Assembly (NCBI RefSeq): GCF_033441515.1
Contig: NZ_JAWQJT010000002.1
Location: 992,001-1,056,000 of the forward strand
Reading direction: 5' to 3'
Length of the DNA stretch: 64,000 bases
Source of the DNA: Amycolatopsis solani
Lineage (GTDB): Bacteria > Actinomycetota > Actinomycetes > Mycobacteriales > Pseudonocardiaceae
In this document: positions 1 through 64,000 of the stretch, piece by piece
Numbering within the stretch: the stretch's first letter is position 1
Layout of the letters: each line of letters starts with the position of its first letter
The notes under the pieces: generated by a model
Told to the model about the DNA's origin: nothing
What the model saw: only the letters and a program-made list of their open reading frames with translations
The model's database searches: none
Position numbers and translations under genes: made by a program

Positions 1-379
1 CGCGGGTGAACAGCGGCGGCGAGATGAGCAGCGGCGCCATCCAGCAGCCGGCGGCGACCAGGATCGGGCGGCTGCCGATGCGCCCGGCCAGCACGTAGCG
101 GCCGAGGCGGACCCAGGCCCACACCACGAGGCCGAAGCCGGTGTAGAGCACGGCGTTGGCGAGCATGCGCCCGTGGCCGTAGCGGATCCACGAGAGCGGG
201 CCGTGGCCGAGCACGGGATCGTTGATCAGGATGCCGCCCGCACCGAAGGCGGCGAGCATCAGCAGGGTGCTCCCGACGGTGCCCATCGCGATCGTCCGGT
301 ACGGGAATCGCGAGGGCACGCGGAGCCGCTCGGCCAGTCCGGCCGAGGGCGTCTGTGCGGGGTCGGTGGTGGTCGCCAT
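1..379 (-). CDS. mptB: MptB-type polyprenol-phosphomannose alpha-1,6-mannosyltransferase, N-terminal part
   Basis: Only the first 126 codons are in the window; the gene runs off the left edge. It starts at ATG 379 (MATTTDPAQTPSAG). After a short cytoplasmic leader come two hydrophobic segments and the pattern GHGPLSWIRYGHGRMLANAV, then GLVVWAWVRLGR and WMAPLLISPPLF, which match the start of MptB/MptA GT-C enzymes. That family adds alpha-1,6-mannose to lipoglycan mannan backbones using polyprenyl-phosphomannose on the outer face of the membrane. Assignment rests on recognised N-terminal motifs only; a related MptA-type paralogue is possible. Confidence 0.75.
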   Translation of the reverse strand, partial: MATTTDPAQTPSAGLAERLRVPSRFPYRTIAMGTVGSTLLMLAAFGAGGILINDPVLGHGPLSWIRYGHGRMLANAVLYTGFGLVVWAWVRLGRYVLAGRIGSRPILVAAGCWMAPLLISPPLFTR

Positions 380-702
380 TTCCGTTCGGAGATTACACAC
401 CGCGCTCGGGCGGGGTTCCCGCAGTGTCAGGTTTCCGGCGGCCCGGCCCGGATCGGCGCTGGGAGGTCCGGTCCTCGTGGCGGGTGGCGATGCCGGCGCC
501 GGACGCGGCAGGGCTCCGGCGGTGTCCGAGACGGTGCGGGCCGGTCTGGGCGGGCTCCGGCGGCATTCGGCCCGGCTGCAGCGGCGTTCGGACGGCGCGC
601 GGCCGGTTCTGGCTGGCTCCGGCGGCGTCCGTGGTGCGGCCCCGGCCCGAGGTGGCGGCACTGCGGTGGCAAGCGCGGCACCGGTGGGGGCGGGCGGGGC
701 GG
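380..702. other. Non-coding GC-rich spacer between mptB start and the ABC operon end
   Basis: No convincing gene in these 323 bases. The open frames here are low-complexity Arg/Gly/Ala/Pro. The stretch from about 500 to 660 repeats degenerate GGCTCCGGCGG-like units separated by 25-35 bases, and the right part should carry the mptB promoter. No clear hairpin terminator for the ABC operon was found. Confidence 0.4.
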
Positions 703-2352
703 TCAGCTTCCGACGGTGCGGCGCTGGGCCGTGCCGCCGGGCAGGGCGGCCAGCAGGGACTTCGTGTAGTCGTGGTGCGGGTCGAGCAGGACCTGTTCCA
801 CGGTCCCCGTTTCGACCAGCTCGCCGCGGTACATCACGGCGACGCGGTCGGCGATGTTCCAGGCCAGGCCCAGGTCGTGGGTGATCACCAGCGCGGCCAG
901 GCCGAGCTCGCGGCGCAGCCGCAGCAGCAGGGCGAGGATCTCGCCGCGGACCGACGCGTCCAGCGACGCGACCGGCTCGTCGGCCACCAGCACCGACGGT
1001 TCCAGTGCGAGCGCGCCGGCGATGACGACGCGCTGGCGCTGGCCGCCGGAGAGCTGGTGCGGGAGGCGGTCGGCGTACTTCTCCGCCGGTCGCAGTTCTG
1101 CGGCCTCCAGCGCCCGGTGGACGACTTCGCGCTCGTCGGCCAGCTTGTGGATCCGCGGGCCTTCCGCGACGGCCTCGTACACCGTGTGAGCCGGGTTCAA
1201 CGCGCTCGTCGGGTCCTGCAGCACCAGCTGGACCTGCCGCCGGTACGCCTTGAGGCCCGCCCCGCCCGAAGGCACCGGCTTGCCGTCGAAGCGGACCACG
1301 CCGGAGTCCGGTTTCTGCAGGCCGAGCAGGGTGCGGGCGAGGGTGGTCTTGCCGGAGCCGGACTGCCCGACCAGCGCCACGATCTCGTCGCGCGCCACCG
1401 TGAGGTCGACCCCGGCGACGGCGTCGATCCGCTTGCCGGTGCGGTCGCGGAAGGACACGCGCAGCTTCTCCGCGGCCAGCAGCGGCTCACCCGCCACCCG
1501 TTCCGGCGGTTCGGGGGGCAGCGGGGTGCTGGTGGCCGGGGCGAACCGGGACACCGGGTCGCCGACCGTCGGGAACGCCGCCGCGAGCGCCCGCGTGTGC
1601 TCGTGCCGGGGTGCGCCCATGACCTCGGCGCTGGGGCCTTCCTCGACGATCCGCCCGTCGTACATCACCGCGATGCGCTCGCAGGTCGAGGCGAGCACGG
1701 ACAGGTCGTGGCTGATCATGATCAGGCCGATGTCCTGCTCGGCGACCAGCCGCGAGAGCAGCGCGAGGACCTGGGCCTGGACGATGACGTCCAGCGCCGT
1801 GGTGGGTTCGTCGGCGATGATCAGCCGCGGCGAGCAGGCCAGCGCCATCGCGATCATGACGCGCTGCTTCTGCCCGCCGGACAGTTCGTGGGGGTAGGCG
1901 CCGGCCCGGCCCGGGGGCAGGTCGACCTGGGTGAGCAGTTCGGCGACGCGGGCGTCGACCTCCGCGTCGGTCAGCGCCTTGCCGGACGGCGGGTGCAGCC
2001 GGATCGGCTCGGCGATCTGCTCGCCGATCTTGCGCACCGGGTTGAGCGCGTGCATGGCGCCCTGGAACACCACCGACGCCTCGGCCCAGCGGACCGCGCG
2101 CAGGCGGCCCCACTTCATGGCGGTGACGTCTTCGCCGTCGAGGGTGATCTCGCCGGTGATCTTCGCGGTGCGCGGCAGCAGGCGCAGCACGCTCATCGCG
2201 ACGGTGGACTTGCCGGACCCGGACTCGCCGGCGACGCCGAGGGTGCCGCCGGGGTCGAGGGTGAGGTCGACGCCGCGGACGGCGGGGACGTCCTGGTCGC
2301 CGACCGCGTAGGTGACGGTCAAGTCCGTGAGCTGCAGCAGCGGGGTGGTCAC
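703..2352 (-). CDS. Dipeptide/oligopeptide ABC transporter, fused double ATPase (DppD-DppF type)
   Basis: 549 aa with two complete nucleotide-binding domains in one chain. The first has Walker [10 protein letters not shown], signature LSGGQKQR and Walker [13 protein letters not shown]. The second has [17 protein letters not shown] and [12 protein letters not shown]. Separate DppD and DppF subunits are the more common arrangement, so this is the fused form. It supplies ATP hydrolysis for the importer encoded by the three following minus-strand genes. Start chosen at GTG 2352, which overlaps the stop of the permease gene by 4 bases (GTGA); a longer open frame upstream is a shadow of the permease. 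Last gene of the operon. Confidence 0.93.
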
Positions 2353-3245
2353 TTCTTCAACCTCGGGTTGAGCACGGTCTCCAGGCCCCGGCCGACCAGG
2401 GTGAAGAAGAGGACGACGAGGACGATCGCGATGCCCGGCGGGAGCACGTTCCACCAGGCGCCGCGGCTGATGGCGCCGTTGTTGAGGGCGTCTTCCAGCA
2501 CCTTGCCCCAGCTGACGGAGTTGGCGTCGCCGACACCGAGGAACGACAGGGTCGCGTCGGCGATGACGGCGTTGCCGACCACCAGCGTGGTGTTGGCCAG
2601 CACCAGCGGCATCACGCCGGGCAGGACGTGCTTGCCGACGACGTGCAGGTGGCCGCCGCCGAGGGCGTGGGCGCGCTCGATGTAGGGGCGGCTCTCGATG
2701 GTCAGCGTCTGGGCGCGGACCAGCCGGGCGGTGCTGGGCCACGCGGTCAGGCCGATGGCGACGATGATCGTGCCGATGCCCTTGGGCAGCACCGCCGAGA
2801 GCGCGATCGCGAGGATCAGCGACGGCAGGACCAGGAAGAAGTCGGTGAACCGCAGCAGCGTCGCCGACACCCAGCCGCCGAAGTGCGCGGCGGCGATGCC
2901 GATCAGGGTGCCGATGACGACCGACAGCAGCGCCGCGGAGAACCCGACGAGCAGGGAGACCCGGGTGCCCCAGACGGTCATGAGCAGTACCGAGCGGCCG
3001 AAGTTGTCGGTGCCGAGCCAGAAGTCGCCGTTGGGCGGGGCCAGTGGCTGCCCGGTGGCCTTGGTGACGTCGAGGCCGCTCTGGTCGCTGATCAGCGGCA
3101 GGAGCAGCGCGACGACGACGGTGGCGCCGAGCAGGACCAGCCCGGCGAGCGCGGCGCGCTGCCCGGCGAACTCCCGCCAGGTCCGGGCGATCGACGCGCG
3201 GCGGCGGTGCCACGCGATCTGCCGGGGCGTCTCTGCGGTGGTCAT
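2349..3245 (-). CDS. Peptide ABC transporter permease (DppC/OppC family)
   Basis: 298 aa. Membrane permease with an N-terminal OppC-N segment (residues about 25-60), the LGTDNFGRSVL motif that marks DppC/OppC proteins, and a binding-protein-dependent transport domain carrying the EAA-like loop (YIERAHALGGG...HVLPGVMPLVLA). It forms the translocation pore together with the DppB-type partner. ATG 3245 overlaps the partner's stop by 4 bases (ATGA), and its own stop overlaps the ATPase start, so the genes are translationally coupled. Confidence 0.94.
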   Translation of the reverse strand: MTTAETPRQIAWHRRRASIARTWREFAGQRAALAGLVLLGATVVVALLLPLISDQSGLDVTKATGQPLAPPNGDFWLGTDNFGRSVLLMTVWGTRVSLLVGFSAALLSVVIGTLIGIAAAHFGGWVSATLLRFTDFFLVLPSLILAIALSAVLPKGIGTIIVAIGLTAWPSTARLVRAQTLTIESRPYIERAHALGGGHLHVVGKHVLPGVMPLVLANTTLVVGNAVIADATLSFLGVGDANSVSWGKVLEDALNNGAISRGAWWNVLPPGIAIVLVVLFFTLVGRGLETVLNPRLKK

Positions 3246-4267
3246 GAGGTACGCACCCTCGGGTCGAGCACGCGGTAGAGCAGCTCCGCGAGCAGGTTCA
3301 TCAGCACCACGGCGCTCGCGAGCACGGTGAACACGCCCTGCAGCACCGGCAGGTCGGGCCCGTGCAGCGCGTCGTAGGTCAGCTGCCCGAGCCCCGGCCA
3401 GCTGAACACCGCCTCGACGGTGACCGCGCCGGCGACGACCTGGCCGAACTGCATGAACACCAGCGTGGTGGTGGGCAGCAGCGCGTTGGGGACGGCGTGG
3501 CGGCGGCGGACGAGGTCGTCGCGCAGGCCCTTGGCGCGGGCGGTGGTGAGGTAGTCGGCGTTCATCTCCCCCAGCAGCGACGATCGCATGATCAGCATGT
3601 ACTGGGCGTAGAACACCGCCAGCAGCGTCACGCACGGCAGCACCAGGTGGTGCAGGACGTCGAGGGTCTGGGAGAAGAAGTCGGGCGCGGCGTCCGGGGA
3701 GTGCATGCCCCGGCTGGGGAACAGGCCGTTGGTCACCACGAGCAGCATCAGGCCGAGCCAGAACTGCGGGACCGACCAGAGGGTCAGCGCGATCCCGGTC
3801 TGGGCGCGATCGAAGAAGCTGTCGCGGCGCCAGGCGGCGCGGATGCCCAGCCACAGGCCGATGAGCACGGCCAGGACGGTGGCGCTGCCGACGAGCAGGA
3901 TGGTCGGCCAGAGCCGTTCGCCGATCATGTCGGCGACCGGGCGGCCGTTGTTGAGCAGCCGGGATTCGCCGAGGTCGCCGTGCAGCAGGTTCCAGAAGTA
4001 CTGGCCGAACTGGACGAAGACGGGCTTGTCGACGCCCATCTTCTCGCGCAGTTCGGCGATCTGCTGGGGACTGGTGACACGGTCGCGGGTCATCGCGGCG
4101 ACGGGGTCGCCGGGCAGCATGCGGAAGAGGAAGAAGAACAGGACGACCACCAGCACGACGCTGATGACCGCTTCGACGACCTTCTTCAGGACGAACCGGG
4201 CGGTGCCGGTCCCGCCGCGGTGCTCGTCGGGGTCGACGAGCACCGCGGCTTGTTCGGGGGCGGTCAT
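3242..4267 (-). CDS. Peptide ABC transporter permease (DppB/OppB family)
   Basis: 341 aa, somewhat longer than typical DppB because of about 25 extra N-terminal residues before the first membrane span (VVEAVISVVLVVVLFFFLFR). The DppB signature LFRMLPGDPV and the large periplasmic-side loop (REKMGVDKPVFVQFGQY) are present, followed by the permease domain with the EAA loop YLTTARAKGL. ATG 4267 lies two bases after the stop of the upstream binding-protein gene. Partner of the DppC-type permease in one operon. Confidence 0.94.
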   Translation of the reverse strand: MTAPEQAAVLVDPDEHRGGTGTARFVLKKVVEAVISVVLVVVLFFFLFRMLPGDPVAAMTRDRVTSPQQIAELREKMGVDKPVFVQFGQYFWNLLHGDLGESRLLNNGRPVADMIGERLWPTILLVGSATVLAVLIGLWLGIRAAWRRDSFFDRAQTGIALTLWSVPQFWLGLMLLVVTNGLFPSRGMHSPDAAPDFFSQTLDVLHHLVLPCVTLLAVFYAQYMLIMRSSLLGEMNADYLTTARAKGLRDDLVRRRHAVPNALLPTTTLVFMQFGQVVAGAVTVEAVFSWPGLGQLTYDALHGPDLPVLQGVFTVLASAVVLMNLLAELLYRVLDPRVRTS

Positions 4268-4269
4268 GC

Positions 4270-6102
4270 TTACTCGCGGTCTTCCGAGGTCTTGTTCCGG
4301 CGGCTGAAGGCGATGCCACCGCCGACGAGGACCACCACGACGACCGCGCCGATCACGATCCACAGCACGGTGCCGCCGCTGCCGGAGTCCGCGGCGTTCT
4401 CGGTGCCGGCCGGGGTGGCGCCGTAGACGCCCCAGTAGCCGGTCTGCTCGAGGATCGCGCCCTTGGGCTGCGGCTGGGTGGTGAAGCCGGAGAACTTGTC
4501 GGAGCGGTAGGCCTCGAGCGCGTTCTGGTAGTCCAGGACGATCGTCGGGTACTGGCTGTAGAGCCGGGCCTGGGCCTGCTTGACGTAGTCGGCGCGCTTC
4601 GCGTCGTCGGTCTCGGTGAGCTGCTTCTTGTAGAGGTCGTCGTACTGGGCGTCGCAGAAGAACGTGTCGGTGCTGCCGCCCTTGGCGTCGGCGCTGGGCC
4701 GCGCGGCGCAGGTGTGCAGCGAGAGCGCGTAGTCCGGGTCCGGGTTGGTGCCGTAGCCGCCGATGGCGAGGTCGTACTTGCCGGTGGCGGTGCGGTCGGA
4801 CAGCTCGTCGTCGGAGACCAGGTCCTGCTTGACGGTGATGCCGATGTCCTTGAGCCAGCCGCTGACGTACTGGGCGACGCCCTGGTCGTAGCTGCGGTTG
4901 GAGTGCCCGGTCAGGCGCAGTTCGAGCTTCGCGCCGCCGGGGGCGGTGCGGACGCCGTCGGGGCCCTTCTTGTAGCCGGCCTGCTCGAGGGTGGCGTTGG
5001 CGGCGGCGAGGTCGAACTTGGTCTTCTCGCTGTCGCTGGGGTCCCAGTGGTAGGCGCCGTAGACGGCGGGCACGACGCCGCCACCGACCTGGCCGAGGCC
5101 CTTGAGCACCTTGTCCACGATCGCCTGGGTGTCGACGGCCTGGGCGATCGCCTTGCGGACGTTGATGTCCTTGAGCACCGGGTTGCCGTCGCCGATGGGG
5201 TTGTTCGCGTTGTCCTGGACGCCGAAGTTGATGGCCAGCTCGTCGTAGCGGCGGCCGGGCGCGGCGTTGGTGGTGATGCCCTGCTGGCCCTGCAGCGCGG
5301 CGAACTGGTTGGGGTTGAGCCGGTTGATGACGTCGACTTCGCCCTGCTTGAGCGCGTTGACCGCGGCCTCGGTGTCCTTGAACTGCAGCAGCTGCAGCTC
5401 GTCGACCTTCGGGGCGCCGCGCCAGTAGTCCTTGTTGGCCTTGAACTTGACGTACTCGTTCGGCTTGAACTCGGTGACCTGGTAGGGGCCGTCGGCGACG
5501 CCGGCGATGGCGAGCCCGTCGGTCTCCGGTGCCTTGAGGTCCTTGACCGGTTCCCAGATGTGCTGCGGCACGATCGGGACGTCGAGCAGGTTCATGTTGA
5601 CCTGCACGGTCTTGGTCTTGATGACGAGCGTGGTGTCGTCGGGCGCGGTGACCGTCTCGAAGTTGGCCACGTAGTTGCCGTTGGCGGTGCGGGCGTTCTC
5701 GTCGGTGAGCATGCGGTTGAAGGTGTAGGCCGCGTCCTTGGCGGTCACCGGCTTCCCGTCGCTCCACTTGACGCCGGTGCGGATCTTGAACGTCCAGGTC
5801 AGCTTGTCCGGCGACGGCGTCCAGGACTCGGCGAGCGCGGGCGAGGCCTCGGCCTTCTCGGCGTTCGGGACGGTGAGGAACTCGAAGGTGAACCGGCCGA
5901 TCTGCGTCGAGGCGGCGAGCACGGCGGTGAACGGGTTCAGGTGGTCGATGCCGGTGGTCAGCGCGACCCGCAGCACCTTGCCCTGTTGTGCCTGGGCCGG
6001 GACCGCGAGCGGGATCGCCGCCAGTGTCGCGGCCGCGGCCACCGCGCCCACGCGGGCGAACCGCCCGAGTCTGCGTTGGAACTGCACCAAAAACCACCCC
6101 AT
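4270..6102 (-). CDS. Extracellular peptide-binding protein (SBP family 5) with a C-terminal membrane anchor
   Basis: 610 aa. Residues 1-38 are a signal peptide ending AQA, with no lipobox cysteine. Residues 45-560 form an SBP_bac_5 domain (VLRVALTTGIDHLNPF at the start, WTFKIRTGVKWSDGKPVTAKD in the family signature region). Unlike the usual lipoprotein, it ends with a Gly/Ser segment, a hydrophobic span at about 579-600 and a charged tail RRNKTSEDRE, so it is probably tethered by its C-terminus. Start placed at ATG 6102 because the 20 upstream residues of the open frame are polar and precede the Arg-rich signal n-region. First gene of the importer operon, divergent from the M55 peptidase. Confidence 0.9.
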   Translation of the reverse strand: MGWFLVQFQRRLGRFARVGAVAAAATLAAIPLAVPAQAQQGKVLRVALTTGIDHLNPFTAVLAASTQIGRFTFEFLTVPNAEKAEASPALAESWTPSPDKLTWTFKIRTGVKWSDGKPVTAKDAAYTFNRMLTDENARTANGNYVANFETVTAPDDTTLVIKTKTVQVNMNLLDVPIVPQHIWEPVKDLKAPETDGLAIAGVADGPYQVTEFKPNEYVKFKANKDYWRGAPKVDELQLLQFKDTEAAVNALKQGEVDVINRLNPNQFAALQGQQGITTNAAPGRRYDELAINFGVQDNANNPIGDGNPVLKDINVRKAIAQAVDTQAIVDKVLKGLGQVGGGVVPAVYGAYHWDPSDSEKTKFDLAAANATLEQAGYKKGPDGVRTAPGGAKLELRLTGHSNRSYDQGVAQYVSGWLKDIGITVKQDLVSDDELSDRTATGKYDLAIGGYGTNPDPDYALSLHTCAARPSADAKGGSTDTFFCDAQYDDLYKKQLTETDDAKRADYVKQAQARLYSQYPTIVLDYQNALEAYRSDKFSGFTTQPQPKGAILEQTGYWGVYGATPAGTENAADSGSGGTVLWIVIGAVVVVVLVGGGIAFSRRNKTSEDRE

Positions 6103-6271
6103 CGTTCGCTTGTGAGCCTCCCCAAGGACGAGAAGTAACCACATACCGGGACAACCGCGCAATATGTTGCCGCCTCGGCAGGTGTCCGATCGTTATCGAT
6201 CGATTCGTGTGACGCTGCGTGATCGGGGATTCCGCGCCCGGGCCGGGCGGGGGCTGGCTAGAGTGCCGGTC
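6103..6271. promoter_or_regulatory. Divergent promoter region, importer operon versus M55/M20 operon
   Basis: The 169 bases between the two starts are clearly more AT-rich than the flanking genes and contain clustered CGATCG/ATCGAT short palindromes at 6187-6204. Both operons probably initiate here. No single -10/-35 pair stands out, and no repressor gene lies next to it. Confidence 0.45.
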
Positions 6272-7099
6272 ATGCGCATCATGATCTCGGCGGACATGGA
6301 GGGCGCCACCGGCGTCACCTGGACCGACGACGTCGTGCCCGGTTCGCCGCAGTGGGACCGCTTCCGGCGGCTGTTCACCGGTGACGTCAACGCGGTGCTG
6401 GCCGGGCTGTTCGAGGCCGGGGCCGCGGATGTGCTGGTCAACGAGGCGCATTCGTCGCAGCGGAACCTGCTGCTGGAGGACCTCGACCCGCGGGCGCGGA
6501 TGCTCACCGGGCGGCACAAGCCGATGTCGATGATGCAGGGCATCGATTCCGGTGTGGACGGTGTCGTGTTCCTGGGCTACCACGCCGGTGCCGGGTTCGA
6601 CGGGGTGCTGTCGCACACCTACCTGGAGAACCAGATCACCGGGGTGTGGCTGGACGACGTCCCGGCGAGCGAGGGCAGGCTGAACGCGGCGGTGGCCGCC
6701 GAGTACGGCGTCCCTGTCCTGCTCGTTTCGGGTGACGACGAAACGTGTGAAGACGCCCGTGATTACGCTCCGGAGGCGGAGCTGGTCCAGGTGAAGGAGT
6801 GCGTGAGCCGGTACGCGGCCATCTGCCTGCCGCCCGCGCGTACGGCGGAGCTGCTGACCGGCGCCGCGGCCGACGCGATGGCGCGGGCCGGGCGCGAGGA
6901 GCGGCAGGTCCGGGCGCACCGGATCGAGGTGGAGTTCGACGCGAGCCACCTGGCGCAGGCGACGGCGGTGATCCCGACGGTGGAGCAGATCGGGACGCGG
7001 CGGGTCGGGTTCGACGCGCCGGACATGACCGAGGCGATGAAGGCGTTCAAGGTCGTCACGGCGATCGCGGCGGGGGCGGTGCAGGGCATCTATGGCTGA
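6272..7099 (+). CDS. M55 family D-aminopeptidase (DppA-like)
   Basis: 275 aa, the usual length for the family. Metal and catalytic positions agree with Bacillus subtilis DppA as I recall it: D8 and E10 (SADMEGATG), H60 (NEAHS), H104 (LGYHAG), E134 (ASEGRLN) and H115. The B. subtilis enzyme is a decameric zinc peptidase that frees N-terminal D-alanine from D-Ala-containing peptides and is encoded with a dipeptide importer; the neighbouring ABC operon gives the same association here. Start at ATG 6272; an internal ATG at 6281 is possible but would remove the first beta strand. Overlaps the M20 gene by 8 bases. Confidence 0.93.
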   Translation: MRIMISADMEGATGVTWTDDVVPGSPQWDRFRRLFTGDVNAVLAGLFEAGAADVLVNEAHSSQRNLLLEDLDPRARMLTGRHKPMSMMQGIDSGVDGVVFLGYHAGAGFDGVLSHTYLENQITGVWLDDVPASEGRLNAAVAAEYGVPVLLVSGDDETCEDARDYAPEAELVQVKECVSRYAAICLPPARTAELLTGAAADAMARAGREERQVRAHRIEVEFDASHLAQATAVIPTVEQIGTRRVGFDAPDMTEAMKAFKVVTAIAAGAVQGIYG

Positions 7100-8390
7100 C
7101 GTCGTCGAGCTGTGCGCGGACCTGATCCGCTTCGACACGACCAACCGCGGCGGCAACGACGCCGAGCCCGAGCGGCCGGCGGCGGAGTACGTGGCGGCGT
7201 TCCTCGACGGGCTCGGGATCCCTTCGCGGATCCTCGAGGCCGCGCCCGGGCGGGCCAGCGTGATCGCCCGCGTGCCGGGCACGGACCCGTCGCTGTCGGC
7301 GCTGCTCGTGCAGGGCCACCTGGACGTCGTCCCGGCGGACGCGGCGGACTGGTCGGTGCCCCCGTTCTCCGGCGAGGTCCGCGACGGCTGCCTGTGGGGC
7401 CGCGGCGCGACCGACATGAAGGACTTCGTGGCGATGGTGCTCGCCGCACTGGCCGGTGGTGTGCGGCCGCGGCGCGAGCTGGTGCTGGCGTTCGTCGCCG
7501 ACGAGGAGGACCGCGGCGAGTGGGGCGCGCACTGGCTCGTCGCGGAGCACCCGGAGCTGTTCGAGGGCTGCGCCGCGGCGATCAGCGAGTCGGGCGGCTA
7601 CACCTACCACGTCCCGGCGGCCGACGGCCGCGACGTGCACCTGTACCCGGTGGGCACGGCCGAGCGCGGCACGGCCCACCTGCGCCTGACCGCCCGCGGC
7701 CGCGCGGGCCACGGCTCGCGCCCGAACGCCGAGAACGCCGTCACCCGGTTGGTGGGCGCGCTGCACCGGATCGCGGCACACGAGTGGCCGGTGTCGCTGA
7801 CGCCGGCGGTGCGGGCGTTCCTGGAGCGCACCGGCGCGGCGCTGGGCGTGCCGGTGGATCTGTCCACTTCGGACGGTGTGGACGCGACCGTGGCCGCGCT
7901 GGGGCCGGCGGGGTCGCTGGTGGTGCCGACGGTCCGCAACAGCACCACGCCGACGATGCTGGACGCGGGCTACAAGGTGAACGTGATCCCGTCGACGGCG
8001 ACCGCGCAGGTCGACGTCCGGGTGCTGCCGGGGACCGAGGAGTCGTTGTTCGCGGTGCTGGACGAGCTGCTGGGCGAAGGGGTGACACGGGAGTTCGTCG
8101 CGCACCAGCCGCCGGTGCAGGCCCCGGTGGACTCGCCGTGGTTCACCGCGATGGCCGGTGCTCTGCGGGCGGAGGACCCCGAGGCCGTCGTGGTTCCGTA
8201 CTGCCTGGGCGGCGGGACGGACGCGAAGGCGTTCGCGCAGCTGGGCATCGACAACTACGGCTTCGCGCCGCTGTGGCTGCCGAAGGGCTTCCCGTACCGG
8301 GCGATGGCGCACGGGGTGGACGAGCGGGTCCCGGTGGAGGGACTGCACTTCGGGACCCGCGTGCTGTCGAGGTTCCTCGCTAGCGTGTGA
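7092..8390 (+). CDS. M20 family metallopeptidase (ArgE/DapE/CPG2-like)
   Basis: 432 aa. Di-zinc site motifs in order: GHLDVVP (about 75-81), GRGATDMKDF (about 103-112), DEED (about 138-141), and a late His in the AHGVDE motif near the C-terminus. A lid/dimerisation domain lies between residues about 195 and 310 (GRAGHGSRPNAENAV). Probably cytosolic, hydrolysing peptides or N-acyl amino acids delivered by the adjacent importer. The start overlaps the M55 gene, indicating coupled translation. A paralogue sharing the same order of motifs lies at 33023-34345. Confidence 0.92.
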   Translation: MADVVELCADLIRFDTTNRGGNDAEPERPAAEYVAAFLDGLGIPSRILEAAPGRASVIARVPGTDPSLSALLVQGHLDVVPADAADWSVPPFSGEVRDGCLWGRGATDMKDFVAMVLAALAGGVRPRRELVLAFVADEEDRGEWGAHWLVAEHPELFEGCAAAISESGGYTYHVPAADGRDVHLYPVGTAERGTAHLRLTARGRAGHGSRPNAENAVTRLVGALHRIAAHEWPVSLTPAVRAFLERTGAALGVPVDLSTSDGVDATVAALGPAGSLVVPTVRNSTTPTMLDAGYKVNVIPSTATAQVDVRVLPGTEESLFAVLDELLGEGVTREFVAHQPPVQAPVDSPWFTAMAGALRAEDPEAVVVPYCLGGGTDAKAFAQLGIDNYGFAPLWLPKGFPYRAMAHGVDERVPVEGLHFGTRVLSRFLASV

Positions 8391-9012
8391 ACTCGGCCCA
8401 GTAGCGGGCGCCGTCGCGGATGGTCTCCAGGCTCACCAGGTGGACGCCGTCCTGGGCGATGGAGGCGATCTCCGCGCGGCTGAACGGCCACGGCGGGCCC
8501 TCCCACGTTTCGGTGTCCGTGCTCTCTTCCGCGACCTCGGAGACCAGCAGGGTGCCGTCCGTGGCGAGGAAGCCGGCCAGGGACGCCAGCGCCTTCGGGC
8601 GGTACTCGCGGGGCATCGCCTGGACGTTGATGATCTCCACGACCAGGTCGAACGCCTGCCGCCACTCCCCCGGCGGGGCGAGCAGGTCGGCCACCACGTA
8701 CTCCACGGCGGAGTCCGGGAAGCGGGCCTGGGCGGCCTTGACCGCGGTCGGGGCGACGTCGAACGCCGTCACCGCCCAGCCGTGGGAAGCCAGCAGCTCG
8801 GCGTCGTCGCCGAGGGCGCTGCCGACGACCAGCGCGCGGCGGCCTTCGCCCGGTTCGACCCAGTCGGCGAGGTCGGCGTTGGGTTCGCCGCGGGTCCACG
8901 GGACTTCGGCCTCGCCGCGTTCGGCGGCGCTGTAGAGCTGGTCGAACCAGCCGGTCGGGTTGCCTGCGGCGAGGGACGCCCGGGAGAGGACCCGGTCGGC
9001 GGGGTCGGTCAT
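8380..9012 (-). CDS. Class I SAM-dependent methyltransferase
   Basis: 210 aa. SAM-binding motif I is ALVVGSALGDDAELLA (about 65-80); the acidic motif II follows as TAFDVAP, and VEYVVADLL and FDLVVEIINVQA are motifs III/IV. Members of this small thiopurine-methyltransferase-like group act on small molecules, but no substrate can be inferred here. It converges with the M20 gene, the 3' ends overlapping by 11 bases. Start ATG 9012. Confidence 0.85.
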   Translation of the reverse strand: MTDPADRVLSRASLAAGNPTGWFDQLYSAAERGEAEVPWTRGEPNADLADWVEPGEGRRALVVGSALGDDAELLASHGWAVTAFDVAPTAVKAAQARFPDSAVEYVVADLLAPPGEWRQAFDLVVEIINVQAMPREYRPKALASLAGFLATDGTLLVSEVAEESTDTETWEGPPWPFSRAEIASIAQDGVHLVSLETIRDGARYWAEFTR

Positions 9013-9147
9013 GGCGCTGACCTTACCGATCGGGTGAACTCGGCGGGATCCGGTCACCGCACGCGGTCGAACCGGGCGGCCGAGCGCTCGCCGGAGTGGG
9101 TGACGCCGTCGAGTTGTCCACTTCTGGCCAGGTTTGACCAGCGGTCT

Positions 9148-9161
9148 TGACATCGATGTCA
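9148..9161 (+). promoter_or_regulatory. Perfect palindrome TGACATCGATGTCA overlapping a TTGACA -35 box
   Basis: A 14-bp perfect palindrome about 80 bases upstream of the secreted GH92 gene. The first half contains TTGACA (9147-9152), a good -35 hexamer. Size and position suit a LacI- or GntR-type repressor site for a sugar-responsive regulator. No regulator gene is adjacent. Confidence 0.5.
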
Positions 9162-9241
9162 CCCGCGCGTTTGTCTTCCTGGGCGCCGCCGGTCCCCGCC
9201 TGCGCGGCGCCCGATGAACCCGCCCTCCAGCACTGGGAGCA

Positions 9242-12200
9242 ATGATGCCCCGAAGCGCCAGACCACCGGTCGCTTTCCTGGTGACCGCCGCCGTGGTCGC
9301 CGCCGGCCTGGTCGCCGTCCCCGCGGCCTCGTCGGCCGCCGACGAAGCTCTGCCCGCCGACTTCTCGTCCTCCTTCGAGGCCGGTGACGTCCAGCCGACC
9401 TGGACCGACACCGTGGACACCGACGCCGCCGGGAAGCCCCGCGCCTCGGGCATCAACGGCGCGAACGGCACCGCCATCCCCGGCGACATCCGCGGCAAGG
9501 TGACCGAAAGCAGCGCCAGCAGCGAGAACACCAGCGGCGGCGAAGTCGTCTCGAACCTCTTCGACGGCACCACCGACACCAAGTGGCTGTCCTGGGACCC
9601 CACCGCGTGGGCGCAGTTGTCGCTGTCGGAGCCGACCTCGATCACGCACTACGCGCTGTCCTCGGCCAACGACTTCGACAACCGCGACCCCAAGGACTGG
9701 ACGCTGCAGGGCTCGAACGACGCCCTCACCTGGACCGACCTGGACAAGCAGAGCGACCAGGCGTTCACCGCCCGGTTCCAGCAGAAGGACTACACGCTGG
9801 CCGCGCCGAGCGCCGCGTTCAAGTTCTTCCGGCTGAACGTCACCCGCAACAACGGCGGGCCGATCCTGCAGCTGTCGGAGCTGCTGCTGGCCAACGACGA
9901 GCCGGCCCCGCCGCCGCTGCCGAACATGCGCAGCTTCACCGACTCCGGGCCGACCAGCGGGTACACGAACAAGAACCGCGTCGGCTACACCGGGCTCAAG
10001 GCGTTCCGCTACTCCGGCAGCCAGACCGCCGAGGGCCACGGCTGGTCCTACAACAAGGTCTTCGACGTCGACGTCCCGGTCGTCGCCTCGACCGAGCTGT
10101 CCTACAAGGTGCAGCCGCAGTTCATCACCGGCGACCTGAAGTACCAGAGCACGAACGTCGCGATCGACCTCGTGTTCACCGACGGCACCCGGCTGCGCGA
10201 CCTGGGCGCCACCGACCAGTACGGCTTCCCGCTGACGCCGGAGGGCCAGGGCAAGAGCAAGGTCCTCTACACCAACCAGTGGAACCTGGTGCGCTCGGCG
10301 ATCGGCACGGTCGCCAAGGGCAAGACGATCGACCGGATCCTCGTCGGCTACGACAACCCGGACGGTCCCGGCTCGCTGCAGGGCTGGCTCGACGACGTCA
10401 AGATCTCCGCGACGCCGACCCCGCCGGCCAGCACCCGCCCGACCGACAACGTGCTGACCACCCGCGGCACGATGGCCAACAGCACGTTCTCCCGGGGCAA
10501 CAACTTCCCGGCGACCGCGGTGCCGCACGGCTTCAACTTCTGGACGCCGGTGACCGACGCCGGGTCCGACAGCTGGCTGTACAACTACAGCACCCAGAAC
10601 AACGCCGACAACCTGCCGGCGCTGCAGGCGTTCGCCGTCAGCCACGAGCCGAGCCCGTGGATGGGTGACCGGCAGAGCTTCCAGGTGATGCCGTCCGCGG
10701 CCGCCGGGGTGCCCGACGCCAACCGCGACAAGCGCGCGCTGGCGTTCAAGCACAGCGACGAGACCGCGCGGGCGCACTACTACGGGGTGCAGTTCCAGAA
10801 CGGGATCAAGACCGAGATCGCCCCGACCGACCACGCGGCGGTCATGCGGTTCGGGTTCCCGGGCGCGGACTCGAGCCTGATCTTCGACAACGTCAACAAC
10901 TCCGGCGGGCTGACCCTCGACCCGGCGACGGGCACGCTGTCCGGCTTCACCGACGCCAAGAGCGGCCTGTCGGCGGGCGCGGGGCGGATGTTCGTCTACG
11001 CCACCTTCGACAAGCCGGTCACCGCGGGCGGCAAGCTCACCGGGCAGGGCCGCGACAACGTCACCGGCTACCTGCGGTTCGCCGCGGGCGCCGACAAGAC
11101 CGTGACCATGCGGATCGCGACGTCGCTGCTCAGCGTCGAGCAGGCCAAGAAGAACCTGGCCCAGGAGATCGCCCCGAACGCCACCTTCGACTCCGTCCGC
11201 GACGCCGCGCAGCGCACGTGGGACGACCAGCTGAAGGTGATCGAGGTCGAGGGCGCGTCGAAGGACCAGATCACGACGCTCTACTCGAACCTTTACCGGC
11301 TGTTCCTGTACCCGAACTCGGCGTTCGAGAACACCGGCACGACCGAGAAGCCGGCCTACAAGTACGCGAGCTTCGTCTCGCCGAAGGCCGGGGCGGACAC
11401 CCCGACGCAGACCGGGTCGAAGATCGTCGACGGCCAGACCTACGTCAACAACGGGTTCTGGGACACCTACCGCACCACCTGGCCGGCGTACTCGCTGCTC
11501 ACCCCGGACATGGCCGGCAAGATGGTCGACGGATTCGTGCAGCAGTACCGCGACGGCGGCTGGATCTCCCGCTGGTCCTCCCCCGGCTACGCCGACCTGA
11601 TGACCGGGACCAGCGCCGACGTCGCCTTCGCCGACGCCTACCTCAAGGGCGTGAAGAACTTCGACGTCAAGTCGTTCTACGACGCGGCGCTGAAGGACGC
11701 GACGGTGACCCCGCCGAACAACGCGGTCGGCCGCAAGGGCGTCGACGAGGGCATGTTCCTCGGCTACGCGCCCAACACCGCCGACCACGGCTTCTCGTGG
11801 TCGATCGAGGGCTACGTCAACGACTTCGGCATCGCGAACCTGTCGAAGAAGCTCTACGACGAAGCCCCCGCGAGCGACCCGCGCAAGCAGGAGTACCTGT
11901 CGAACTACGAGTACTTCACCAGCCGCGCGCAGCAGTACGTGAACCTGTTCGACCCGAGCGTCGGGTTCTTCCAGGGCCGCGACGCGCAGGGCAAGTTCAG
12001 CCGCTCGCCGCAGGACTACGACCCGCGGGTGTGGGGCATCGACTACACCGAGACCGACGGCTGGGGCATGGCGTTCTCCGTGCCGCAGGACGGTCAGGGC
12101 CTGGCGAACCTCTACGGCGGCAAGGCGGGCCTGGCGAAGAAGCTGGACGCGTTCTTCGCCGACCAGGAGACCGCGAACTTCCCGGGTTCCTACGGTGGCG

Positions 12201-13561
12201 TGATCCACGAGATGCGGGAGGCCCGCGACGTCCGGATGGGCCAGCTGGGTCACTCGAACCAGGCCTCGCACCACACGCTCTACATGTACGACTACGCGGG
12301 CCAGCCGTCGAAGACGCAGGAGAAGGTCCGCGAGGCGCTCTCGCGGCTCTACACCGGCAGCGAAATCGGCCAGGGCTACGCGGGTGACGAGGACAACGGC
12401 GAGCAGTCGGCGTGGTGGACGTTCAGCGCACTGGGCTTCTACCCGCTGCAGATGGGCAGCCCGAACTACGCGATCGGGTCGCCACTGTTCAAGAAGGCGA
12501 CGATCCACCTGGCCGGCGGCAAGGACCTGGTGATCAACGCGCCGAAGAACAGCGCGAAGAACGTCTACGTCCAGGGCGTGAAGGTCAACGGCAAGGCGTA
12601 CTCCTCTACGTCGCTGCCCCAGGACGTCATCGCGCGCGGCGGCGTCATCGACTTCGACATGGGCCCGAACCCGTCGAAGTGGGGCACCGGCCCGAACGAC
12701 GCGCCGAAGTCGATCACCCAGGGCGACGCCGTCCCGGCGCCGCTGCACGACGAGACCGGCCCCGGCAAGGGCACGCTGTCCACTTCGGACGGCTCCGACG
12801 CCAAGGCGCTGGTGGACAACACCTCGCGCACCCAGGCCGCCGTCACCGGAGCCGTGCAGTACCAGCTGAACAACACCGACGAGGCCGTCACGAACTACAC
12901 ACTGACGTCCCAGACCGGTGCGGGCGACCCGAAGAGCTGGACGCTGAAGGGCTCCTACGACGGCAAGACGTGGGCGGTGGCCGACCAGCAGACCGGCCAG
13001 TCGTTCAGCTGGCGGCAGCAGACCCGCGCGTTCAAGGTCGCCAACCCGGCGCACTACGCCTACTACCAGCTCGAAGTGACCGCGACCAGCACCGGCGCCC
13101 CGGCGCAGCTGGCCGAGTTCGAGCTGCTGGGCAAGCCGGACGCCGCCTGCACCCGCACGGTGACGGGTGTTTCGAACGGGCCGCTGTCGATCACCTCGGG
13201 CACGGTGTGCCTGGAGAACGCGACGATCTCGGGCCCGGTCACCGTCGGCGCCGGCGCGTCCCTGATCGTCCGCGGCGGCCAGCTCAAGGGCCCGCTCGCG
13301 GCGACCGGCGCCGGCCAGGTCGTGCTGAACCGCACGAAGGTGAGCGGCCCGGTGGCGATCACCGGGACGACCGGCACGGTGTCGATCGAGCTGACGGAGG
13401 TCGGCGGCCCGGTGGCCCTGACCGCCAACCACGGCCCGGTCCTGACCTCGAGCACGGTGGGCGGCCCGCTGGCGTGCGCGGCCAACTCCCCCGTCCCGAC
13501 CGACTACGACCTGCCGAACACCGTCCGCGGCCCGGCCGCGGGGCAGTGCGCGAAGATCTAG
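9242..13561 (+). CDS. Secreted multidomain GH92 alpha-mannosidase
   Basis: 1439 aa. A signal peptide (residues 1-31, ending SSAA) is followed by an F5/8 type C (CBM32-like) domain (about 80-220), an insert, and the GH92 catalytic unit (about 405-1150). The GH92 unit carries RGNNFPATAVPHGFNFWTP, SPGYADLMTGTSADVAFADA and the Asp-rich GDEDNGEQSAWW (about residue 1048), which holds the general-base aspartates in this calcium-dependent inverting exo-alpha-mannosidase family. A second F5/8C domain (about 1180-1300) and a Gly-rich beta-solenoid-like tail follow. The enzyme should trim alpha-mannans or N-glycans outside the cell. ATG 9242 and 9245 are both possible; GGGAG at 9235 suits 9245 better. 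Confidence 0.93.
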   Translation: MMPRSARPPVAFLVTAAVVAAGLVAVPAASSAADEALPADFSSSFEAGDVQPTWTDTVDTDAAGKPRASGINGANGTAIPGDIRGKVTESSASSENTSGGEVVSNLFDGTTDTKWLSWDPTAWAQLSLSEPTSITHYALSSANDFDNRDPKDWTLQGSNDALTWTDLDKQSDQAFTARFQQKDYTLAAPSAAFKFFRLNVTRNNGGPILQLSELLLANDEPAPPPLPNMRSFTDSGPTSGYTNKNRVGYTGLKAFRYSGSQTAEGHGWSYNKVFDVDVPVVASTELSYKVQPQFITGDLKYQSTNVAIDLVFTDGTRLRDLGATDQYGFPLTPEGQGKSKVLYTNQWNLVRSAIGTVAKGKTIDRILVGYDNPDGPGSLQGWLDDVKISATPTPPASTRPTDNVLTTRGTMANSTFSRGNNFPATAVPHGFNFWTPVTDAGSDSWLYNYSTQNNADNLPALQAFAVSHEPSPWMGDRQSFQVMPSAAAGVPDANRDKRALAFKHSDETARAHYYGVQFQNGIKTEIAPTDHAAVMRFGFPGADSSLIFDNVNNSGGLTLDPATGTLSGFTDAKSGLSAGAGRMFVYATFDKPVTAGGKLTGQGRDNVTGYLRFAAGADKTVTMRIATSLLSVEQAKKNLAQEIAPNATFDSVRDAAQRTWDDQLKVIEVEGASKDQITTLYSNLYRLFLYPNSAFENTGTTEKPAYKYASFVSPKAGADTPTQTGSKIVDGQTYVNNGFWDTYRTTWPAYSLLTPDMAGKMVDGFVQQYRDGGWISRWSSPGYADLMTGTSADVAFADAYLKGVKNFDVKSFYDAALKDATVTPPNNAVGRKGVDEGMFLGYAPNTADHGFSWSIEGYVNDFGIANLSKKLYDEAPASDPRKQEYLSNYEYFTSRAQQYVNLFDPSVGFFQGRDAQGKFSRSPQDYDPRVWGIDYTETDGWGMAFSVPQDGQGLANLYGGKAGLAKKLDAFFADQETANFPGSYGGVIHEMREARDVRMGQLGHSNQASHHTLYMYDYAGQPSKTQEKVREALSRLYTGSEIGQGYAGDEDNGEQSAWWTFSALGFYPLQMGSPNYAIGSPLFKKATIHLAGGKDLVINAPKNSAKNVYVQGVKVNGKAYSSTSLPQDVIARGGVIDFDMGPNPSKWGTGPNDAPKSITQGDAVPAPLHDETGPGKGTLSTSDGSDAKALVDNTSRTQAAVTGAVQYQLNNTDEAVTNYTLTSQTGAGDPKSWTLKGSYDGKTWAVADQQTGQSFSWRQQTRAFKVANPAHYAYYQLEVTATSTGAPAQLAEFELLGKPDAACTRTVTGVSNGPLSITSGTVCLENATISGPVTVGAGASLIVRGGQLKGPLAATGAGQVVLNRTKVSGPVAITGTTGTVSIELTEVGGPVALTANHGPVLTSSTVGGPLACAANSPVPTDYDLPNTVRGPAAGQCAKI

Positions 13562-13574
13562 CCCGGTAGGAAGT

Positions 13575-13618
13575 GCCGTGAAGGCCACCTCGAGGAACTT
13601 CGAGGTGGCCTTCACGGC
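13575..13618 (+). terminator. Long hairpin after the secreted GH92 gene
   Basis: A perfect 19-bp stem (13575-13593 with 13600-13618) around the loop GGAACT, 14 bases after the stop codon. There is no long T run, as is common in actinomycetes. It should separate the transcript from the second GH92 gene. Confidence 0.8.
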
Positions 13619-13689
13619 GTCCGGGGGCGGGCGTCCCACCTGACCGCGCCGGAACCGCGGCTGCGCCGTTCGGCGGATACGGTGTCCCC

Positions 13690-16600
13690 ATGCCCGACGC
13701 CGCCTTCTTCTCCTCCTTCGAAACCGGTGATCCGCAGCCCGCGGATCCCACCTCGGTCGTGGACAGCGGACCGGACCGCTCGCCCACGGCCAAGACCGGC
13801 GTCGGCTTCAGCGGGGCGCGGGCCCTGCGCTACGGCTCGCGGCCGCGCACGGTCCTGTTCGAACTCGACCTCCCCGTCACCGCGCGCACCGAGCTGTCCT
13901 ATGTGGTCTTCCCCGCCGCCGACGGGGAGATCCCCGCCTACCACGCCACCCGGGTCAGCCTCGACGTCGAATTCGCCGACGGGACGAGCGCCGGGTTCGA
14001 GCCGGTCGACGACAAGACGCTCTGGGTGGACCAGTGGAACCCGGTGCGCCGGCCGCTGGGCGCGTTCGCCGGGCGCCGGATCAGCCGGATCGTGCTGCGC
14101 ACCGGCGCGCCGGACACCGACATCACCGGGTGGGTCGACGACGTCCGCATCGCCGAGCGGGCCCAGCCGCCGCGGGAGCCGGTCGACTACGTCCGCACCA
14201 CGCGGGGCACGCACTCCAGCGGCGACTTCTCCCGCGGCAACAACTTCCCCGCCACCGCGGTGCCGCACGGCTTCAACTTCTGGACCCCGGTCACCGACGC
14301 CGGCGTCACCAACTGGATCTACTCCTACCACCGCCACAACGACGAGCGGAACCGCCCGGCGCTGCAGGCGCTCGCCCTGAGCCACCAGCCGAGCCCGTGG
14401 ATGGGCGACCGCCACACCTTCCACGTCATGCCCGGCACCGGGCCGGTCGAACGCCACCGCCGCAAGCGCGCGCTGCCCTTCTCCCACGACGACGAAACCG
14501 ACTCCCCGCACCACTACGGCGTCCGGTTCGCCAACGGGATGACCGCCGACCTCGCGCCGACGTCGCACGCGGCGATCATGCGGTTCACCTTCCCCGACAA
14601 GCACGGCTGGCTGCTGTTCGACAACGTCGGCAACCGCGGCCGGCTGCGGCTCGACGCCGACACCGGCGTGATCAGCGGGTACACCCGGGTCCGCAGCCGC
14701 CTGTCGGCCGGGGCGCGCCGGATGTTCGTCTACGGCGTGACCGACGCCCCCGCCACCCGGGGCGCGAAAGTCCGCGTGCCGCCGTGGCGGCGCGTCTCGG
14801 GCTACTTCGAGTTCGACGGCCCCGACGTCACGCTGCGGATCGCGACGTCGCTGATCAGCCTCGCCCAGGCCAAGCGCAACCTCGAACTCGAGATCCCGGC
14901 CGGGACGACGTTCGACGAGGTGAAGGCGGAGGCCCGGCGGCTGTGGCAGGAGCAGCTCGGCCGGATCGAGGTCGAGGGCGCGACCGAGGACCAGGCCACG
15001 ACGCTGTACTCCAACTTCTACCGGCTGCTGCTGTACCCGAACGTCGCGCACGAGAACACGCCCCAGGGGATCCGGCACGCCAGCCCCGTCGTGCGCCGGT
15101 ACTGGCCGAGCACCCGGCGCCGCAGCGGCGCGAAGGTCGTCGACGGCGAGCTGTACGTCAACAACGGCTTCTGGGACACCTACCGCACCACCTGGCCGGC
15201 GTACGCGCTGTTCACCCCGGAGCGCTGCGGCCGGATGATCGACGGGTTCGTGCAGCAGTACCGCGAAGGCGGCTGGATCTCCCGCTGGTCCTCCCCCGGC
15301 TACGCCGACCTGATGACCGGGACCAGCTCGGACGTCGCGTTCGCCGACGCCTACCTCAAGGGCGTCCGCGACTTCGACGTCGAAGCCGCCTACGACGCCG
15401 GGCTCAAGAACGCCACCGTCACCCCGCCGCACCGCGCGGTCGGCCGCAAAGGCCTCGAGGAGTCGATCTTCCTCGGCTGGACCCCGGCCTCGGTCCACGA
15501 AGGACTGTCGTGGGCCCTGGAAGGCTGCATCAACGACTTCGGCCTCGCCAACCTCTCCGACGCACTTTCACGTGAAAGTGCGGGCGCGCGGGCCCGCCGC
15601 TACGCCGACTACGCGGCCTACTTCCGCGAGCGCGCGAAGCACTACGTCCACCACTTCGACCCCGAGATCGGGTTCTTCCAGGGCCGCCACCGCGACGGCC
15701 GCCGCAAGTTCGGGCCGGCCGGCTACGACCCGGCGGCCTGGGGCGGCGACTTCGTCGAGACCAACGCCTGGAACACCGCCTTCACCGCACCCCACGACGG
15801 CCCGGGCCTCGCCGCCCTCCACGGCGGCCACGCCGGGCTCGAGGCCAAGCTGGACACGTTCTTCGCCACCCCGGAAACCGGACGGCGGCCCGGCGCCTAC
15901 GGCGGCCTGATCCACGAGATGACCGAGGCCCGCGACGTCCGCATGGGCCAGTACGGGCACTCCAACCAGCCCTCGCACCACATCCCCTACGTCTACAACC
16001 TCGCCGGCGCGCCCGCGAAAGCCCAGCGCGTCGTGCGCGAAGTGCTGCGGCGGCTCTATCTCGGCAGCGCGATCGGCCAGGGCTACCCCGGCGACGAGGA
16101 CAACGGCGAGATGTCCGCGTGGTACCTCTTCAGCGCGCTCGGCTTCTACCCCCTCGCCGTCGGCAGCCCCCGCTACGCCATCGGGTCACCGCTGTTCGAG
16201 AAGGCCACCGTCCACCTGGGCGAAGGCAAGAAGCTCGTCGTCCACGCACCCGGCAACACCGACGAGACCGTCTACGTCCGCGGCCTCACCGTCGACGGCG
16301 AGCCGCACGAAGCCACCTCGATCGCCCACGCCACCCTGGCCGGCGGCGCCGAACTCGTCTTCGACCTGACGACCGAACCCACCGGCTGGGGCACCCCGCC
16401 GCCCCCCGCCGAGCACCCGGACCCGGTCACCGACCTCACCGGCACCGCCACCAGCGAAGAAGCCAAGAACCTCGGCGCGCTCTTCGACGACACCACCCGC
16501 CCCCAGGTCACCTTCCGCAGTGCCACCCCGTCGATCGAGTTCACCGTCACCGGCGAACCCCGCGCGGTCACGATGTACACGCTCACCTCCGGCACCCGCG

Positions 16601-16815
16601 GCGGCGACCCCAGCGCGTGGGTGCTGGAAGGCTCCGCCGACGGGACCGGGTGGACCACCCTCGACGAGCGCGAAGGCGAACTGTTCCGCTGGCGCCGCCA
16701 GACCCGGCCCTTCGCCCTCGCCACCCCGGCCGCGCACGCCCGCTACCGGCTGCGGATCACCGCCACCCGCGGCCGCCGCACGACCCTCGCCCAGTGGGAG
16801 CTGCTCGCCCGATGA
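13690..16815 (+). CDS. GH92 alpha-mannosidase paralogue without signal peptide
   Basis: 1041 aa. It begins at ATG 13690 directly at the segment equivalent to the mature N-terminus of the upstream paralogue (FFSSFETGDPQP versus SSFEAGDVQP). No in-frame upstream start could add a signal peptide. The first F5/8C domain is absent; the catalytic GH92 unit (about 165-900, GDEDNGEMSAWY near residue 801) and the C-terminal F5/8C domain are retained, and the beta-solenoid tail is missing. Clearly a tandem duplication with domain loss. Either a cytoplasmic enzyme or one exported by an unusual route. Overlaps the FUSC-like gene by 4 bases. Confidence 0.9.
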   Translation: MPDAAFFSSFETGDPQPADPTSVVDSGPDRSPTAKTGVGFSGARALRYGSRPRTVLFELDLPVTARTELSYVVFPAADGEIPAYHATRVSLDVEFADGTSAGFEPVDDKTLWVDQWNPVRRPLGAFAGRRISRIVLRTGAPDTDITGWVDDVRIAERAQPPREPVDYVRTTRGTHSSGDFSRGNNFPATAVPHGFNFWTPVTDAGVTNWIYSYHRHNDERNRPALQALALSHQPSPWMGDRHTFHVMPGTGPVERHRRKRALPFSHDDETDSPHHYGVRFANGMTADLAPTSHAAIMRFTFPDKHGWLLFDNVGNRGRLRLDADTGVISGYTRVRSRLSAGARRMFVYGVTDAPATRGAKVRVPPWRRVSGYFEFDGPDVTLRIATSLISLAQAKRNLELEIPAGTTFDEVKAEARRLWQEQLGRIEVEGATEDQATTLYSNFYRLLLYPNVAHENTPQGIRHASPVVRRYWPSTRRRSGAKVVDGELYVNNGFWDTYRTTWPAYALFTPERCGRMIDGFVQQYREGGWISRWSSPGYADLMTGTSSDVAFADAYLKGVRDFDVEAAYDAGLKNATVTPPHRAVGRKGLEESIFLGWTPASVHEGLSWALEGCINDFGLANLSDALSRESAGARARRYADYAAYFRERAKHYVHHFDPEIGFFQGRHRDGRRKFGPAGYDPAAWGGDFVETNAWNTAFTAPHDGPGLAALHGGHAGLEAKLDTFFATPETGRRPGAYGGLIHEMTEARDVRMGQYGHSNQPSHHIPYVYNLAGAPAKAQRVVREVLRRLYLGSAIGQGYPGDEDNGEMSAWYLFSALGFYPLAVGSPRYAIGSPLFEKATVHLGEGKKLVVHAPGNTDETVYVRGLTVDGEPHEATSIAHATLAGGAELVFDLTTEPTGWGTPPPPAEHPDPVTDLTGTATSEEAKNLGALFDDTTRPQVTFRSATPSIEFTVTGEPRAVTMYTLTSGTRGGDPSAWVLEGSADGTGWTTLDEREGELFRWRRQTRPFALATPAAHARYRLRITATRGRRTTLAQWELLAR
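15561..15582. repeat. Perfect 22-bp palindrome with CTTTCACGTGAAAG core inside the second GH92 gene
   Basis: Same core as the two palindromes at 58068-58120. Here it lies in frame within the coding sequence (encoding ALSRESA), at a variable surface loop where the paralogue has an unrelated sequence of similar length. Confidence 0.85.
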
Positions 16816-18896
16816 ACCGGTTCCGCCTCGCCGCCCTCGACCGGCTCGCGGCGGCCGACCCCGGCCTGGTCCGACTGCGCCTGGCCGGCTCCGCCGTGCT
16901 CGGCATCGTGCTCGCCGTCGCCGCGCTGCTGCCCGCCCACCTGCCGCTCACCGTCATGCTCGTCGGCGCCATCGCCGCCATGATGACGGCGTTCACGGTC
17001 AACGACGCCACCCCCGGCGCCCAATGCGTGACACTCGTCCTGGCGTTCCTCACCGGGGCCGCGTCGATCACCACCGCCAGCCTCGGCTCGGCCCTGCCGC
17101 CGCTGGACAGCATCGTGTTCGTCCTGCTGATCTTCGTCGCCGTCTACGCGCAGCGCTTCGGCCCGCGCGGCACCGCACTCGGGTCGATCGCGTTCTTCCT
17201 GTTCTTCTTCCCGATGTTCCTGCAGGCCCACCTCGGCCAGGTCCCGCAGCTGCTGCTGGCACTGGCCGTCGGTGTCCTCGCCAACGCCGTCGTCCGGTTC
17301 GTCCTGCTGCGCCACAACGCCGAAGCCGAGTTCCTGCGCGTCCGCCGCGCCTTCCGCGCCCGCCTCGCCGCCGTCGTCCGCGCCGCCGAAGCCCACCTGG
17401 CCGTCGGCGCCGGCGAACGGACCCGCAAGCAGCTGCGGACCTCGCTGGCCCGGCTCCACGAATGCGTCCTGCTCATCGAGGACACCGCCCCCGACGTCGT
17501 CGACGCCCGCGCCGCCGACCGCCTGCGCCGCCGCGCCATCGAAGTGGAACTGGCCGTGCAGTGGCTGGCCAGCACCGTCCAGCGCACCTGCTCCGCCGAA
17601 CTCGGCGCCGACGTCCGCGACGACCTCATCGCCCGCCTCGCCCGCTTCCGCGCCCTCATGGAACGCGACCCGCGCGAACTCCCCCTGATCAGCCAGACCG
17701 GCGAATACAGCCGCATGCTCGTCGAAGGCAGCCGCATCGACGAACACGCCGCGCCCGGCGACGGCGTCCGCAAAGCACTGGCCGAACTCGCGCTGGCCGA
17801 CGACCGGGCCCAGCGCGCCGCCATCCCCGAAGCCACAGTGGACCCGCTCGGTGACGAAGACGACGACGAGCCGGAGTCCCGGTTCGCCTACGACAACGGC
17901 ACCCGCAGCGCCATCCAGGCTGTCGTCGGCGGCGGGCTGGCCGTGCTCGGCGGGGAACTGGTGTCCCACCAGCGCTGGTACTGGGCCGTGCTGACCGTCT
18001 TCGTCGTGTTCATCGGCGCCTCCAGCGCCGGCGCCACCTTCGTCAAAGGCGTCCGCCGCCTCGGCGGCACGCTGATCGGCATCGTCGGCGGGGTCCTGCT
18101 CGCGCTGCTGGTCGGCGGGAACACCGCGGCCACGCTCGGGCTGATCATGGTCTGCGTGTTCGGCATGGTCTACACCGCGCGCGTCTCGCAGGTGGTGATG
18201 GCGTTCTTCATCACCAGCATGCTCGGCCTGCTCTACAGCCTCCTCGGCACGTTCAGCCTCGCGGTGCTCTGGATCCGCCTCGCCGAAACCGCCGTCGGCG
18301 CCGCCGCGGGCATCCTCGCCGCCGTCGTCATCGTCCCGGTCCGCACCCGCTCGGTGATGCTCGACGACATCGCCGAGGTCCTCGACGAGCTCGAGGAGTT
18401 CCTGCAGCACGCCTGCGGCCTGCTGGCCGGTGAGGAGAACGTCAGCATCATCGAGCTCTCCCGCGACCTCGACCGCTCGGTCGAGGTGGTCCGGACCACC
18501 ATCGAGCCGCTGACCCACCCGGTCAACCTCCGCAGCGCCCGCCGCGACTACGGCTGGCACGTCCTGACCACGCTGGAAACCATCGCCTTCCGGGCCCGGC
18601 ACGTCGCCGCCCGCGCCCAGCCCGGCCAGCTCGCCGGCACCGACACCGAGCGGCTCCGCCAGTTCACCGGGCGGCTGCTGGCCAACATCGACGTCCTCCG
18701 CAAAGCGCTCGACGCGCCGGGTGGCCCCACACCCGGCACGCTCGTGCGCGACGACGGCACCCCGGTCGCCGACCGCGTCGAGCAGGCCGAAACCCGGGCC
18801 GTCCTGTCCAGCCTCAGCCACCTCGACGAAGCCGTGATCTCCCTCGGCGGAGTCTTCGGCCTCCAGGCCACCGATCCGCGGGCCCCGGTGAAGTAG
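16812..18896 (+). CDS. FUSC/YccS-like inner membrane protein
   Basis: 694 aa with two hydrophobic blocks: N-terminal spans at about 20-165 and a second block at about 375-520, each followed by a long cytoplasmic, helical, Arg/Glu-rich region. This duplicated half-and-half architecture is typical of the fusaric-acid-resistance (FUSC) superfamily, whose members include aromatic acid efflux components and YccS/AaeB proteins. Substrate unknown. Its ATG overlaps the GH92 stop (ATGA), so the two are translated together, an unexpected pairing. The transcript ends at the hairpin just downstream. Confidence 0.8.
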   Translation: MNRFRLAALDRLAAADPGLVRLRLAGSAVLGIVLAVAALLPAHLPLTVMLVGAIAAMMTAFTVNDATPGAQCVTLVLAFLTGAASITTASLGSALPPLDSIVFVLLIFVAVYAQRFGPRGTALGSIAFFLFFFPMFLQAHLGQVPQLLLALAVGVLANAVVRFVLLRHNAEAEFLRVRRAFRARLAAVVRAAEAHLAVGAGERTRKQLRTSLARLHECVLLIEDTAPDVVDARAADRLRRRAIEVELAVQWLASTVQRTCSAELGADVRDDLIARLARFRALMERDPRELPLISQTGEYSRMLVEGSRIDEHAAPGDGVRKALAELALADDRAQRAAIPEATVDPLGDEDDDEPESRFAYDNGTRSAIQAVVGGGLAVLGGELVSHQRWYWAVLTVFVVFIGASSAGATFVKGVRRLGGTLIGIVGGVLLALLVGGNTAATLGLIMVCVFGMVYTARVSQVVMAFFITSMLGLLYSLLGTFSLAVLWIRLAETAVGAAAGILAAVVIVPVRTRSVMLDDIAEVLDELEEFLQHACGLLAGEENVSIIELSRDLDRSVEVVRTTIEPLTHPVNLRSARRDYGWHVLTTLETIAFRARHVAARAQPGQLAGTDTERLRQFTGRLLANIDVLRKALDAPGGPTPGTLVRDDGTPVADRVEQAETRAVLSSLSHLDEAVISLGGVFGLQATDPRAPVK

Positions 18897-18903
18897 CGGG
18901 TCC

Positions 18904-18961
18904 GGGGCGGCGCGGTTGCCTGGCCGCGCCGCCCCTCTCCACCTCCTCCGGTTACCCGGAG
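18904..18961. terminator. Back-to-back hairpins between convergent FUSC and DUF4360 genes
   Basis: A perfect 12-bp GC stem (18904-18915 with 18924-18935) lies just after the FUSC stop. A smaller CTCCGG-ttac-CCGGAG hairpin at 18946-18961 lies just after the DUF4360 stop on the other strand. Together they can terminate both transcripts. Confidence 0.75.
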
Positions 18962-18971
18962 CCGACGCCGA

Positions 18972-19601
18972 TCAGGGGCAGACCAGCCACGCGAAGTGGT
19001 ACACCGTGGTGATGCTGCCGTCGGTCGAGTCCATCGTGACGTAGCTCGTCGTCTTCTTCGGATCCGACGTCCCGACCGCCGCACGCAATTCCGTGTTGAT
19101 GTTCAGATTGCGTTCCTCACCACAAGGCTTGAACACGATCGCACCGACCTCCGTCGAATCGGTGAAATGCCAGTCGTCTTCGAACGGCCCCGCCAGCGGA
19201 TGCTGCACATAAGCCGTCGGTGAATTTCCCTGGAAATAGTAGTTCGCTCTTTCCAGACCGGTCGCTCCCCGTTCCAAGTGGGCGAATCCGCGGTAGTCGG
19301 CCTGCGCGATTCCGTAGGTGAAGCCCTGCGGCACGTGCACCCGCAGGCCGATCTGGCAGTTCTTCCTGGCGTCCAGCGGGCCGGCACCGACCCCGACCAA
19401 CGCCGTGTAGGCGCTGTAAGTCACGGTGAACGCCGTGTTGTCCTGCGAAACCGCCACCGCCGACGTGTTCGGCGGACAGCCCGTGCCGATGGCGTTCACG
19501 ACGTCGATGACAATTTTGTCCGGCGGCGGAGGAGTGTTCCAGGAATGCGGTGTGACCACAGAGGACAGCGCCATTACGGCAGCAACGACCGCAGACAGCA
19601 T
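18972..19601 (-). CDS. Secreted DUF4360 family protein
   Basis: 209 aa. Signal peptide MLSAVVAAVMALSSVVTPHS, then a beta-rich domain with family hallmarks: GTGCPPNTSAV near the mature N-terminus, KNCQIGLRVHVPQGF, YGIAQADYRGFAHLERG, YYFQG, and a late Cys in FKPCGEERNLNINTELR. Function unknown in this family; similar proteins are abundant secreted products of actinomycetes and fungi. The start is ATG 19601 because GGAAGGA sits 7 bases upstream and the longer open frame before it is not signal-like. The upstream region is distinctly AT-richer than the window average. Confidence 0.85.
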   Translation of the reverse strand: MLSAVVAAVMALSSVVTPHSWNTPPPPDKIVIDVVNAIGTGCPPNTSAVAVSQDNTAFTVTYSAYTALVGVGAGPLDARKNCQIGLRVHVPQGFTYGIAQADYRGFAHLERGATGLERANYYFQGNSPTAYVQHPLAGPFEDDWHFTDSTEVGAIVFKPCGEERNLNINTELRAAVGTSDPKKTTSYVTMDSTDGSITTVYHFAWLVCP

Positions 19602-19844
19602 CGGAATCCTTCCCAATACATTCGAATTGGGTACGGGGGCGCCGACCATGGTAGCGAAACGATCATGCCAGCAAACACCCCTGAACGGAGCAACACGCAG
19701 TAGCCGTCCCGCCACGCGGTATACCGATAATTTCGGACCCGCATTATCCGGCACACGAAAGAATAGCAGAGGAAAACGATTTCGCGCCCCCGGACCGCCG
19801 TCCCCCGCGGGTGATCACCCGCGCGACGTCCGGGCTTGATCGTT
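19602..19844. other. AT-richer intergenic region with the DUF4360 promoter
   Basis: No gene seen. The region contains TACCGATAATTT and CATTCGAATTGGG patches and several T/A-rich runs unusual for this window. It carries the 5' leader and presumably the promoter of the DUF4360 gene. Confidence 0.5.
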
Positions 19845-19970
19845 TCACCCCGCCAGCAGCGCCCTGACGGGTCCCAGCGTCGCAACCGCCGTTGGCGACC
19901 ACGGGCCCGCCGCGATCACCACGGCGTACCGCAGCTTGTCCGGCCACGAGAAGTCCGTGACCGCGATGCT
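19845..19970 (-). other. In-frame, coding-like 41-codon extension beyond the VOC gene stop
   Basis: After the TAG of the VOC gene the same frame stays open for 41 codons to TGA at 19845-19847. Roughly 38 of 41 codons end in G or C, as in real genes here, and the peptide (starting SIAVTDFSWPDKLRYAVVIA) looks protein-like. It has no start codon of its own. It could be a remnant of a lost gene, a C-terminal domain cut off by a nonsense mutation, or a chance open frame. Confidence 0.4.
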
Positions 19971-20324
19971 CTACCCCCTCGTGAGCAGTTCCAGGCTGTG
20001 GCCGTCCGGGTCCTCGAAGTAGACGCCGCGACCGCCGTTGAGGCCGTTGACCTCACCGGCCCGCTCGTGGAACGGGTCCGCCCAGTACGTGATCCCGGCA
20101 CGCTCCAGCCGCGCCATCGCGGCGTCGAAGTCGTCTTCGCCGACCAGGAACGCGTAGTGCTGGCTCGTCACCCGGTCCACCCGCAGGTAGTCCAGCGTGA
20201 CGCCGTTCGCCAGCCGGATCGGCACGAAGGGCCCGGTCACCGGACCCGCCTCGAGCCCGAGGAACCCGGCCGACTCCTCCCGGTCGGTGGCGCACACGAT
20301 CGTGTGATCCAGCGCGACGCCCAT
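19971..20324 (-). CDS. VOC/glyoxalase superfamily protein
   Basis: 117 aa, a single vicinal-oxygen-chelate unit made of two beta-alpha-beta-beta-beta modules: ALDHTIVCATD opens the first, TSQHYAFLV the second, and VYFEDPDGHSLELLT is the standard family ending. H6, H52-like and the E in LELLT are potential metal ligands. Substrate unknown. The start at ATG 20324 joins the upstream stop as TGATG; an adjacent GTG at 20327 is equally possible. Co-transcribed with the NTF2-like gene and probably controlled by the divergent MarR regulator. Confidence 0.82.
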   Translation of the reverse strand: MGVALDHTIVCATDREESAGFLGLEAGPVTGPFVPIRLANGVTLDYLRVDRVTSQHYAFLVGEDDFDAAMARLERAGITYWADPFHERAGEVNGLNGGRGVYFEDPDGHSLELLTRG

Positions 20325-20725
20325 CACCGCTCACCCGCCGGCGCGAACGGCGGGGGGCCGCCGAGCGGGCTCAAGTGGATCCCGGCCAGCTGCCAGCGCT
20401 CCCCGGCCCGGACCAGGACGTGCGTGGCGCGGAACCGGCCGTTCACCGGGTTCCCCCGGTGCTTCGCGACCTGCTCGTGCACGCCGACCGCGATGGCCGT
20501 CGCGCCGAAGGCGCGGACCTCGACGTCGTCCCACGCCAGCTTCTCGGTCACCAGGTCGCCGCCGCCGTAGCGCGCCAGCCACTGGTCGCGGTCCAGGACA
20601 AAACCCAGCGGGCCGACCAGCCGGAAACCGTCGGCGGCCAGGCCGGCCAGCACGTCCGTGTCGCCCCGCTCTTCCGCCGCGGCCCACACCCGGCCGAACT
20701 CGCGGACCTGCTCTTCGGTGCCCAT
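20324..20725 (-). CDS. NTF2-like/SnoaL (DUF4440-type) protein
   Basis: 133 aa with the cone-shaped NTF2 fold pattern: an N-terminal helix (VREFGRVWAAAEERGD), DVLAGLAADGFRLVGPLG, LDRDQWLARY, and a final beta sheet (FRATHVLVRAGERWQLAGIHLSPL). The family includes ketosteroid-isomerase-like enzymes and many with no known reaction. Start ATG 20725 with a strong GGAAGGGGAG ribosome site; the longer open frame has no such site. First gene of a two-gene operon divergent from marR. Confidence 0.82.
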   Translation of the reverse strand: MGTEEQVREFGRVWAAAEERGDTDVLAGLAADGFRLVGPLGFVLDRDQWLARYGGGDLVTEKLAWDDVEVRAFGATAIAVGVHEQVAKHRGNPVNGRFRATHVLVRAGERWQLAGIHLSPLGGPPPFAPAGER

Positions 20726-20757
20726 CGTGCTCCCCTTCCGGTTCGATGCGCACAACG

Positions 20758-20780
20758 TTAGATATCTAATGATTAGATGT
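20758..20780. promoter_or_regulatory. Candidate MarR operator, TTAGATATCTAA plus a second half-site
   Basis: A 12-bp perfect palindrome TTAGATATCTAA (20758-20769) is followed two bases later by TTAGATGT. The pair lies in the 89-bp divergent region between the NTF2 and MarR genes. Such AT-rich inverted repeats are typical MarR targets and would allow autoregulation and repression of the operon. Confidence 0.65.
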
Positions 20781-20814
20781 CAAACGCTTAGGCCTCTGCG
20801 GTAAGCTCCACCCC

Positions 20815-21246
20815 GTGCCAGCACCCACCACCACCCCCCTCGGCGTCGTCCTCGCCCGCACCGCCAAAACCGCCGGCCGCGCCTTCGACCAAGCCCTCGC
20901 CGCCGCCGGCGGCTCCCAGCCCGTCTGGCAAATCCTCATCTCCCTCAAAACCCGCCCCGCCGCCAACCAGCGCGAACTCGCCGACACCGTCGGCATCCAA
21001 GGCGCCACCCTCACCCACCACCTCAACGGCATGGAAACCACCGGCCTCGTCACCCGCCGCCGCGACCCCGCCAACCGCCGCGTCCACCTCGTCGAACTCA
21101 CCGAAACCGGCGAACAGCTCTTCCGGAAACTCGCCACCGCCGCCATCGCCCACGACCAACGCCTCCGAAAAGGCTTCACCGACACCGAGATCACCCAGCT
21201 CACCGACCTCCTCCACCGCCTCGCCACCAACGTCACCGACACCTGA
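20815..21246 (+). CDS. MarR family transcriptional regulator
   Basis: 143 aa. A winged-helix core spans residues about 30-110: VWQILISLKTRPAANQRELADTVG, recognition helix GATLTHHLNGMETTGL, then the wing RRRDPANRRVHLVELTETG, which is the MarR signature. Starts at GTG 20815. Probably represses itself and the divergent NTF2/VOC operon through the palindrome at 20758. The ligand is unknown; phenolic compounds are common in the family. Confidence 0.88.
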   Translation: MPAPTTTPLGVVLARTAKTAGRAFDQALAAAGGSQPVWQILISLKTRPAANQRELADTVGIQGATLTHHLNGMETTGLVTRRRDPANRRVHLVELTETGEQLFRKLATAAIAHDQRLRKGFTDTEITQLTDLLHRLATNVTDT

Positions 21247-21269
21247 AAAAGCGACCTGCGCAACAGTGA

Positions 21270-22331
<1,062 letters not shown>

Positions 22332-22345
22332 CCCACCCCGTGACA

Positions 22346-22378
22346 AGGGCCGCCGTCCACACCGGACGGCGGCCCTTT
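22346..22378 (+). terminator. Intrinsic terminator of mdh
   Basis: A perfect 14-bp stem (22346-22359 with 22365-22378), loop ACACC, ending in TTT, 14 bases after the mdh stop. Confidence 0.9.
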
Positions 22379-22452
22379 CGCGTCCCGCGAACACCCCACG
22401 CCCACAGCGAAACCCGCCCCACCCCACCGAGCTCCACCCCTACCGTCGCCCC

Positions 22453-23043
22453 ATGACCCTTCTCGCCGTACCCGACATGCACACCCCCGGCACCACCCCC
22501 GAAGACTCGGTCTACCAGCAACTCCTGCGCGACCGCATCGTCTTCCTCGGCTCCGAGGTCAAAGACGACGTCGCCAACCGGATCATCGCCCAGCTCCTCC
22601 TGCTCGCCGCCGACGACCCGGCCAAGGACATCACCTTCTACATCAACTCACCCGGCGGCTCCGTCACCGCCGGCATGGCCATCTACGACACCATGCAACT
22701 CGTCAAACCCGACGTCGCGACCTACGGCCTCGGCTTCGTCGCCTCCATGGGCCAGTTCCTGCTCTCCTCCGGCGCCCCCGGAAAGCGCTACCTCCTGCCC
22801 AACACCCGCATCGTCATGCACCAGCCCTCCGCCGGCATCGGCGGCGCCGCCACCGACATCGCCATCCAGGCCGAGGTCTTCGGCAAGATGAAGCGCCGCA
22901 TCGCCCAGATCACCGCCGCCCAGACCGGCCAGACCGTCGAACGCATCACCGCCGACGCCGACCGCGACCGCTGGTTCGACGCCGACGAAGCCCTCTCCTA
23001 CGGCTTCGTCGACCACATCGTCGCCCAGGAGCAGACCGCCTGA
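22453..23043 (+). CDS. clpP: ATP-dependent Clp protease proteolytic subunit (stand-alone paralogue)
   Basis: 196 aa. The Ser-His-Asp triad is intact: S98 in GFVASMGQF, H123 in MHQPSAG, D172 in DADRDRWF. The oxyanion-loop motif NSPGGSV is present. It forms the barrel peptidase that degrades proteins fed by Clp AAA+ partners. In actinomycetes ClpP genes usually come in pairs next to clpX or a regulator; this one is alone between mdh and a pseudogene, so it is probably an accessory ClpP. Actinobacterial ClpP N-termini are often processed, so the first ~18 residues may be a propeptide. Confidence 0.93.
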   Translation: MTLLAVPDMHTPGTTPEDSVYQQLLRDRIVFLGSEVKDDVANRIIAQLLLLAADDPAKDITFYINSPGGSVTAGMAIYDTMQLVKPDVATYGLGFVASMGQFLLSSGAPGKRYLLPNTRIVMHQPSAGIGGAATDIAIQAEVFGKMKRRIAQITAAQTGQTVERITADADRDRWFDADEALSYGFVDHIVAQEQTA

Positions 23044-23112
23044 CACACCCCTGGCGGGGAATGCCAGCCCGCTGTGCGTTCCCCGCCAGCCACCCCCAGC
23101 ACCCTCGACCAC

Positions 23113-23314
23113 ATGACGATCACCACCGCCGAGTTCGCGGCCGGCTACGACCGCCTGCTCGCACCCCTCGCCGAAGCCGGCACGCAGCTGATTCTCATCG
23201 AGCCGTTCCTCCTGCCGGTCGAAGGCGTCACCGAGGCCGGGGACATCCGCATCGACGACGACGTCCGCCGGCCACGGCGTCCTCGCGGCAGCCTGGCTTC
23301 GGCTGGTCACCTGA
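23113..23314 (+). pseudogene. Decayed SGNH/GDSL-type hydrolase remnant
   Basis: Frame 1 from ATG 23113 reads TAEFAAGYDRLLAPLAEAG and LILIEPFLLPVEG, which I recognise as the middle of SGNH hydrolases. It then loses similarity at about 23265. A different frame immediately afterwards reads GHGVLAAAWLRLVT followed by TGA at 23312, resembling the C-terminal GH-x-x-AxAWL end of the same family. The N-terminal GDS block and the catalytic D-x-x-H region are both missing. The arrangement fits an internal deletion with a frameshift plus loss of the 5' end. Confidence 0.6.
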
Positions 23315-23355
23315 GGGTCCCTGCTCTGGGCGTGTTTTCCGGCGTACAAAAAGGA

Positions 23356-23389
23356 CCGCGGGGCTGGTTTTTCGACACCAGCCCCGCGG
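23356..23389. terminator. Bidirectional hairpin terminator between clpP side and M3 peptidase
   Basis: A perfect 13-bp stem, CCGCGGGGCTGGT (23356-23368) with its complement at 23377-23389. AAAAA precedes it on the left, so the minus strand reads hairpin then T run, suiting the M3 gene. Confidence 0.85.
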
Positions 23390-23406
23390 TATAGGTCGTT
23401 ATACAG

Positions 23407-25458
23407 TCAGAGACTCAGACCCCGGCGGGCCAGCAGCGGCTCGATCTCCGGGTCGCGGCCGCGGAACGCGCGGAAGGCGTCCATCGGGTCGACGCTGCCG
23501 CCCCGGCCCAGCAGGGTGCGGCGGAAGTGGTCGCCGTTCTCGCGGGTCAGTCCCCCGCTCTCCCGGAACCACTGGACGGTGTCGGCGTCGAGGACTTCGC
23601 TCCAGATGTAGGAGTAGTACCCGGCGCTGTAGCCGCCGCTGAAGATGTGGGCGAAGTAGGTCGTGCGGTAGCGCGGCGGGATCGCCTCGACGGCCACGCC
23701 CGCCTTCACGAGGGCCTCGGCTTCGAAGCGCTGGACGTCCTCCACCCGGTCGTCGACGCCGAGCCCGTGCCAGGCCTGGTCGAGCAGGGACGCCGCGAGG
23801 TACTCGGTCGTGGCGAAGCCTTCGCCGTACTGCTGGGCGGCGAGGAGCTTGTCGACCTGCTCCTGCGGCAGCGCCTCCCCCGTCTCGTGGTGCTTGGCGT
23901 AGTGGGCCAGCACCTCCGGCCACAGCATCCACATCTCGTTGACCTGGGACGGGTATTCGACGAAGTCGCGGGGCACGTTGGTGCCGGAGAACGTCGGGTA
24001 GCGGACGGACGAGACCAGCGCGTGGAGGGCGTGGCCGAACTCGTGGAACGCCGTGACGACCTCGTCGAAGGTCAGCAGGGTCGGCTCCCCCGCCGGCGGC
24101 TTGCCGACGTTGAGGACGTTGACCACGACGGTCTTGCGGTCCAGCAGCTCGGACTGGTCGACGAAGGTGTTCATCCAGGCGCCGCCGCGCTTGGCGTCGC
24201 GGGCGTAGAGGTCGAGCAGGTAGAGGCCGAGCGCGGTGCCGTCGGCGTCGAACACCTCGAAGGTCCGGACCTCCGGGTGGTACTTGGGGAGGTCGTGCCG
24301 CTCGGTGATGGTGAGGCCGTAGAGCTTGCTCGCGGCGAAGAAGACGCCGTCGAGGTAGACGCGGTCGGCCTCGAAGTACGGCCGCAGGGCCTCGGTGTCG
24401 ACGTCGAAGCGCTCGCGGCGGACCTGGGCGGCGTAGAAGGGCCAGTCCGACGGCCGCAGCGTCGCGCCCGGAACATCGGCCTCCAGCAGCTGCTGCAGCT
24501 CCGCGGCCTCGACACGGGCGTTCGCGACCGCGGCGGGCGCCAGCCGCTCGAGCAGCCCAGCGGCGGCTTCCGCCGTCTTGGCCGTCTCGTCGGCGATGAT
24601 GTACGCCGCGTGGTCCGGGTAGCCGAGCAGCGCGGCGCGCTCGGCGCGGAGGCGGACGATCTCGGCGACGACACCGTTGTTGTCGAAGTCGGTGCCGCGG
24701 TTGCCGCGCGCCATCGACGCGGCGTGGATCCGCGCGCGGACTTCGCGGTCGCGCAGGGTCTCCAGCGGCGACGCCTGGCTCGTCGGCAGGGTGAGCGGGA
24801 TGACGTACTTGCCGTCCGCACCACGGGCGGCCGCCGCTTCGGCCGCGGTGGCGATCGCGCCGTCGCCGAAGCCGGCCAGCTCGGCCCGGTCCTCGATGAC
24901 GACGGCGAGCTCGTTGGTGTCCTTGAGCAGGTTCTGCTGGAACTTGGTCTGGAGGGTGGAGAGCTGCTCGTTCAGCTCGCGCAGGCGGGCCTGCTCGGCC
25001 TCGCCGAGCCCGGCACCGGCGCGGCTGAAGTCGGTGTGCCGCCGTTCCAGCAGCCGCAGCGACTCTTCGTCGAGGCCGAGCTCGTCGCGCCGGGCGTGCA
25101 GGGCGTCGATGCGGGCGAACAGCTTCGGGTCCAGGTGGACGGCGTCGTGGTGCGCGGCCAGCTTCGGCGCGAACTCCGCCTGGATGGCCTGGATCTCGTC
25201 GGTGCTGTTCGAGCCGGCCAGGTTGTAGAAGACGCTCGCGACGCGGCCCAGCAGCTCACCGGCGCGCTCGAGGGCGACGACGGTGTTGTCGAACGTCGGC
25301 TCGGCGTCCTGCTCCGCGATCTGCCGGATCTCCGCCGCGTGTTCGGCCAGCCCGGCCTCGAACGCGGGCCGGTAGTGCTCGTCGGCGATGCGGTCGAAGG
25401 GCGGCAGGGCGTAGGGCAGTTCGCTGGGTGCGGCGAACGGGTTGTCCGGCGAAATCAT
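23407..25458 (-). CDS. M3 family zinc oligopeptidase (Dcp/OpdA-like)
   Basis: 683 aa, standard length for M3A peptidases. The zinc motif HEFGHALH lies near residue 472 with the downstream third ligand E in DFVEYPSQVNEMW. C-terminal substrate-binding motifs FAHIFSGGYSAGYYSYIW are intact. Probably a cytosolic peptidyl-dipeptidase or oligopeptidase completing breakdown of imported or proteasome/Clp-derived peptides. Start set at ATG 25458 with AGGAG upstream; a GTG at 25488 would add ten residues lacking family similarity. Monocistronic, ending at the hairpin at 23356. Confidence 0.94.
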   Translation of the reverse strand: MISPDNPFAAPSELPYALPPFDRIADEHYRPAFEAGLAEHAAEIRQIAEQDAEPTFDNTVVALERAGELLGRVASVFYNLAGSNSTDEIQAIQAEFAPKLAAHHDAVHLDPKLFARIDALHARRDELGLDEESLRLLERRHTDFSRAGAGLGEAEQARLRELNEQLSTLQTKFQQNLLKDTNELAVVIEDRAELAGFGDGAIATAAEAAAARGADGKYVIPLTLPTSQASPLETLRDREVRARIHAASMARGNRGTDFDNNGVVAEIVRLRAERAALLGYPDHAAYIIADETAKTAEAAAGLLERLAPAAVANARVEAAELQQLLEADVPGATLRPSDWPFYAAQVRRERFDVDTEALRPYFEADRVYLDGVFFAASKLYGLTITERHDLPKYHPEVRTFEVFDADGTALGLYLLDLYARDAKRGGAWMNTFVDQSELLDRKTVVVNVLNVGKPPAGEPTLLTFDEVVTAFHEFGHALHALVSSVRYPTFSGTNVPRDFVEYPSQVNEMWMLWPEVLAHYAKHHETGEALPQEQVDKLLAAQQYGEGFATTEYLAASLLDQAWHGLGVDDRVEDVQRFEAEALVKAGVAVEAIPPRYRTTYFAHIFSGGYSAGYYSYIWSEVLDADTVQWFRESGGLTRENGDHFRRTLLGRGGSVDPMDAFRAFRGRDPEIEPLLARRGLSL

Positions 25459-25552
25459 CGGCGCAGGCTCCTGGTCGGGGTGGAACACTCGGTCCCGCCA
25501 CCCTACGGGTTACCCCGTCATCGATGTCAGCGCTTTCCGGAGGTGGCCAAGT

Positions 25553-26272
25553 TCACGGCCCGGTGGTACCGCCCACGACGGCGTCACTGCTCGACGCGGC
25601 CTTTTTGCCCCGTTTCGGCTTGCCTTCCGGCTTGGGTTCCGGCGGCACGATGCCGCGCAGATCACCGCCGTGGTCGTTGACCCGCATGACGAACGGCCGC
25701 GTCTCGGTGTAGCGCACGACCGAGATGGACGCCGGGTCGACGACGATCCGCTGGAACGCGTCGAGGTGCTGCCCGAGCGCGTCGGCGAGGATGGACTTGA
25801 TCACGTCACCGTGGCTGCACAGCAGCCACACGGCGTGGTCGCCGTACGCGGCCGAGATCCGCCGGTCGTGCGCCCGCACGGCGGCGACCGACCGCGCCTG
25901 CATCTGCGCGAGCCCCTCACCGCCGGGGAAGACCGCGGCGGAGGCGTGCGCCTGCACGACCCGCCAGAGCGGTTCCTTCGCCAGGTGCTTGAGCTCCTTG
26001 CCGGTCCAGTCGCCGTAGTCCACTTCGGACAGCCCGGGCTCGACGGTCTTTTCGAGGTTCCGCGCGGCCGCGAGCGGGCCGACCGTCTGCTTGCACCGCA
26101 GCATGGGCGACACGACGAGCCCCGAAAGGGGCACGCCGTCCAGCCGCTCGACCAGCTTCTCCGCCTGCGCGCGGCCGGTGTCGTCGAGGTTCACCTTCGG
26201 CGAGCGCCCGGCGAGGATGCCGGAACCGTTGGCCGTCGACTTGCCGTGCCGGAGGAGGATGACCGTACTCAC
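25553..26272 (-). CDS. Histidine phosphatase family protein (MSMEG_4193/Rv2135c-like)
   Basis: 239 aa. Catalytic RHG motif LLRHGKSTAN (H9), ILAGRSPKVNLDDTG, the acid-containing SEVDYGDWTG, and the second histidine CSHGDVIKS. These match the phosphoglycerate-mutase-like branch that in mycobacteria sits beside uppP. Substrate not established. The extra C-terminus is a basic tail (KPKRGKKAAS). GTG 26272 is chosen because the RHG strand begins right after it. Same strand as uppP, but a long palindrome separates the two. Confidence 0.88.
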   Translation of the reverse strand: MSTVILLRHGKSTANGSGILAGRSPKVNLDDTGRAQAEKLVERLDGVPLSGLVVSPMLRCKQTVGPLAAARNLEKTVEPGLSEVDYGDWTGKELKHLAKEPLWRVVQAHASAAVFPGGEGLAQMQARSVAAVRAHDRRISAAYGDHAVWLLCSHGDVIKSILADALGQHLDAFQRIVVDPASISVVRYTETRPFVMRVNDHGGDLRGIVPPEPKPEGKPKRGKKAASSSDAVVGGTTGP

Positions 26273-26326
26273 GGCACCCACCCTACGGGGGAACCGATCA
26301 CGCGGTCGGCCAGGCTCGGCGGCCGG

Positions 26327-26372
26327 CTCGTGAGTGTTTGGTCGGGTTCTAACCCGACCAAACACTCACGAG
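26327..26372. repeat. Perfect 22-bp-arm palindrome, GTGAGTGTTT...AAACACTCAC family
   Basis: Arms 26327-26348 and 26351-26372 are perfectly complementary around a 2-base centre (CT). It is located between the phosphatase and uppP genes. A diverged copy with the same core is at 55801-55846. It probably acts as a terminator or RNA-stabilising hairpin. Confidence 0.9.
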
Positions 26373-26389
26373 GGCTGGTGACCGGCGGA

Positions 26390-27232
26390 TCAGTGGCCGA
26401 CCGGGCCCGCGTTCGGGTCCAGCGCCCCGGTGAAGATCAGCACGAACAGCAGCACGCCCAGCGCCAGCCGGTACACCACGAACGGCACGAAGCTGCGCTT
26501 CTTGATGTAGGCCATCAGCCACGCGATCACCACGTACCCGACCCCGAACGCCACCAGCGTGGCCAGGATCGTCGGGCCCCACTGGGCCGGCACGTCACCC
26601 GAGCCGATGTCCTTGAGCTTGTACACGCCCGACCCGAACACCGCCGGCAGCGCCAGCAGGAACGAGTACTCCGCCGCCTCCGCGCGGGTGTAGCCCAGCA
26701 GCAGGCCCGCGCTGGTCGTACCGCCCGAGCGGGACACGCCCGGGATCAGGGCCAGCGCCTGCGCGAAGCCGAAGCCGAGGCCGTGCGGGACCGTCAGCTG
26801 GTCGAGCGTGCGCTCCTGCTTCCCGATCCGGTCGGCGAGCAGCAGGATCAGGCCGAACACGATCAGCACGCTCGCGGTGATCCGCAGGTCGCGGAACGCG
26901 CTGTCGATCTGGTCCTGCAGCAGCAGCCCCAGCACCACGATCGGCAGCGAGCCGACGATGATCAGCCAGCCCAGCCGGGCGTCCGGGTCGCGGCGCCACT
27001 CCGCCTGGTACAGCGAGAAGAACCAGGCACGCAGGATCTTCCCGATCTTCGGGCCGAAGTAGATGATCACCGCCAGCTCGGTGCCGATCTGGGTCACCGC
27101 CGTGAACGCCGCGCCCGGGTCGTCCCAGCCGGCCAGCGCCGCGACGATGCGCAGGTGCGCGCTCGACGAGATCGGCAGGAACTCGGTCAGGCCCTGGACC
27201 AGTCCCAGCACCAGTGCTTCGAACCAGCCCAC
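26390..27232 (-). CDS. uppP: Undecaprenyl-diphosphate phosphatase
   Basis: 280 aa integral membrane enzyme with the two BacA/UppP signatures: [15 protein letters not shown] (about residues 13-27) and [17 protein letters not shown] (about 163-179), plus seven to eight membrane spans. It recycles undecaprenyl pyrophosphate to the monophosphate carrier for peptidoglycan and other wall polymers and can confer bacitracin resistance. GTG 27232 lies one base from the stop of the LLM oxidoreductase gene, so the two are co-transcribed. Confidence 0.96.
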
Positions 27233-27233
27233 G

Positions 27234-28271
27234 TCAGGCCACCCCCGCCAGCTCGAGCGCCTCGACGGCGGTTTCCAGCGCGCCGGCCGGCTCCGGCGTG
27301 AACGGCGACACCGACAGGGTCGTCACGCCGGCTTCGGCGAATTCGGTCATCTTCTCCGCGATCCGTTCCTTCGGTCCCAGCAGCGACGTCGCGTCGAGGA
27401 ACTCCAGCGGCACCGCCGCCATCGCCCCCGCCCGGTCGCCGTCCAGGTACTTCTCCTGCACCTCCGCGGCTTCGGCCGCGAAGCCCATCCGGCACGCCAG
27501 CCGGTTGTAGAAGTTCTTCTCCTTGCTCCCCATCCCGCCCAGGTACAGGGCCGCGTAGCCGCGCACCGCGTCCGCGCAGGCCCGCCAGTCCTCCCCCGGC
27601 ACCAGCGGCACCGTCGGGACGACGTCGAAGCCGTCCAGGGTGCGCCCGGCCCGCTCGGCGCCGGCGCGGATCCGGGCCAGCTGCTCCCCCGCGTGCGACG
27701 GCGAGAAGAACACCGGCAGCCAGCCGTCGGCGATCTCGCCGGTCAGCTCCAGGTTCTTCGGGCCGATCGCGGCCAGGTACAGCGGGATGTGCTTGCGCGC
27801 CGGGCGGACGGTCAGCCGCAGCGCCTTGCCGGGGCCGTCCGGCAGCGGCACCGTGAAGTGATCGCCCTCGAACCGCAGGCGCTCGCGCCGCAGCGCCGAC
27901 CGCACGATCGTGGCGTACTCCCGGGTGCGTTCCAGCGGCGAGGTGAACCGCACCCCGTGCCAGCCCTCCGACACCTGCGGGCCGGACACGCCGAGGCCGA
28001 GCCGGAACCGGCCGCCCGAGAGGTTGTCCAGCGTCGCCGCCGTCATCGCGGTCATCGCCGGGGTCCGGGCCGGGATCTGCAGCACCGCGGCCCCGACGTC
28101 GATCCGCGACGTCTGCGCGGCGAGCCACGTGAGCACCGTCACCGCGTCCGAGCCGTAGGCCTCCGCGGCCCACACGACGGCGTAACCGAGGTCGTCCGCC
28201 TGTTTCGCCAGCGCCACGTCGGCGGGGTCGTTCCCCGCGCCCCAGTAGCCGAGATTGAGTCCGAGTCGCAC
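27234..28271 (-). CDS. F420-dependent LLM class oxidoreductase
   Basis: 345 aa TIM-barrel of the luciferase-like monooxygenase family. Family motifs include [11 protein letters not shown] at the first strand, [23 protein letters not shown] and [22 protein letters not shown]. In actinobacteria this branch usually uses coenzyme F420; substrate unknown. GTG start at 28271. It heads an operon with uppP and is divergent from the aldo/keto reductase across about 87 bases. Confidence 0.88.
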
Positions 28272-28358
28272 GGGGCCGAACCCTAACGGGGGCCCTCGGC
28301 CGCGACACGACTCACCTTGGTCAGGTTCGCCGGGGCCCGCCCACTAGGCTCGGCGGTC

Positions 28359-29327
28359 GTGGAAAAGCGACTGCTCGGCCGCTCGGGACTGCGGGTCTCG
28401 CGGATGGCGCTCGGCACCATGACCTGGGGTGGCGACACCGACGCGGAGGAGGCGGCCAGCCAGCTGGTCGCCTTCGTCGACGCCGGCGGCACCCTGGTGG
28501 ACACGGCCGACATCTACGGCGAGGGCGAGAGCGAGCGGGTGCTCGGCTCGCTGCTCGGCGACCTCGTCCCCCGTGACGACGTCGTCCTCGCGACGAAGGC
28601 GGTCGCCAAGCGCACCGACGGCCCGTTCGGCGGCGGCGCCTCCCGCGGCGCGCTGCTCAGCGCGCTCGACGGTTCGCTCAAGCGGCTCGGCACCGACCAC
28701 ATCGACCTGTGGCAGCTGCACGCCTGGGACGGTTGCGTGCCCCTCGCCGAGACGCTCGCCGCCCTGGAGTACGCCGTGACCAGCGGAAAGGTTCGCTACG
28801 TCGGGGTCTCGAACTACGCGGGCTGGCAGCTGGCGACGGCCGCCGCCGGCGCCGCCGCGGTCGCCCCGATCGTCTCCACCCAGGTCGAGTACTCGCTGCT
28901 GGAACGCGGCGTCGACCGCGAAGTCGTGCCCGCCGCCGAGCACCACGGCATCGGGTTGCTGCCCTGGGCGCCGCTCGGGCGCGGCGTGCTGACCGGCAAG
29001 TACCGCACCGGCACGCCCGCCGACTCGCGCGGCGCGAACAGCGCGTACGCCGGCTACGTCGAGCACCACCGCACCGACCGCGCCGCCCGGATCGTGCAGG
29101 CGGTCGCCACCGCCGCCGACGGGCTGGGCACGTCGCCGCTGGCCGTCGCGCTGGCCTGGGTCCGCGACCGCCCGGGCGTCGTCGCCCCGGTCGTCGGCGC
29201 GCGGGACACCGGTCAGCTCACCGGCTCGCTGACCGCCGAAGGCATCACCCTGCCGCCCGCCATCCGGTCCGCGCTCGACGACGTCAGCGCGATCGAGGTC
29301 GGCTACCCCGAGCGGTGGCCGCGGTAG
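28359..29327 (+). CDS. Aldo/keto reductase
   Basis: 322 aa NADPH-dependent TIM barrel. The catalytic tetrad is complete: D48 and Y53 (DTADIYGEGESE), K80 (LATKAV) and H121 (LWQLHAWD). The cofactor region VALAWVRDRPGVVAPVVGARD is near the C-terminus. It reduces aldehydes or ketones; the physiological substrate cannot be deduced. GTG 28359 is chosen because family similarity begins there; upstream in-frame codons are not conserved-looking. Possibly co-transcribed with the lipoprotein gene 91 bases downstream. Confidence 0.9.
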   Translation: MEKRLLGRSGLRVSRMALGTMTWGGDTDAEEAASQLVAFVDAGGTLVDTADIYGEGESERVLGSLLGDLVPRDDVVLATKAVAKRTDGPFGGGASRGALLSALDGSLKRLGTDHIDLWQLHAWDGCVPLAETLAALEYAVTSGKVRYVGVSNYAGWQLATAAAGAAAVAPIVSTQVEYSLLERGVDREVVPAAEHHGIGLLPWAPLGRGVLTGKYRTGTPADSRGANSAYAGYVEHHRTDRAARIVQAVATAADGLGTSPLAVALAWVRDRPGVVAPVVGARDTGQLTGSLTAEGITLPPAIRSALDDVSAIEVGYPERWPR

Positions 29328-29418
29328 GTGTCTGTTGGGTGACACGTACGTGACGGCAAGGGGATCGAGGAGCATGCTGGTGAACGACAACCGTCGAGGG
29401 ACAACCGGAGGCCACAGG

Positions 29419-30432
29419 GTGCGTCGGCTCACCGCCGTGTCGTGGATCGCACTGCCGCTCGCCGGTGCCATGGTGCTCTCGGGGTGTTCGTCGGCGCAGT
29501 CGACCGGTGACGAGCTGCAGATCGTGGCGAACCCGCAGGCCGCGGGCCCGCCCGCCTCCCCCGCGGTGAGCGTGCCACCGGCCGGGCAGGTCCTGCCCGG
29601 CGGCGCCGTTTCCGCCCTCACTGTCGACGCGAAGACTTCGACCCTCGTCGTGGCGCTTTCCGACCCACCCTCGCTGCGGCTCTACGACCTGAACTCGCTC
29701 GCGTCACCCCCGGTGAATATGCCGTTATACGGCAAGGCGGAGAAGCTGACCGCGGCGCCGGGCCGGGTCGAGATCGCGGAACCGGGCGCGGGCGTGGTGC
29801 AGCAGCTGACGCTGCCCGACCGGAAGCTGACCGAGACGAAGACCGGCGGGAAACCGGCGTCCAGCATCGCTTTCGGCGCGGACAGGCTGGTCGCGATGGG
29901 CGACGGCAAGGACATCCAGGTGCTCCCCGCGAGCGGTCCGGCCCGGACGATCGGCGGGCAGCTCTACAGCGCCGACGACGTCGTCGACACCGGGACCGGC
30001 GTCGTGGTGCTGGACCGGCTGCGCACGGCGGTGTTCTCGGTCGACGTCGCGGCGGGCAAGGTCGGTGAAGGCCTGCGGGCGGGCGACGGCGCCGCGAACG
30101 CCGTAGCGGATTCCTACGGGCGAGTGCTGGTGACCGACGTGCGCGCGGGCGCGCTGCTGGCGTTCTCGGCCGGCCCGCTGATCCTGCGGCAGCGCTACCC
30201 GGTGCCGGGCGGCGCGTACGGGATCGCTTACGACGCGAAGCGGAGCCTGGCCTGGGTGACGCTCACCGAACGCAACGAAGTCGTCGGGTTCGACGTCCGC
30301 GGCGGCGAACCCGTGGAGAAGTACCGGTTCCCGACCGTGCGCCAGCCGGACTCGGTCGGGGTGGACGAGAGCAGCGGCCGCGTGCTCGTCGGCTCGGCCG
30401 CCGGAGAAGGGACCCAGGTGATCCAGCCATGA
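29419..30432 (+). CDS. lppL: LppL-like lipoprotein with YncE-type beta-propeller
   Basis: 337 aa. A lipoprotein signal with lipobox LSGC (Cys23) follows VRRLTAVSWIALPLAGAM, so the protein is anchored on the outer face of the membrane. The rest is a beta-propeller of repeated strands (VSALTVDAKTSTLVVAL, AYDAKRSLAWVTLTERNEV, SVGVDESSGRVLVGS). The neighbourhood resembles the mycobacterial uppP-lppL region. GTG 29419 has GGAGG 8 bases upstream; ATG 29374 would put 15 polar residues before the signal. The stop overlaps the DUF5703 start (ATGA). Role unknown. Confidence 0.82.
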   Translation: MRRLTAVSWIALPLAGAMVLSGCSSAQSTGDELQIVANPQAAGPPASPAVSVPPAGQVLPGGAVSALTVDAKTSTLVVALSDPPSLRLYDLNSLASPPVNMPLYGKAEKLTAAPGRVEIAEPGAGVVQQLTLPDRKLTETKTGGKPASSIAFGADRLVAMGDGKDIQVLPASGPARTIGGQLYSADDVVDTGTGVVVLDRLRTAVFSVDVAAGKVGEGLRAGDGAANAVADSYGRVLVTDVRAGALLAFSAGPLILRQRYPVPGGAYGIAYDAKRSLAWVTLTERNEVVGFDVRGGEPVEKYRFPTVRQPDSVGVDESSGRVLVGSAAGEGTQVIQP

Positions 30433-30653
30433 CGACGGTCAGCGAGGCGGTGGTCGAAGGGGATTGGGAGTACCGCCGCCTGCACCTCCCCCCGGGCGTG
30501 TCCCGGCGTGCGGCGGCGATCCAGCTCTCCATCCACGCGGAGTTCGCGGGCTGGGAACTGCGCACCGTGCGGCTCTACGCCGACGGGACGCGCCGGGTCT
30601 GGCTGCGCCGCAAGAAGACCAAGGAGAGCTTGCCGGCCGGGCTCCCGACCTAA
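30429..30653 (+). CDS. Small DUF5703 family protein
   Basis: 74 aa. Pattern WEYRRLHLPPGVSRRAAAIQ, HAEFAGWELRTVRLYADG and RRVWLRRK matches the short DUF5703 proteins of actinobacteria found beside lppL/uppP (Rv2137c-like). No function known. Translationally coupled to the lipoprotein gene by a 4-base overlap. No signal peptide or membrane segment. Confidence 0.82.
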   Translation: MTTVSEAVVEGDWEYRRLHLPPGVSRRAAAIQLSIHAEFAGWELRTVRLYADGTRRVWLRRKKTKESLPAGLPT

Positions 30654-30677
30654 CCGCACGACCTACTCCGCGTCTCG

Positions 30678-30772
30678 CCCCAGCGCCCCAAGGCGGCCTT
30701 CGGTGCGTCAGACGCACCCAAGGCGGCCTTCGGTGCGCAAGACGCAACCAAGGCCACATTGGGGCGCTGGGG
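30678..30772. repeat. Compound palindromic element in a convergent intergenic region
   Basis: An outer perfect 14-bp inverted pair, CCCCAGCGCCCCAA (30678-30691) with its complement at 30759-30772, encloses two near-identical direct units CCAAGGCGGCCTTCGGTGCG (starting about 30688 and 30718) plus a diverged third. The inner GGTGCGTC-A-GACGCACC is itself a hairpin. It lies between the DUF5703 and SRPBCC genes and probably terminates both transcripts. Confidence 0.85.
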
Positions 30773-30785
30773 AGTCCGGGCGAGG

Positions 30786-31508
30786 TCAGCCGAACACGCG
30801 GTTCAGCCACGTGCTCCAGGTCTTCTCCTCCACCTCGGCGTCCGCTCCGGGCGTGAACACGTGGTGGGACGCGACCATCGGGCCGCGGAACCCCTTCATG
30901 AACCGGAGCAACGCTTCCGCCGTCCGGATGCCCACCGTCTGGTCGTTGGCCACGTACACAACGCCGCCGAGGGACACCCCATCGCCCTCGGCCGGGCGGG
31001 CGGACAGCCCCAGCGCTGTGCCCAGGCGGGCCCACGCCTCGTCCCAGTCCGCCACCGGCGGGCCGAACGCCGTCACCGGGACCGCCGTGCGGCCGGCGAA
31101 GTGCGTGACGTACTCGACCAGGGTGCGGAAGAACAGCGCGCCGCCCGCGGTCATCGCCTCGAACTCGTCCTCCCAGTCGTCGCCGGGGAGGAAGCCGCTG
31201 GTGACGCAGCGGATGACCGAGCTGCCGCCGTCCCGGCCCTCGATCAGGAACTCGTAGGCGATCCGGCGTCCGTCGGGTCCCGGGTCGGTGCCGTAGACGA
31301 GCTTCTCCAGCGGGTCCCACTCGCGGATCCGGTACTCCGGCTGGTAACCGCCGAACGCGCCGCGGACCACGCCGCCGGTGCCGCCCTCGACCTCGTTGCG
31401 GCCCATGAACCACGAGTCGATGCCCGGTCCGGTGGCGATGGCCTCCCACACCTGCTCCGGCGTCGCGCCGACCTCGGCGACGTCGGTCCGTTCGAACTCA
31501 GGCCCCAC
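30786..31508 (-). CDS. SRPBCC/AHSA1 domain protein
   Basis: 240 aa. START-like helix-grip fold: ADVAEVGATPEQVWEAIATG-type opening (here DVAEVGATPEQVWEAIATGP), IDSWFMGRNEVEG, YRIREWDPLEKLVY, and a final helix (FFRTLVEYVTHFAG) before an unusual 85-residue C-terminal extension that may be a second half-domain. AHSA1-type genes are often paired with ArsR regulators, as here. GTG 31508 overlaps the ArsR gene by 11 bases. Ligand unknown. Confidence 0.82.
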   Translation of the reverse strand: MGPEFERTDVAEVGATPEQVWEAIATGPGIDSWFMGRNEVEGGTGGVVRGAFGGYQPEYRIREWDPLEKLVYGTDPGPDGRRIAYEFLIEGRDGGSSVIRCVTSGFLPGDDWEDEFEAMTAGGALFFRTLVEYVTHFAGRTAVPVTAFGPPVADWDEAWARLGTALGLSARPAEGDGVSLGGVVYVANDQTVGIRTAEALLRFMKGFRGPMVASHHVFTPGADAEVEEKTWSTWLNRVFG

Positions 31509-32097
31509 CTGCGGTCTCCTCCGGGATGCTCGGGTGGACGGCGACGACCACCCGGTAGCCGCGGCCCTTCTCGGCCGCTTCGTCGTGGTACTTCCCCACC
31601 AGCGCGGTGACCGCCGTGGTCAGCTCCTCGGCGAACGCGGCCCGGTCGGCGGGCGAGGCGAACCGGACTTCGCCGTCGAGCGCGAAGGTCGCGACCCGCT
31701 GCTTCGCCTTGGCCGCGCCGGTGATGAGCAGGCCGACGTCGCGCACCAGGCGGCCGGCCACGGCGAGCAGCCACCGGGCCGAAAGCCGGTCGGGCGACTG
31801 CGCGGGGTCGGGCTGGACCGCGCCGAGGGCGATCGGCGAGATGACGTACGACGACGCCGTCGCCCGCATCATCCGCTCGGTGACGTTGCCCTTGCGCCGC
31901 TCCTCGACCAGCTCCACCAGGCCGTGCGCCTCCAGCGCGCGCAGGTGGTAGTTGACCTTCTGGCGCGGCAGGTCCACGCGCGCCGCGAGCATCGTCGCGG
32001 ACGCGGGTTCGGCCAGTTCGGCCAGCAGGCGCGCGCGGATCGGGTCCAGCGACACCTCGGCCGCGGCCGGGTCTTCGATCACCGCCACGGAGAACAT
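31498..32097 (-). CDS. ArsR-type winged-helix regulator
   Basis: 199 aa. A DNA-binding domain at residues about 15-90: DPIRARLLAELAEPASATMLAARVDLPRQKVNYHLRALEAHGL is the helix-turn-helix and ERRKGNVTERMMRAT the wing. The C-terminal half is a helical, ligand-type domain. No cysteine metal-binding motif is evident, so this is not a metalloregulator of the classical ArsR kind. Probably regulates itself and the downstream SRPBCC gene through the palindrome at 32120. Confidence 0.85.
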   Translation of the reverse strand: MFSVAVIEDPAAAEVSLDPIRARLLAELAEPASATMLAARVDLPRQKVNYHLRALEAHGLVELVEERRKGNVTERMMRATASSYVISPIALGAVQPDPAQSPDRLSARWLLAVAGRLVRDVGLLITGAAKAKQRVATFALDGEVRFASPADRAAFAEELTTAVTALVGKYHDEAAEKGRGYRVVVAVHPSIPEETAGGA

Positions 32098-32119
32098 GCG
32101 CCCAGCATCGCTTCCGAAC

Positions 32120-32140
32120 AGAGAAGTTGTCAAGAACTCT
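32120..32140. promoter_or_regulatory. Imperfect palindrome and TTGACA box upstream of arsR
   Basis: On the minus strand the arms AGAG and CTCT flank a TTG-A-CAA core, 21 bases overall, centred about 33 bases before the arsR start. The core includes TTGACA, a plausible -35. It overlaps the end of the neighbouring hydrolase gene. Suggests autoregulation. Confidence 0.45.
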
Positions 32141-33023
32141 CGTCTTGTCGGTGGCTGGCGTTGACCAGGGCGACCACCCGGGGCAGCACCTGCGCCGCGG
32201 CCTCCAGCGGGACGACGTGCCCGACCCCCGGCAGCACCACGGCGGTCCCGTCGCCGAGCCCGCCGGCCCACTGCTCGACGTCGGAGGCCCGCACGATCCG
32301 GTCCCGCTCCCCCACGATCGCCGTCACCGGCACCTCGCCCACCTGCGCCAGCGCCGCGTCGCGCGCGTAGGCGTCCAGTGCCGGGCGGAAGACCGAGACG
32401 GTGTGCGGCCAGTTGCCGCGGATCATCTTCACGGTGAGCTCGACCTGCTCCGGGTCCGGGTCGTCGCCGAAGAGCCACCAGCGCAGGCCCGCGCTGACCG
32501 CCCGGCTGGTGTGCTCCCGCACGACGCCGAAGAGCTTCGAGCCGAGCACCGCTTCGAGGTCGCGCGCCAGCTTCCCCAGCGCGCTCGGCCAGGCCGCCGA
32601 CACCTCGGTGGCGAGCGTGCCGGACGACGTCGCCAGCAGCACCAGGCCGGCCACCCGCGCGGCGAACAGCTCCGGGTGCCGCTGGGACAGCGACATGATC
32701 GCCAGGCCACCCATGTCGTGGCCGACGAGCACCACCCGGCCGTCCGGGACTTCGCGCTCGACCAGCTCGGCGAGGTCGTCGCCGAGCTGCGCCATGGTCG
32801 CGGTGCCGCGCCGCGCCCGCCCCGAACCGCCGTGGCCGCGCTGGTCGTAGGTCAGCACGGCCACCGGCCCCTCGGCCGCGTCCGGCACCAGCGGCGCGAT
32901 CCGGCCCCAGCTGCGCTGATCGAGCGCGTAGCCGTGGACGAAGATCACCGTCACCGGCGCTGCCGGATCGCCCCTGCGGATGACCTGCAGGGACGTGCCG
33001 TCGGCGAGCGCGAAGCCGGTCAT
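32130..33023 (-). CDS. Alpha/beta hydrolase with aspartate nucleophile
   Basis: 297 aa. The oxyanion region is HGYALDQRSW and the nucleophile elbow is GHDMGG (D103), where serine hydrolases have Ser. The histidine is in GVGHVVPLE. An Asp nucleophile is typical of epoxide hydrolases and haloalkane dehalogenases, so one of those activities is more likely than esterase. The start ATG 33023 shares one base with the stop of the M20 peptidase gene upstream, so the two are co-translated. Confidence 0.85.
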   Translation of the reverse strand: MTGFALADGTSLQVIRRGDPAAPVTVIFVHGYALDQRSWGRIAPLVPDAAEGPVAVLTYDQRGHGGSGRARRGTATMAQLGDDLAELVEREVPDGRVVLVGHDMGGLAIMSLSQRHPELFAARVAGLVLLATSSGTLATEVSAAWPSALGKLARDLEAVLGSKLFGVVREHTSRAVSAGLRWWLFGDDPDPEQVELTVKMIRGNWPHTVSVFRPALDAYARDAALAQVGEVPVTAIVGERDRIVRASDVEQWAGGLGDGTAVVLPGVGHVVPLEAAAQVLPRVVALVNASHRQDESS

Positions 33024-34345
33024 CAGGACGTGCGCAGGAACCGGTCCAGCACCCGGGTGCCGAACTTCAGCGCCTCGACCGGGACCCGCTCGTCGACGCC
33101 GTGGAAGAGCGCCGAGAAGTCGAGGTCCGCGGGCAGCTTCAGGGGCGCGAAGCCGAAGTTGCGGATGCCCAGGTCCTGGAACGACTTGGCGTCGGTACCG
33201 CCGGAGAGCATGTACGGCAGCGTCTTCGCGCCCGGGTCCTCGGCCAGCACCGCGGCGGTCATCGCGTCGACGAGCGCGCCGTCGAAGGTCGTCTCGACCG
33301 GCGGCAGCTCCATCCACTCCTTCTCGATGTCCGGGCCGAGCAGCTCGTCGAGCTCCCGGTCGAACGCCTCGAGCCGGCCGGGCAGGATCCGGCAGTCGAC
33401 CGCGGCTTCGGCGACCGACGGGATGACGTTCGACTTGTACCCGGCGGTGAGCATGGTCGGGTTGGCGGTGTCGCGCAGGGTCGCGCCGATCATCCGGGAG
33501 ATGTTGCCCAGCTTGGCGACCGAGCCCTCGAGGTCGTCCTCCGGGAAGTCCCAGCCGGTGATCTCGGTGACGCCGGCGAGGAACTCCTTCACGGAGTCGG
33601 TCAGCACCAGCGGGAAGCGGTGGTTGCCGAGCTTGGCGACGGCCTCGGCGAGCTTCGTGACCGCGTTGTCGCGGTGGATCATCGACCCGTGCCCGGCGGT
33701 GCCGCGCACGCGCAGCTTCATCCAGCGGATGCCCTTCTCCGCCGTCTCGATGAGGTAGGCGCGGACGTCGTCCTTGAGCGTGATCGAGAAGCCGCCGACC
33801 TCGCTGATCGCCTCGGTGACGCCCTCGAACAGCTCGGGCCGGTTCTCGACCAGCCACTGCGCGCCGTACTTGCCGCCGGCCTCTTCGTCGGCGAGGAAGG
33901 CGAACACGAGGTCGCGCGGCGGCACGATGCCGTTGATCTTGTAGTGCCGGGCCAGCGCGAGCGCCATCCCGCACATGTCCTTCATGTCGACCGCGCCGCG
34001 GCCCCAGACGTAGTCGTCCTGGACCGCGCCGGAGAACGGGTGGACCGACCACTCCGACGGGTCCGCGGGCACGGCGTCGAGGTGCCCGTGGATCAGCAGC
34101 CCGCCCCGGGACCGATCGGCGCCTTCGAGCCGCACGATCACGTTGTGCCGGTTCTTCCCACCCGACTCGACGTAGGTGATCTCGTAGCCGGCGTCGGTGA
34201 GTTTCTCCGCGACGTACTCGGCCGCCGCCCGCTCGCCGACCAGCGTGTCGGGGTCCCCGGTGTTGGTCGTGTCGATGCGGATGAGCTCACTGGTCAGCGT
34301 GACGGCTTCGGCCGCGGCGGCTTCGATGGTGTTCGGTTCGGTCAC
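33023..34345 (-). CDS. M20 family metallopeptidase (Rv2141c-like)
   Basis: 440 aa. Metal motifs HGHLDAVP, GRGAVDMKDM, DEEAGGKYG and AHG-type FHGVDERVP are complete; the dimerisation insert begins at GTAGHGSMIHRDNAV. Close in layout to the M20 gene at 7092-8390 (both share EWSV-PFSG, GTDAK and GVDERVPVE motifs), showing paralogy. By recalled synteny it corresponds to the M20 dipeptidase next to lppL/uppP in mycobacteria. Cytosolic; substrate unknown. ATG 34345. Confidence 0.92.
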   Translation of the reverse strand: MTEPNTIEAAAAEAVTLTSELIRIDTTNTGDPDTLVGERAAAEYVAEKLTDAGYEITYVESGGKNRHNVIVRLEGADRSRGGLLIHGHLDAVPADPSEWSVHPFSGAVQDDYVWGRGAVDMKDMCGMALALARHYKINGIVPPRDLVFAFLADEEAGGKYGAQWLVENRPELFEGVTEAISEVGGFSITLKDDVRAYLIETAEKGIRWMKLRVRGTAGHGSMIHRDNAVTKLAEAVAKLGNHRFPLVLTDSVKEFLAGVTEITGWDFPEDDLEGSVAKLGNISRMIGATLRDTANPTMLTAGYKSNVIPSVAEAAVDCRILPGRLEAFDRELDELLGPDIEKEWMELPPVETTFDGALVDAMTAAVLAEDPGAKTLPYMLSGGTDAKSFQDLGIRNFGFAPLKLPADLDFSALFHGVDERVPVEALKFGTRVLDRFLRTS

Positions 34346-34375
34346 CGGCCATTCCTATCACCCGCACGGCCGCGT

Positions 34376-34399
34376 GCGCCGACCACGCGCCTGGTGGGA
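34376..34399. repeat. 24-bp direct repeat, left copy (flanks TetR/SDR pair)
   Basis: Differs at one base from 36145-36168. It contains CGCGCCTGGTGGGA and is preceded in both places by TCACCCGC. It sits between the M20 start and the tetR stop. Confidence 0.75.
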
Positions 34400-34443
34400 C
34401 GGTCGCGGGCCCGGCGGTGACACCCTGGGGGGGTTTCTCCTCA

Positions 34444-35130
34444 TCAGGGAACGGTGGGCCGCTCCCGCTCACGGGCCAGCAGTCCCGAAATCGCCACTTC
34501 CAGCGTGCGGCGCACCAGCTCGGTGAAGTCCACCCGGGTGGCCGCCACCGCCGGATCCAGCTCGTACGCCGCCCGCAACGCCTCCGACGGCCGGCTGTGC
34601 GGCCACGCCGCCGCGGTGACCAGGTGGGCCGTGCCCACCAGCTCGTACGCCGCCTGCTCGGTCAGCTCGGGCACGTGGCGGCGGACCACAGCGACCAGCG
34701 ACTCCAGGGCCCGCCGCAACGCGCGCTTGTGCTCCAGCGCCACCTCGGTGGAAACGTTGCGCTCCAGGACCGCCGCCTGCGAGCTGATCAGGTCGCACAG
34801 CACCGGGCGCCGGGTCACCGACTCGGCCACCAGGCGCGCCAGCCGGTCGCCGCGCTCGCGGACCGATCCCGGCCCGGGCGCCGATTCGGCCAGTTCCGCG
34901 ATCCAGTCACGCACGTGCCGGTCGAGCAGGTCCAGCAGGACCGCTTCGCGCGACTCGACGTACCGCACGATGTTCGCCTTGGCCAGGCCCACCCGGCGGC
35001 TCAGCTCGTTGAAGCTCAGCTCGGCGACCGGCATCTCGGCCAGCAACGCGTCGGCGGTGGCCAGGATCGCGCGCCGTCGCTCGGCCCGCTGCTCGTCGGT
35101 CCGGGCGCGCTTGAAGTTCACCTCTCCCAT
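34444..35130 (-). CDS. TetR family transcriptional regulator
   Basis: 228 aa. The N-terminal TetR domain has AILATADALLAEMPVAELSF, helix-turn-helix ELSRRVGLAKANIVRYVESREAVL (about 42-65), then an all-helical ligand domain (TetR_C_17-like). Divergent from an SDR gene, with three related operators in the 89-bp gap, indicating that it represses both itself and the SDR. ATG 35130. Ligand unknown. Confidence 0.9.
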   Translation of the reverse strand: MGEVNFKRARTDEQRAERRRAILATADALLAEMPVAELSFNELSRRVGLAKANIVRYVESREAVLLDLLDRHVRDWIAELAESAPGPGSVRERGDRLARLVAESVTRRPVLCDLISSQAAVLERNVSTEVALEHKRALRRALESLVAVVRRHVPELTEQAAYELVGTAHLVTAAAWPHSRPSEALRAAYELDPAVAATRVDFTELVRRTLEVAISGLLARERERPTVP

Positions 35131-35133
35131 CTT

Positions 35134-35206
35134 ACGTACCCCCGGTACGTTGTCAACGAACCACCGGTACGTTATCGTGAGCGTACGTAACGTACCAGCG
35201 GTACTT
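35134..35206. promoter_or_regulatory. Triple operator, ACGTACCnnnGGTACGT, between tetR and SDR
   Basis: Three 17-bp inverted repeats with a 3-base centre: perfect at 35134-35150 (centre CCC), one mismatch at 35156-35172 (centre ACC) and one mismatch at 35190-35206 (centre AGC). Centre-to-centre spacing is 22 and 34 bases, close to two and three helical turns. Classic TetR-type autoregulation layout. Confidence 0.85.
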
Positions 35207-35219
35207 AGAGAGGTGTGCC

Positions 35220-36134
35220 ATGTACCAAGTCCCTGACCAGCGCGGGAAGCTCGCCGTCGTGACCGGCGCCAACAGCGGAACCGGCAAGGAAACTGCCAAG
35301 CGCCTGGCCGCGGCCGGCGCGGACGTGGTCCTCGCCGTGCGGACGCCCGAGAAGGGCGAGCACGCCCGCCGCGAACTCCTCGCCGAACACCCGGACGCCC
35401 ACCTGGAAATGCGCCGGATCGACCTGGCCGACCTGGCCTCGGTCCGCGAGTTCGCCGACGGGCTGATCGACGGCGGCCGGCCGCTCGACCTGCTCGTCAA
35501 CAACGCCGGCGTGATGGCCCCGCCCCGGCGGTTCGAGACGGCCGACGGCTTCGAGCTGCAGCTGGGCAGCAACTACCTCGGCCCGTTCGCCCTCACCGTG
35601 CGCCTGCTGCCCCTGCTGCTCGCCGCCCCCGCCCCGCGGGTGGCGACGATGAGCAGCGGCCGGGCCAATGCCGGCCGGATCGGCTTCGACGACCTGCAGT
35701 GGGACCGCGCGTACCACCCGAACCGCGCCTACGCCCGGTCGAAGCTGGCCGACCTGATGCTGACGCTGCGCCTAGCGGACATCGCGGCCGAGCGCGGCTG
35801 GCCGCTCCTCTCGACCGCCGCGCACCCCGGATACACCCGCACCAACCTGCTGGTATCGGGCCCGGGCCTGGCCGGCGGCGGCCCCGGCCCGCTCGAGTCG
35901 CTGCTGTTCAAGCTCCTGCCGTCCCAGGGGGTCGAGCAGGGCGCGGAACCGCTGCTGTACGCCGCGACGAGCCCGGACGCGGTGCCCGGCGGCTACTACG
36001 GTCCCCGCTGGGGGCTGGTCGGCCCGTCGCGGACCACCCGGCCGCCGCGCCGCGCGCTGGACCGGGCCATGGCCGAGCGGCTGTGGACCGAGTCCGAACG
36101 CCTCACCGGCGTCTCGCTGCCCGCCCACGCCTGA
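35220..36134 (+). CDS. Short-chain dehydrogenase/reductase
   Basis: 304 aa, extended SDR of the retinol-dehydrogenase/WWOX-like type. NAD(P)-binding [13 protein letters not shown], the structural NNAGVM motif, catalytic Ser in TMSSGRAN, and YARSK (catalytic Tyr/Lys). The usual GIG is changed to GTG in the cofactor loop. Probably oxidises or reduces a lipophilic alcohol/ketone that also acts as ligand of the divergent TetR. GAGAGGTG ribosome site precedes ATG 35220. Confidence 0.9.
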
Positions 36135-36138
36135 GGCT

Positions 36139-36181
36139 TCACCCGCGCCGACCGCGCGCCTGGTGGGATCGGCGGGGGTGA
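36139..36181. terminator. Hairpin terminator after SDR, containing the second 24-bp repeat copy
   Basis: Stem 36139-36151 with 36169-36181 (12 of 13 pairs) encloses the loop formed by the 24-bp repeat (36145-36168, 23 of 24 identical to 34376-34399). It lies between convergent SDR and GH9 genes. Confidence 0.7.
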
Positions 36182-36182
36182 C

Positions 36183-40468
<4,286 letters not shown>

Positions 40469-40477
40469 CTCCAGCCG

Positions 40478-40516
40478 ACGCCTCCTCGCAGGGAGTCCTT
40501 CCCGGCGAGGAGGCGT
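40478..40516 (+). terminator. Hairpin terminator of the GH6 gene
   Basis: Arms ACGCCTCCTCGC (40478-40489) and complement (40505-40516) around a 15-base loop, 10 bases past the stop. The GCGAGGAGGC arm also occurs in the terminator at 53867. Confidence 0.85.
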
Positions 40517-40557
40517 TCCGTTGCCCGAAACCCCCCGCGATTCTGCCCCTGAGAAGA

Positions 40558-40569
40558 TAATACGTATTA
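40558..40569. promoter_or_regulatory. TAATACGTATTA palindrome upstream of the Tat-exported propeller protein
   Basis: A 12-bp perfect, AT-rich palindrome in a region that is otherwise GC-rich, 66 bases before the start codon. Likely a repressor operator overlapping the promoter. It does not match the CebR box, so this gene is under different control from the cellulases. Confidence 0.55.
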
Positions 40570-40634
40570 CTCTCTTGTCTTGAGTGCGGGCACATGGCAC
40601 CGTCACGGCACACTTCGACGACGAAGGAGCGGCC

Positions 40635-41615
40635 ATGACCCTCACCCGCCGCGGCCTGCTGGCCGGGACCGCCGCGCTCGGCGCGGCCGCACTCCTGCCC
40701 GGGGCCGCCACCGCCGCACCGGCCGGGTTCCCGGACTATCGGTACCAGCGCCTGGCCCTGGTGAAGAGCAAGCTGCGCTACAACCCGACCGGCGAGCTCA
40801 TCTTCCCGTGCGTCCGCGGCACCAAAGACCGCATCCCGGGCGCGCTCGCCGCGTACTACCTCTACTACGCCCCGCACGACGCACCCGGCGGGATCTGCCT
40901 GGCGTACGCGAATTCCCTCGACGAGGAGTTCACCGAGTACGCGGGCAACCCGATCATCAAGAACTCGTGGGCCGGCGAGTACTCGGTCAGCCACGTCTCC
41001 TCCCCGCACGCGCTGTGGAACGACGACGTCCAGCGGCTCTACCTGTACTTCCACGGCGAAAACACCGTGACGCGGCTGGCCAGCTCGGCCGACGGCATCC
41101 ACTTCACCTACGAGAAGGAGGTCCTCTCGACGCGGCTGCAGCCCGCGGGCACCACCGAAACGTCGTACGCCCGCGTGTTCCGCCACGACCTGACGGCGAA
41201 GAACGCCCGGTACGTCATGGTGTTCATGCTCAACAACACGACCAACCACCGCGACATCGGCTGGGGCTGGTCGGCCGACGCGCTGAACTGGACGTTCGCG
41301 CAGACGCCGCTGGTGCGGCACACCGACGTCGGCGCGTCGGACATCGGCGGCCCGCACCTGCTCTTCCGGAACGGCAGCACGTACGTCGTCTACAACACCG
41401 ACATCGCCCACGGCGGCAAGCTGATGATCACCGAGGTCGGCAACGACTTCTCGAAGCGCACCCACCTCGGGGTGTTCCACACCCCGCTGTCCGGAGCGCC
41501 GGACAACGGGCGCTGCGCGGCGCCGAGCTTCGGCACCTACCAGGGCCGCGAGTACATGATCTACGAGGCGGGCGCGCGGCTCGCCGGGAACATCGCCATC
41601 GCCCGCGCGGTCTGA
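40635..41615 (+). CDS. Tat-exported protein with five-bladed beta-propeller glycosidase-like fold
   Basis: 326 aa. Twin-arginine signal TRRGLLAGTAALGAAALL, cleavage near AATAAPAG. The rest is built of repeated strands with features seen in GH43/GH32/GH130-like propellers: FPCVRGTKDRIPGALAAYYL, SSPHALWNDDVQRLYLYFHG, DIGGPHLLFRNGSTYVVY. I cannot assign a GH family or name the catalytic acids. Export through Tat suggests it folds in the cytoplasm first. AAGGAG precedes ATG 40635. Next to the cellulases, so a side-chain-removing role is plausible but unproven. Confidence 0.65.
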   Translation: MTLTRRGLLAGTAALGAAALLPGAATAAPAGFPDYRYQRLALVKSKLRYNPTGELIFPCVRGTKDRIPGALAAYYLYYAPHDAPGGICLAYANSLDEEFTEYAGNPIIKNSWAGEYSVSHVSSPHALWNDDVQRLYLYFHGENTVTRLASSADGIHFTYEKEVLSTRLQPAGTTETSYARVFRHDLTAKNARYVMVFMLNNTTNHRDIGWGWSADALNWTFAQTPLVRHTDVGASDIGGPHLLFRNGSTYVVYNTDIAHGGKLMITEVGNDFSKRTHLGVFHTPLSGAPDNGRCAAPSFGTYQGREYMIYEAGARLAGNIAIARAV

Positions 41616-41637
41616 GCCCCGGTGGCAGGATGCGGCC

Positions 41638-42813
41638 ATGCTCTCGCTGCCCCTCGACGGCGTCACCGTCGTGTCCTGTGAACAGGCGGTCGCCGCCCCG
41701 CTGGCCACCCGGCACCTCGCCGACCTGGGTGCCCGGGTGCTCAAAGTCGAACGGCCGGGCAGCGGCGACTTCGCCCGCGCCTACGACGAAACCGTGCACG
41801 GCCAGTCCAGCCACTTCGTCTGGCTCAACCGGTCGAAGGAGAGCGTCACCCTCGACCTCAAGAGCGAGGCGGCGGGCGAGGTCATGGCGGCACTGCTGGA
41901 CCGGGCCGACGTGTTCGTGCAGAACTTCGCCCCGGGCGTCGCCGAGCGCCTCGGCCTCGGCGCGGCCGGGCTCCGCGCGTCCCGGCCGCGGCTGATCACG
42001 TGCTCGGTGTCGGGGTACGGCTCGAGCGGGCCCTACCGCGACGCGAAGGCGTACGACCTGCTCATCCAGTCCGAAGCCGGGCTGGTGTCGGTGACCGGCT
42101 CGGCTTCGGAGCCGGCGAAAAGCGGCATCCCGGCGGCGGACATCGGCGCCGGGATGTACGCCTTCTCCGGCATCCTGTCCGCGCTCTACGACCGCGAGCG
42201 CACCGGGCAGGGCACCGAGCTGGAGGTCAGCCTGTTCGACTCGCTCGTCGAGTGGATGGGATTTCCGCTCTACTACGCCGGTTACGGCGGGACGCCGCCC
42301 CCGCGGACCGGCACCAGCCACCCCGCGATCGCGCCCTACGGCACGTTCGCCGCGGGCGACGGGACCGAGCTGGTGCTGGCCGTGCAGAACGAGCGCGAGT
42401 GGGCGGCGTTCTGCGAGTACGCGGTCGAGCGCCCGGCCTGGGTGACCGACGAGCGGTTCGCGACCGGCAGCGCCCGCGTCGCGAACCGGCCCGCGCTGGA
42501 ACGGGAGATCGACGCGATCTTCGCCGGGCTGACCGGCGCCGAGCTGGAGGCGCGGCTGGCGAAGGGCCGGATCGCGCACGCCCGCCGCCGCGAGCTGACG
42601 GATGTCCTGGCCCACCCACAGCTCACGGCCCGCGACCGGTTCACGGAGGTGGCGACGCCGGGCGGCCCGATCCGGGCGACGCTGCCGCCGATCACCGTGC
42701 CCGGGCGCGAGCCGCGGATGGACCCGGTCCCGGCCGTGGGCGAGCACACCGACGCGGTGCTGCGGGAGTTCGGCCTCGACCCGGAAGCGTTGCGGCGTCA
42801 GGGAGCCGTGTAG
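41638..42813 (+). CDS. Class III CoA transferase (CaiB/BaiF/Frc family)
   Basis: 391 aa. Family motifs: LSLPLDGVTVVSCEQAVAAPLATRHLADLGARV near the N-terminus, CSVSGYGSSGPYRD followed by AYDLLIQSEAGL, whose Asp is the CoA-thioester-forming residue, and VSLFDSLVEWM. It moves CoA between carboxylic acids without ping-pong enzyme-CoA release. Substrates cannot be read from the sequence. ATG 41638, 22 bases after the propeller gene; tail-to-tail with a CitE-like lyase, which would suit a dicarboxylate-CoA pathway. Confidence 0.92.
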   Translation: MLSLPLDGVTVVSCEQAVAAPLATRHLADLGARVLKVERPGSGDFARAYDETVHGQSSHFVWLNRSKESVTLDLKSEAAGEVMAALLDRADVFVQNFAPGVAERLGLGAAGLRASRPRLITCSVSGYGSSGPYRDAKAYDLLIQSEAGLVSVTGSASEPAKSGIPAADIGAGMYAFSGILSALYDRERTGQGTELEVSLFDSLVEWMGFPLYYAGYGGTPPPRTGTSHPAIAPYGTFAAGDGTELVLAVQNEREWAAFCEYAVERPAWVTDERFATGSARVANRPALEREIDAIFAGLTGAELEARLAKGRIAHARRRELTDVLAHPQLTARDRFTEVATPGGPIRATLPPITVPGREPRMDPVPAVGEHTDAVLREFGLDPEALRRQGAV

Positions 42814-42823
42814 CGCGAGGAAG

Positions 42824-43582
42824 TCACTCCCCCAAGATGCGCCGGGCCCGCTCCAGCACCGGCTTGTCCACCATCTTCCCGTCCACAGTGGACACCGAAT
42901 CCCCCGCCACGACGACCCGGCGCGCCCACTCGCGTTCGGCTTCGGTCGGCTCGAACCCCGCCCTGACCACGGCGATCTGCCGCGGGTGGACACACAGCTT
43001 TCCGCCGAAGCCCAGCCGGCGGGCGTACCGGACGTCGGCGGCCAGCCGCTCGTCGTCGCGCAGGTCCGTCGTGACGCCGTCCACCGGTGGGGCCAGCCCC
43101 GCCGCCGCGCTCGCGATCACCAGCCGCGAGCGCGCGTAGGCGAACGGCTCCGGGTCTTCGGGCTCGACGCCGAGTTCCGCGGCCAGGTCGACGTTCCCGA
43201 ACGCCAGCCGCGCCACCGACGGGACGGCGGCCAGCTCGCCGGCCCGTTCGACCCCTCGCGCGGTCTCGACCAAGGCCACCACTTCGCGGAACCCGGCCAG
43301 CGCCCCCGGCGTCTCCGCCTTCGGCACCATGACGGGCACGCCGCGCGCGGCCACCAGCGCGGCGTCGGCCTCGAACCACGGGGTGCCCGGGGCGTTGATC
43401 CGGACCATCGCCTGGCCGCCGCCGGCCAGCCATTCGCCGGCCGCCGCGCGGGCCTCGTCCTTGTCCCCCGGCGCGACGGCGTCCTCGAGGTCCAGGAGCA
43501 CGACGTCGGCGCCACTGGCCGCGGCCTTGCCGAAGCGGTCGGGCCGGTCGCCGGGCACGAACAGGAACGTCGTCGCCGTCAT
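42824..43582 (-). CDS. CitE-like HpcH/HpaI family lyase
   Basis: 252 aa TIM barrel. Motifs FLFVPGDRPDRFGKAAASG, LLDLEDAVAPGDK (metal-binding Asp/Glu), VRINAPGTPW, MVPKAETPG and GKLCVHPRQIAVV are those of the CitE branch that cleaves citramalyl-CoA, malyl-CoA or related thioesters. Stand-alone CitE proteins do not belong to citrate lyase complexes. Shorter than some homologues but with all core motifs. ATG 43582. Confidence 0.9.
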   Translation of the reverse strand: MTATTFLFVPGDRPDRFGKAAASGADVVLLDLEDAVAPGDKDEARAAAGEWLAGGGQAMVRINAPGTPWFEADAALVAARGVPVMVPKAETPGALAGFREVVALVETARGVERAGELAAVPSVARLAFGNVDLAAELGVEPEDPEPFAYARSRLVIASAAAGLAPPVDGVTTDLRDDERLAADVRYARRLGFGGKLCVHPRQIAVVRAGFEPTEAEREWARRVVVAGDSVSTVDGKMVDKPVLERARRILGE

Positions 43583-43684
43583 GATGCCCCGAAGGTATCA
43601 AAGACGCCGGAAAGGGTCTTGGACGCGGCGGCCGGGTGCGGCCGAGAGTGGAGGGCGAACCACCACGACCACGAAGGGTTGGCA

Positions 43685-44530
43685 ATGAAGGTCTTCCTCA
43701 CCGGCGGCTCCGGGTACGTCGGCCGCTCGACCGTCCGGGCGCTCGTGCGCGACGGGCACGAGGTGAGCGCGCTGGCCCGCAGCGACGCCGCGGCGCGCAC
43801 GCTCACCGGACTCGGCGCGCGACCGGTCCCGGGCGGGCTGACGGACACCGGCGTCCTCCGCGACGCCGCGGCTTCGGCCGACGGCGTCGTCCACCTCGGC
43901 CAGCACTACGGCGACGACACCGCCGCCGTCGACCGCGCGGCCGCGGACGCGCTGCAGGACGGCCTCGGCGACCGCGGGCCGTACGTGCACACCGGCGGCG
44001 TCTGGGTGTACGGCGACACCGGCGGTGTGGTCGACGAGGACGCGCCCCAGTCGCCGCCGTCGATCACGGCGTGGCGCCGTGCCAACGAGGACCGGGTCCT
44101 CTCCCGCGGCGGCCACCCCGTGCTCGTCATGCCCGGCCTGGTCTTCGGCCTCGGCGGCGGGCTCGTCGAGGCGTTCTTCGCCGGGCCCGGGCGCGCGGCG
44201 GGTGCTGTCCCCGTGATCGGCGACGGCGCCAACCACTGGGCTCTCGTGCACGTCGAGGACATCGCCGAGCTCTACGTGCTCGCCCTGCGGGCGCCGGCGA
44301 AATCGGTGTACGCGGGGGTGAGCCAGAACGTCCCGGCGCGGGACGTCGCCGCGGCCCTTACGCACGCCGGGGGTCGCGTCGAGCACCTCTCGATCGAGGA
44401 GGCGGTGGACCGGATGGGTCCGAACGCCGAGGCGTTCGCGCTGGACCAGCGGCTGACCGCGGCCCGGGCGCGGCGGGAACTCGGCTGGGCGCCACGGCAC
44501 GTCGACGCCGTCGCGGAACTGCGGGGGTAA
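43685..44530 (+). CDS. NAD(P)-dependent epimerase/reductase, extended SDR
   Basis: 281 aa. Rossmann motif MKVFLTGGSGYVGRSTVRALV, then VVHLGQHYGDD. The position of the usual YxxxK is occupied by a GVWVYGDTGG segment and no clear YxxxK is seen, so it belongs to the atypical NAD(P)H-binding group. IGDGANHWALVHVEDIAELYVLA is the typical C-terminal substrate region. Possibly a small-molecule reductase or a regulatory NmrA-like protein. Monocistronic; ATG 43685. Confidence 0.85.
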   Translation: MKVFLTGGSGYVGRSTVRALVRDGHEVSALARSDAAARTLTGLGARPVPGGLTDTGVLRDAAASADGVVHLGQHYGDDTAAVDRAAADALQDGLGDRGPYVHTGGVWVYGDTGGVVDEDAPQSPPSITAWRRANEDRVLSRGGHPVLVMPGLVFGLGGGLVEAFFAGPGRAAGAVPVIGDGANHWALVHVEDIAELYVLALRAPAKSVYAGVSQNVPARDVAAALTHAGGRVEHLSIEEAVDRMGPNAEAFALDQRLTAARARRELGWAPRHVDAVAELRG

Positions 44531-44627
44531 GGGGTCCGCCCCGGCCGGAGTGCGTGTTCGCCCGATGCAGCCGGGGCGGCCTCAGCACGATCGTGGACTC
44601 CATCGTCCGACGGAGTGAGGGATCGGC

Positions 44628-44900
44628 ATGCGAGGCGACTGGATCTACGACTGGGCCAAGGTGGAGATGGAGTACCGGGCGGGCCCCACCCCCGCGGTGG
44701 CCCCGCCCCGCCGTCCTTCGAAGCTGTGGCAGGCCCTGCGGGCGGGCCTGTTCCCGGGGCGGCGGCCTCACCGCGACTCGGCGACGATCTCCGCGAACTC
44801 GGTGATCAGCGGCGACCGGCGGGTGGCCACCCACGCGACGCACACCTCGTTCGGTGGCAGATCTTCGACCGGCACGTGCGCGACGCCGGGCCGGGTGTAG
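44628..44900 (+). CDS. Possible small protein overlapping the lysR 3' end
   Basis: 90 codons. The first 46 (MRGDWIYDWAKVEMEYRAG... to LFPGRR) lie outside lysR and look protein-like, with GAGGGA upstream of ATG 44628. The remaining codons are antisense to lysR and probably without selection. No recognised family. It may be a genuine short cytoplasmic protein with a read-on tail, or spurious. Confidence 0.3.
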   Translation: MRGDWIYDWAKVEMEYRAGPTPAVAPPRRPSKLWQALRAGLFPGRRPHRDSATISANSVISGDRRVATHATHTSFGGRSSTGTCATPGRV

Positions 44901-45625
44901 TACGCCGACGTCGACCGCGGCACGACGGCGATGCCCCGCCCGGCGGCGACGTGCTCCAGCTTCTCTTCGACGCTGCGGAACTCCCGCCGCGGCGGGGGCG
45001 GGCCGTCGCGCAGCTCGACCGCGATGTCGCGCCACTCCGGGACGGCGTCCGGATCGTTGAGCACGTGCTCGTCGGCCAGATCGGCGACGCGCACCGACTC
45101 CTTGCCCGCCAGCCGGTGGCCGGCCCGCACCACGGCCACCCGCGGCTCGGTGAACCACGGCCGGACGCTCAGCCCGCGCCGGTCCACCGGGAGGCGGATC
45201 ACGCTGACGTCGGCGCGGCCGTCGTGCAGCACCTCGGTCTGGTCCTCCCACGTCGTGCGCAGCAGCTCGACCGCGACGCCGGGGTGGCGCGCCGACAGCG
45301 CCTCGACCGCTTCGGTGACCGTGAGGCCCGGCATGAAGGCCACGGTGAACGTCCCGCGGGCGGCCGTCGCGACCCGGCGGCGCAGCGCTTCGGCCGAGGC
45401 CAGCAGCGGACGCGCGTCCGCCAGGAGCTGACGGCCCGCGTCGGTGAGTTCGGTGGAGCGCTGGTCCCGCCGGAACAACCGCGCCCGCAGCTCCGTCTCC
45501 AGCGCCCGGATCTGCCGCGACAGCACCGGCTGCGCGATGTGCAGCCGCGCGGCGGCGCGGCCGAAGTGCAGTTCCTCGGCGACCGCGACGAAGTAACGCA
45601 GCTTGCGCAGGTCGACGTCGGTCAC
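44768..45625 (-). CDS. LysR family transcriptional regulator
   Basis: 285 aa. N-terminal winged helix VDLRKLRYFVAVAEELHFGRAAARLHIAQPVLSRQI (classic LysR helix-turn-helix), then a periplasmic-binding-protein-like effector domain (about 90-285). GTG 45625 overlaps the hydrolase stop by 4 bases (GTGA). Unlike most LysR genes it is downstream of, and co-directional with, its presumed target operon, so it may respond to that hydrolase's substrate or product. Confidence 0.9.
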   Translation of the reverse strand: MTDVDLRKLRYFVAVAEELHFGRAAARLHIAQPVLSRQIRALETELRARLFRRDQRSTELTDAGRQLLADARPLLASAEALRRRVATAARGTFTVAFMPGLTVTEAVEALSARHPGVAVELLRTTWEDQTEVLHDGRADVSVIRLPVDRRGLSVRPWFTEPRVAVVRAGHRLAGKESVRVADLADEHVLNDPDAVPEWRDIAVELRDGPPPPRREFRSVEEKLEHVAAGRGIAVVPRSTSAYYTRPGVAHVPVEDLPPNEVCVAWVATRRSPLITEFAEIVAESR

Positions 45626-46392
45626 GCGTGTGCCTCGAGGAACTTCAGCAGGTGCGGGTTCACCGCCGCCGCGTCGGTGAAGCTGAGGAAGTGGGCGCCG
45701 CCCTCGACGACGACCAGTGGCTCGGCCGCGGGCAGCGCGTCCGCCAGCTCCGCCGCGCGCTCGACCGGGTAGGCGAGGTCCGCCGAGCCGTGCAGGACCA
45801 GCGCCGGGCACGAGATTTCGCCCGCGCGCGCCAGCACGGCGTCCCGGTCGACGAGCGCGTGCATGGCCGGCGTCAGCTGCGCGGGCGGCACCGCGGCCCA
45901 GCGCTCCTTCCACTCCGCCACGTCGAAGTCGCCGAAGCAGATCCGCGCGACGCCGTCGAGCACCTCGGGCGGAGCGCCGCCGGACACCCACGCGTCCAGC
46001 ACCGCCCGGTAGCCGGCCGCGACGGCGGGGTCCTCCGCGGCCGCCGACGTGCCCAGCACCGCGAGGGCGCGGATCCGCGCGGGGGCCAGCAGCGCCAGCC
46101 GCAGCGCGACGAAGCCGCCCTGGCTGGTCCCGACGACCGCCGCACGCTCGACGCCGAGGTGGTCGAGCACGCCCAGGACGTCCCGGGCGACGTCCCAGTA
46201 GTCGAACGGCCCGCCGGCGGGGGTGCCGCCGTGCCCGCGCTCGTCGACGGTGACGCACCGGAAACCCTCGAACGCCGCCAGCTGCGGGGCGAACATCCGG
46301 CCGTCCATCAGGAAGCTGTGCAGGAGCACGACCACCGGGCCCGGACCGCCGTGGTCGGTGTAGGCCACTTCGCGCCCGCCGATGAGCGTCAT
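45622..46392 (-). CDS. Alpha/beta hydrolase
   Basis: 256 aa. Oxyanion motif LLHSFLMDGRMF, nucleophile elbow GTSQGG (S90), acid Asp in LHGSADLAYP, and histidine in EGGAHFLSFTD. Similar to 3-oxoadipate enol-lactonase/esterase-type proteins; substrate undetermined. Between a DoxX-like membrane gene and a LysR gene in one minus-strand operon. ATG 46392. Confidence 0.88.
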   Translation of the reverse strand: MTLIGGREVAYTDHGGPGPVVVLLHSFLMDGRMFAPQLAAFEGFRCVTVDERGHGGTPAGGPFDYWDVARDVLGVLDHLGVERAAVVGTSQGGFVALRLALLAPARIRALAVLGTSAAAEDPAVAAGYRAVLDAWVSGGAPPEVLDGVARICFGDFDVAEWKERWAAVPPAQLTPAMHALVDRDAVLARAGEISCPALVLHGSADLAYPVERAAELADALPAAEPLVVVEGGAHFLSFTDAAAVNPHLLKFLEAHA

Positions 46393-46409
46393 CGCACCTC
46401 CGGATCTGT

Positions 46410-46778
46410 TCAGCCGGCGAACCGGCCGATCGCCACGAACGCCGCCAGCACGAGCAGCACGGCGTTCATCGGCAGCGCCTTGGTTTCCTTGCGCCGTGCG
46501 TGCACGATGATCGCACCGATCTGGACCACCGCCAGTCCGGTCGCGGCCAGCGGGGTCAGCACCGGCGCGATGTCCAGCGCCCACGGCAGGATCAGCCCGA
46601 TCGCGCCGAGGATCTCCACCGCGCCGATGCCCTTCACCGCCGCGCCGGAGAAGTCCGCCGTCCAGCCCATGTTCGGGTTTTCCAGCAGCTTCTCGCGCGG
46701 GGTCGCGAGCTTCATGCCGCCCGCGCCGAGGTACAGCGCGGCGAGCACACCCGACACGACCCACAGGACGACGTTCAC
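46410..46778 (-). CDS. DoxX-like membrane protein
   Basis: 122 aa with four hydrophobic spans (about 1-20, 45-65, 70-90, 98-118). Motif GAGGMKLATPREKL between spans 1 and 2 is characteristic of the DoxX/DUF4870-like group, possibly linked to quinone or thiol redox stress. GTG 46778 is preferred because GGAGG is 5 bases upstream; GTG 46784 lies within the ribosome site. First gene of the operon with the hydrolase and LysR. Confidence 0.82.
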   Translation of the reverse strand: MNVVLWVVSGVLAALYLGAGGMKLATPREKLLENPNMGWTADFSGAAVKGIGAVEILGAIGLILPWALDIAPVLTPLAATGLAVVQIGAIIVHARRKETKALPMNAVLLVLAAFVAIGRFAG

Positions 46779-46800
46779 GGCCACCTCCGGTCCGAAGAAA

Positions 46801-46815
46801 GTAGTTGAACACTAC
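46801..46815. promoter_or_regulatory. Inverted repeat GTAGTTGAACACTAC upstream of the DoxX operon
   Basis: Arms GTAGT/ACTAC with a TTGAA-type centre, about 22 bases before the DoxX start, in a local AT-rich patch. Candidate operator/promoter; the binding regulator is unknown. Confidence 0.45.
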
Positions 46816-46837
46816 ACCTTTTTCCGGAGGATGCGCC

Positions 46838-49138
46838 TCAGCTCGGCTGGACCGTGACCGACCCGCCCGGCCGCAGGGTGATCACGCGGTTCCAGGCCCC
46901 GGCGCGGACCTCGGTCCGGGTGCCGCCGACGCTGCGGATCACCGCCTTCGTGACCTTCCCGGCCCGCCAGGAGAGGTCGACCTCGAACCCGCCGCGCGCG
47001 CCGATGCCGGTCACCCGGCCCGAGCCCGCCCAGGCCGCGGGCAGCGCCGGCAGCAGTTCCAGCACCCCCGGCCGCGAGTACACGAGCATCTCCACCATCG
47101 CGGCCGGCGCGCCGAGGTTCGCGTCGATCTGGAAAATCGTGTAGCTGCCCTGGCTGTACATGTCGAAGAAGTTCGGCGCGGTCCCGTTGCCGTTGGCCAC
47201 CGACGGCCGCAGCACCGTGAGCAGCAGCTGGTACGCGCGGTCGGCGTCCTTGAGCCGGGCCCAGCAGGCCGACCGCCACGCGGTCGCCCAGCCGTAGCTG
47301 TCCATGCCCCGCGCGATCAGCAGCGCGCGCACGCCGTCGAGCAGTTCCGGCGGCGCTGTGTCGGAGGCGATCCGGTCGCCGGGGAAGAACCCGATCAGCG
47401 GGGACAGGTGCCGGTGCGTGGTCTCGCCGAGGTTGTCCGGCGACATCCACTCTTCGAGCCAGCCGGTCGTGGGGCTGACCTCCGGCAGGTACAGCTTCCG
47501 CTGCAGCCCGGCGATCCGGTCGCCGTACGCGCGGTCCCGCCCCAGCACCGCGACGGCTTCGCGGTAGTGCTCGAACAGGTCCCAGACGATCTCCTGGCTG
47601 TAGGTGTTCCCGCGGGTGTCCTGCGGGCCGTGCTCCGGCGACCAGTCGTGGTCGTCGACCAGGACTTGGCGCCCGCCGACCGTCATCGGCAGCAGCCGCG
47701 CCTCCCAGAACTCGCACGCGCCCTTGAGCAGCGGGTAGATCCGCGCGAGGTAGGCCTTGTCCTGGGTGAAGGCGTAGTGGTCCCAGAGCGAGTTGCACAG
47801 CCAGGCGTTGCCGCCCGGGTGCCACCACCAGCCGGAACCGCCGTAGATGTTGGTGGAGAACGCGACCGCCCAGCCGCCGATCTTGCCGCTGGTGTTCCGG
47901 AACCTGTTGCGGGGATCGTTGAACAGGCGGTTCGTGGTGGCCGTCCACACGGGAAGCTGCGCGAGGCAGTAGTCCGCCAGTGCAGTGAAGCTCCCGGGCA
48001 GCCCCGCCCGGTCGGCCAGCCAGTAGTTCATCTGGACGTTGATGTCGGTGTGGTAGTCGCTCATCCAGTCGGGCGTGTTGTTGTTCTGCCAGAGGCCCTG
48101 CAGGCCCATCGGCAGGCCGTCGCGCGACCCGGTGATGGTCAGGTAGCGCCCGAACTGCAGGTAGCTCGCCTCGAGTTCGGGGTCGGCGGTCGCCGGGTCG
48201 TCGTGCCGGGCCAGCAGCCGCGACCACGTGTCCAGCGCGCGCTTGGCCGGCGGCGACTGGCCGAGGTCGACGGCCATCCGGTCGTAGAGCCGCCGGTAGT
48301 CGGCGACGTGCGTGGCCAGCAAGGCGCCACCCCCGGCCCGCAGGGCGTTCGACGCCTTCTGCTTCGCGAGCGCCCGCGGGTCCAGGGAAGCGTCGAGGAA
48401 CTTCCGGGCCGCGTCGGGCACGTAGTTCGTGCCGCCGCTGAGGACGATGACGACTTCGCGCTTCCCGCTGAAGGTCACGTCACCGGCCGCGGTGCACGCG
48501 TACTTCAGGCCGTTGGCGAACTCGCCGGTGAACGCCGCCGCGCCGGACGTGGTCTCGCCGCGGGTGGGCTCCAGCCTGACCGAGCCGGTCATCGGACCAC
48601 CGGTGAGCCGGACGACCACGACGTCGTCGGGGTGGCTCACGAAGTACTCGCGGCGGTACCGCACGCCCTGGTGCCGGTAGGTGATCACGACGACGCCGTT
48701 GCTGAGGTCGAGCGTGCGGCGGTAGTCGGTGACGCCGGTGTGCGCGGGGACGGCGATCCGGACCTTCGCGAGCAGGCCGAGGGTGCCGAACTTCTCGCGC
48801 TCGTAGGGGAACTGGCCGTCGTCTTCGAGGACGTCGTTGACGCCCCCGGTCCACAGCGACGCGTCGGAGAGATAGAGGAAGTCGGCGGCGGGGTCGCCGC
48901 CCACGAGGGCACCGATCCGACCATTGCCGATCGGCAGGCCCTGTTCGATGATCTTGTCCTCGGCCGCGGGAGCCGGGTACCACAGCGTCGTCGCCCGGCC
49001 GTCCGGCACGAGGTCCGCCTCAGCGGGACGCAGCACATCCGCGCTGGCCACGAAGGGAGGAATGGCGCTGAAGGCGAGGCCGGCGCCGACCGCGCCACCC
49101 AGCTTGAAGAACGTACGGCGAGAGGGAGGGTTCGACAT
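46838..49138 (-). CDS. Tat-exported GH95 alpha-L-fucosidase family protein
   Basis: 766 aa. Twin-arginine signal SRRTFFKLGGAVGAGLAF, then the GH95 N-terminal beta-sandwich (LPIGNGRIGALVGG) and the (alpha/alpha)6 barrel with NNNTPDWMSDYHTDINVQMNYW-region asparagines, the acid Glu in DWSPEHGPQD, and SACWARLKDADRAY. GH95 enzymes are inverting 1,2-alpha-L-fucosidases or L-galactosidases; some act on plant xyloglucan, which would match the cellulase locus. The start ATG 49138 gives the Tat signal at the N-terminus. The C-terminal beta domain is complete. Confidence 0.93.
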   Translation of the reverse strand: MSNPPSRRTFFKLGGAVGAGLAFSAIPPFVASADVLRPAEADLVPDGRATTLWYPAPAAEDKIIEQGLPIGNGRIGALVGGDPAADFLYLSDASLWTGGVNDVLEDDGQFPYEREKFGTLGLLAKVRIAVPAHTGVTDYRRTLDLSNGVVVITYRHQGVRYRREYFVSHPDDVVVVRLTGGPMTGSVRLEPTRGETTSGAAAFTGEFANGLKYACTAAGDVTFSGKREVVIVLSGGTNYVPDAARKFLDASLDPRALAKQKASNALRAGGGALLATHVADYRRLYDRMAVDLGQSPPAKRALDTWSRLLARHDDPATADPELEASYLQFGRYLTITGSRDGLPMGLQGLWQNNNTPDWMSDYHTDINVQMNYWLADRAGLPGSFTALADYCLAQLPVWTATTNRLFNDPRNRFRNTSGKIGGWAVAFSTNIYGGSGWWWHPGGNAWLCNSLWDHYAFTQDKAYLARIYPLLKGACEFWEARLLPMTVGGRQVLVDDHDWSPEHGPQDTRGNTYSQEIVWDLFEHYREAVAVLGRDRAYGDRIAGLQRKLYLPEVSPTTGWLEEWMSPDNLGETTHRHLSPLIGFFPGDRIASDTAPPELLDGVRALLIARGMDSYGWATAWRSACWARLKDADRAYQLLLTVLRPSVANGNGTAPNFFDMYSQGSYTIFQIDANLGAPAAMVEMLVYSRPGVLELLPALPAAWAGSGRVTGIGARGGFEVDLSWRAGKVTKAVIRSVGGTRTEVRAGAWNRVITLRPGGSVTVQPS

Positions 49139-49236
49139 GTCGGATCCGTTCGGCGTTGAAGGCAGGACCGGCGTGCAGCCCGCCAAACATATGACCTATC
49201 CGACAGCGCGGTCAAGAATCTTCGTAATTAATCCGA
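49139..49236 (-). promoter_or_regulatory. AT-rich promoter region of the GH95 gene
   Basis: Contains CATATG at 49187, TCTTCGTAATTAATCCGATTACATATG ending at about 49245, much richer in A/T than neighbours. It likely holds the promoter; no clear operator palindrome was found beyond the two CATATG hexamers. Confidence 0.4.
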
Positions 49237-49974
49237 TTACATATGAGCGTGCTCGGCCAGGTACTCCCGGAACGTGATCTCGCCGTCGCGGTGCTCCGGG
49301 GTCAGGTGACCGCCACCGGCGTATGCCCGGAACGTCTCCCCCGGCACCGTCAGCGGCACGATCCGCCGGACCCGCCCGGTCGTCTCGCCGACCGCCGCCG
49401 CGAGCTCCGTCGCCGTCAGGATCTCCGGGCCGCCGAAGTCGGCCACCCGGCCCGCCGGGTCACCCCGCACGAGGTCGGCCAGCCGGCGGGCGACGTCGCG
49501 GACGTCCACCGGCTGGAACGAGATGCGCGGCACCGGGACCACCGGCAGCCGGGACGCGCCCGCGAGCAGGGTGCGGACCAGGCCGTGGAACTGCGTGGCC
49601 CGCTGGATCGTGCACGGCACCCCGGACGCGGCGAGGAGCCGCTCGGTCTCGTGCTTGGCCCGGTAGTAGCCCAGCGGCACGCGGTCGACGCCGACGATCG
49701 AGACGTACACCAGGTGCGGTGCGCCGGCCCAGCGCGCTGCCTCGGCCAGGATCCGCGCCAGTGTCGTCTCGTGACGGAAGTCGGTGGCGCAGTGGACGAT
49801 CGCGTCCACTCCGGCCACGGCGCTGTCGACGCCGCGCCCGGTCCGCAGGTCGCCCCGGACGACGTCGGGGCCGGCCCGCCGGCTCAGCACGCGGACCTCC
49901 TCCCCCGCCGTCCGCAGGCGCGCCACGACCGCCGAGCCGAGCTGCCCGGTGCCGCCGGTGACCAGGATCCGCAC
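49237..49974 (-). CDS. NmrA/SDR-a5-like NAD(P)-binding protein
   Basis: 245 aa. Rossmann fold VRILVTGGTGQLGSAVVARL, no YxxxK-type active site in the standard place (YYRAKHETERLL has Y-x-x-K, possibly functional), and the QPVDVRDVARRLADLV motif of NmrA/atypical SDRs. Could be a nucleoside-diphosphate-sugar epimerase-like sensor or quinone reductase. GTG 49974 preferred: GGAGG is 8 bases upstream; ATG 49995 contains that ribosome site within the first codons. Confidence 0.82.
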   Translation of the reverse strand: MRILVTGGTGQLGSAVVARLRTAGEEVRVLSRRAGPDVVRGDLRTGRGVDSAVAGVDAIVHCATDFRHETTLARILAEAARWAGAPHLVYVSIVGVDRVPLGYYRAKHETERLLAASGVPCTIQRATQFHGLVRTLLAGASRLPVVPVPRISFQPVDVRDVARRLADLVRGDPAGRVADFGGPEILTATELAAAVGETTGRVRRIVPLTVPGETFRAYAGGGHLTPEHRDGEITFREYLAEHAHM

Positions 49975-50051
49975 GGGGACCACCTCCGGCGCCATCCTGG
50001 CACGGCGGCGCCCGCCGGGAAACGGTTTCCCGGCGGGCGTCCCCGGCTCAC

Positions 50052-53000
50052 TCAGTTGCGGTTGACGGTGAAGGTGGACGTGGTGTTGCGGATGTCCTGG
50101 GCGTTGTCGCTCAGCGTGAGCCCGGTGAACGTCGCCGAGCCGACGGCCGGGCCCTGCCCCGGTTCCGGCAGCTCGTTGGCCCAGATGCCGATCCCGGACT
50201 TGGCGTCGAAGGCGTCACCGCTGCGGTGCGCCCCGGTGATCGACACGTTCGTCAGCGTCGTGTCCTGGACGGAGTTCTGCGGCTGCCCGCCGACGTAGTT
50301 CGTCTGGAACATGATGCCGCTGTAGGTCGGGCTCTCGATGTCCACATCGGACACCCGGATCCCGCGGAACTCCTTGGACGCGGAGAACAGCCAGATCGCC
50401 GGGAACGTCTGCTGGCCCCAGAAGTGACCACCGTCCCGGACGAGCGAGGCGTTCTGGACCGTCGTCGGCTGCGGCCCGAACCCGAGGAACGGGTAGCCGA
50501 AGTCGAGCGAGCTGATCGTGATCGCCGAGTACGTCAGCGTGTCCGCGATGTAGAGGTTGCGGAAGGTGTTGTCGTACCCGCCGTAGACCGCCAGCCCGGC
50601 CGCGCGCCACGGGGTGAGCGAGGTCAGGTTCTCGAACACGTTGTCGTACTGGTTGCCCTGGTTGATGTCCGTGGCGGCGAACAGCGCGAAGCTGTCGTCC
50701 CCGGTGGACCGGGCCTCGATGTTGGTGACGTGGTTGCCGGTGCTCCCGTTCGTGAGGTTGACGCCGTCGGCGAAGGTGTCGCGGATCCGGGAGTTCTTGA
50801 TCGTGGTGTTGTCCACATTGGTGCCCCAGACCATCACGACCTGGTGCTCGACCCAGATGTTGTCGATCGTCAGGTTGGCGACGTTGGTCAGGTTGAACAC
50901 CTTGCCAGGGCCGTCGATGCGGGAGGTGTAGTTCCCGAACACGGCGAACCCGCTGAACGTCGACCCGTTCGCGCTCGACTGGACGTCGATGCCGATGTCC
51001 GTGTTTTCCTGGCCCGAAGGCGCCGAGAACTTCGTGAACCACGGCCCCGCGCCGGTGACCGTCACGGCCTTGCCGTAGACGTTCAGCTTGCTCGAGAGCG
51101 AGTAGTTCCCGGCCGGCAGGTAGACGCCGGTGAGCGTCGTGTCCTGGCGGACCTTGTCGAGCGCGCTCTGCACGTCCTGCTGCGTGAACCCGGTGGGCGT
51201 CGCGAAGTGCGCCGGGTCGGGGTTGGCGGTCGCGGTGGCCTGCTCGAAGTTCACGAAGTCGATCGCGTAGTTCGTGCTGTTGGCCGCGTCCTTCTGCAGC
51301 TTGATCTTGTGCCCGGCGGGCACGGTCGTACCGAGCATCGCGCTGGCCTCGTCGTAGATGTGGCGCGGCCCGGTGCCCGGCGAGTTGCCCGGGCCGGTTT
51401 CGGCGCCGTAGAGCCACGCGTAGTGCGAGGTCAGGTCGATGGCCTTGAGGAACGTGCCGTCGACGTAGACGTTCAGCGTGGCGTTGATGCCGCCGCCACC
51501 CGCGGAGTCCGGGATGGAGAACCGCGTGACCAGGGTGTTGGTCGAGGCACGCGTGGTGAACTCCACCGACGAGCCGGTCGAGTTCAGCGTGACGGCCTTG
51601 CGGCCCGACGCCTCGCCCGCGAGGTCGCCGATCGTCCGGTTGGGACCGACCACCGACGCGCCGCCCGCGACGACGCCGTCCTCGGCCTCGTACATGTCGT
51701 AGGGCATGTTCGCGCCCCGGCCGACGAACAGCGCCTGCGTGCTGGTGTTGTTGGCCTGCTTGACCGGCAGCTCGTTGGCGTCGTTCGCGACGACGGTCTT
51801 CACCGTGTACCGGCCGTTGGCAGCCGTCCAGGTGCCGACGGTCACCGGGCTCGCGGTGGCCCCGGCGGCGATCGCACCGGTGTAGCTGCCGCTGAGCGTC
51901 TTGACGACGGTGCCGTTCTGGTCGGTGACCGTCACCGTGACGCCGTGGGCACCGCCCGCGCTCGCCACGGTGCCCTGGTTGCGCAGGGTCGCGGAGAACG
52001 TGACGGTGTTGCCCGCGGCCGGGTTGTTCGGCGACCACGCCGTGGCCGCGACGAGGTCGGAGCTCTGCACCGGGCTGACGACGAGCGGCGTCGAGCCGGT
52101 GTAGGAGTTGTTGGCCTCGTTCTGCTCGATGACGGCGTTGGCCTCGTCGACCTTCGCGGTCAGCTGGTAGCTGCCGGCGTCGCGGGTGCCGATGTTCGCC
52201 GACACCGTCGCCGACGCACCCGCGGCGAGTGCGCCGACGTTCGCCGTGCCGACCTTGGTCGTGCCCAGGTAGAGGTTGACGTTCGTCGCGCCCGAAGCCG
52301 CCGTGCCGGCGTTGCGGACGGTCGCCGACGCGGTGATCGCGTCGGTCTCCACGGGGTTCTGCGGCGACCACGACACCCCGGAGACCGTCAGGTCCGGGTT
52401 GGGCGCGGGGACGCCGAAGACCTGGAACTCCGCGGCCTGCCCACCGCCGGCGCCGGAGTTGGCGGTGACGCGCAGGCGGACGTCGGCGGCCCGGCCGCTG
52501 AGCGGGATGGTCACGGTGTTGCCGCTGTTCGGGGTGAAGCTGTAGGTCTGCGCGGCGGCCAGCGTGGTGAACGCGGACGCGCTCTGCTCACGGCCTTCGA
52601 CGGCGATCGTCTGCGTGCGCGGGCCCCAGGCCGGGTCCGGGTTGAGCTTGACGACGACCTGGTTCACGTCGGCGTTCGAGCCGAGCGCGACGGTCAGCAG
52701 GTTGGGGTAGGTCCCGCCGCCGCCTTCCCAGTACGTCGTGACGGAGTTGTCGTTGGCGTTCGCGGCGACGAAGGAGAACTCCGTCGAGGACGCCGTGATC
52801 GGCTTGCCCACCGCGAGGTTCGTGCCGGCCTGGGTGCCGGCGCGGGTCACCGTGGTGCTGTTGCCGGACTGGTTGCCCGCGGCGTCTTTGGCGCGCACGT
52901 AGTACGAGACGGTGGTGCCGTCGGGCTGGTTGTCGGTGTAGGTCAGGACGTTCCCGGCGACGCTGCCGCGCAGCTGGTCGTTCGCGTAGACGTCGTAGCC

Positions 53001-53636
53001 GGTGACGCCGGTGTTGTCGGTCGAGGCCGACCAGGTGAGCCGGATCTGGCCGCTCGCCGGCTGGGTGTAGGCGAGGTTGCCGGGCGCGGACGGCGGCTGC
53101 GTGTCCCCGCCGGCCGGCCCGTGCACCTCGAACTCCGAGAGCTGGGCGGCGGGCCAGCCGGTGTTGGCCGTGACGTTCAGCCGGACGTAGCGGGTGCTGC
53201 CGGTGACGTCCACGGTGACGGTGTTGCCGGTGGCGGGGTCGAACCGGTAGCCGGCGGACGGCTTGAGGTCGCTGAAGCTGGTTCCGTTCGTGCTGCCTTG
53301 GACGCTGAAGGTCTCGGTGCGGGCCTCCCAGTTCGACGGCAGCTTGAGCACCAGCTGGGCGACGCTGGTGGCCGCGCCGAGGTCGGCCTGGACCCACTGC
53401 GGGAACTGGTTGTTGGCGCTTTCCCAGTAGGAGGCCTGGTTGCCGTCGCCGACGTTCGAGAGGGGGTAGCCGGCGAGCTGGCTGCTCGCGGAGTAGGTCG
53501 CGGCGGCCGCCTGCGCGGCGACGGCGGCGGCGGGCGCGGAGGTGGGCGCGGCGCTCGCGGCCACGGCGGGGGTGGCCAGGAGGAGGGACAGGGCGGCGTA
53601 GGTCGCCGCGCGCGACAGGAGTCGCTTCGTTCTCAT
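50052..53636 (-). CDS. Large secreted GH87-like alpha-1,3-glucanase (mutanase/mycodextranase type)
   Basis: 1194 aa. Order: signal peptide (1-29), Ala-rich segment, F5/8C (about 45-173), Fn3 (about 180-265), F5/8C (about 270-408), two CARDB modules (about 412-520 and 524-635), a CBM35/6-like module (about 645-800) and a parallel beta-helix (about 805-1194). D957, D980 and D981 (ADGVN and GDDS) have the same 23/24-residue spacing as the catalytic Asp triad I recall for GH87 AglFH1. This domain set is typical of actinomycete and Paenibacillus GH87 enzymes that attack fungal alpha-1,3-glucan or dental mutan. A pectate-lyase-like alternative is less likely. ATG 53636 with GAGGAA upstream. Confidence 0.75.
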   Translation of the reverse strand: MRTKRLLSRAATYAALSLLLATPAVAASAAPTSAPAAAVAAQAAAATYSASSQLAGYPLSNVGDGNQASYWESANNQFPQWVQADLGAATSVAQLVLKLPSNWEARTETFSVQGSTNGTSFSDLKPSAGYRFDPATGNTVTVDVTGSTRYVRLNVTANTGWPAAQLSEFEVHGPAGGDTQPPSAPGNLAYTQPASGQIRLTWSASTDNTGVTGYDVYANDQLRGSVAGNVLTYTDNQPDGTTVSYYVRAKDAAGNQSGNSTTVTRAGTQAGTNLAVGKPITASSTEFSFVAANANDNSVTTYWEGGGGTYPNLLTVALGSNADVNQVVVKLNPDPAWGPRTQTIAVEGREQSASAFTTLAAAQTYSFTPNSGNTVTIPLSGRAADVRLRVTANSGAGGGQAAEFQVFGVPAPNPDLTVSGVSWSPQNPVETDAITASATVRNAGTAASGATNVNLYLGTTKVGTANVGALAAGASATVSANIGTRDAGSYQLTAKVDEANAVIEQNEANNSYTGSTPLVVSPVQSSDLVAATAWSPNNPAAGNTVTFSATLRNQGTVASAGGAHGVTVTVTDQNGTVVKTLSGSYTGAIAAGATASPVTVGTWTAANGRYTVKTVVANDANELPVKQANNTSTQALFVGRGANMPYDMYEAEDGVVAGGASVVGPNRTIGDLAGEASGRKAVTLNSTGSSVEFTTRASTNTLVTRFSIPDSAGGGGINATLNVYVDGTFLKAIDLTSHYAWLYGAETGPGNSPGTGPRHIYDEASAMLGTTVPAGHKIKLQKDAANSTNYAIDFVNFEQATATANPDPAHFATPTGFTQQDVQSALDKVRQDTTLTGVYLPAGNYSLSSKLNVYGKAVTVTGAGPWFTKFSAPSGQENTDIGIDVQSSANGSTFSGFAVFGNYTSRIDGPGKVFNLTNVANLTIDNIWVEHQVVMVWGTNVDNTTIKNSRIRDTFADGVNLTNGSTGNHVTNIEARSTGDDSFALFAATDINQGNQYDNVFENLTSLTPWRAAGLAVYGGYDNTFRNLYIADTLTYSAITISSLDFGYPFLGFGPQPTTVQNASLVRDGGHFWGQQTFPAIWLFSASKEFRGIRVSDVDIESPTYSGIMFQTNYVGGQPQNSVQDTTLTNVSITGAHRSGDAFDAKSGIGIWANELPEPGQGPAVGSATFTGLTLSDNAQDIRNTTSTFTVNRN

Positions 53637-53740
53637 GGGGTTCCTCGGATCCGGGGAGGAGGGGAGACGCGTCGGGAGGGCACAACCAGGAACGGACACG
53701 CGCGGACCGGATCCGGGGGCGCACGCGGGCAGCACGGCAT
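53633..53740 (-). CDS. Short Cys/Pro-rich leader ORF coupled to the GH87-like gene
   Basis: 35 codons from ATG 53740 (begins MPCCPRAPPDPVRACP) with ribosome site GAAGAGG 5 bases upstream. Its TGA overlaps the GH87 ATG (ATGA), so translation of the leader would feed into the enzyme gene. It contains a Cys-Cys pair near its start, as in actinobacterial cysteine-responsive attenuator uORFs. No similarity to signal peptides. Function as a regulatory leader is inference. Confidence 0.45.
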   Translation of the reverse strand: MPCCPRAPPDPVRACPFLVVPSRRVSPPPRIRGTP

Positions 53741-53866
53741 AGGCACCTCTTCGTCGAGGGCTTCCTGACTCGTGCCGAGATTTCTCGCGGTGTTGTCAGG
53801 TTCTTGCACTGATTCGTTCAAGAGTTACCGTGACGGGGGTCTCAAGTCAACGCCCGGGCCGCAAAA

Positions 53867-53897
53867 AGGCCTCCTCGCGGGGGATGCGAGGAGGCCT
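53867..53897 (-). terminator. Intrinsic terminator of the hxlR-type gene
   Basis: A perfect 12-bp stem (53867-53878 with 53886-53897) followed on the minus strand by TTTTT. It shares the GCGAGGAGGC arm with the GH6 terminator. Confidence 0.92.
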
Positions 53898-53909
53898 GGG
53901 CGGCTTGGA

Positions 53910-54350
53910 TCAGGAGTGGACGGCCCCGAGACGGATCGCGTGGGTGCCCGGCGCGTTGGCGGGCTCGCCGCAGTGGGCGCAGACGGTGACCGGGTGCAGC
54001 TCCTCGCCGCAGGCGTGACGCCAGAGGGTGGGCGGTTCACCCTGGTGGACGTACTGGTCACCCCAGGCCATCAGCCCGAGCAGAATCGGCTGCAGCGCCC
54101 GGCCGGCTTCGGTCGGGTAGTACTCGTGACGTGGCGGATGGGCCTCGTACTGGCGCTTTTCGAGCACCCCGGCGTCGACGAGCTTGCGCAGCCGCGCGGC
54201 GAGGATGTCCCGGCTGGCGCCGGTGTTTTCGGCGATCTGGTTGAACCGCCGCTCCCCCAGCATGATCTCGCGAAGCGCGAGGAGGCTCCACCGTTCACCG
54301 ACGACTTCGAGAGCTTCGGCGACCGAGCACTCGCGACCACGCCGCGTCAT
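53910..54350 (-). CDS. HxlR family regulator with C-terminal zinc-ribbon-like tail
   Basis: 146 aa. HxlR winged helix: CSVAEALEVVGERWSLLALREIMLGERRFNQIAENTGASRDIL with the Cys near the N-terminus, and HEYYPTEAGRAL in the wing. The C-terminal extension has a C-x(9)-C-x2-C arrangement (HACGEELHPVTVCAHCG) able to bind zinc, an addition found in some HxlR proteins. Divergent from the thiolase gene; probably regulates both via GGTTG/CAACC sites. ATG 54350. Confidence 0.9.
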   Translation of the reverse strand: MTRRGRECSVAEALEVVGERWSLLALREIMLGERRFNQIAENTGASRDILAARLRKLVDAGVLEKRQYEAHPPRHEYYPTEAGRALQPILLGLMAWGDQYVHQGEPPTLWRHACGEELHPVTVCAHCGEPANAPGTHAIRLGAVHS

Positions 54351-54363
54351 GCCACCTCCATCG

Positions 54364-54379
54364 GGTTGAAAATCCAACC
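54364..54379. promoter_or_regulatory. Candidate HxlR operator GGTTGAAAATCCAACC
   Basis: Arms GGTTG and CAACC, 14 bases before the hxlR start, with a related TTCCAACC at about 54551 nearer the thiolase. Suggests autoregulation and control of the divergent gene. Confidence 0.5.
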
Positions 54380-54445
54380 TAGCACCTTGACTGGGCGGCT
54401 CGCCGCGGATCGCCGCCGGGCGGGGCTCGCACGGGCCGCCCGGGT

Positions 54446-54498
54446 GTCGCGAATGACTCATTGGGGACCTCCAACGCCCCCAATGAGTCATTCGCGAC
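54446..54498. repeat. Perfect 21-bp-arm palindrome in the hxlR-thiolase divergent region
   Basis: Arms 54446-54466 and 54478-54498 are fully complementary (core AATGACTCATTGGGG), loop 11 bases. It lies between divergent starts, where a terminator would not be expected. Confidence 0.85.
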
Positions 54499-54599
54499 CT
54501 CCCAAGCCGCGCGTGTGACCTGCCGAACAGCACAGTTGTGTATTCCAACCCACTCGGCGTATACCGGAGCAATCCCCGATCTGCGAGGAGGCAGACGTC

Positions 54600-55796
54600 A
54601 TGACGGACGCGGTGATCGTCGACGCGGTACGGACCCCGATCGGCAAGGGCAAGCCGAACGGAACGCTCGCCGGGGTGCACCCGGTCGATCTGCATGCCCA
54701 TGCCCTTCGCTCGCTCGTCGAACGCACCGGCGTCGACCCGGCGCGGATCGACGACGTCATCAGCGGGGCCGTCGGGCAGATCGGTGAGCAGAGCATGAAC
54801 ACCGCACGCTGGGCCGCGCTGGCCGCGGGCCTGCCGGAGTCGGTGCCGGCCGTGACCGTGGACCGGCAGTGCGGGAGCAGCCAGCAGGCCGTCCACTTCG
54901 CCGCGCAGGGTGTCATCGCCGGGGCGTACGACGCCGTCGTCGCGTCCGGGGTCGAGTCGATGAGCCGGGTGCCGATGGGCAGCCAGGTGGCCGGGCGGGA
55001 TCCGTTCGGGCCGCAGGTCGCCGCGCGCTACCCGGACGGGCTCGTTCCGCAGGGCATCAGCGCCGAGCTCATCGCGGCGAAGTGGGGCTTCAGCCGGGCG
55101 CAGCTGGACGAGTTCTCCGCCGCCAGCCACCAGCGGGCCGCGCGGGCGTGGGCCGACGGGAAGTTCGCCGGTGAGGTCGCGCCGCTCAAGGCGCCCGGTG
55201 CGGACGGCGTGCTCGTCGACGTCACGACCGACGAGACCGTGCGGCCGGGCACCACGCCGGAGATCCTCGCCGGGCTCAAGCCCGCCTTCCGCGCCGACGC
55301 CTGGGAGCAGCGGTTCCCGGACCTCGGCTGGCACGTCACCGCGGGCAACTCCTCGCCGATCAACGACGGGGCCGCCGCGCTGATGATCACCAGCTCCGAG
55401 ACGGCGAAGGCGCTCGGGCTGCGGCCGCGGGCCCGGCTCCACAGCTTCGCCGTCACCGGCGACGACCCGCTCCTCATGCTGACCGGCGTCATCCCGGCCA
55501 CGCGCAAGGTGCTGGCCCGCGCCGGGCTCGGCGTCTCGGACATCGACGCGTTCGAGGTCAACGAGGCGTTCGCGAGCGTCGTGCTGGCCTGGCAGGCCGA
55601 GATCGGCGCGGACCTGGCCAAGGTCAACGTCAACGGCGGCGCGATCGCCATCGGGCACCCGCTCGGCGCCAGCGGCGCCCGGCTGATGACGACGCTGCTG
55701 TCGGTGCTGGAGCAGACCGGCGGCCGCTACGGCCTGCAGACGATGTGCGAGGCGGGCGGCCTCGCCAACGCGACCATCGTCGAACGCCTGGACTGA
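54600..55796 (+). CDS. Acetyl-CoA C-acyltransferase (thiolase)
   Basis: 398 aa. Complete thiolase active site: nucleophile C91 (RQCGSSQQ), H353 (GHPLGASG), C383 (MCEAGG). It either cleaves 3-ketoacyl-CoA in beta-oxidation or condenses acyl-CoAs; no partner hydratase/dehydrogenase is adjacent, and the regulator is HxlR-type, so the pathway is unclear. ATG 54600 with GAGGAGG 8 bases upstream. Followed directly by a palindromic hairpin. Confidence 0.95.
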   Translation: MTDAVIVDAVRTPIGKGKPNGTLAGVHPVDLHAHALRSLVERTGVDPARIDDVISGAVGQIGEQSMNTARWAALAAGLPESVPAVTVDRQCGSSQQAVHFAAQGVIAGAYDAVVASGVESMSRVPMGSQVAGRDPFGPQVAARYPDGLVPQGISAELIAAKWGFSRAQLDEFSAASHQRAARAWADGKFAGEVAPLKAPGADGVLVDVTTDETVRPGTTPEILAGLKPAFRADAWEQRFPDLGWHVTAGNSSPINDGAAALMITSSETAKALGLRPRARLHSFAVTGDDPLLMLTGVIPATRKVLARAGLGVSDIDAFEVNEAFASVVLAWQAEIGADLAKVNVNGGAIAIGHPLGASGARLMTTLLSVLEQTGGRYGLQTMCEAGGLANATIVERLD

Positions 55797-55800
55797 CCCG

Positions 55801-55846
55801 GTCGTGAGTGTTCAGTCGGGTTAGAACCCGCCTAAACACTCACGAC
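55801..55846. repeat. Imperfect palindrome, second copy of the GTGAGTGTT...AACACTCAC family
   Basis: Arms 55801-55822 and 55825-55846 pair at 20 of 22 positions. It terminates the thiolase transcript and also supplies the TAG stop codon and last codons of the convergent B12-fold gene. Confidence 0.85.
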
Positions 55847-56200
55847 CGGCAGGGCCAGGTACGCCCGCAGCGCCGCCACGGCTCCCCCGGGATCCGCGGC
55901 GGCGACCGGGAACGCGTCGTCGTAGCCGAGGGCGAGCAGCTCCGCGCGCGTGTTCCGCAGGCGGCCGCCGATCACCACGGGCAGCCCGCCCAGCCCGGGG
56001 TCGGCGCGCACGCGGCGAAGCACGTCGACGCCCGCACCGCCGAGCACGGCGGACAGCACCAGGCAGTCCGGGCGCTCGCGGCGGCACGCCCCGAGCGCCT
56101 CCGCCGCCACACGCACGACGTGGCCTTCGCGTTCGAGGACGACCTGCAACGCGACCAGGCTCCACGCGCCCGCGTCCACACCCGACAGCACGACCTTCAC
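55832..56200 (-). CDS. Small B12-binding-fold protein lacking the DxHxxG motif
   Basis: 122 aa. The pattern VKVVLSGVDAGAWSLVALQVVLEREGH, LGACRRERPDCLVLSAV, LGGLPVVIGGRL resembles the cobalamin-binding subunit of glutamate-mutase/MutS-like proteins. However, the lower-ligand motif D-x-H-x-x-G is replaced by DAGAWS, so cobalamin binding through histidine is impossible. Alternatively a CheY-like fold. GTG 56200 lies inside the gap after the polymerase gene. Its stop sits in a palindrome. Confidence 0.5.
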   Translation of the reverse strand: MKVVLSGVDAGAWSLVALQVVLEREGHVVRVAAEALGACRRERPDCLVLSAVLGGAGVDVLRRVRADPGLGGLPVVIGGRLRNTRAELLALGYDDAFPVAAADPGGAVAALRAYLALPVVSV

Positions 56201-56234
56201 CCCGTGCCGATCCGCGAACCGGCCCGGAAATACG

Positions 56235-57182
56235 TCAGTCCTCGGGTGGTTCCTCGACGCCGTCGCGGTCCGCCCACTCCAGCAGCGGGTCCAGCGAGAA
56301 CACGGCCTTGTCGATGCCGGCGTGGAGGTCGCCCAGCTCGGCGAAGCGCGCCGGGACGGTGGCGATGGTGCAGTCGCCGGGCTCGACGTCGTCGATCTCC
56401 TCCCAGCGGATCGGCGTCGACACCGTGCCTTCCGGGTTCCCGCGGACCGAGTAGGCGCTCGCGATCGTGTGGTCGCGGGCGTTCTGGTTGTAGTCGACGA
56501 AGAGCAGCCGCGGGTCGCGGTCCTTGCGCCACCAGGTCGTGGTGACGTCGTCGGGCGCGCGGCGTTCGACTTCGTGCGCGAAGGCCAAGGCCGCGCGCCG
56601 GACCTCTTTGAAGCCCCAGTTCGGCTCGATCCGGACGTAGATGTGCAGGCCGCGGCCGCCGGAGGTCTTCGGCCAGCCGACCGCACCGAGTTCGTCGAGG
56701 ATCTCGTGCGCGACGTGCGCGACCCGGCGGACGCGGTCGAAGCCGCAGTCGGGCATCGGGTCGAGGTCGATGCGCCACTCGTCCGGTTTCTCGGTGTCCG
56801 CGCGGCGCGAGTTCCACGGGTGGAACTCCACTGTGGACATCTGGACCGCCCACGCGACGTGCGCCAGTTCGGTGACGCACAGCTCGTCGGCGTGCCGGTT
56901 GTACCGCGGGAAGGTCACCCGGACGGTTTCCAGCCACGGCGGCGCACCGTTCGGGACGCGCTTCTGGTGCACCTTCTCCCCCGCCACGCCGGACGGGAAG
57001 CGGTGCAGCATGCACGGCCGCTCGCGCAGCGCGTTGACGATGCCGTCGCCCACCGAAAGGTAGTAGTTGACCAGGTCGAGCTTCGTCTCGCCGCGGGCCG
57101 GGAAGTAGACCCGGTCCGGGTTCGAGATCCGCACGGTGTGCGGCCCGACCTCCAGCTCCACCGACGGGGACTTCTGCGCCAT
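56235..57182 (-). CDS. Stand-alone LigD-type primase/polymerase (PolDom)
   Basis: 315 aa. Archaeo-eukaryotic primase fold of NHEJ LigD: DRVYFPA...KLDLVNYYL opening, FHPWNSR, metal-binding D139 and D141 (WRIDLDPMPD), SGGRGLHIYVR, and D230 (LLFVDYN). No ligase or nuclease domain. Such single-domain paralogues (for example mycobacterial PolD1/PrimC types) fill gaps with ribonucleotides in DNA repair. ATG 57182, divergent from the PHP gene by 40 bases. Confidence 0.93.
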   Translation of the reverse strand: MAQKSPSVELEVGPHTVRISNPDRVYFPARGETKLDLVNYYLSVGDGIVNALRERPCMLHRFPSGVAGEKVHQKRVPNGAPPWLETVRVTFPRYNRHADELCVTELAHVAWAVQMSTVEFHPWNSRRADTEKPDEWRIDLDPMPDCGFDRVRRVAHVAHEILDELGAVGWPKTSGGRGLHIYVRIEPNWGFKEVRRAALAFAHEVERRAPDDVTTTWWRKDRDPRLLFVDYNQNARDHTIASAYSVRGNPEGTVSTPIRWEEIDDVEPGDCTIATVPARFAELGDLHAGIDKAVFSLDPLLEWADRDGVEEPPED

Positions 57183-57222
57183 GGGTGAGACGCTAGCCCA
57201 AAACCGCGGTTACGGTGGGGCG

Positions 57223-58059
57223 GTGAACCTGCCGCCGGACGGTCACGTCCACACGGAATGGTCCTGGGACACGGTCACCGGGTCGATGCTCGGCTCCTGC
57301 GAGCGAGCCATCGAACTCGGCCTGCCGTCGGTGGCGTTCACCGAGCACGCCGACCTGACGCCGTGGCTGATCCCCGAGCCGATCCGGCCCCTGCTTCCCG
57401 ACCACTTCCGGGTGCGGCTGCGCCCCGACGGCGTTCTCGAGCCCCCGGATCTCGACGTCGAGGGCTACCTGGCGTGCGTCGCGGACTGCCGTGACCGGTT
57501 CCCGGACCTGAAGATCCTCTCCGGCGTCGAACTGAGCGAACCGCACTGGCACCGGGACCGCGCCGACGCGCTGCTCGCGGCGCACGACTTCGACCGGGTG
57601 CTCGGCTCGGTGCACTCGCTCCCGGATGGCGAGCACCACCACGAGCTGACCGTGGTCTCCGGCCGCCCGCCCGGCGACATCCTGCGGGCGTACCTGACGG
57701 AGGTGCTCGGGCTGGTCGAGTCCACGGCGGACTTCGCGGTGCTCGCGCACATCGACTACGCGCTGCGGTCCTGGCCCGTCGAGGGCCCGCCGTTCGCGGC
57801 GGCGGACTTCGAGGAGGAGTTCCGCACGGTGCTGCGCGCGCTGAAGGCGAGCGGGCGCGCCCTGGAGGTCAACACGCAGGTGCCGCTGCCGGGCGAAGTC
57901 GTGCGCTGGTGGTTCCAGGACGGCGGCGAGGCGGTGGCCTTCGGCAGCGACGCGCACGCCCCCGGCCTGGTCGGCAAGGGATTCGCGGACGCCGCCGCGC
58001 TCGTCGAGTCGTGCGGGTTCCGCCCCGGCCGCACCCCGCACGACTTCTGGCGCCGCTGA
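57223..58059 (+). CDS. PHP domain phosphoesterase (histidinol-phosphatase-like)
   Basis: 278 aa. PHP metal motifs: DGHVHTEWSWD (H8, H10), FTEHADL, the Glu of GVELSE, SVHSLPDG, HIDYALR and the final DAHAP. Likely histidinol phosphatase (HisK type) or another small-molecule phosphatase. GTG 57223 preferred because the family begins VxGHVHTxxS; the longer open frame overlaps the divergent polymerase gene. Palindromes follow the stop. Confidence 0.9.
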   Translation: MNLPPDGHVHTEWSWDTVTGSMLGSCERAIELGLPSVAFTEHADLTPWLIPEPIRPLLPDHFRVRLRPDGVLEPPDLDVEGYLACVADCRDRFPDLKILSGVELSEPHWHRDRADALLAAHDFDRVLGSVHSLPDGEHHHELTVVSGRPPGDILRAYLTEVLGLVESTADFAVLAHIDYALRSWPVEGPPFAAADFEEEFRTVLRALKASGRALEVNTQVPLPGEVVRWWFQDGGEAVAFGSDAHAPGLVGKGFADAAALVESCGFRPGRTPHDFWRR

Positions 58060-58067
58060 GACGCGCA

Positions 58068-58120
58068 GCTTTCACGTGAAAGCGACGCGCCCAGGTCGCA
58101 GCTTTCACGTGAAAGCTGCG
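58068..58120. repeat. Two perfect palindromes with CTTTCACGTGAAAG core
   Basis: A 16-bp palindrome at 58068-58083 and a 24-bp one at 58097-58120, 13 bases apart, between convergent PHP and MFS genes. Same core as the copy in the GH92 gene at 15561. Probably bidirectional terminators. Confidence 0.88.
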
Positions 58121-58123
58121 GAT

Positions 58124-60163
58124 TCAGGCCAGCGCGTGCCGCCCGTACGCGCGCGACTCCGCGCTCTGGTCGAGCAGCCGGGCGGCCACCCGGCCGATCG
58201 CCGCGTCGAGTTGGGCGCGGTCGCCGGTGCCCCAGTCGCCGAGGCGGTCGGCCAGCCAGCCGTGCCAGGCACCGACCACCTTGGCGAACTCCGCGCGGCC
58301 CGCGCCGGTGAGCTCCCAGCCGTCGCGCGCGTACCGCAGGTGGCCCGTCAGTTCCAGGCGGTTGAACGCCGGTTCGAGCACCGGCGCCGGGACGCCGAAG
58401 TGCTCGCCGATCGCCTTGAGCGTCGCCGGCTCACCCCGGCGTTCGCGCAGGTGGACCTGCAGCAGGCACCAGATGCCGCCTTCGTCGAGGTCGCTGCCCG
58501 CTCGCTCGACGATCGCCGGGGCGACCTTGCGGCGCTCGCGGAAGAAGAGGGTCGCGACCGCGCGTTCGAGCTCGCGGTCGTCCGTGCGGGCCTCCGGCAT
58601 CGCGAAGCCGTCGCCGAGGTCCGGGGCCGCCGCGCGGGCGGTGTCGCGCAACGGCACCTCCTTGAGGAAGAACGCCAGCACGAAGGCGACCAGGCCGACC
58701 GGCGCGGCGGCGAGGAACACGACGTGCAGGGAATCGCTGTAGGCCTGGATCACCGGCGCGGACACCGAGTCCGGCAGCGCGTGCAACGCCGTCGGCACCT
58801 GGATCGCGCGCGGGTCCACCCCCGGCGGCAGCGGGTGCGCGGCCACCGCCGCGGCCAGGTTCGGGGTCAGCTGGTTGGCGTACACCGTGCCGAAGATCGC
58901 CGCGCCGAACGAGCTGCCGATCGAGCGCAGGAACGTCACGCCCGAGGTGGCGACGCCGAGGTCGGCGTAGTCGACGGTGTTCTGCACGGCGATGGTCAGC
59001 ACCTGCATGCCGAGCCCGATGCCGAGACCGAGCACCGCCATGTACGCCGACGCTTCCCAGAAGCCGGTGTCGGTGTCGAGCCGGGACAGCAGGTAGAGCC
59101 CGACGGTCATGCCCGCGGCGCCGACCAGCGGGAAGATCTTGTAGCGGCCGGTCCGGCTGACCGCGTTGCCGGCGGTGATCGACGCGACGAGCAGCGCGAG
59201 CACCATCGGCAGCAACCGCACCCCGGACGAGGTCGCGGAGGTGCCCTGGACGTACTGCATGTACGTCGGCAGGTAGGACAGCGCGCCGAGCATCGCGAAG
59301 CCGACGACGAAGCTCATGATCCCGGCGACGGTGAAGACCGGGTTGCGGAACAGCCGCATCGGCAGCATCGGTTCCTTCGCCCGCAGTTCGACGAAGACGA
59401 ACGCGGCGAGCAGCACCACCGAGCCGATCGCCATCCCGATGATCGTCGGCGAATCCCACGCGTACTGCGTGCCGCCCCAGCTCGTCACCAGGGTCAGGCC
59501 GGTCGCGGCCAGGCCGATCAGCAGGATGCCGAGGTAGTCGATGACCGGTTTGACCACGGCGCGGGCGTTCGGCATCGCCGAGGACGCCACGACCAGCACC
59601 ACGACGACCAGCGGGATGTTGACGTAGAACGCCCAGCGCCACGAGAGGTGGTCGACGAAGAAGCCGCCGAGCATCGGGCCGGCGACGGTGACCACGCCGA
59701 ACACCGAGCCGAGCACGCCCTGGTACTTGCCGCGCTCGCGCAGCGGGACGACGTCGGCGATGAGCGCGGTCGAGGTGACCATCAGCCCGCCGCCGCCGAG
59801 GCCCTGCACCGCGCGCCAGACGATCAGCCACACCATGCTGTCGGCGAACCCGGCGAAGAACGAGCCGATGCCGAACACGACCACGGACAGCTGGAACATC
59901 AGCTTGCGGCCGAAGAGGTCGCCGAGCTTGCCGACGACGACGGTCATGATGGTTTCGGCGAGCAGGTAGGACGTGACGACCCAGGACAGGTGCCCGGCGC
60001 CGCCGAGGTCGCCGACGATGGTGGGCAGCGCGGTCCCGACGATGGTCTGGTCCAGCGCGGCCAGCAGCATCCCGAGCAGCACGGCGCCGAAGACGGCGTT
60101 GACCCGGCTCTTGCTCAGCGGGGCGGGCCCCGGCTCGTGCGCGACCTCCGCGGTGGCCGTCAT
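58124..60163 (-). CDS. DHA2-family MFS exporter with fused C-terminal winged-helix domain
   Basis: 679 aa. Fourteen-span drug:H+ antiporter: motif C-like TIVGTALPTIVGDL, motif A GKLGDLFGRKLMF, antiporter motif VFGVVTVAGPMLGG. Membrane part ends at about 520. The remaining about 150 residues are soluble, with a MarR/PadR-like winged helix (GGIWCLLQVHLRERRGEPATLKAIGEHFGV then LELTGHLRYARDGWELTGAGRAEF). A transporter joined to a DNA-binding-type fold is unusual. Last gene of the run coming from the PKS end, so it may export the product. ATG 60163 with GAGGAG upstream. Confidence 0.92.
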   Translation of the reverse strand: MTATAEVAHEPGPAPLSKSRVNAVFGAVLLGMLLAALDQTIVGTALPTIVGDLGGAGHLSWVVTSYLLAETIMTVVVGKLGDLFGRKLMFQLSVVVFGIGSFFAGFADSMVWLIVWRAVQGLGGGGLMVTSTALIADVVPLRERGKYQGVLGSVFGVVTVAGPMLGGFFVDHLSWRWAFYVNIPLVVVVLVVASSAMPNARAVVKPVIDYLGILLIGLAATGLTLVTSWGGTQYAWDSPTIIGMAIGSVVLLAAFVFVELRAKEPMLPMRLFRNPVFTVAGIMSFVVGFAMLGALSYLPTYMQYVQGTSATSSGVRLLPMVLALLVASITAGNAVSRTGRYKIFPLVGAAGMTVGLYLLSRLDTDTGFWEASAYMAVLGLGIGLGMQVLTIAVQNTVDYADLGVATSGVTFLRSIGSSFGAAIFGTVYANQLTPNLAAAVAAHPLPPGVDPRAIQVPTALHALPDSVSAPVIQAYSDSLHVVFLAAAPVGLVAFVLAFFLKEVPLRDTARAAAPDLGDGFAMPEARTDDRELERAVATLFFRERRKVAPAIVERAGSDLDEGGIWCLLQVHLRERRGEPATLKAIGEHFGVPAPVLEPAFNRLELTGHLRYARDGWELTGAGRAEFAKVVGAWHGWLADRLGDWGTGDRAQLDAAIGRVAARLLDQSAESRAYGRHALA

Positions 60164-60192
60164 CTCCCACGCTCCTCGCTCGGCCTCCGAGG

Positions 60193-60672
60193 CTAGTGGG
60201 CGGAGTCCACTGTGGATAGCCACTCGTTCCGGTGACGCAACACCACTTCGAACGGTTCGAAGCCTTGCGCGCGGTAGAACTCGAGCGCGCCGTGGTTGGC
60301 CGCGAAGGCCGTCACGGTGACGTCGTTCGCGCCGTTGTCCCTTGCCCAGCCGAGGAAAGCCGCGACCAGCTCGGCACCGGTACCGCAGCGGCGGTGCTCA
60401 GGGCCGACCCTCATGCTCTCCAGCACCGCGCTCACCGCGGCGGGACGCAGGGGGTTCGGGGGCCGCAGCCGGCCGATCAGGTGCCCGCCGCCGGCGAGCA
60501 GGCACAGGCAGGCCGGGTCTTCGACGAGACCCGCGTAGTAGGCCTCGCCTTCGCGGGCGGGCCAGCCGGTGTCCATGAACGGATCACGGCGGCCGCCGTC
60601 CTCGGCGAACAGGGCCGCGGCCGAGGCCACGAGCGCCGGGACGTCACGGGCAGCGCACACGGAAACAGTCAT
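60193..60672 (-). CDS. GNAT family N-acetyltransferase
   Basis: 159 aa. Acetyl-CoA pyrophosphate loop RRCGTGAELV (motif A), preceded by the beta strand LESMRVGPEHR, and closing NHGALEFYRAQGFEPFE. Acceptor unknown. 37 bases downstream of the glycosyltransferase stop and 29 bases upstream of the MFS start on the same strand, so possibly in the cluster operon. Confidence 0.88.
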   Translation of the reverse strand: MTVSVCAARDVPALVASAAALFAEDGGRRDPFMDTGWPAREGEAYYAGLVEDPACLCLLAGGGHLIGRLRPPNPLRPAAVSAVLESMRVGPEHRRCGTGAELVAAFLGWARDNGANDVTVTAFAANHGALEFYRAQGFEPFEVVLRHRNEWLSTVDSAH

Positions 60673-60709
60673 TCCGGCACGGTAGCCCGGGTGATTTTCC
60701 CGAGGAACC

Positions 60710-61876
60710 TCATGTTTTGGGCAGCAGGCTCTCCAGCGCGAGCTGCTCCAGGTGTCCCGCGGCCGCGGCGCTGCCGCCCGCGGCGTGGAACGACGCGGCC
60801 ACGGTCTCGGCCGCGCGGCGGTAGGACGGCTCGGTCAGCACCTCTTCGAGCGCCGCCACGATCCGCTCGCGGCTCGCGCGGCCGAAGCGCAGCCGGATGC
60901 CCGCGCCCGCGGCGACCACCTGGGCCGCCACGATCGGCTGGTCGTCGCGGATCGGGGCGACCACCAGCGGCAAGCCGTGCCACAGCGCCTCGCACACGGT
61001 GTTGTGGCCCGCGTGGCAGAGCACCGCGTCCACCCGCGCGAGCACCGGCAGCTGCGGGACCGAGGGCCGCACCAGGACGTTGGGCGGGACCGCGCCGAGC
61101 ACGCCGCCCGGGTCGGCGATCACCGCGCGGGCGGGCAGGCCGGCGAACGCGTCCGCCGTCGCCGCCAAGAATTCGGCGCCCGCGCCGGTGTTCGCCGTGC
61201 CCAGCGAAACGAGCACGGCCGGGCGCGGCGGGTCGAGCCACTCCCACGGGAAGTCGCTCGGGGACGGCCGGGTGCCGAGCGCCGGCCCGACCAGGCGGAC
61301 CCGCGGCGGCAGCGCGGCCGCGCCGAGCAGTTCGCGGGTGGTGAAGGCGAGGACGCCGTGCGGGGAGAACCGGGGGTCGGCCGTGCCACGGCCGCCGGCG
61401 ATCCGGGCACGCAGGCCGTCGAGCAGCCCGGCCACCCAGTCCGCCACCTTCGGCATCCCGGCCAGGGGATCGACCAGCTCGGCCGACGTCGTCGCCGAAG
61501 TGACCCACGGGAGGCCGTGCGCTTCGGCGAGCAGCCCGCCGGCCAGTGCCTGCTGGTCGGCGACCACGACGTGCGGCTCGAACGCGCCGAGGGCGGTGGC
61601 CACCCCGGGCGCCATCGCGTCGGCCAGCGGGACGAGGAAGTCCTGCCAGAGGTACCGCAGCGCGGCGGGTCCCTTGAGCTCCGGCGGACGGGCGGGGACC
61701 GCGGGTGGCAAGGCGCACGAGAACACGAGCGCGTCCGGGCCGGCCAGCTGCCACAGCAGCTCGTCGTGGCCCGCCCAGGCGACTTCGTGGCCGCGCGCGG
61801 TGAGCTCGGCCGCGACGCCCGCCGCCGGGTTGACGTGCCCGATCAGCGGCGGGACGACGAACAGGAACCGGGCCAC
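60710..61876 (-). CDS. MGT-type glycosyltransferase (GT1 family)
   Basis: 388 aa, GT-B fold. N-terminal FVVPPLIGHVNPAAGVAAELTARGHEV is the classic macrolide/UDP-glycosyltransferase start. The donor-binding C-terminal half holds VLVSLGTANTGA and HAGHNTVCEALWHGLPLVVAPIRDDQP, the sugar-nucleotide signature. It would attach a sugar to a small-molecule acceptor, presumably the cluster product. GTG 61876 overlaps the hydrolase stop (TAGTG). Confidence 0.93.
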   Translation of the reverse strand: MARFLFVVPPLIGHVNPAAGVAAELTARGHEVAWAGHDELLWQLAGPDALVFSCALPPAVPARPPELKGPAALRYLWQDFLVPLADAMAPGVATALGAFEPHVVVADQQALAGGLLAEAHGLPWVTSATTSAELVDPLAGMPKVADWVAGLLDGLRARIAGGRGTADPRFSPHGVLAFTTRELLGAAALPPRVRLVGPALGTRPSPSDFPWEWLDPPRPAVLVSLGTANTGAGAEFLAATADAFAGLPARAVIADPGGVLGAVPPNVLVRPSVPQLPVLARVDAVLCHAGHNTVCEALWHGLPLVVAPIRDDQPIVAAQVVAAGAGIRLRFGRASRERIVAALEEVLTEPSYRRAAETVAASFHAAGGSAAAAGHLEQLALESLLPKT

Positions 61877-62682
61877 TACCGCACCCGGGCCGGGGCGCGC
61901 GAGGTGTCCCGGACCCAGTCGAAGACCAGGTCGATCACCTCGGCCGTCCGCTCCACCAGCACCGAATGACCCTGGTCGGGCAGCACCACGCACCGGCAGC
62001 GCGCCAGGTTCGCCTCGAAGTCCGGGACCTGCGCGGCGAGCCCGGAGTCGCCGCCGAAGATCGCGAACACCGGGCAGCGCACGGCCGAGAGGTCCGCCGC
62101 GATGGTCGCGCTGCGCGGGATGTCCCCGGCGATCGTCGTGGTCTCCAGGATCCGGTGCGCGGCCTTGGACAGCCGCGCGGTGTGCGCGCCGTGGTTGTCC
62201 GCGATCCAGCCGATGACCTCGTCGATCGCCAGCCGGGTCTTGGCGTCGGCGAGGCCGTCGGCCATGTGCTGCGTCCACGCCTCAGTGGGCGGTTCGCCCT
62301 CGATCGCGACGACGCTCGCCACCCGGTCCGGCCGGGCGGCCGCCAGGCCGAACGCCACCGACGCGCCGAACGAGTTGCCGACCACGTGCACCGGCCGTGT
62401 CGCACCGCTGGCGTCCAGGACCGCGACGAGGTCGTCGACGAACTCCTCCAGCCGGTACCCCGACGCGGGGCGCGTGGTGCGGCCGTGCCCGCGCAGGTCG
62501 TACATCAGCACGTCGAGCCCGCGCGCGGCCAGCGCCGGGCCGAGCGTGAAGTAGTAGCTGGCCAGGCTGTCGGTGAGCAGCCCGTGCACGCACACCACCA
62601 GCGGCGCGTCCCCGTCGAGCGGCACGTCGGGCGCGAGCCGCTGGACGTGCACGTCCAGCTCGCCCGCGCGGATCCGGCTCAC
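61876..62682 (-). CDS. Alpha/beta hydrolase, possible thioesterase/product-release enzyme
   Basis: 268 aa. CVHGLLTDSLASYY, nucleophile elbow GNSFGA (S104), histidine in LPDQGHSVLV, acid in FGGDSGLA. Encoded between a discrete ACP and a glycosyltransferase with overlapping start and stop codons on both sides, so it may hydrolyse the ACP-bound chain. GTG 62682. Serine nucleophile, unlike the aspartate hydrolase at 32130. Confidence 0.87.
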   Translation of the reverse strand: MSRIRAGELDVHVQRLAPDVPLDGDAPLVVCVHGLLTDSLASYYFTLGPALAARGLDVLMYDLRGHGRTTRPASGYRLEEFVDDLVAVLDASGATRPVHVVGNSFGASVAFGLAAARPDRVASVVAIEGEPPTEAWTQHMADGLADAKTRLAIDEVIGWIADNHGAHTARLSKAAHRILETTTIAGDIPRSATIAADLSAVRCPVFAIFGGDSGLAAQVPDFEANLARCRCVVLPDQGHSVLVERTAEVIDLVFDWVRDTSRAPARVR

Positions 62683-62984
62683 GCGGTGGCCCGCAGCGAG
62701 GCGACGGTGTAGCGGACGAGCTCGCCGACGGTCAGCGCGATGATCTCGTCCAGGTCGCGCTCGGCGATGAAGGTGGCGAAGTTGACGCGGTCGCCGTAGT
62801 GCTCGCGCAGCTGCCCGGACAGCGCCACCAGATCGACGCTCTCGAGCTCGAGGTCGTCGTGGAACGTCGTGTCCATGGTGATCTCGGCGTCGTCCAAGCC
62901 GTAATCCTCCAGCAGCTCCCGCAGCATCCCCGCCAGCTGCGCGAGGACGGTCCCCTCGTCCGTGGCCGTGGTCTCGACGCTCAT
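62679..62984 (-). CDS. Discrete acyl carrier protein
   Basis: 101 aa, acidic, with phosphopantetheine attachment S49 in DLELESVDLV and flanking helices (GMLRELLEDYGLDDAEI before). The attachment site reads ESVD rather than the common DSLD. It overlaps the PKS gene (ATGA) and the hydrolase (GTGA), indicating tight coupling. It should be activated by the PPTase domain next door and carry the growing or final chain. Confidence 0.92.
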   Translation of the reverse strand: MSVETTATDEGTVLAQLAGMLRELLEDYGLDDAEITMDTTFHDDLELESVDLVALSGQLREHYGDRVNFATFIAERDLDEIIALTVGELVRYTVASLRATA

Positions 62985-64000
62985 CCGGCGGTCTCCTTCG
63001 TTTCTTCGGTCCAGGCGACGACGTAGCGGCGCGGCGGCTGCACGACGTCGGCGCAGCGGACGAGGTGGTCCCGCCCGGCGGCGCGGACGGTGAGGTCCGC
63101 GGGAGCGGCCGCGACGACCTCGAAGTCGCGCGGTTCGCCGCGCAGGCCGGTGCCGAGCAGTTTCGCGACGGCTTCCTTCGCGGTCCAGAACCGCGCGAAC
63201 CACAGTTCCGGATCGCCGGGCAGGCCCGCGAACAGGGCTTGCTCGGCCGCACCCAGCGCGGCGTCCACAGTGGACTCGCGGCGCGCCCCGACCTCTTCGA
63301 CGTCGATGCCGCACGGCCAGGGCCGGGCGATCGCCACGCCCGCCTCGGCCCGGTGCGCCAGCGAGATCGTCAGCGGCGGCAGTTCCCGGCCGTAGGCACC
63401 GGTCACGAACGGGCGCCCGCCGGCGTCGTTCCCGACGCGCAGCTCGGCCGGGAACATCTCGGGCTCGCCGCGGGCCCAGAGGTACTGGCGGACGGCGTCC
63501 TTCGCGGCGATGCGGCCGAGCAGCCACTGGCGCCGCCCGCGCGGCGGCCGGTGTTCGTAGGCGTCGCGTTCGGCGCCGGCGAGGTAGTTGCGCATGATCA
63601 GCTCGCGGGTGGCCAGGTCCGGCCACTGCTCGTGCACCAGCGCCCAGCCGCCCGGCTGCTCGACCGACAACGTCGAGCGCTCGGGTGTCCGGTCGGCCTG
63701 GCGGATGTGCGGGGTGCTGTCGAAGCGACGGTCGCGCCAGCCGGTGAACTCCGCCCACACCTGTCCCCGGTGGACGAGCTGCATGTCGGCGTCGAGGAAT
63801 TCGCCGGTCAGCCCGGTGATCTTGACCAGGCACTCGAGGCGCTCCCCCGGCGCCGGGTGCGGGCCGTGGAACCGGATTTCCCGGACCGCCACCGGGAAGA
63901 CGGTGGTGCGTTCGGCCAGCCGGGACATGATCCAGTAGCCGAGCACCTGGCCGACGTTGTCGAGCAGCGCGCCGGGCGCGTCCGGCGTGGTCAGCACCGC
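62981..64000 (-). CDS. C-terminus of a multidomain polyketide synthase: dehydratase half plus integrated 4'-phosphopantetheinyl transferase
   Basis: Only the last 339 codons are in the window; no start codon is chosen because similarity continues to the right edge. Residues 1-100 resemble the second hot-dog of a PKS dehydratase (LLDNVGQVLGYW, VREIRFHGPHPAPGERLECLVKI). Residues about 150-300 are an Sfp-type PPTase with GIDVEEVGAR and FWTAKEAVAKLLGTGLR. DH followed by a built-in PPTase at the C-terminus is the layout of enediyne-type and PUFA-like iterative synthases. Product unknown from this fragment. Confidence 0.85.
   Translation of the reverse strand, partial: AVLTTPDAPGALLDNVGQVLGYWIMSRLAERTTVFPVAVREIRFHGPHPAPGERLECLVKITGLTGEFLDADMQLVHRGQVWAEFTGWRDRRFDSTPHIRQADRTPERSTLSVEQPGGWALVHEQWPDLATRELIMRNYLAGAERDAYEHRPPRGRRQWLLGRIAAKDAVRQYLWARGEPEMFPAELRVGNDAGGRPFVTGAYGRELPPLTISLAHRAEAGVAIARPWPCGIDVEEVGARRESTVDAALGAAEQALFAGLPGDPELWFARFWTAKEAVAKLLGTGLRGEPRDFEVVAAAPADLTVRAAGRDHLVRCADVVQPPRRYVVAWTEETKETAG

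Follow-up and report, generated by a model that had tools for sequence, protein, structure and literature searches.

The nearest described relatives of the operon analysed here are the 'secondary lipid synthases'. According to the available parts of Shulse and Allen (2011; PMC3098273), Type M of these synthases occurs in Frankia, Actinosynnema, Renibacterium and S. avermitilis, the PPTases of Types M-T carry the motifs P1a, x(G/D)xP, and P1b', hShxH, and a Beijerinckia indica strain possesses a Type P synthase, which makes the alkyl chains of phenolic lipids, such as C22. A conserved type I PKS has also been recorded in Frankia, with copy numbers of 1, 2 and 2 in CcI3, ACN14a and EuI1c, respectively (PMC3848822). 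The core of our operon matches Type P, the type responsible for phenolic-lipid chains, and the operon as a whole is very probably the Type M secondary lipid synthase conserved in Frankia; no product has been assigned to it in the literature searched.

The operon consists of five genes in series, coding for two synthase proteins (A and B), a discrete ACP, an alpha/beta hydrolase and a GT1 glycosyltransferase (GT), chained by four start/stop overlaps. Its distal end lies on the minus strand at the edge of the window, i.e. the whole stretch of 64,000 nucleotides that was analysed (Table 1). All four genes present in the window were confirmed by checking both the letters and the ORF starts, and the overlapping stop and start codons that had been proposed to lock them together were all located: the A/B and ACP/hydrolase junctions are GTGA overlaps, the B/ACP junction is an ATGA overlap, and the hydrolase and GT genes meet at TAGTG with one base common to both. 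The Pfam queries for the ACP and the GT were run without the first 8 and 5 residues, respectively.

Table 1. Distal end of the operon in window coordinates, with the Pfam domains matched
Feature	Position	Strand	Remarks
Synthase gene B, 3' part	62981..64000	-	KS-AT-DH-PPTase; the whole gene corresponds to window 62981-67288, past the edge
PF14765 dehydratase (PS-DH) in B	63719-64111, crosses the edge	-	over cut-off
PF01648 PPTase (ACPS) in B	63017-63316	-	over cut-off
Discrete ACP, 101 aa	62679..62984	-	start 62984; PF00550 (PP-binding), over cut-off; phosphopantetheine site ELESVD
Alpha/beta hydrolase, 268 aa	61876..62682	-	start 62682; PF00561 (Abhydrolase_1, over cut-off)/PF12697; nucleophile GNSFG; probable release enzyme
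GT1 (macrolide-type) glycosyltransferase, 388 aa	60710..61876	-	start 61876; PF00201 (UDPGT)/PF06722 (EryCIII-like_C), over cut-off

The preliminary description had recognised here the edge of an iterative PKS cluster with a synthase ending in DH and PPTase. Pfam confirmed this terminal pair as PS-DH and ACPS, and extension into the genome DNA beyond the window edge revealed the KS and AT domains, giving a set of two KS-AT pairs, ER, KR, DH and tandem ACPs upstream. The synthase does end in the window, but what had been taken for a single protein is encoded by two genes: protein A (2248 aa) has the order enoyl reductase (PfaD-like)-KS-AT-ACP-ACP-KR, while protein B, KS-AT-DH-PPTase, has a KS and an AT of its own. 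The best NCBIfam match of both was TIGR02813 (PfaA), below cut-off in each case (894.5 bits for A versus a cut-off of 1010.1), and A contains the PfaA-like series KS-AT-ACPn-KR together with an ER. In a quick tree, in which enediyne KSs were not included and from which two KS rows of locus L089 had been removed, the KS of the operon formed its own clade beside the Type P and PUFA-type KSs, outside any common characterised clade. The KS of A clustered with PUFA-like KS1 rows at an SH-aLRT of 91, i.e. under the 95 mark, the label 'PUFA-like' being our own and several of these records being unannotated. The second KS was missing in some relatives (L162, L163, L183 and L201).

The operon proved to be widespread over the actinobacterial phylum. 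The ACP-hydrolase-GT tail followed the synthase, in this order, in 80 of the 80 named loci; these are the best 80 of 301, and conservation among them is therefore biased upward. Draws from the phylum and the class gave a less biased check, with the loci to be fetched chosen by us among the strong matches. In eight phylum-draw loci plus the genome's own paralogue the ACP and hydrolase were found in 9/9 and the GT in 8/9, and all three genes were present in each of 12 loci chosen from the class-wide draw; locus G049 kept the ACP and hydrolase, with the GT absent in the stretch. The complete five-gene order was seen in 18 of 20 loci from a draw of relatives. Gene order was retained at about 40% protein identity which, together with the invariant or nearly invariant catalytic sites, argues that the operon is more than a chance assembly. 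A search with a single sequence undercounts such loci: G015 scored none there, yet carries a divergent operon. In the family f104, which we take to be very probably Frankiaceae, 32 of 35 genomes contained the operon, and of the three without a match one is complete; genomes that are presumably those of Frankia CcI3, ACN14a and EuI1c carry 1, 2 and 2 copies, respectively. Downstream of the GT, 20 of the 80 named loci have an ABC transporter and 20 a methyltransferase, both named by appearance and the latter also through the annotation of a plasmid relative; a distance-limited count gave 18 and 19 loci, respectively, missing L082, L089 (slight overlap with the GT) and L099 (a gap of 1.5 kb).

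The catalytic sites were counted in up to 111 loci, with some contigs entering twice, from both the relatives draw and the named scan (e.g. L036 and L059), while KS matches below 50% identity were excluded as cross-hits; the alignments A1-A4 are hand-picked subsets. The KS of B has its Cys in 102/102 and both His in 101/101 matches of at least 50% identity and is, therefore, not a CLF. The dehydratase Asp was found in 111/111 and the PPTase Glu in 108/108 matches covering the site. Among the named loci the PPTase showed P1b' in 79, P1b in none and P0 in one of the 80, and in 78 of these 79 a P1a, searched with a loose pattern, preceded P1b' by no more than 30 residues. The PPTase had been proposed to activate its own synthase; such self-activation is plausible, but it is not essential to the family, as 9 of 10 chosen C-termini of paralogous B proteins, most of them picked for looking short, gave no Pfam ACPS match. 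In the tail, the phosphopantetheine Ser of the discrete ACP was present in all 110 matches and the hydrolase nucleophile was Ser in 108 and Cys in 2 of 110. The GT has His14, presumably the N-terminal catalytic His of GT1 enzymes, in 108/108 matches, and its conserved C-terminal His (His291) was replaced in 3 of 104. Fold alignments used 49 of 63 hydrolase rows and 49 of 65 GT rows plus the window sequence, the row sets excluding loci that had less than 90% coverage, contained stops or were near-identical. The predicted hydrolase structure (pLDDT 93.3) came nearest to solved esterases, lactonases and C-C hydrolases; this fold is generic and does not disclose the release chemistry. The predicted GT (pLDDT 91.5) lay near the solved YojK, YjiC, UGT109A1, Kcn28, 2iya (which we take to be OleI) and OleD, and these matches support a GT-B fold; the NCBIfam model TIGR01426 (MGT) scored below cut-off.

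The discrete ACP and the GT are closely coupled. Ten genomes known to contain the ACP had 22 genes strongly matching the GT, each with a discrete ACP at most 1.3 kb away, and 2 of the 24 ACP genes had no GT nearby. ACP-GT fusions were present in 3/3 genomes fetched from a single genus; none of these three loci has a hydrolase, nor does L190, so the hydrolase is not always the partner. Three loci contained ACP-hydrolase-GT-methyltransferase modules without a synthase. The close association of ACP and GT makes it probable that glycosylation takes place before the chain leaves the carrier.

The gene content and order, the intact catalytic residues, the conserved tail and the ACP-GT coupling, all established at the level of sequence, point with somewhat better than even probability to a glycosylated long-chain acyl lipid that is glycosylated on the ACP and then released by the hydrolase; from them we infer the chain length, hydroxylation, sugar, on-carrier order and release chemistry. 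A and B would work together as an iterative fatty-acid/polyketide synthase of two proteins, with one ER, KR and DH and two each of KS and AT; its tandem ACPs, in A, would be activated by the C-terminal PPTase of B, as would the discrete ACP. The AT of B may transfer the finished chain from these tandem ACPs to the discrete one, by analogy with PfaB, described as a terminal acyltransferase in the available parts of PMC12895367. The GT1 would then glycosylate a hydroxyl of the chain on the discrete ACP, the sugar probably being glucose donated by UDP-glucose, and the alpha/beta hydrolase would free the product as a glyco-acid or as an ester/lactone. Of the two products suggested earlier, a glycolipid is favoured over a polyene, since the relatives are fatty-acyl synthases and the full reducing set is present; it is perhaps a lipid like fattiviracin or cycloviracin. 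More tentatively, and at somewhat under even probability, this subfamily of GT1 enzymes might, together with the discrete ACP, represent a portable cassette for on-carrier glycosylation, with the thioester-bound chain glycosylated and then released by the hydrolase. At its boldest, this reading has the hydrolase join two glyco-acyl chains into a cyclic dimer, a macrocycle of the fattiviracin/cycloviracin type; the glycolipid listed for Frankia would then be a product of this operon too.

The usual acceptors of GT1 enzymes are free aglycones, and the hydrolase might first free a hydroxy-fatty acid that the GT glycosylates as a free molecule, leaving the discrete ACP as an extra carrier or loading partner. 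This sequence of events, which we consider unlikely though not negligible, would follow the usual order for natural-product GT1 enzymes, suits the position of the GT as the last of the five genes and agrees with the small free acceptors that the near solved GTs use; it is opposed by the strict adjacency of the GT matches to the ACP in the ten genomes, by the fusions without a hydrolase and by the tail modules without an adjacent synthase. It is improbable that the GT is a self-resistance enzyme inactivating an antibiotic polyketide, as OleI does: OleI and OleD are among the near structures and macrolide-inactivating NCBIfam models also score the GT, albeit far below cut-off, but the synthase family makes fatty chains and the GT is strictly paired with the ACP. 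Slightly less probable again is a polyene or enediyne-type iterative PKS with the GT decorating a conjugated product, as the C-terminal DH followed by PPTase, which resembles enediyne PKSs, belongs here to a synthase of two proteins that has an ER domain and two KS-AT pairs, and enediyne partner genes were not recognised among the operon genes and eight upstream ORFs scanned. Reduction of the chain to a long-chain alcohol or diol before glycosylation, as for heterocyst glycolipids, shares the logic of a PUFA-type synthase plus GT (HglT attaching glucose, in the available parts of PMC11804610), but is the least probable, as no thioester reductase was found in the five operon proteins, a hydrolase taking its place, and there is no KS-CLF pair.

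In a phylum-wide operon that reaches most genomes of a family very probably corresponding to Frankiaceae, the tail leads us to expect a glycolipid, and the one-to-one pairing of ACP and GT leads us to expect that glycosylation occurs on a carrier protein. If true, this would provide a gene handle for the secondary lipids of Type M and perhaps also for macrocyclic glycolipids with antiviral activity.

The locus was rightly suspected not to be a classical enediyne cassette: the enediyne PKS (PKSE) is one polypeptide, KS-AT-ACP-KR-DH-PPTase, in contrast to two here, with an ER and a second KS-AT. With the PfaABCDE PUFA synthases and PUFA-NRPS hybrids, as presented in the available parts of PMC13291983, it shares the PUFA-like KS1 grouping, tandem ACPs and a PfaD-like ER, but it has no KS-CLF pair, one DH instead of two, and a PPTase almost always without P0/P1b. 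The Type P/Ars systems of Azotobacter and Beijerinckia have the identical A order, ER-KS-AT-ACP2-KR, with a DH-PPTase partner (Beijerinckia indica synthase), and the KSs of Beijerinckia and Methylosinus are 52-53% identical to ours; the differences are the extra KS-AT in our partner protein and the ACP, hydrolase and GT in place of type III PKS-like genes, none of which occurred among the operon genes or the eight upstream ORFs scanned. Type M resembles the operon in being actinobacterial, in the PPTase with a P1b' motif and in the agreement of the Frankia copy numbers with PMC3848822, while the ACP-hydrolase-GT tail, the ACP-GT coupling and a glycosylated product are not mentioned for it in the available parts of PMC3098273. 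Fattiviracin, cycloviracin and glucolipsin, from Streptomyces, Nocardia and Kibdelosporangium, carry glucose on long hydroxy-fatty acids (available parts of PMC4365757), and no gene cluster for them was found in the literature searched. They would be linked to the operon by logic only, and the O-methyl sugars of cycloviracin described in the same source would fit its accessory methyltransferase.

Re-examination of the right edge of the window (C2:992001–1056000 in a 10.28-Mb genome) bore out the four genes noticed in the preliminary description, i.e. the 3' end of the synthase gene B followed by genes for a discrete ACP, an alpha/beta hydrolase and a GT1 glycosyltransferase (GT), together with overlapping stop/start codons (B/ACP ATGA, ACP/hydrolase GTGA, hydrolase/GT TAGTG). 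Rightward extension recovered the remainder of B and the whole of a second synthase gene, A, which overlaps B by GTGA, with KS and AT present in both; the cluster sensed at the edge is real and well conserved. TIGR02813 (PfaA) was the top NCBIfam match for both proteins, below its cut-off. Among eight ORFs scanned 5' of A, three had Pfam matches: a PAS/HTH regulator, a glutaminase and an amino-acid permease.

Coordinates and content of the operon and of related features
Feature	Location	Content
Gene A	67285–74031 (window-equivalent)	2248 aa; NMO (PfaD-like enoyl reductase), KS, AT, two ACPs, KR
Gene B	62981–67288 (window-equivalent)	KS, AT, PS-DH, PPTase
Discrete ACP	62679–62984 (window)	
Hydrolase	61876–62682 (window)	alpha/beta hydrolase
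GT	60710–61876 (window)	GT1 glycosyltransferase
Putative MFS exporter	58124–60163 (window)	same strand as operon; by appearance, without family scan
L044, operon remnant	G002:C334:27600–47500	B stops in DH region, GT fragment directly after; ACP, hydrolase and most of A without match
L157, second, divergent copy in own genome	C1:3098000–3117900	B stops ahead of PPTase C-terminal half; 36 bases remain up to ACP match
L161, extra gene	14722–15462	alpha/beta hydrolase between ACP and hydrolase
L162, fusion	2023–12090	A and B in one 3355-aa protein, single KS

The gene order was well conserved. In the named genomes, scanned with the DH-PPTase alignment, ACP, hydrolase and GT followed the synthase in order on the same strand in all of the best 80 of 301 relatives, with median gaps of 54, 17.5 and 24 bases and a single gap of 1.5 kb. 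A draw of 60 relatives gave 22 places outside the own genome, 20 of which were fetched; 18 had the full operon order, the exceptions being L044 and L045, the latter lacking the GT and identical with L158 of the phylum draw. Matches above 400 bits occurred in that draw in 9 of 396 genomes, the own genome among them, and the eight loci from the other genomes plus the own-genome paralogue all had ACP and hydrolase and, in eight cases, the GT, at DH-PPTase identities of 39–58%. The class draw gave matches at 1e-30 in 42 of 296 genomes, again counting the own one; A, ACP, hydrolase and GT stood in order in all 12 loci hand-chosen from ten of these, and tblastn found the DH-PPTase in 11 (all except L197).

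The catalytic residues were likewise retained, counting the best match per locus in 111 loci (some being one contig fetched twice), only where it spanned the site and excluding KS matches below 50% identity. The KS Cys was present in 91/91 matches of A and 102/102 of B, and each of the two His in 92/92 and 101/101, respectively; the AT Ser in 104/104 of A and 103/104 of B (the remaining one a gap); KR Tyr in 102/102, DH Asp in 111/111, PPTase Glu in 108/108 and the discrete ACP Ser in 110/110. For the second tandem ACP, 8 of 61 matches lacked the Ser, the repeat alignment being uncertain there. The hydrolase had its His in 110/110 and a nucleophile that was Ser in 108 and Cys in two (GNCFG in L036 and L059 of Amycolatopsis xylanica, both being one place), and the GT had His14 in 108/108 and His291 in 101/104.

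Pfam ACPS was not matched in nine of ten scanned paralogue B C-termini (L043, L157, L178, L179, L183, L184, L187, L188 and L189), so these paralogues presumably need a PPTase in trans. The L183 C-terminus had full-length BLAST coverage at 41%, and its PPTase may have diverged rather than been lost; genomes G466 and G534 retained short C-terminal remnants. The second KS, absent from L162, was also missing from L163, L183 and L201.

A discrete-ACP profile brought up copies away from the synthase. Nine of the 15 fetched loci adjoined A/B (in L191, a short contig, B only), three (L181, L182, L186) contained ACP-hydrolase-GT-methyltransferase with no A/B match within the fetched stretch, L180 had ACP-hydrolase only, L190 had ACP-GT adjoining an ABC match, and L185 had ACP-GT. 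A single open frame encoded both ACP and GT in L185, L193 and L194, from three genomes of the same genus, the two parts being joined through a Pro/Ala-rich linker with no stop; these fusions lay beside a different small PKS, without the hydrolase. In ten whole genomes picked as known ACP/operon carriers, with pairs matched by eye from two tables, every GT match at 1e-40 (22 genes in 23 rows, one gene being split) lay within 1.3 kb of an ACP, and two of the 24 ACP matches (G466, G534) had no GT. Of the evidence for GT and ACP working together, this pairing is the strongest. No description of the tail, or of ACP and GT behaving as a portable cassette, was found in the literature searched.

Within the same best 80 of 301 named loci, the GT was directly followed by an ABC transporter (by appearance, without family scan) in 20 and by a methyltransferase in another 20; of the 72 loci whose DNA ran on for more than 1.5 kb past the GT, 32 had neither. 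GNAT genes occurred near the operon in 10 and same-strand MFS genes in 12, the latter in Amycolatopsis only. A Streptomyces plasmid record is annotated in sequence as type I PKS, beta-ketoacyl synthase, acyl carrier protein, alpha/beta hydrolase, glycosyltransferase and class I SAM-dependent methyltransferase.

The PPTase had motif P1b' in 79 and P1b in none of the best 80 of 301 named relatives, placing the synthase in the Types M-T half of the Shulse and Allen scheme, as given in the available part of PMC3098273. A quick KS tree of 57 rows, with support from SH-aLRT alone, some long branches flagged and no enediyne or Hgl KSs, resolved A_KS (20 rows, 98) and B_KS (19 rows, 100) each as a single clade. 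Type P, six of the seven PUFA-like KS1 rows and one row from Rhodobacteraceae clustered with A_KS at a support of 91, under the 95 mark. Family f104, very probably Frankiaceae, had operon matches in 32 of 35 genomes (misses: G841, G948, 63% complete, and G703, 100% complete). Three single-contig f104 genomes, which we take to be Frankia CcI3, ACN14a and EuI1c, carry one, two and two copies, respectively. The accessible text of PMC3848822 describes a type I PKS that every Frankia strain examined there retains and that is duplicated in ACN14a and EuI1c; that of PMC3098273 reports Type M, its product listed as uncharacterised, in all three finished Frankia genomes. Because the f104 prevalence and copy numbers fit these reports, the operon family is very probably secondary lipid synthase Type M. 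The synthase itself is of an already known kind. That of Beijerinckia indica ATCC 9039, which the same part of PMC3098273 lists under Type P, has the same protein A order, ER-KS-AT-ACP2-KR, with a DH-PPTase partner.

In the proposed pathway A and B would build an acyl chain, and the AT of B would transfer it onto the discrete ACP, a role assigned on the model of PfaB, which the available part of PMC12895367 describes as a terminal acyltransferase. The GT would then attach a sugar and the hydrolase free the product. Solved structures near the GT include YojK, YjiC and OleI, whose donor we take to be UDP-glucose, and the operon contains no deoxysugar genes, making UDP-glucose the likely donor here. 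The operon lacks a thioester reductase, so the head group is expected to be a carboxyl or an ester; a chain of C22-26 is a guess from Type P (PMC3098273, in part). For Frankia CpI1, the accessible part of a review (PMC4365757) enters a glycolipid as undetermined and refers to a 1989 vesicle-lipid paper. It also describes fattiviracins, cycloviracins (with O-methylated sugars) and glucolipsins, which are macrocycles of glucosylated hydroxy-fatty acids from Streptomyces, Kibdelosporangium and Nocardia, with chains of C19 to C28 in its table and other figures, up to C33, in its text. The operon gene content meets the needs of such a pathway, and our guess at a candidate product is a macrocycle of this type.
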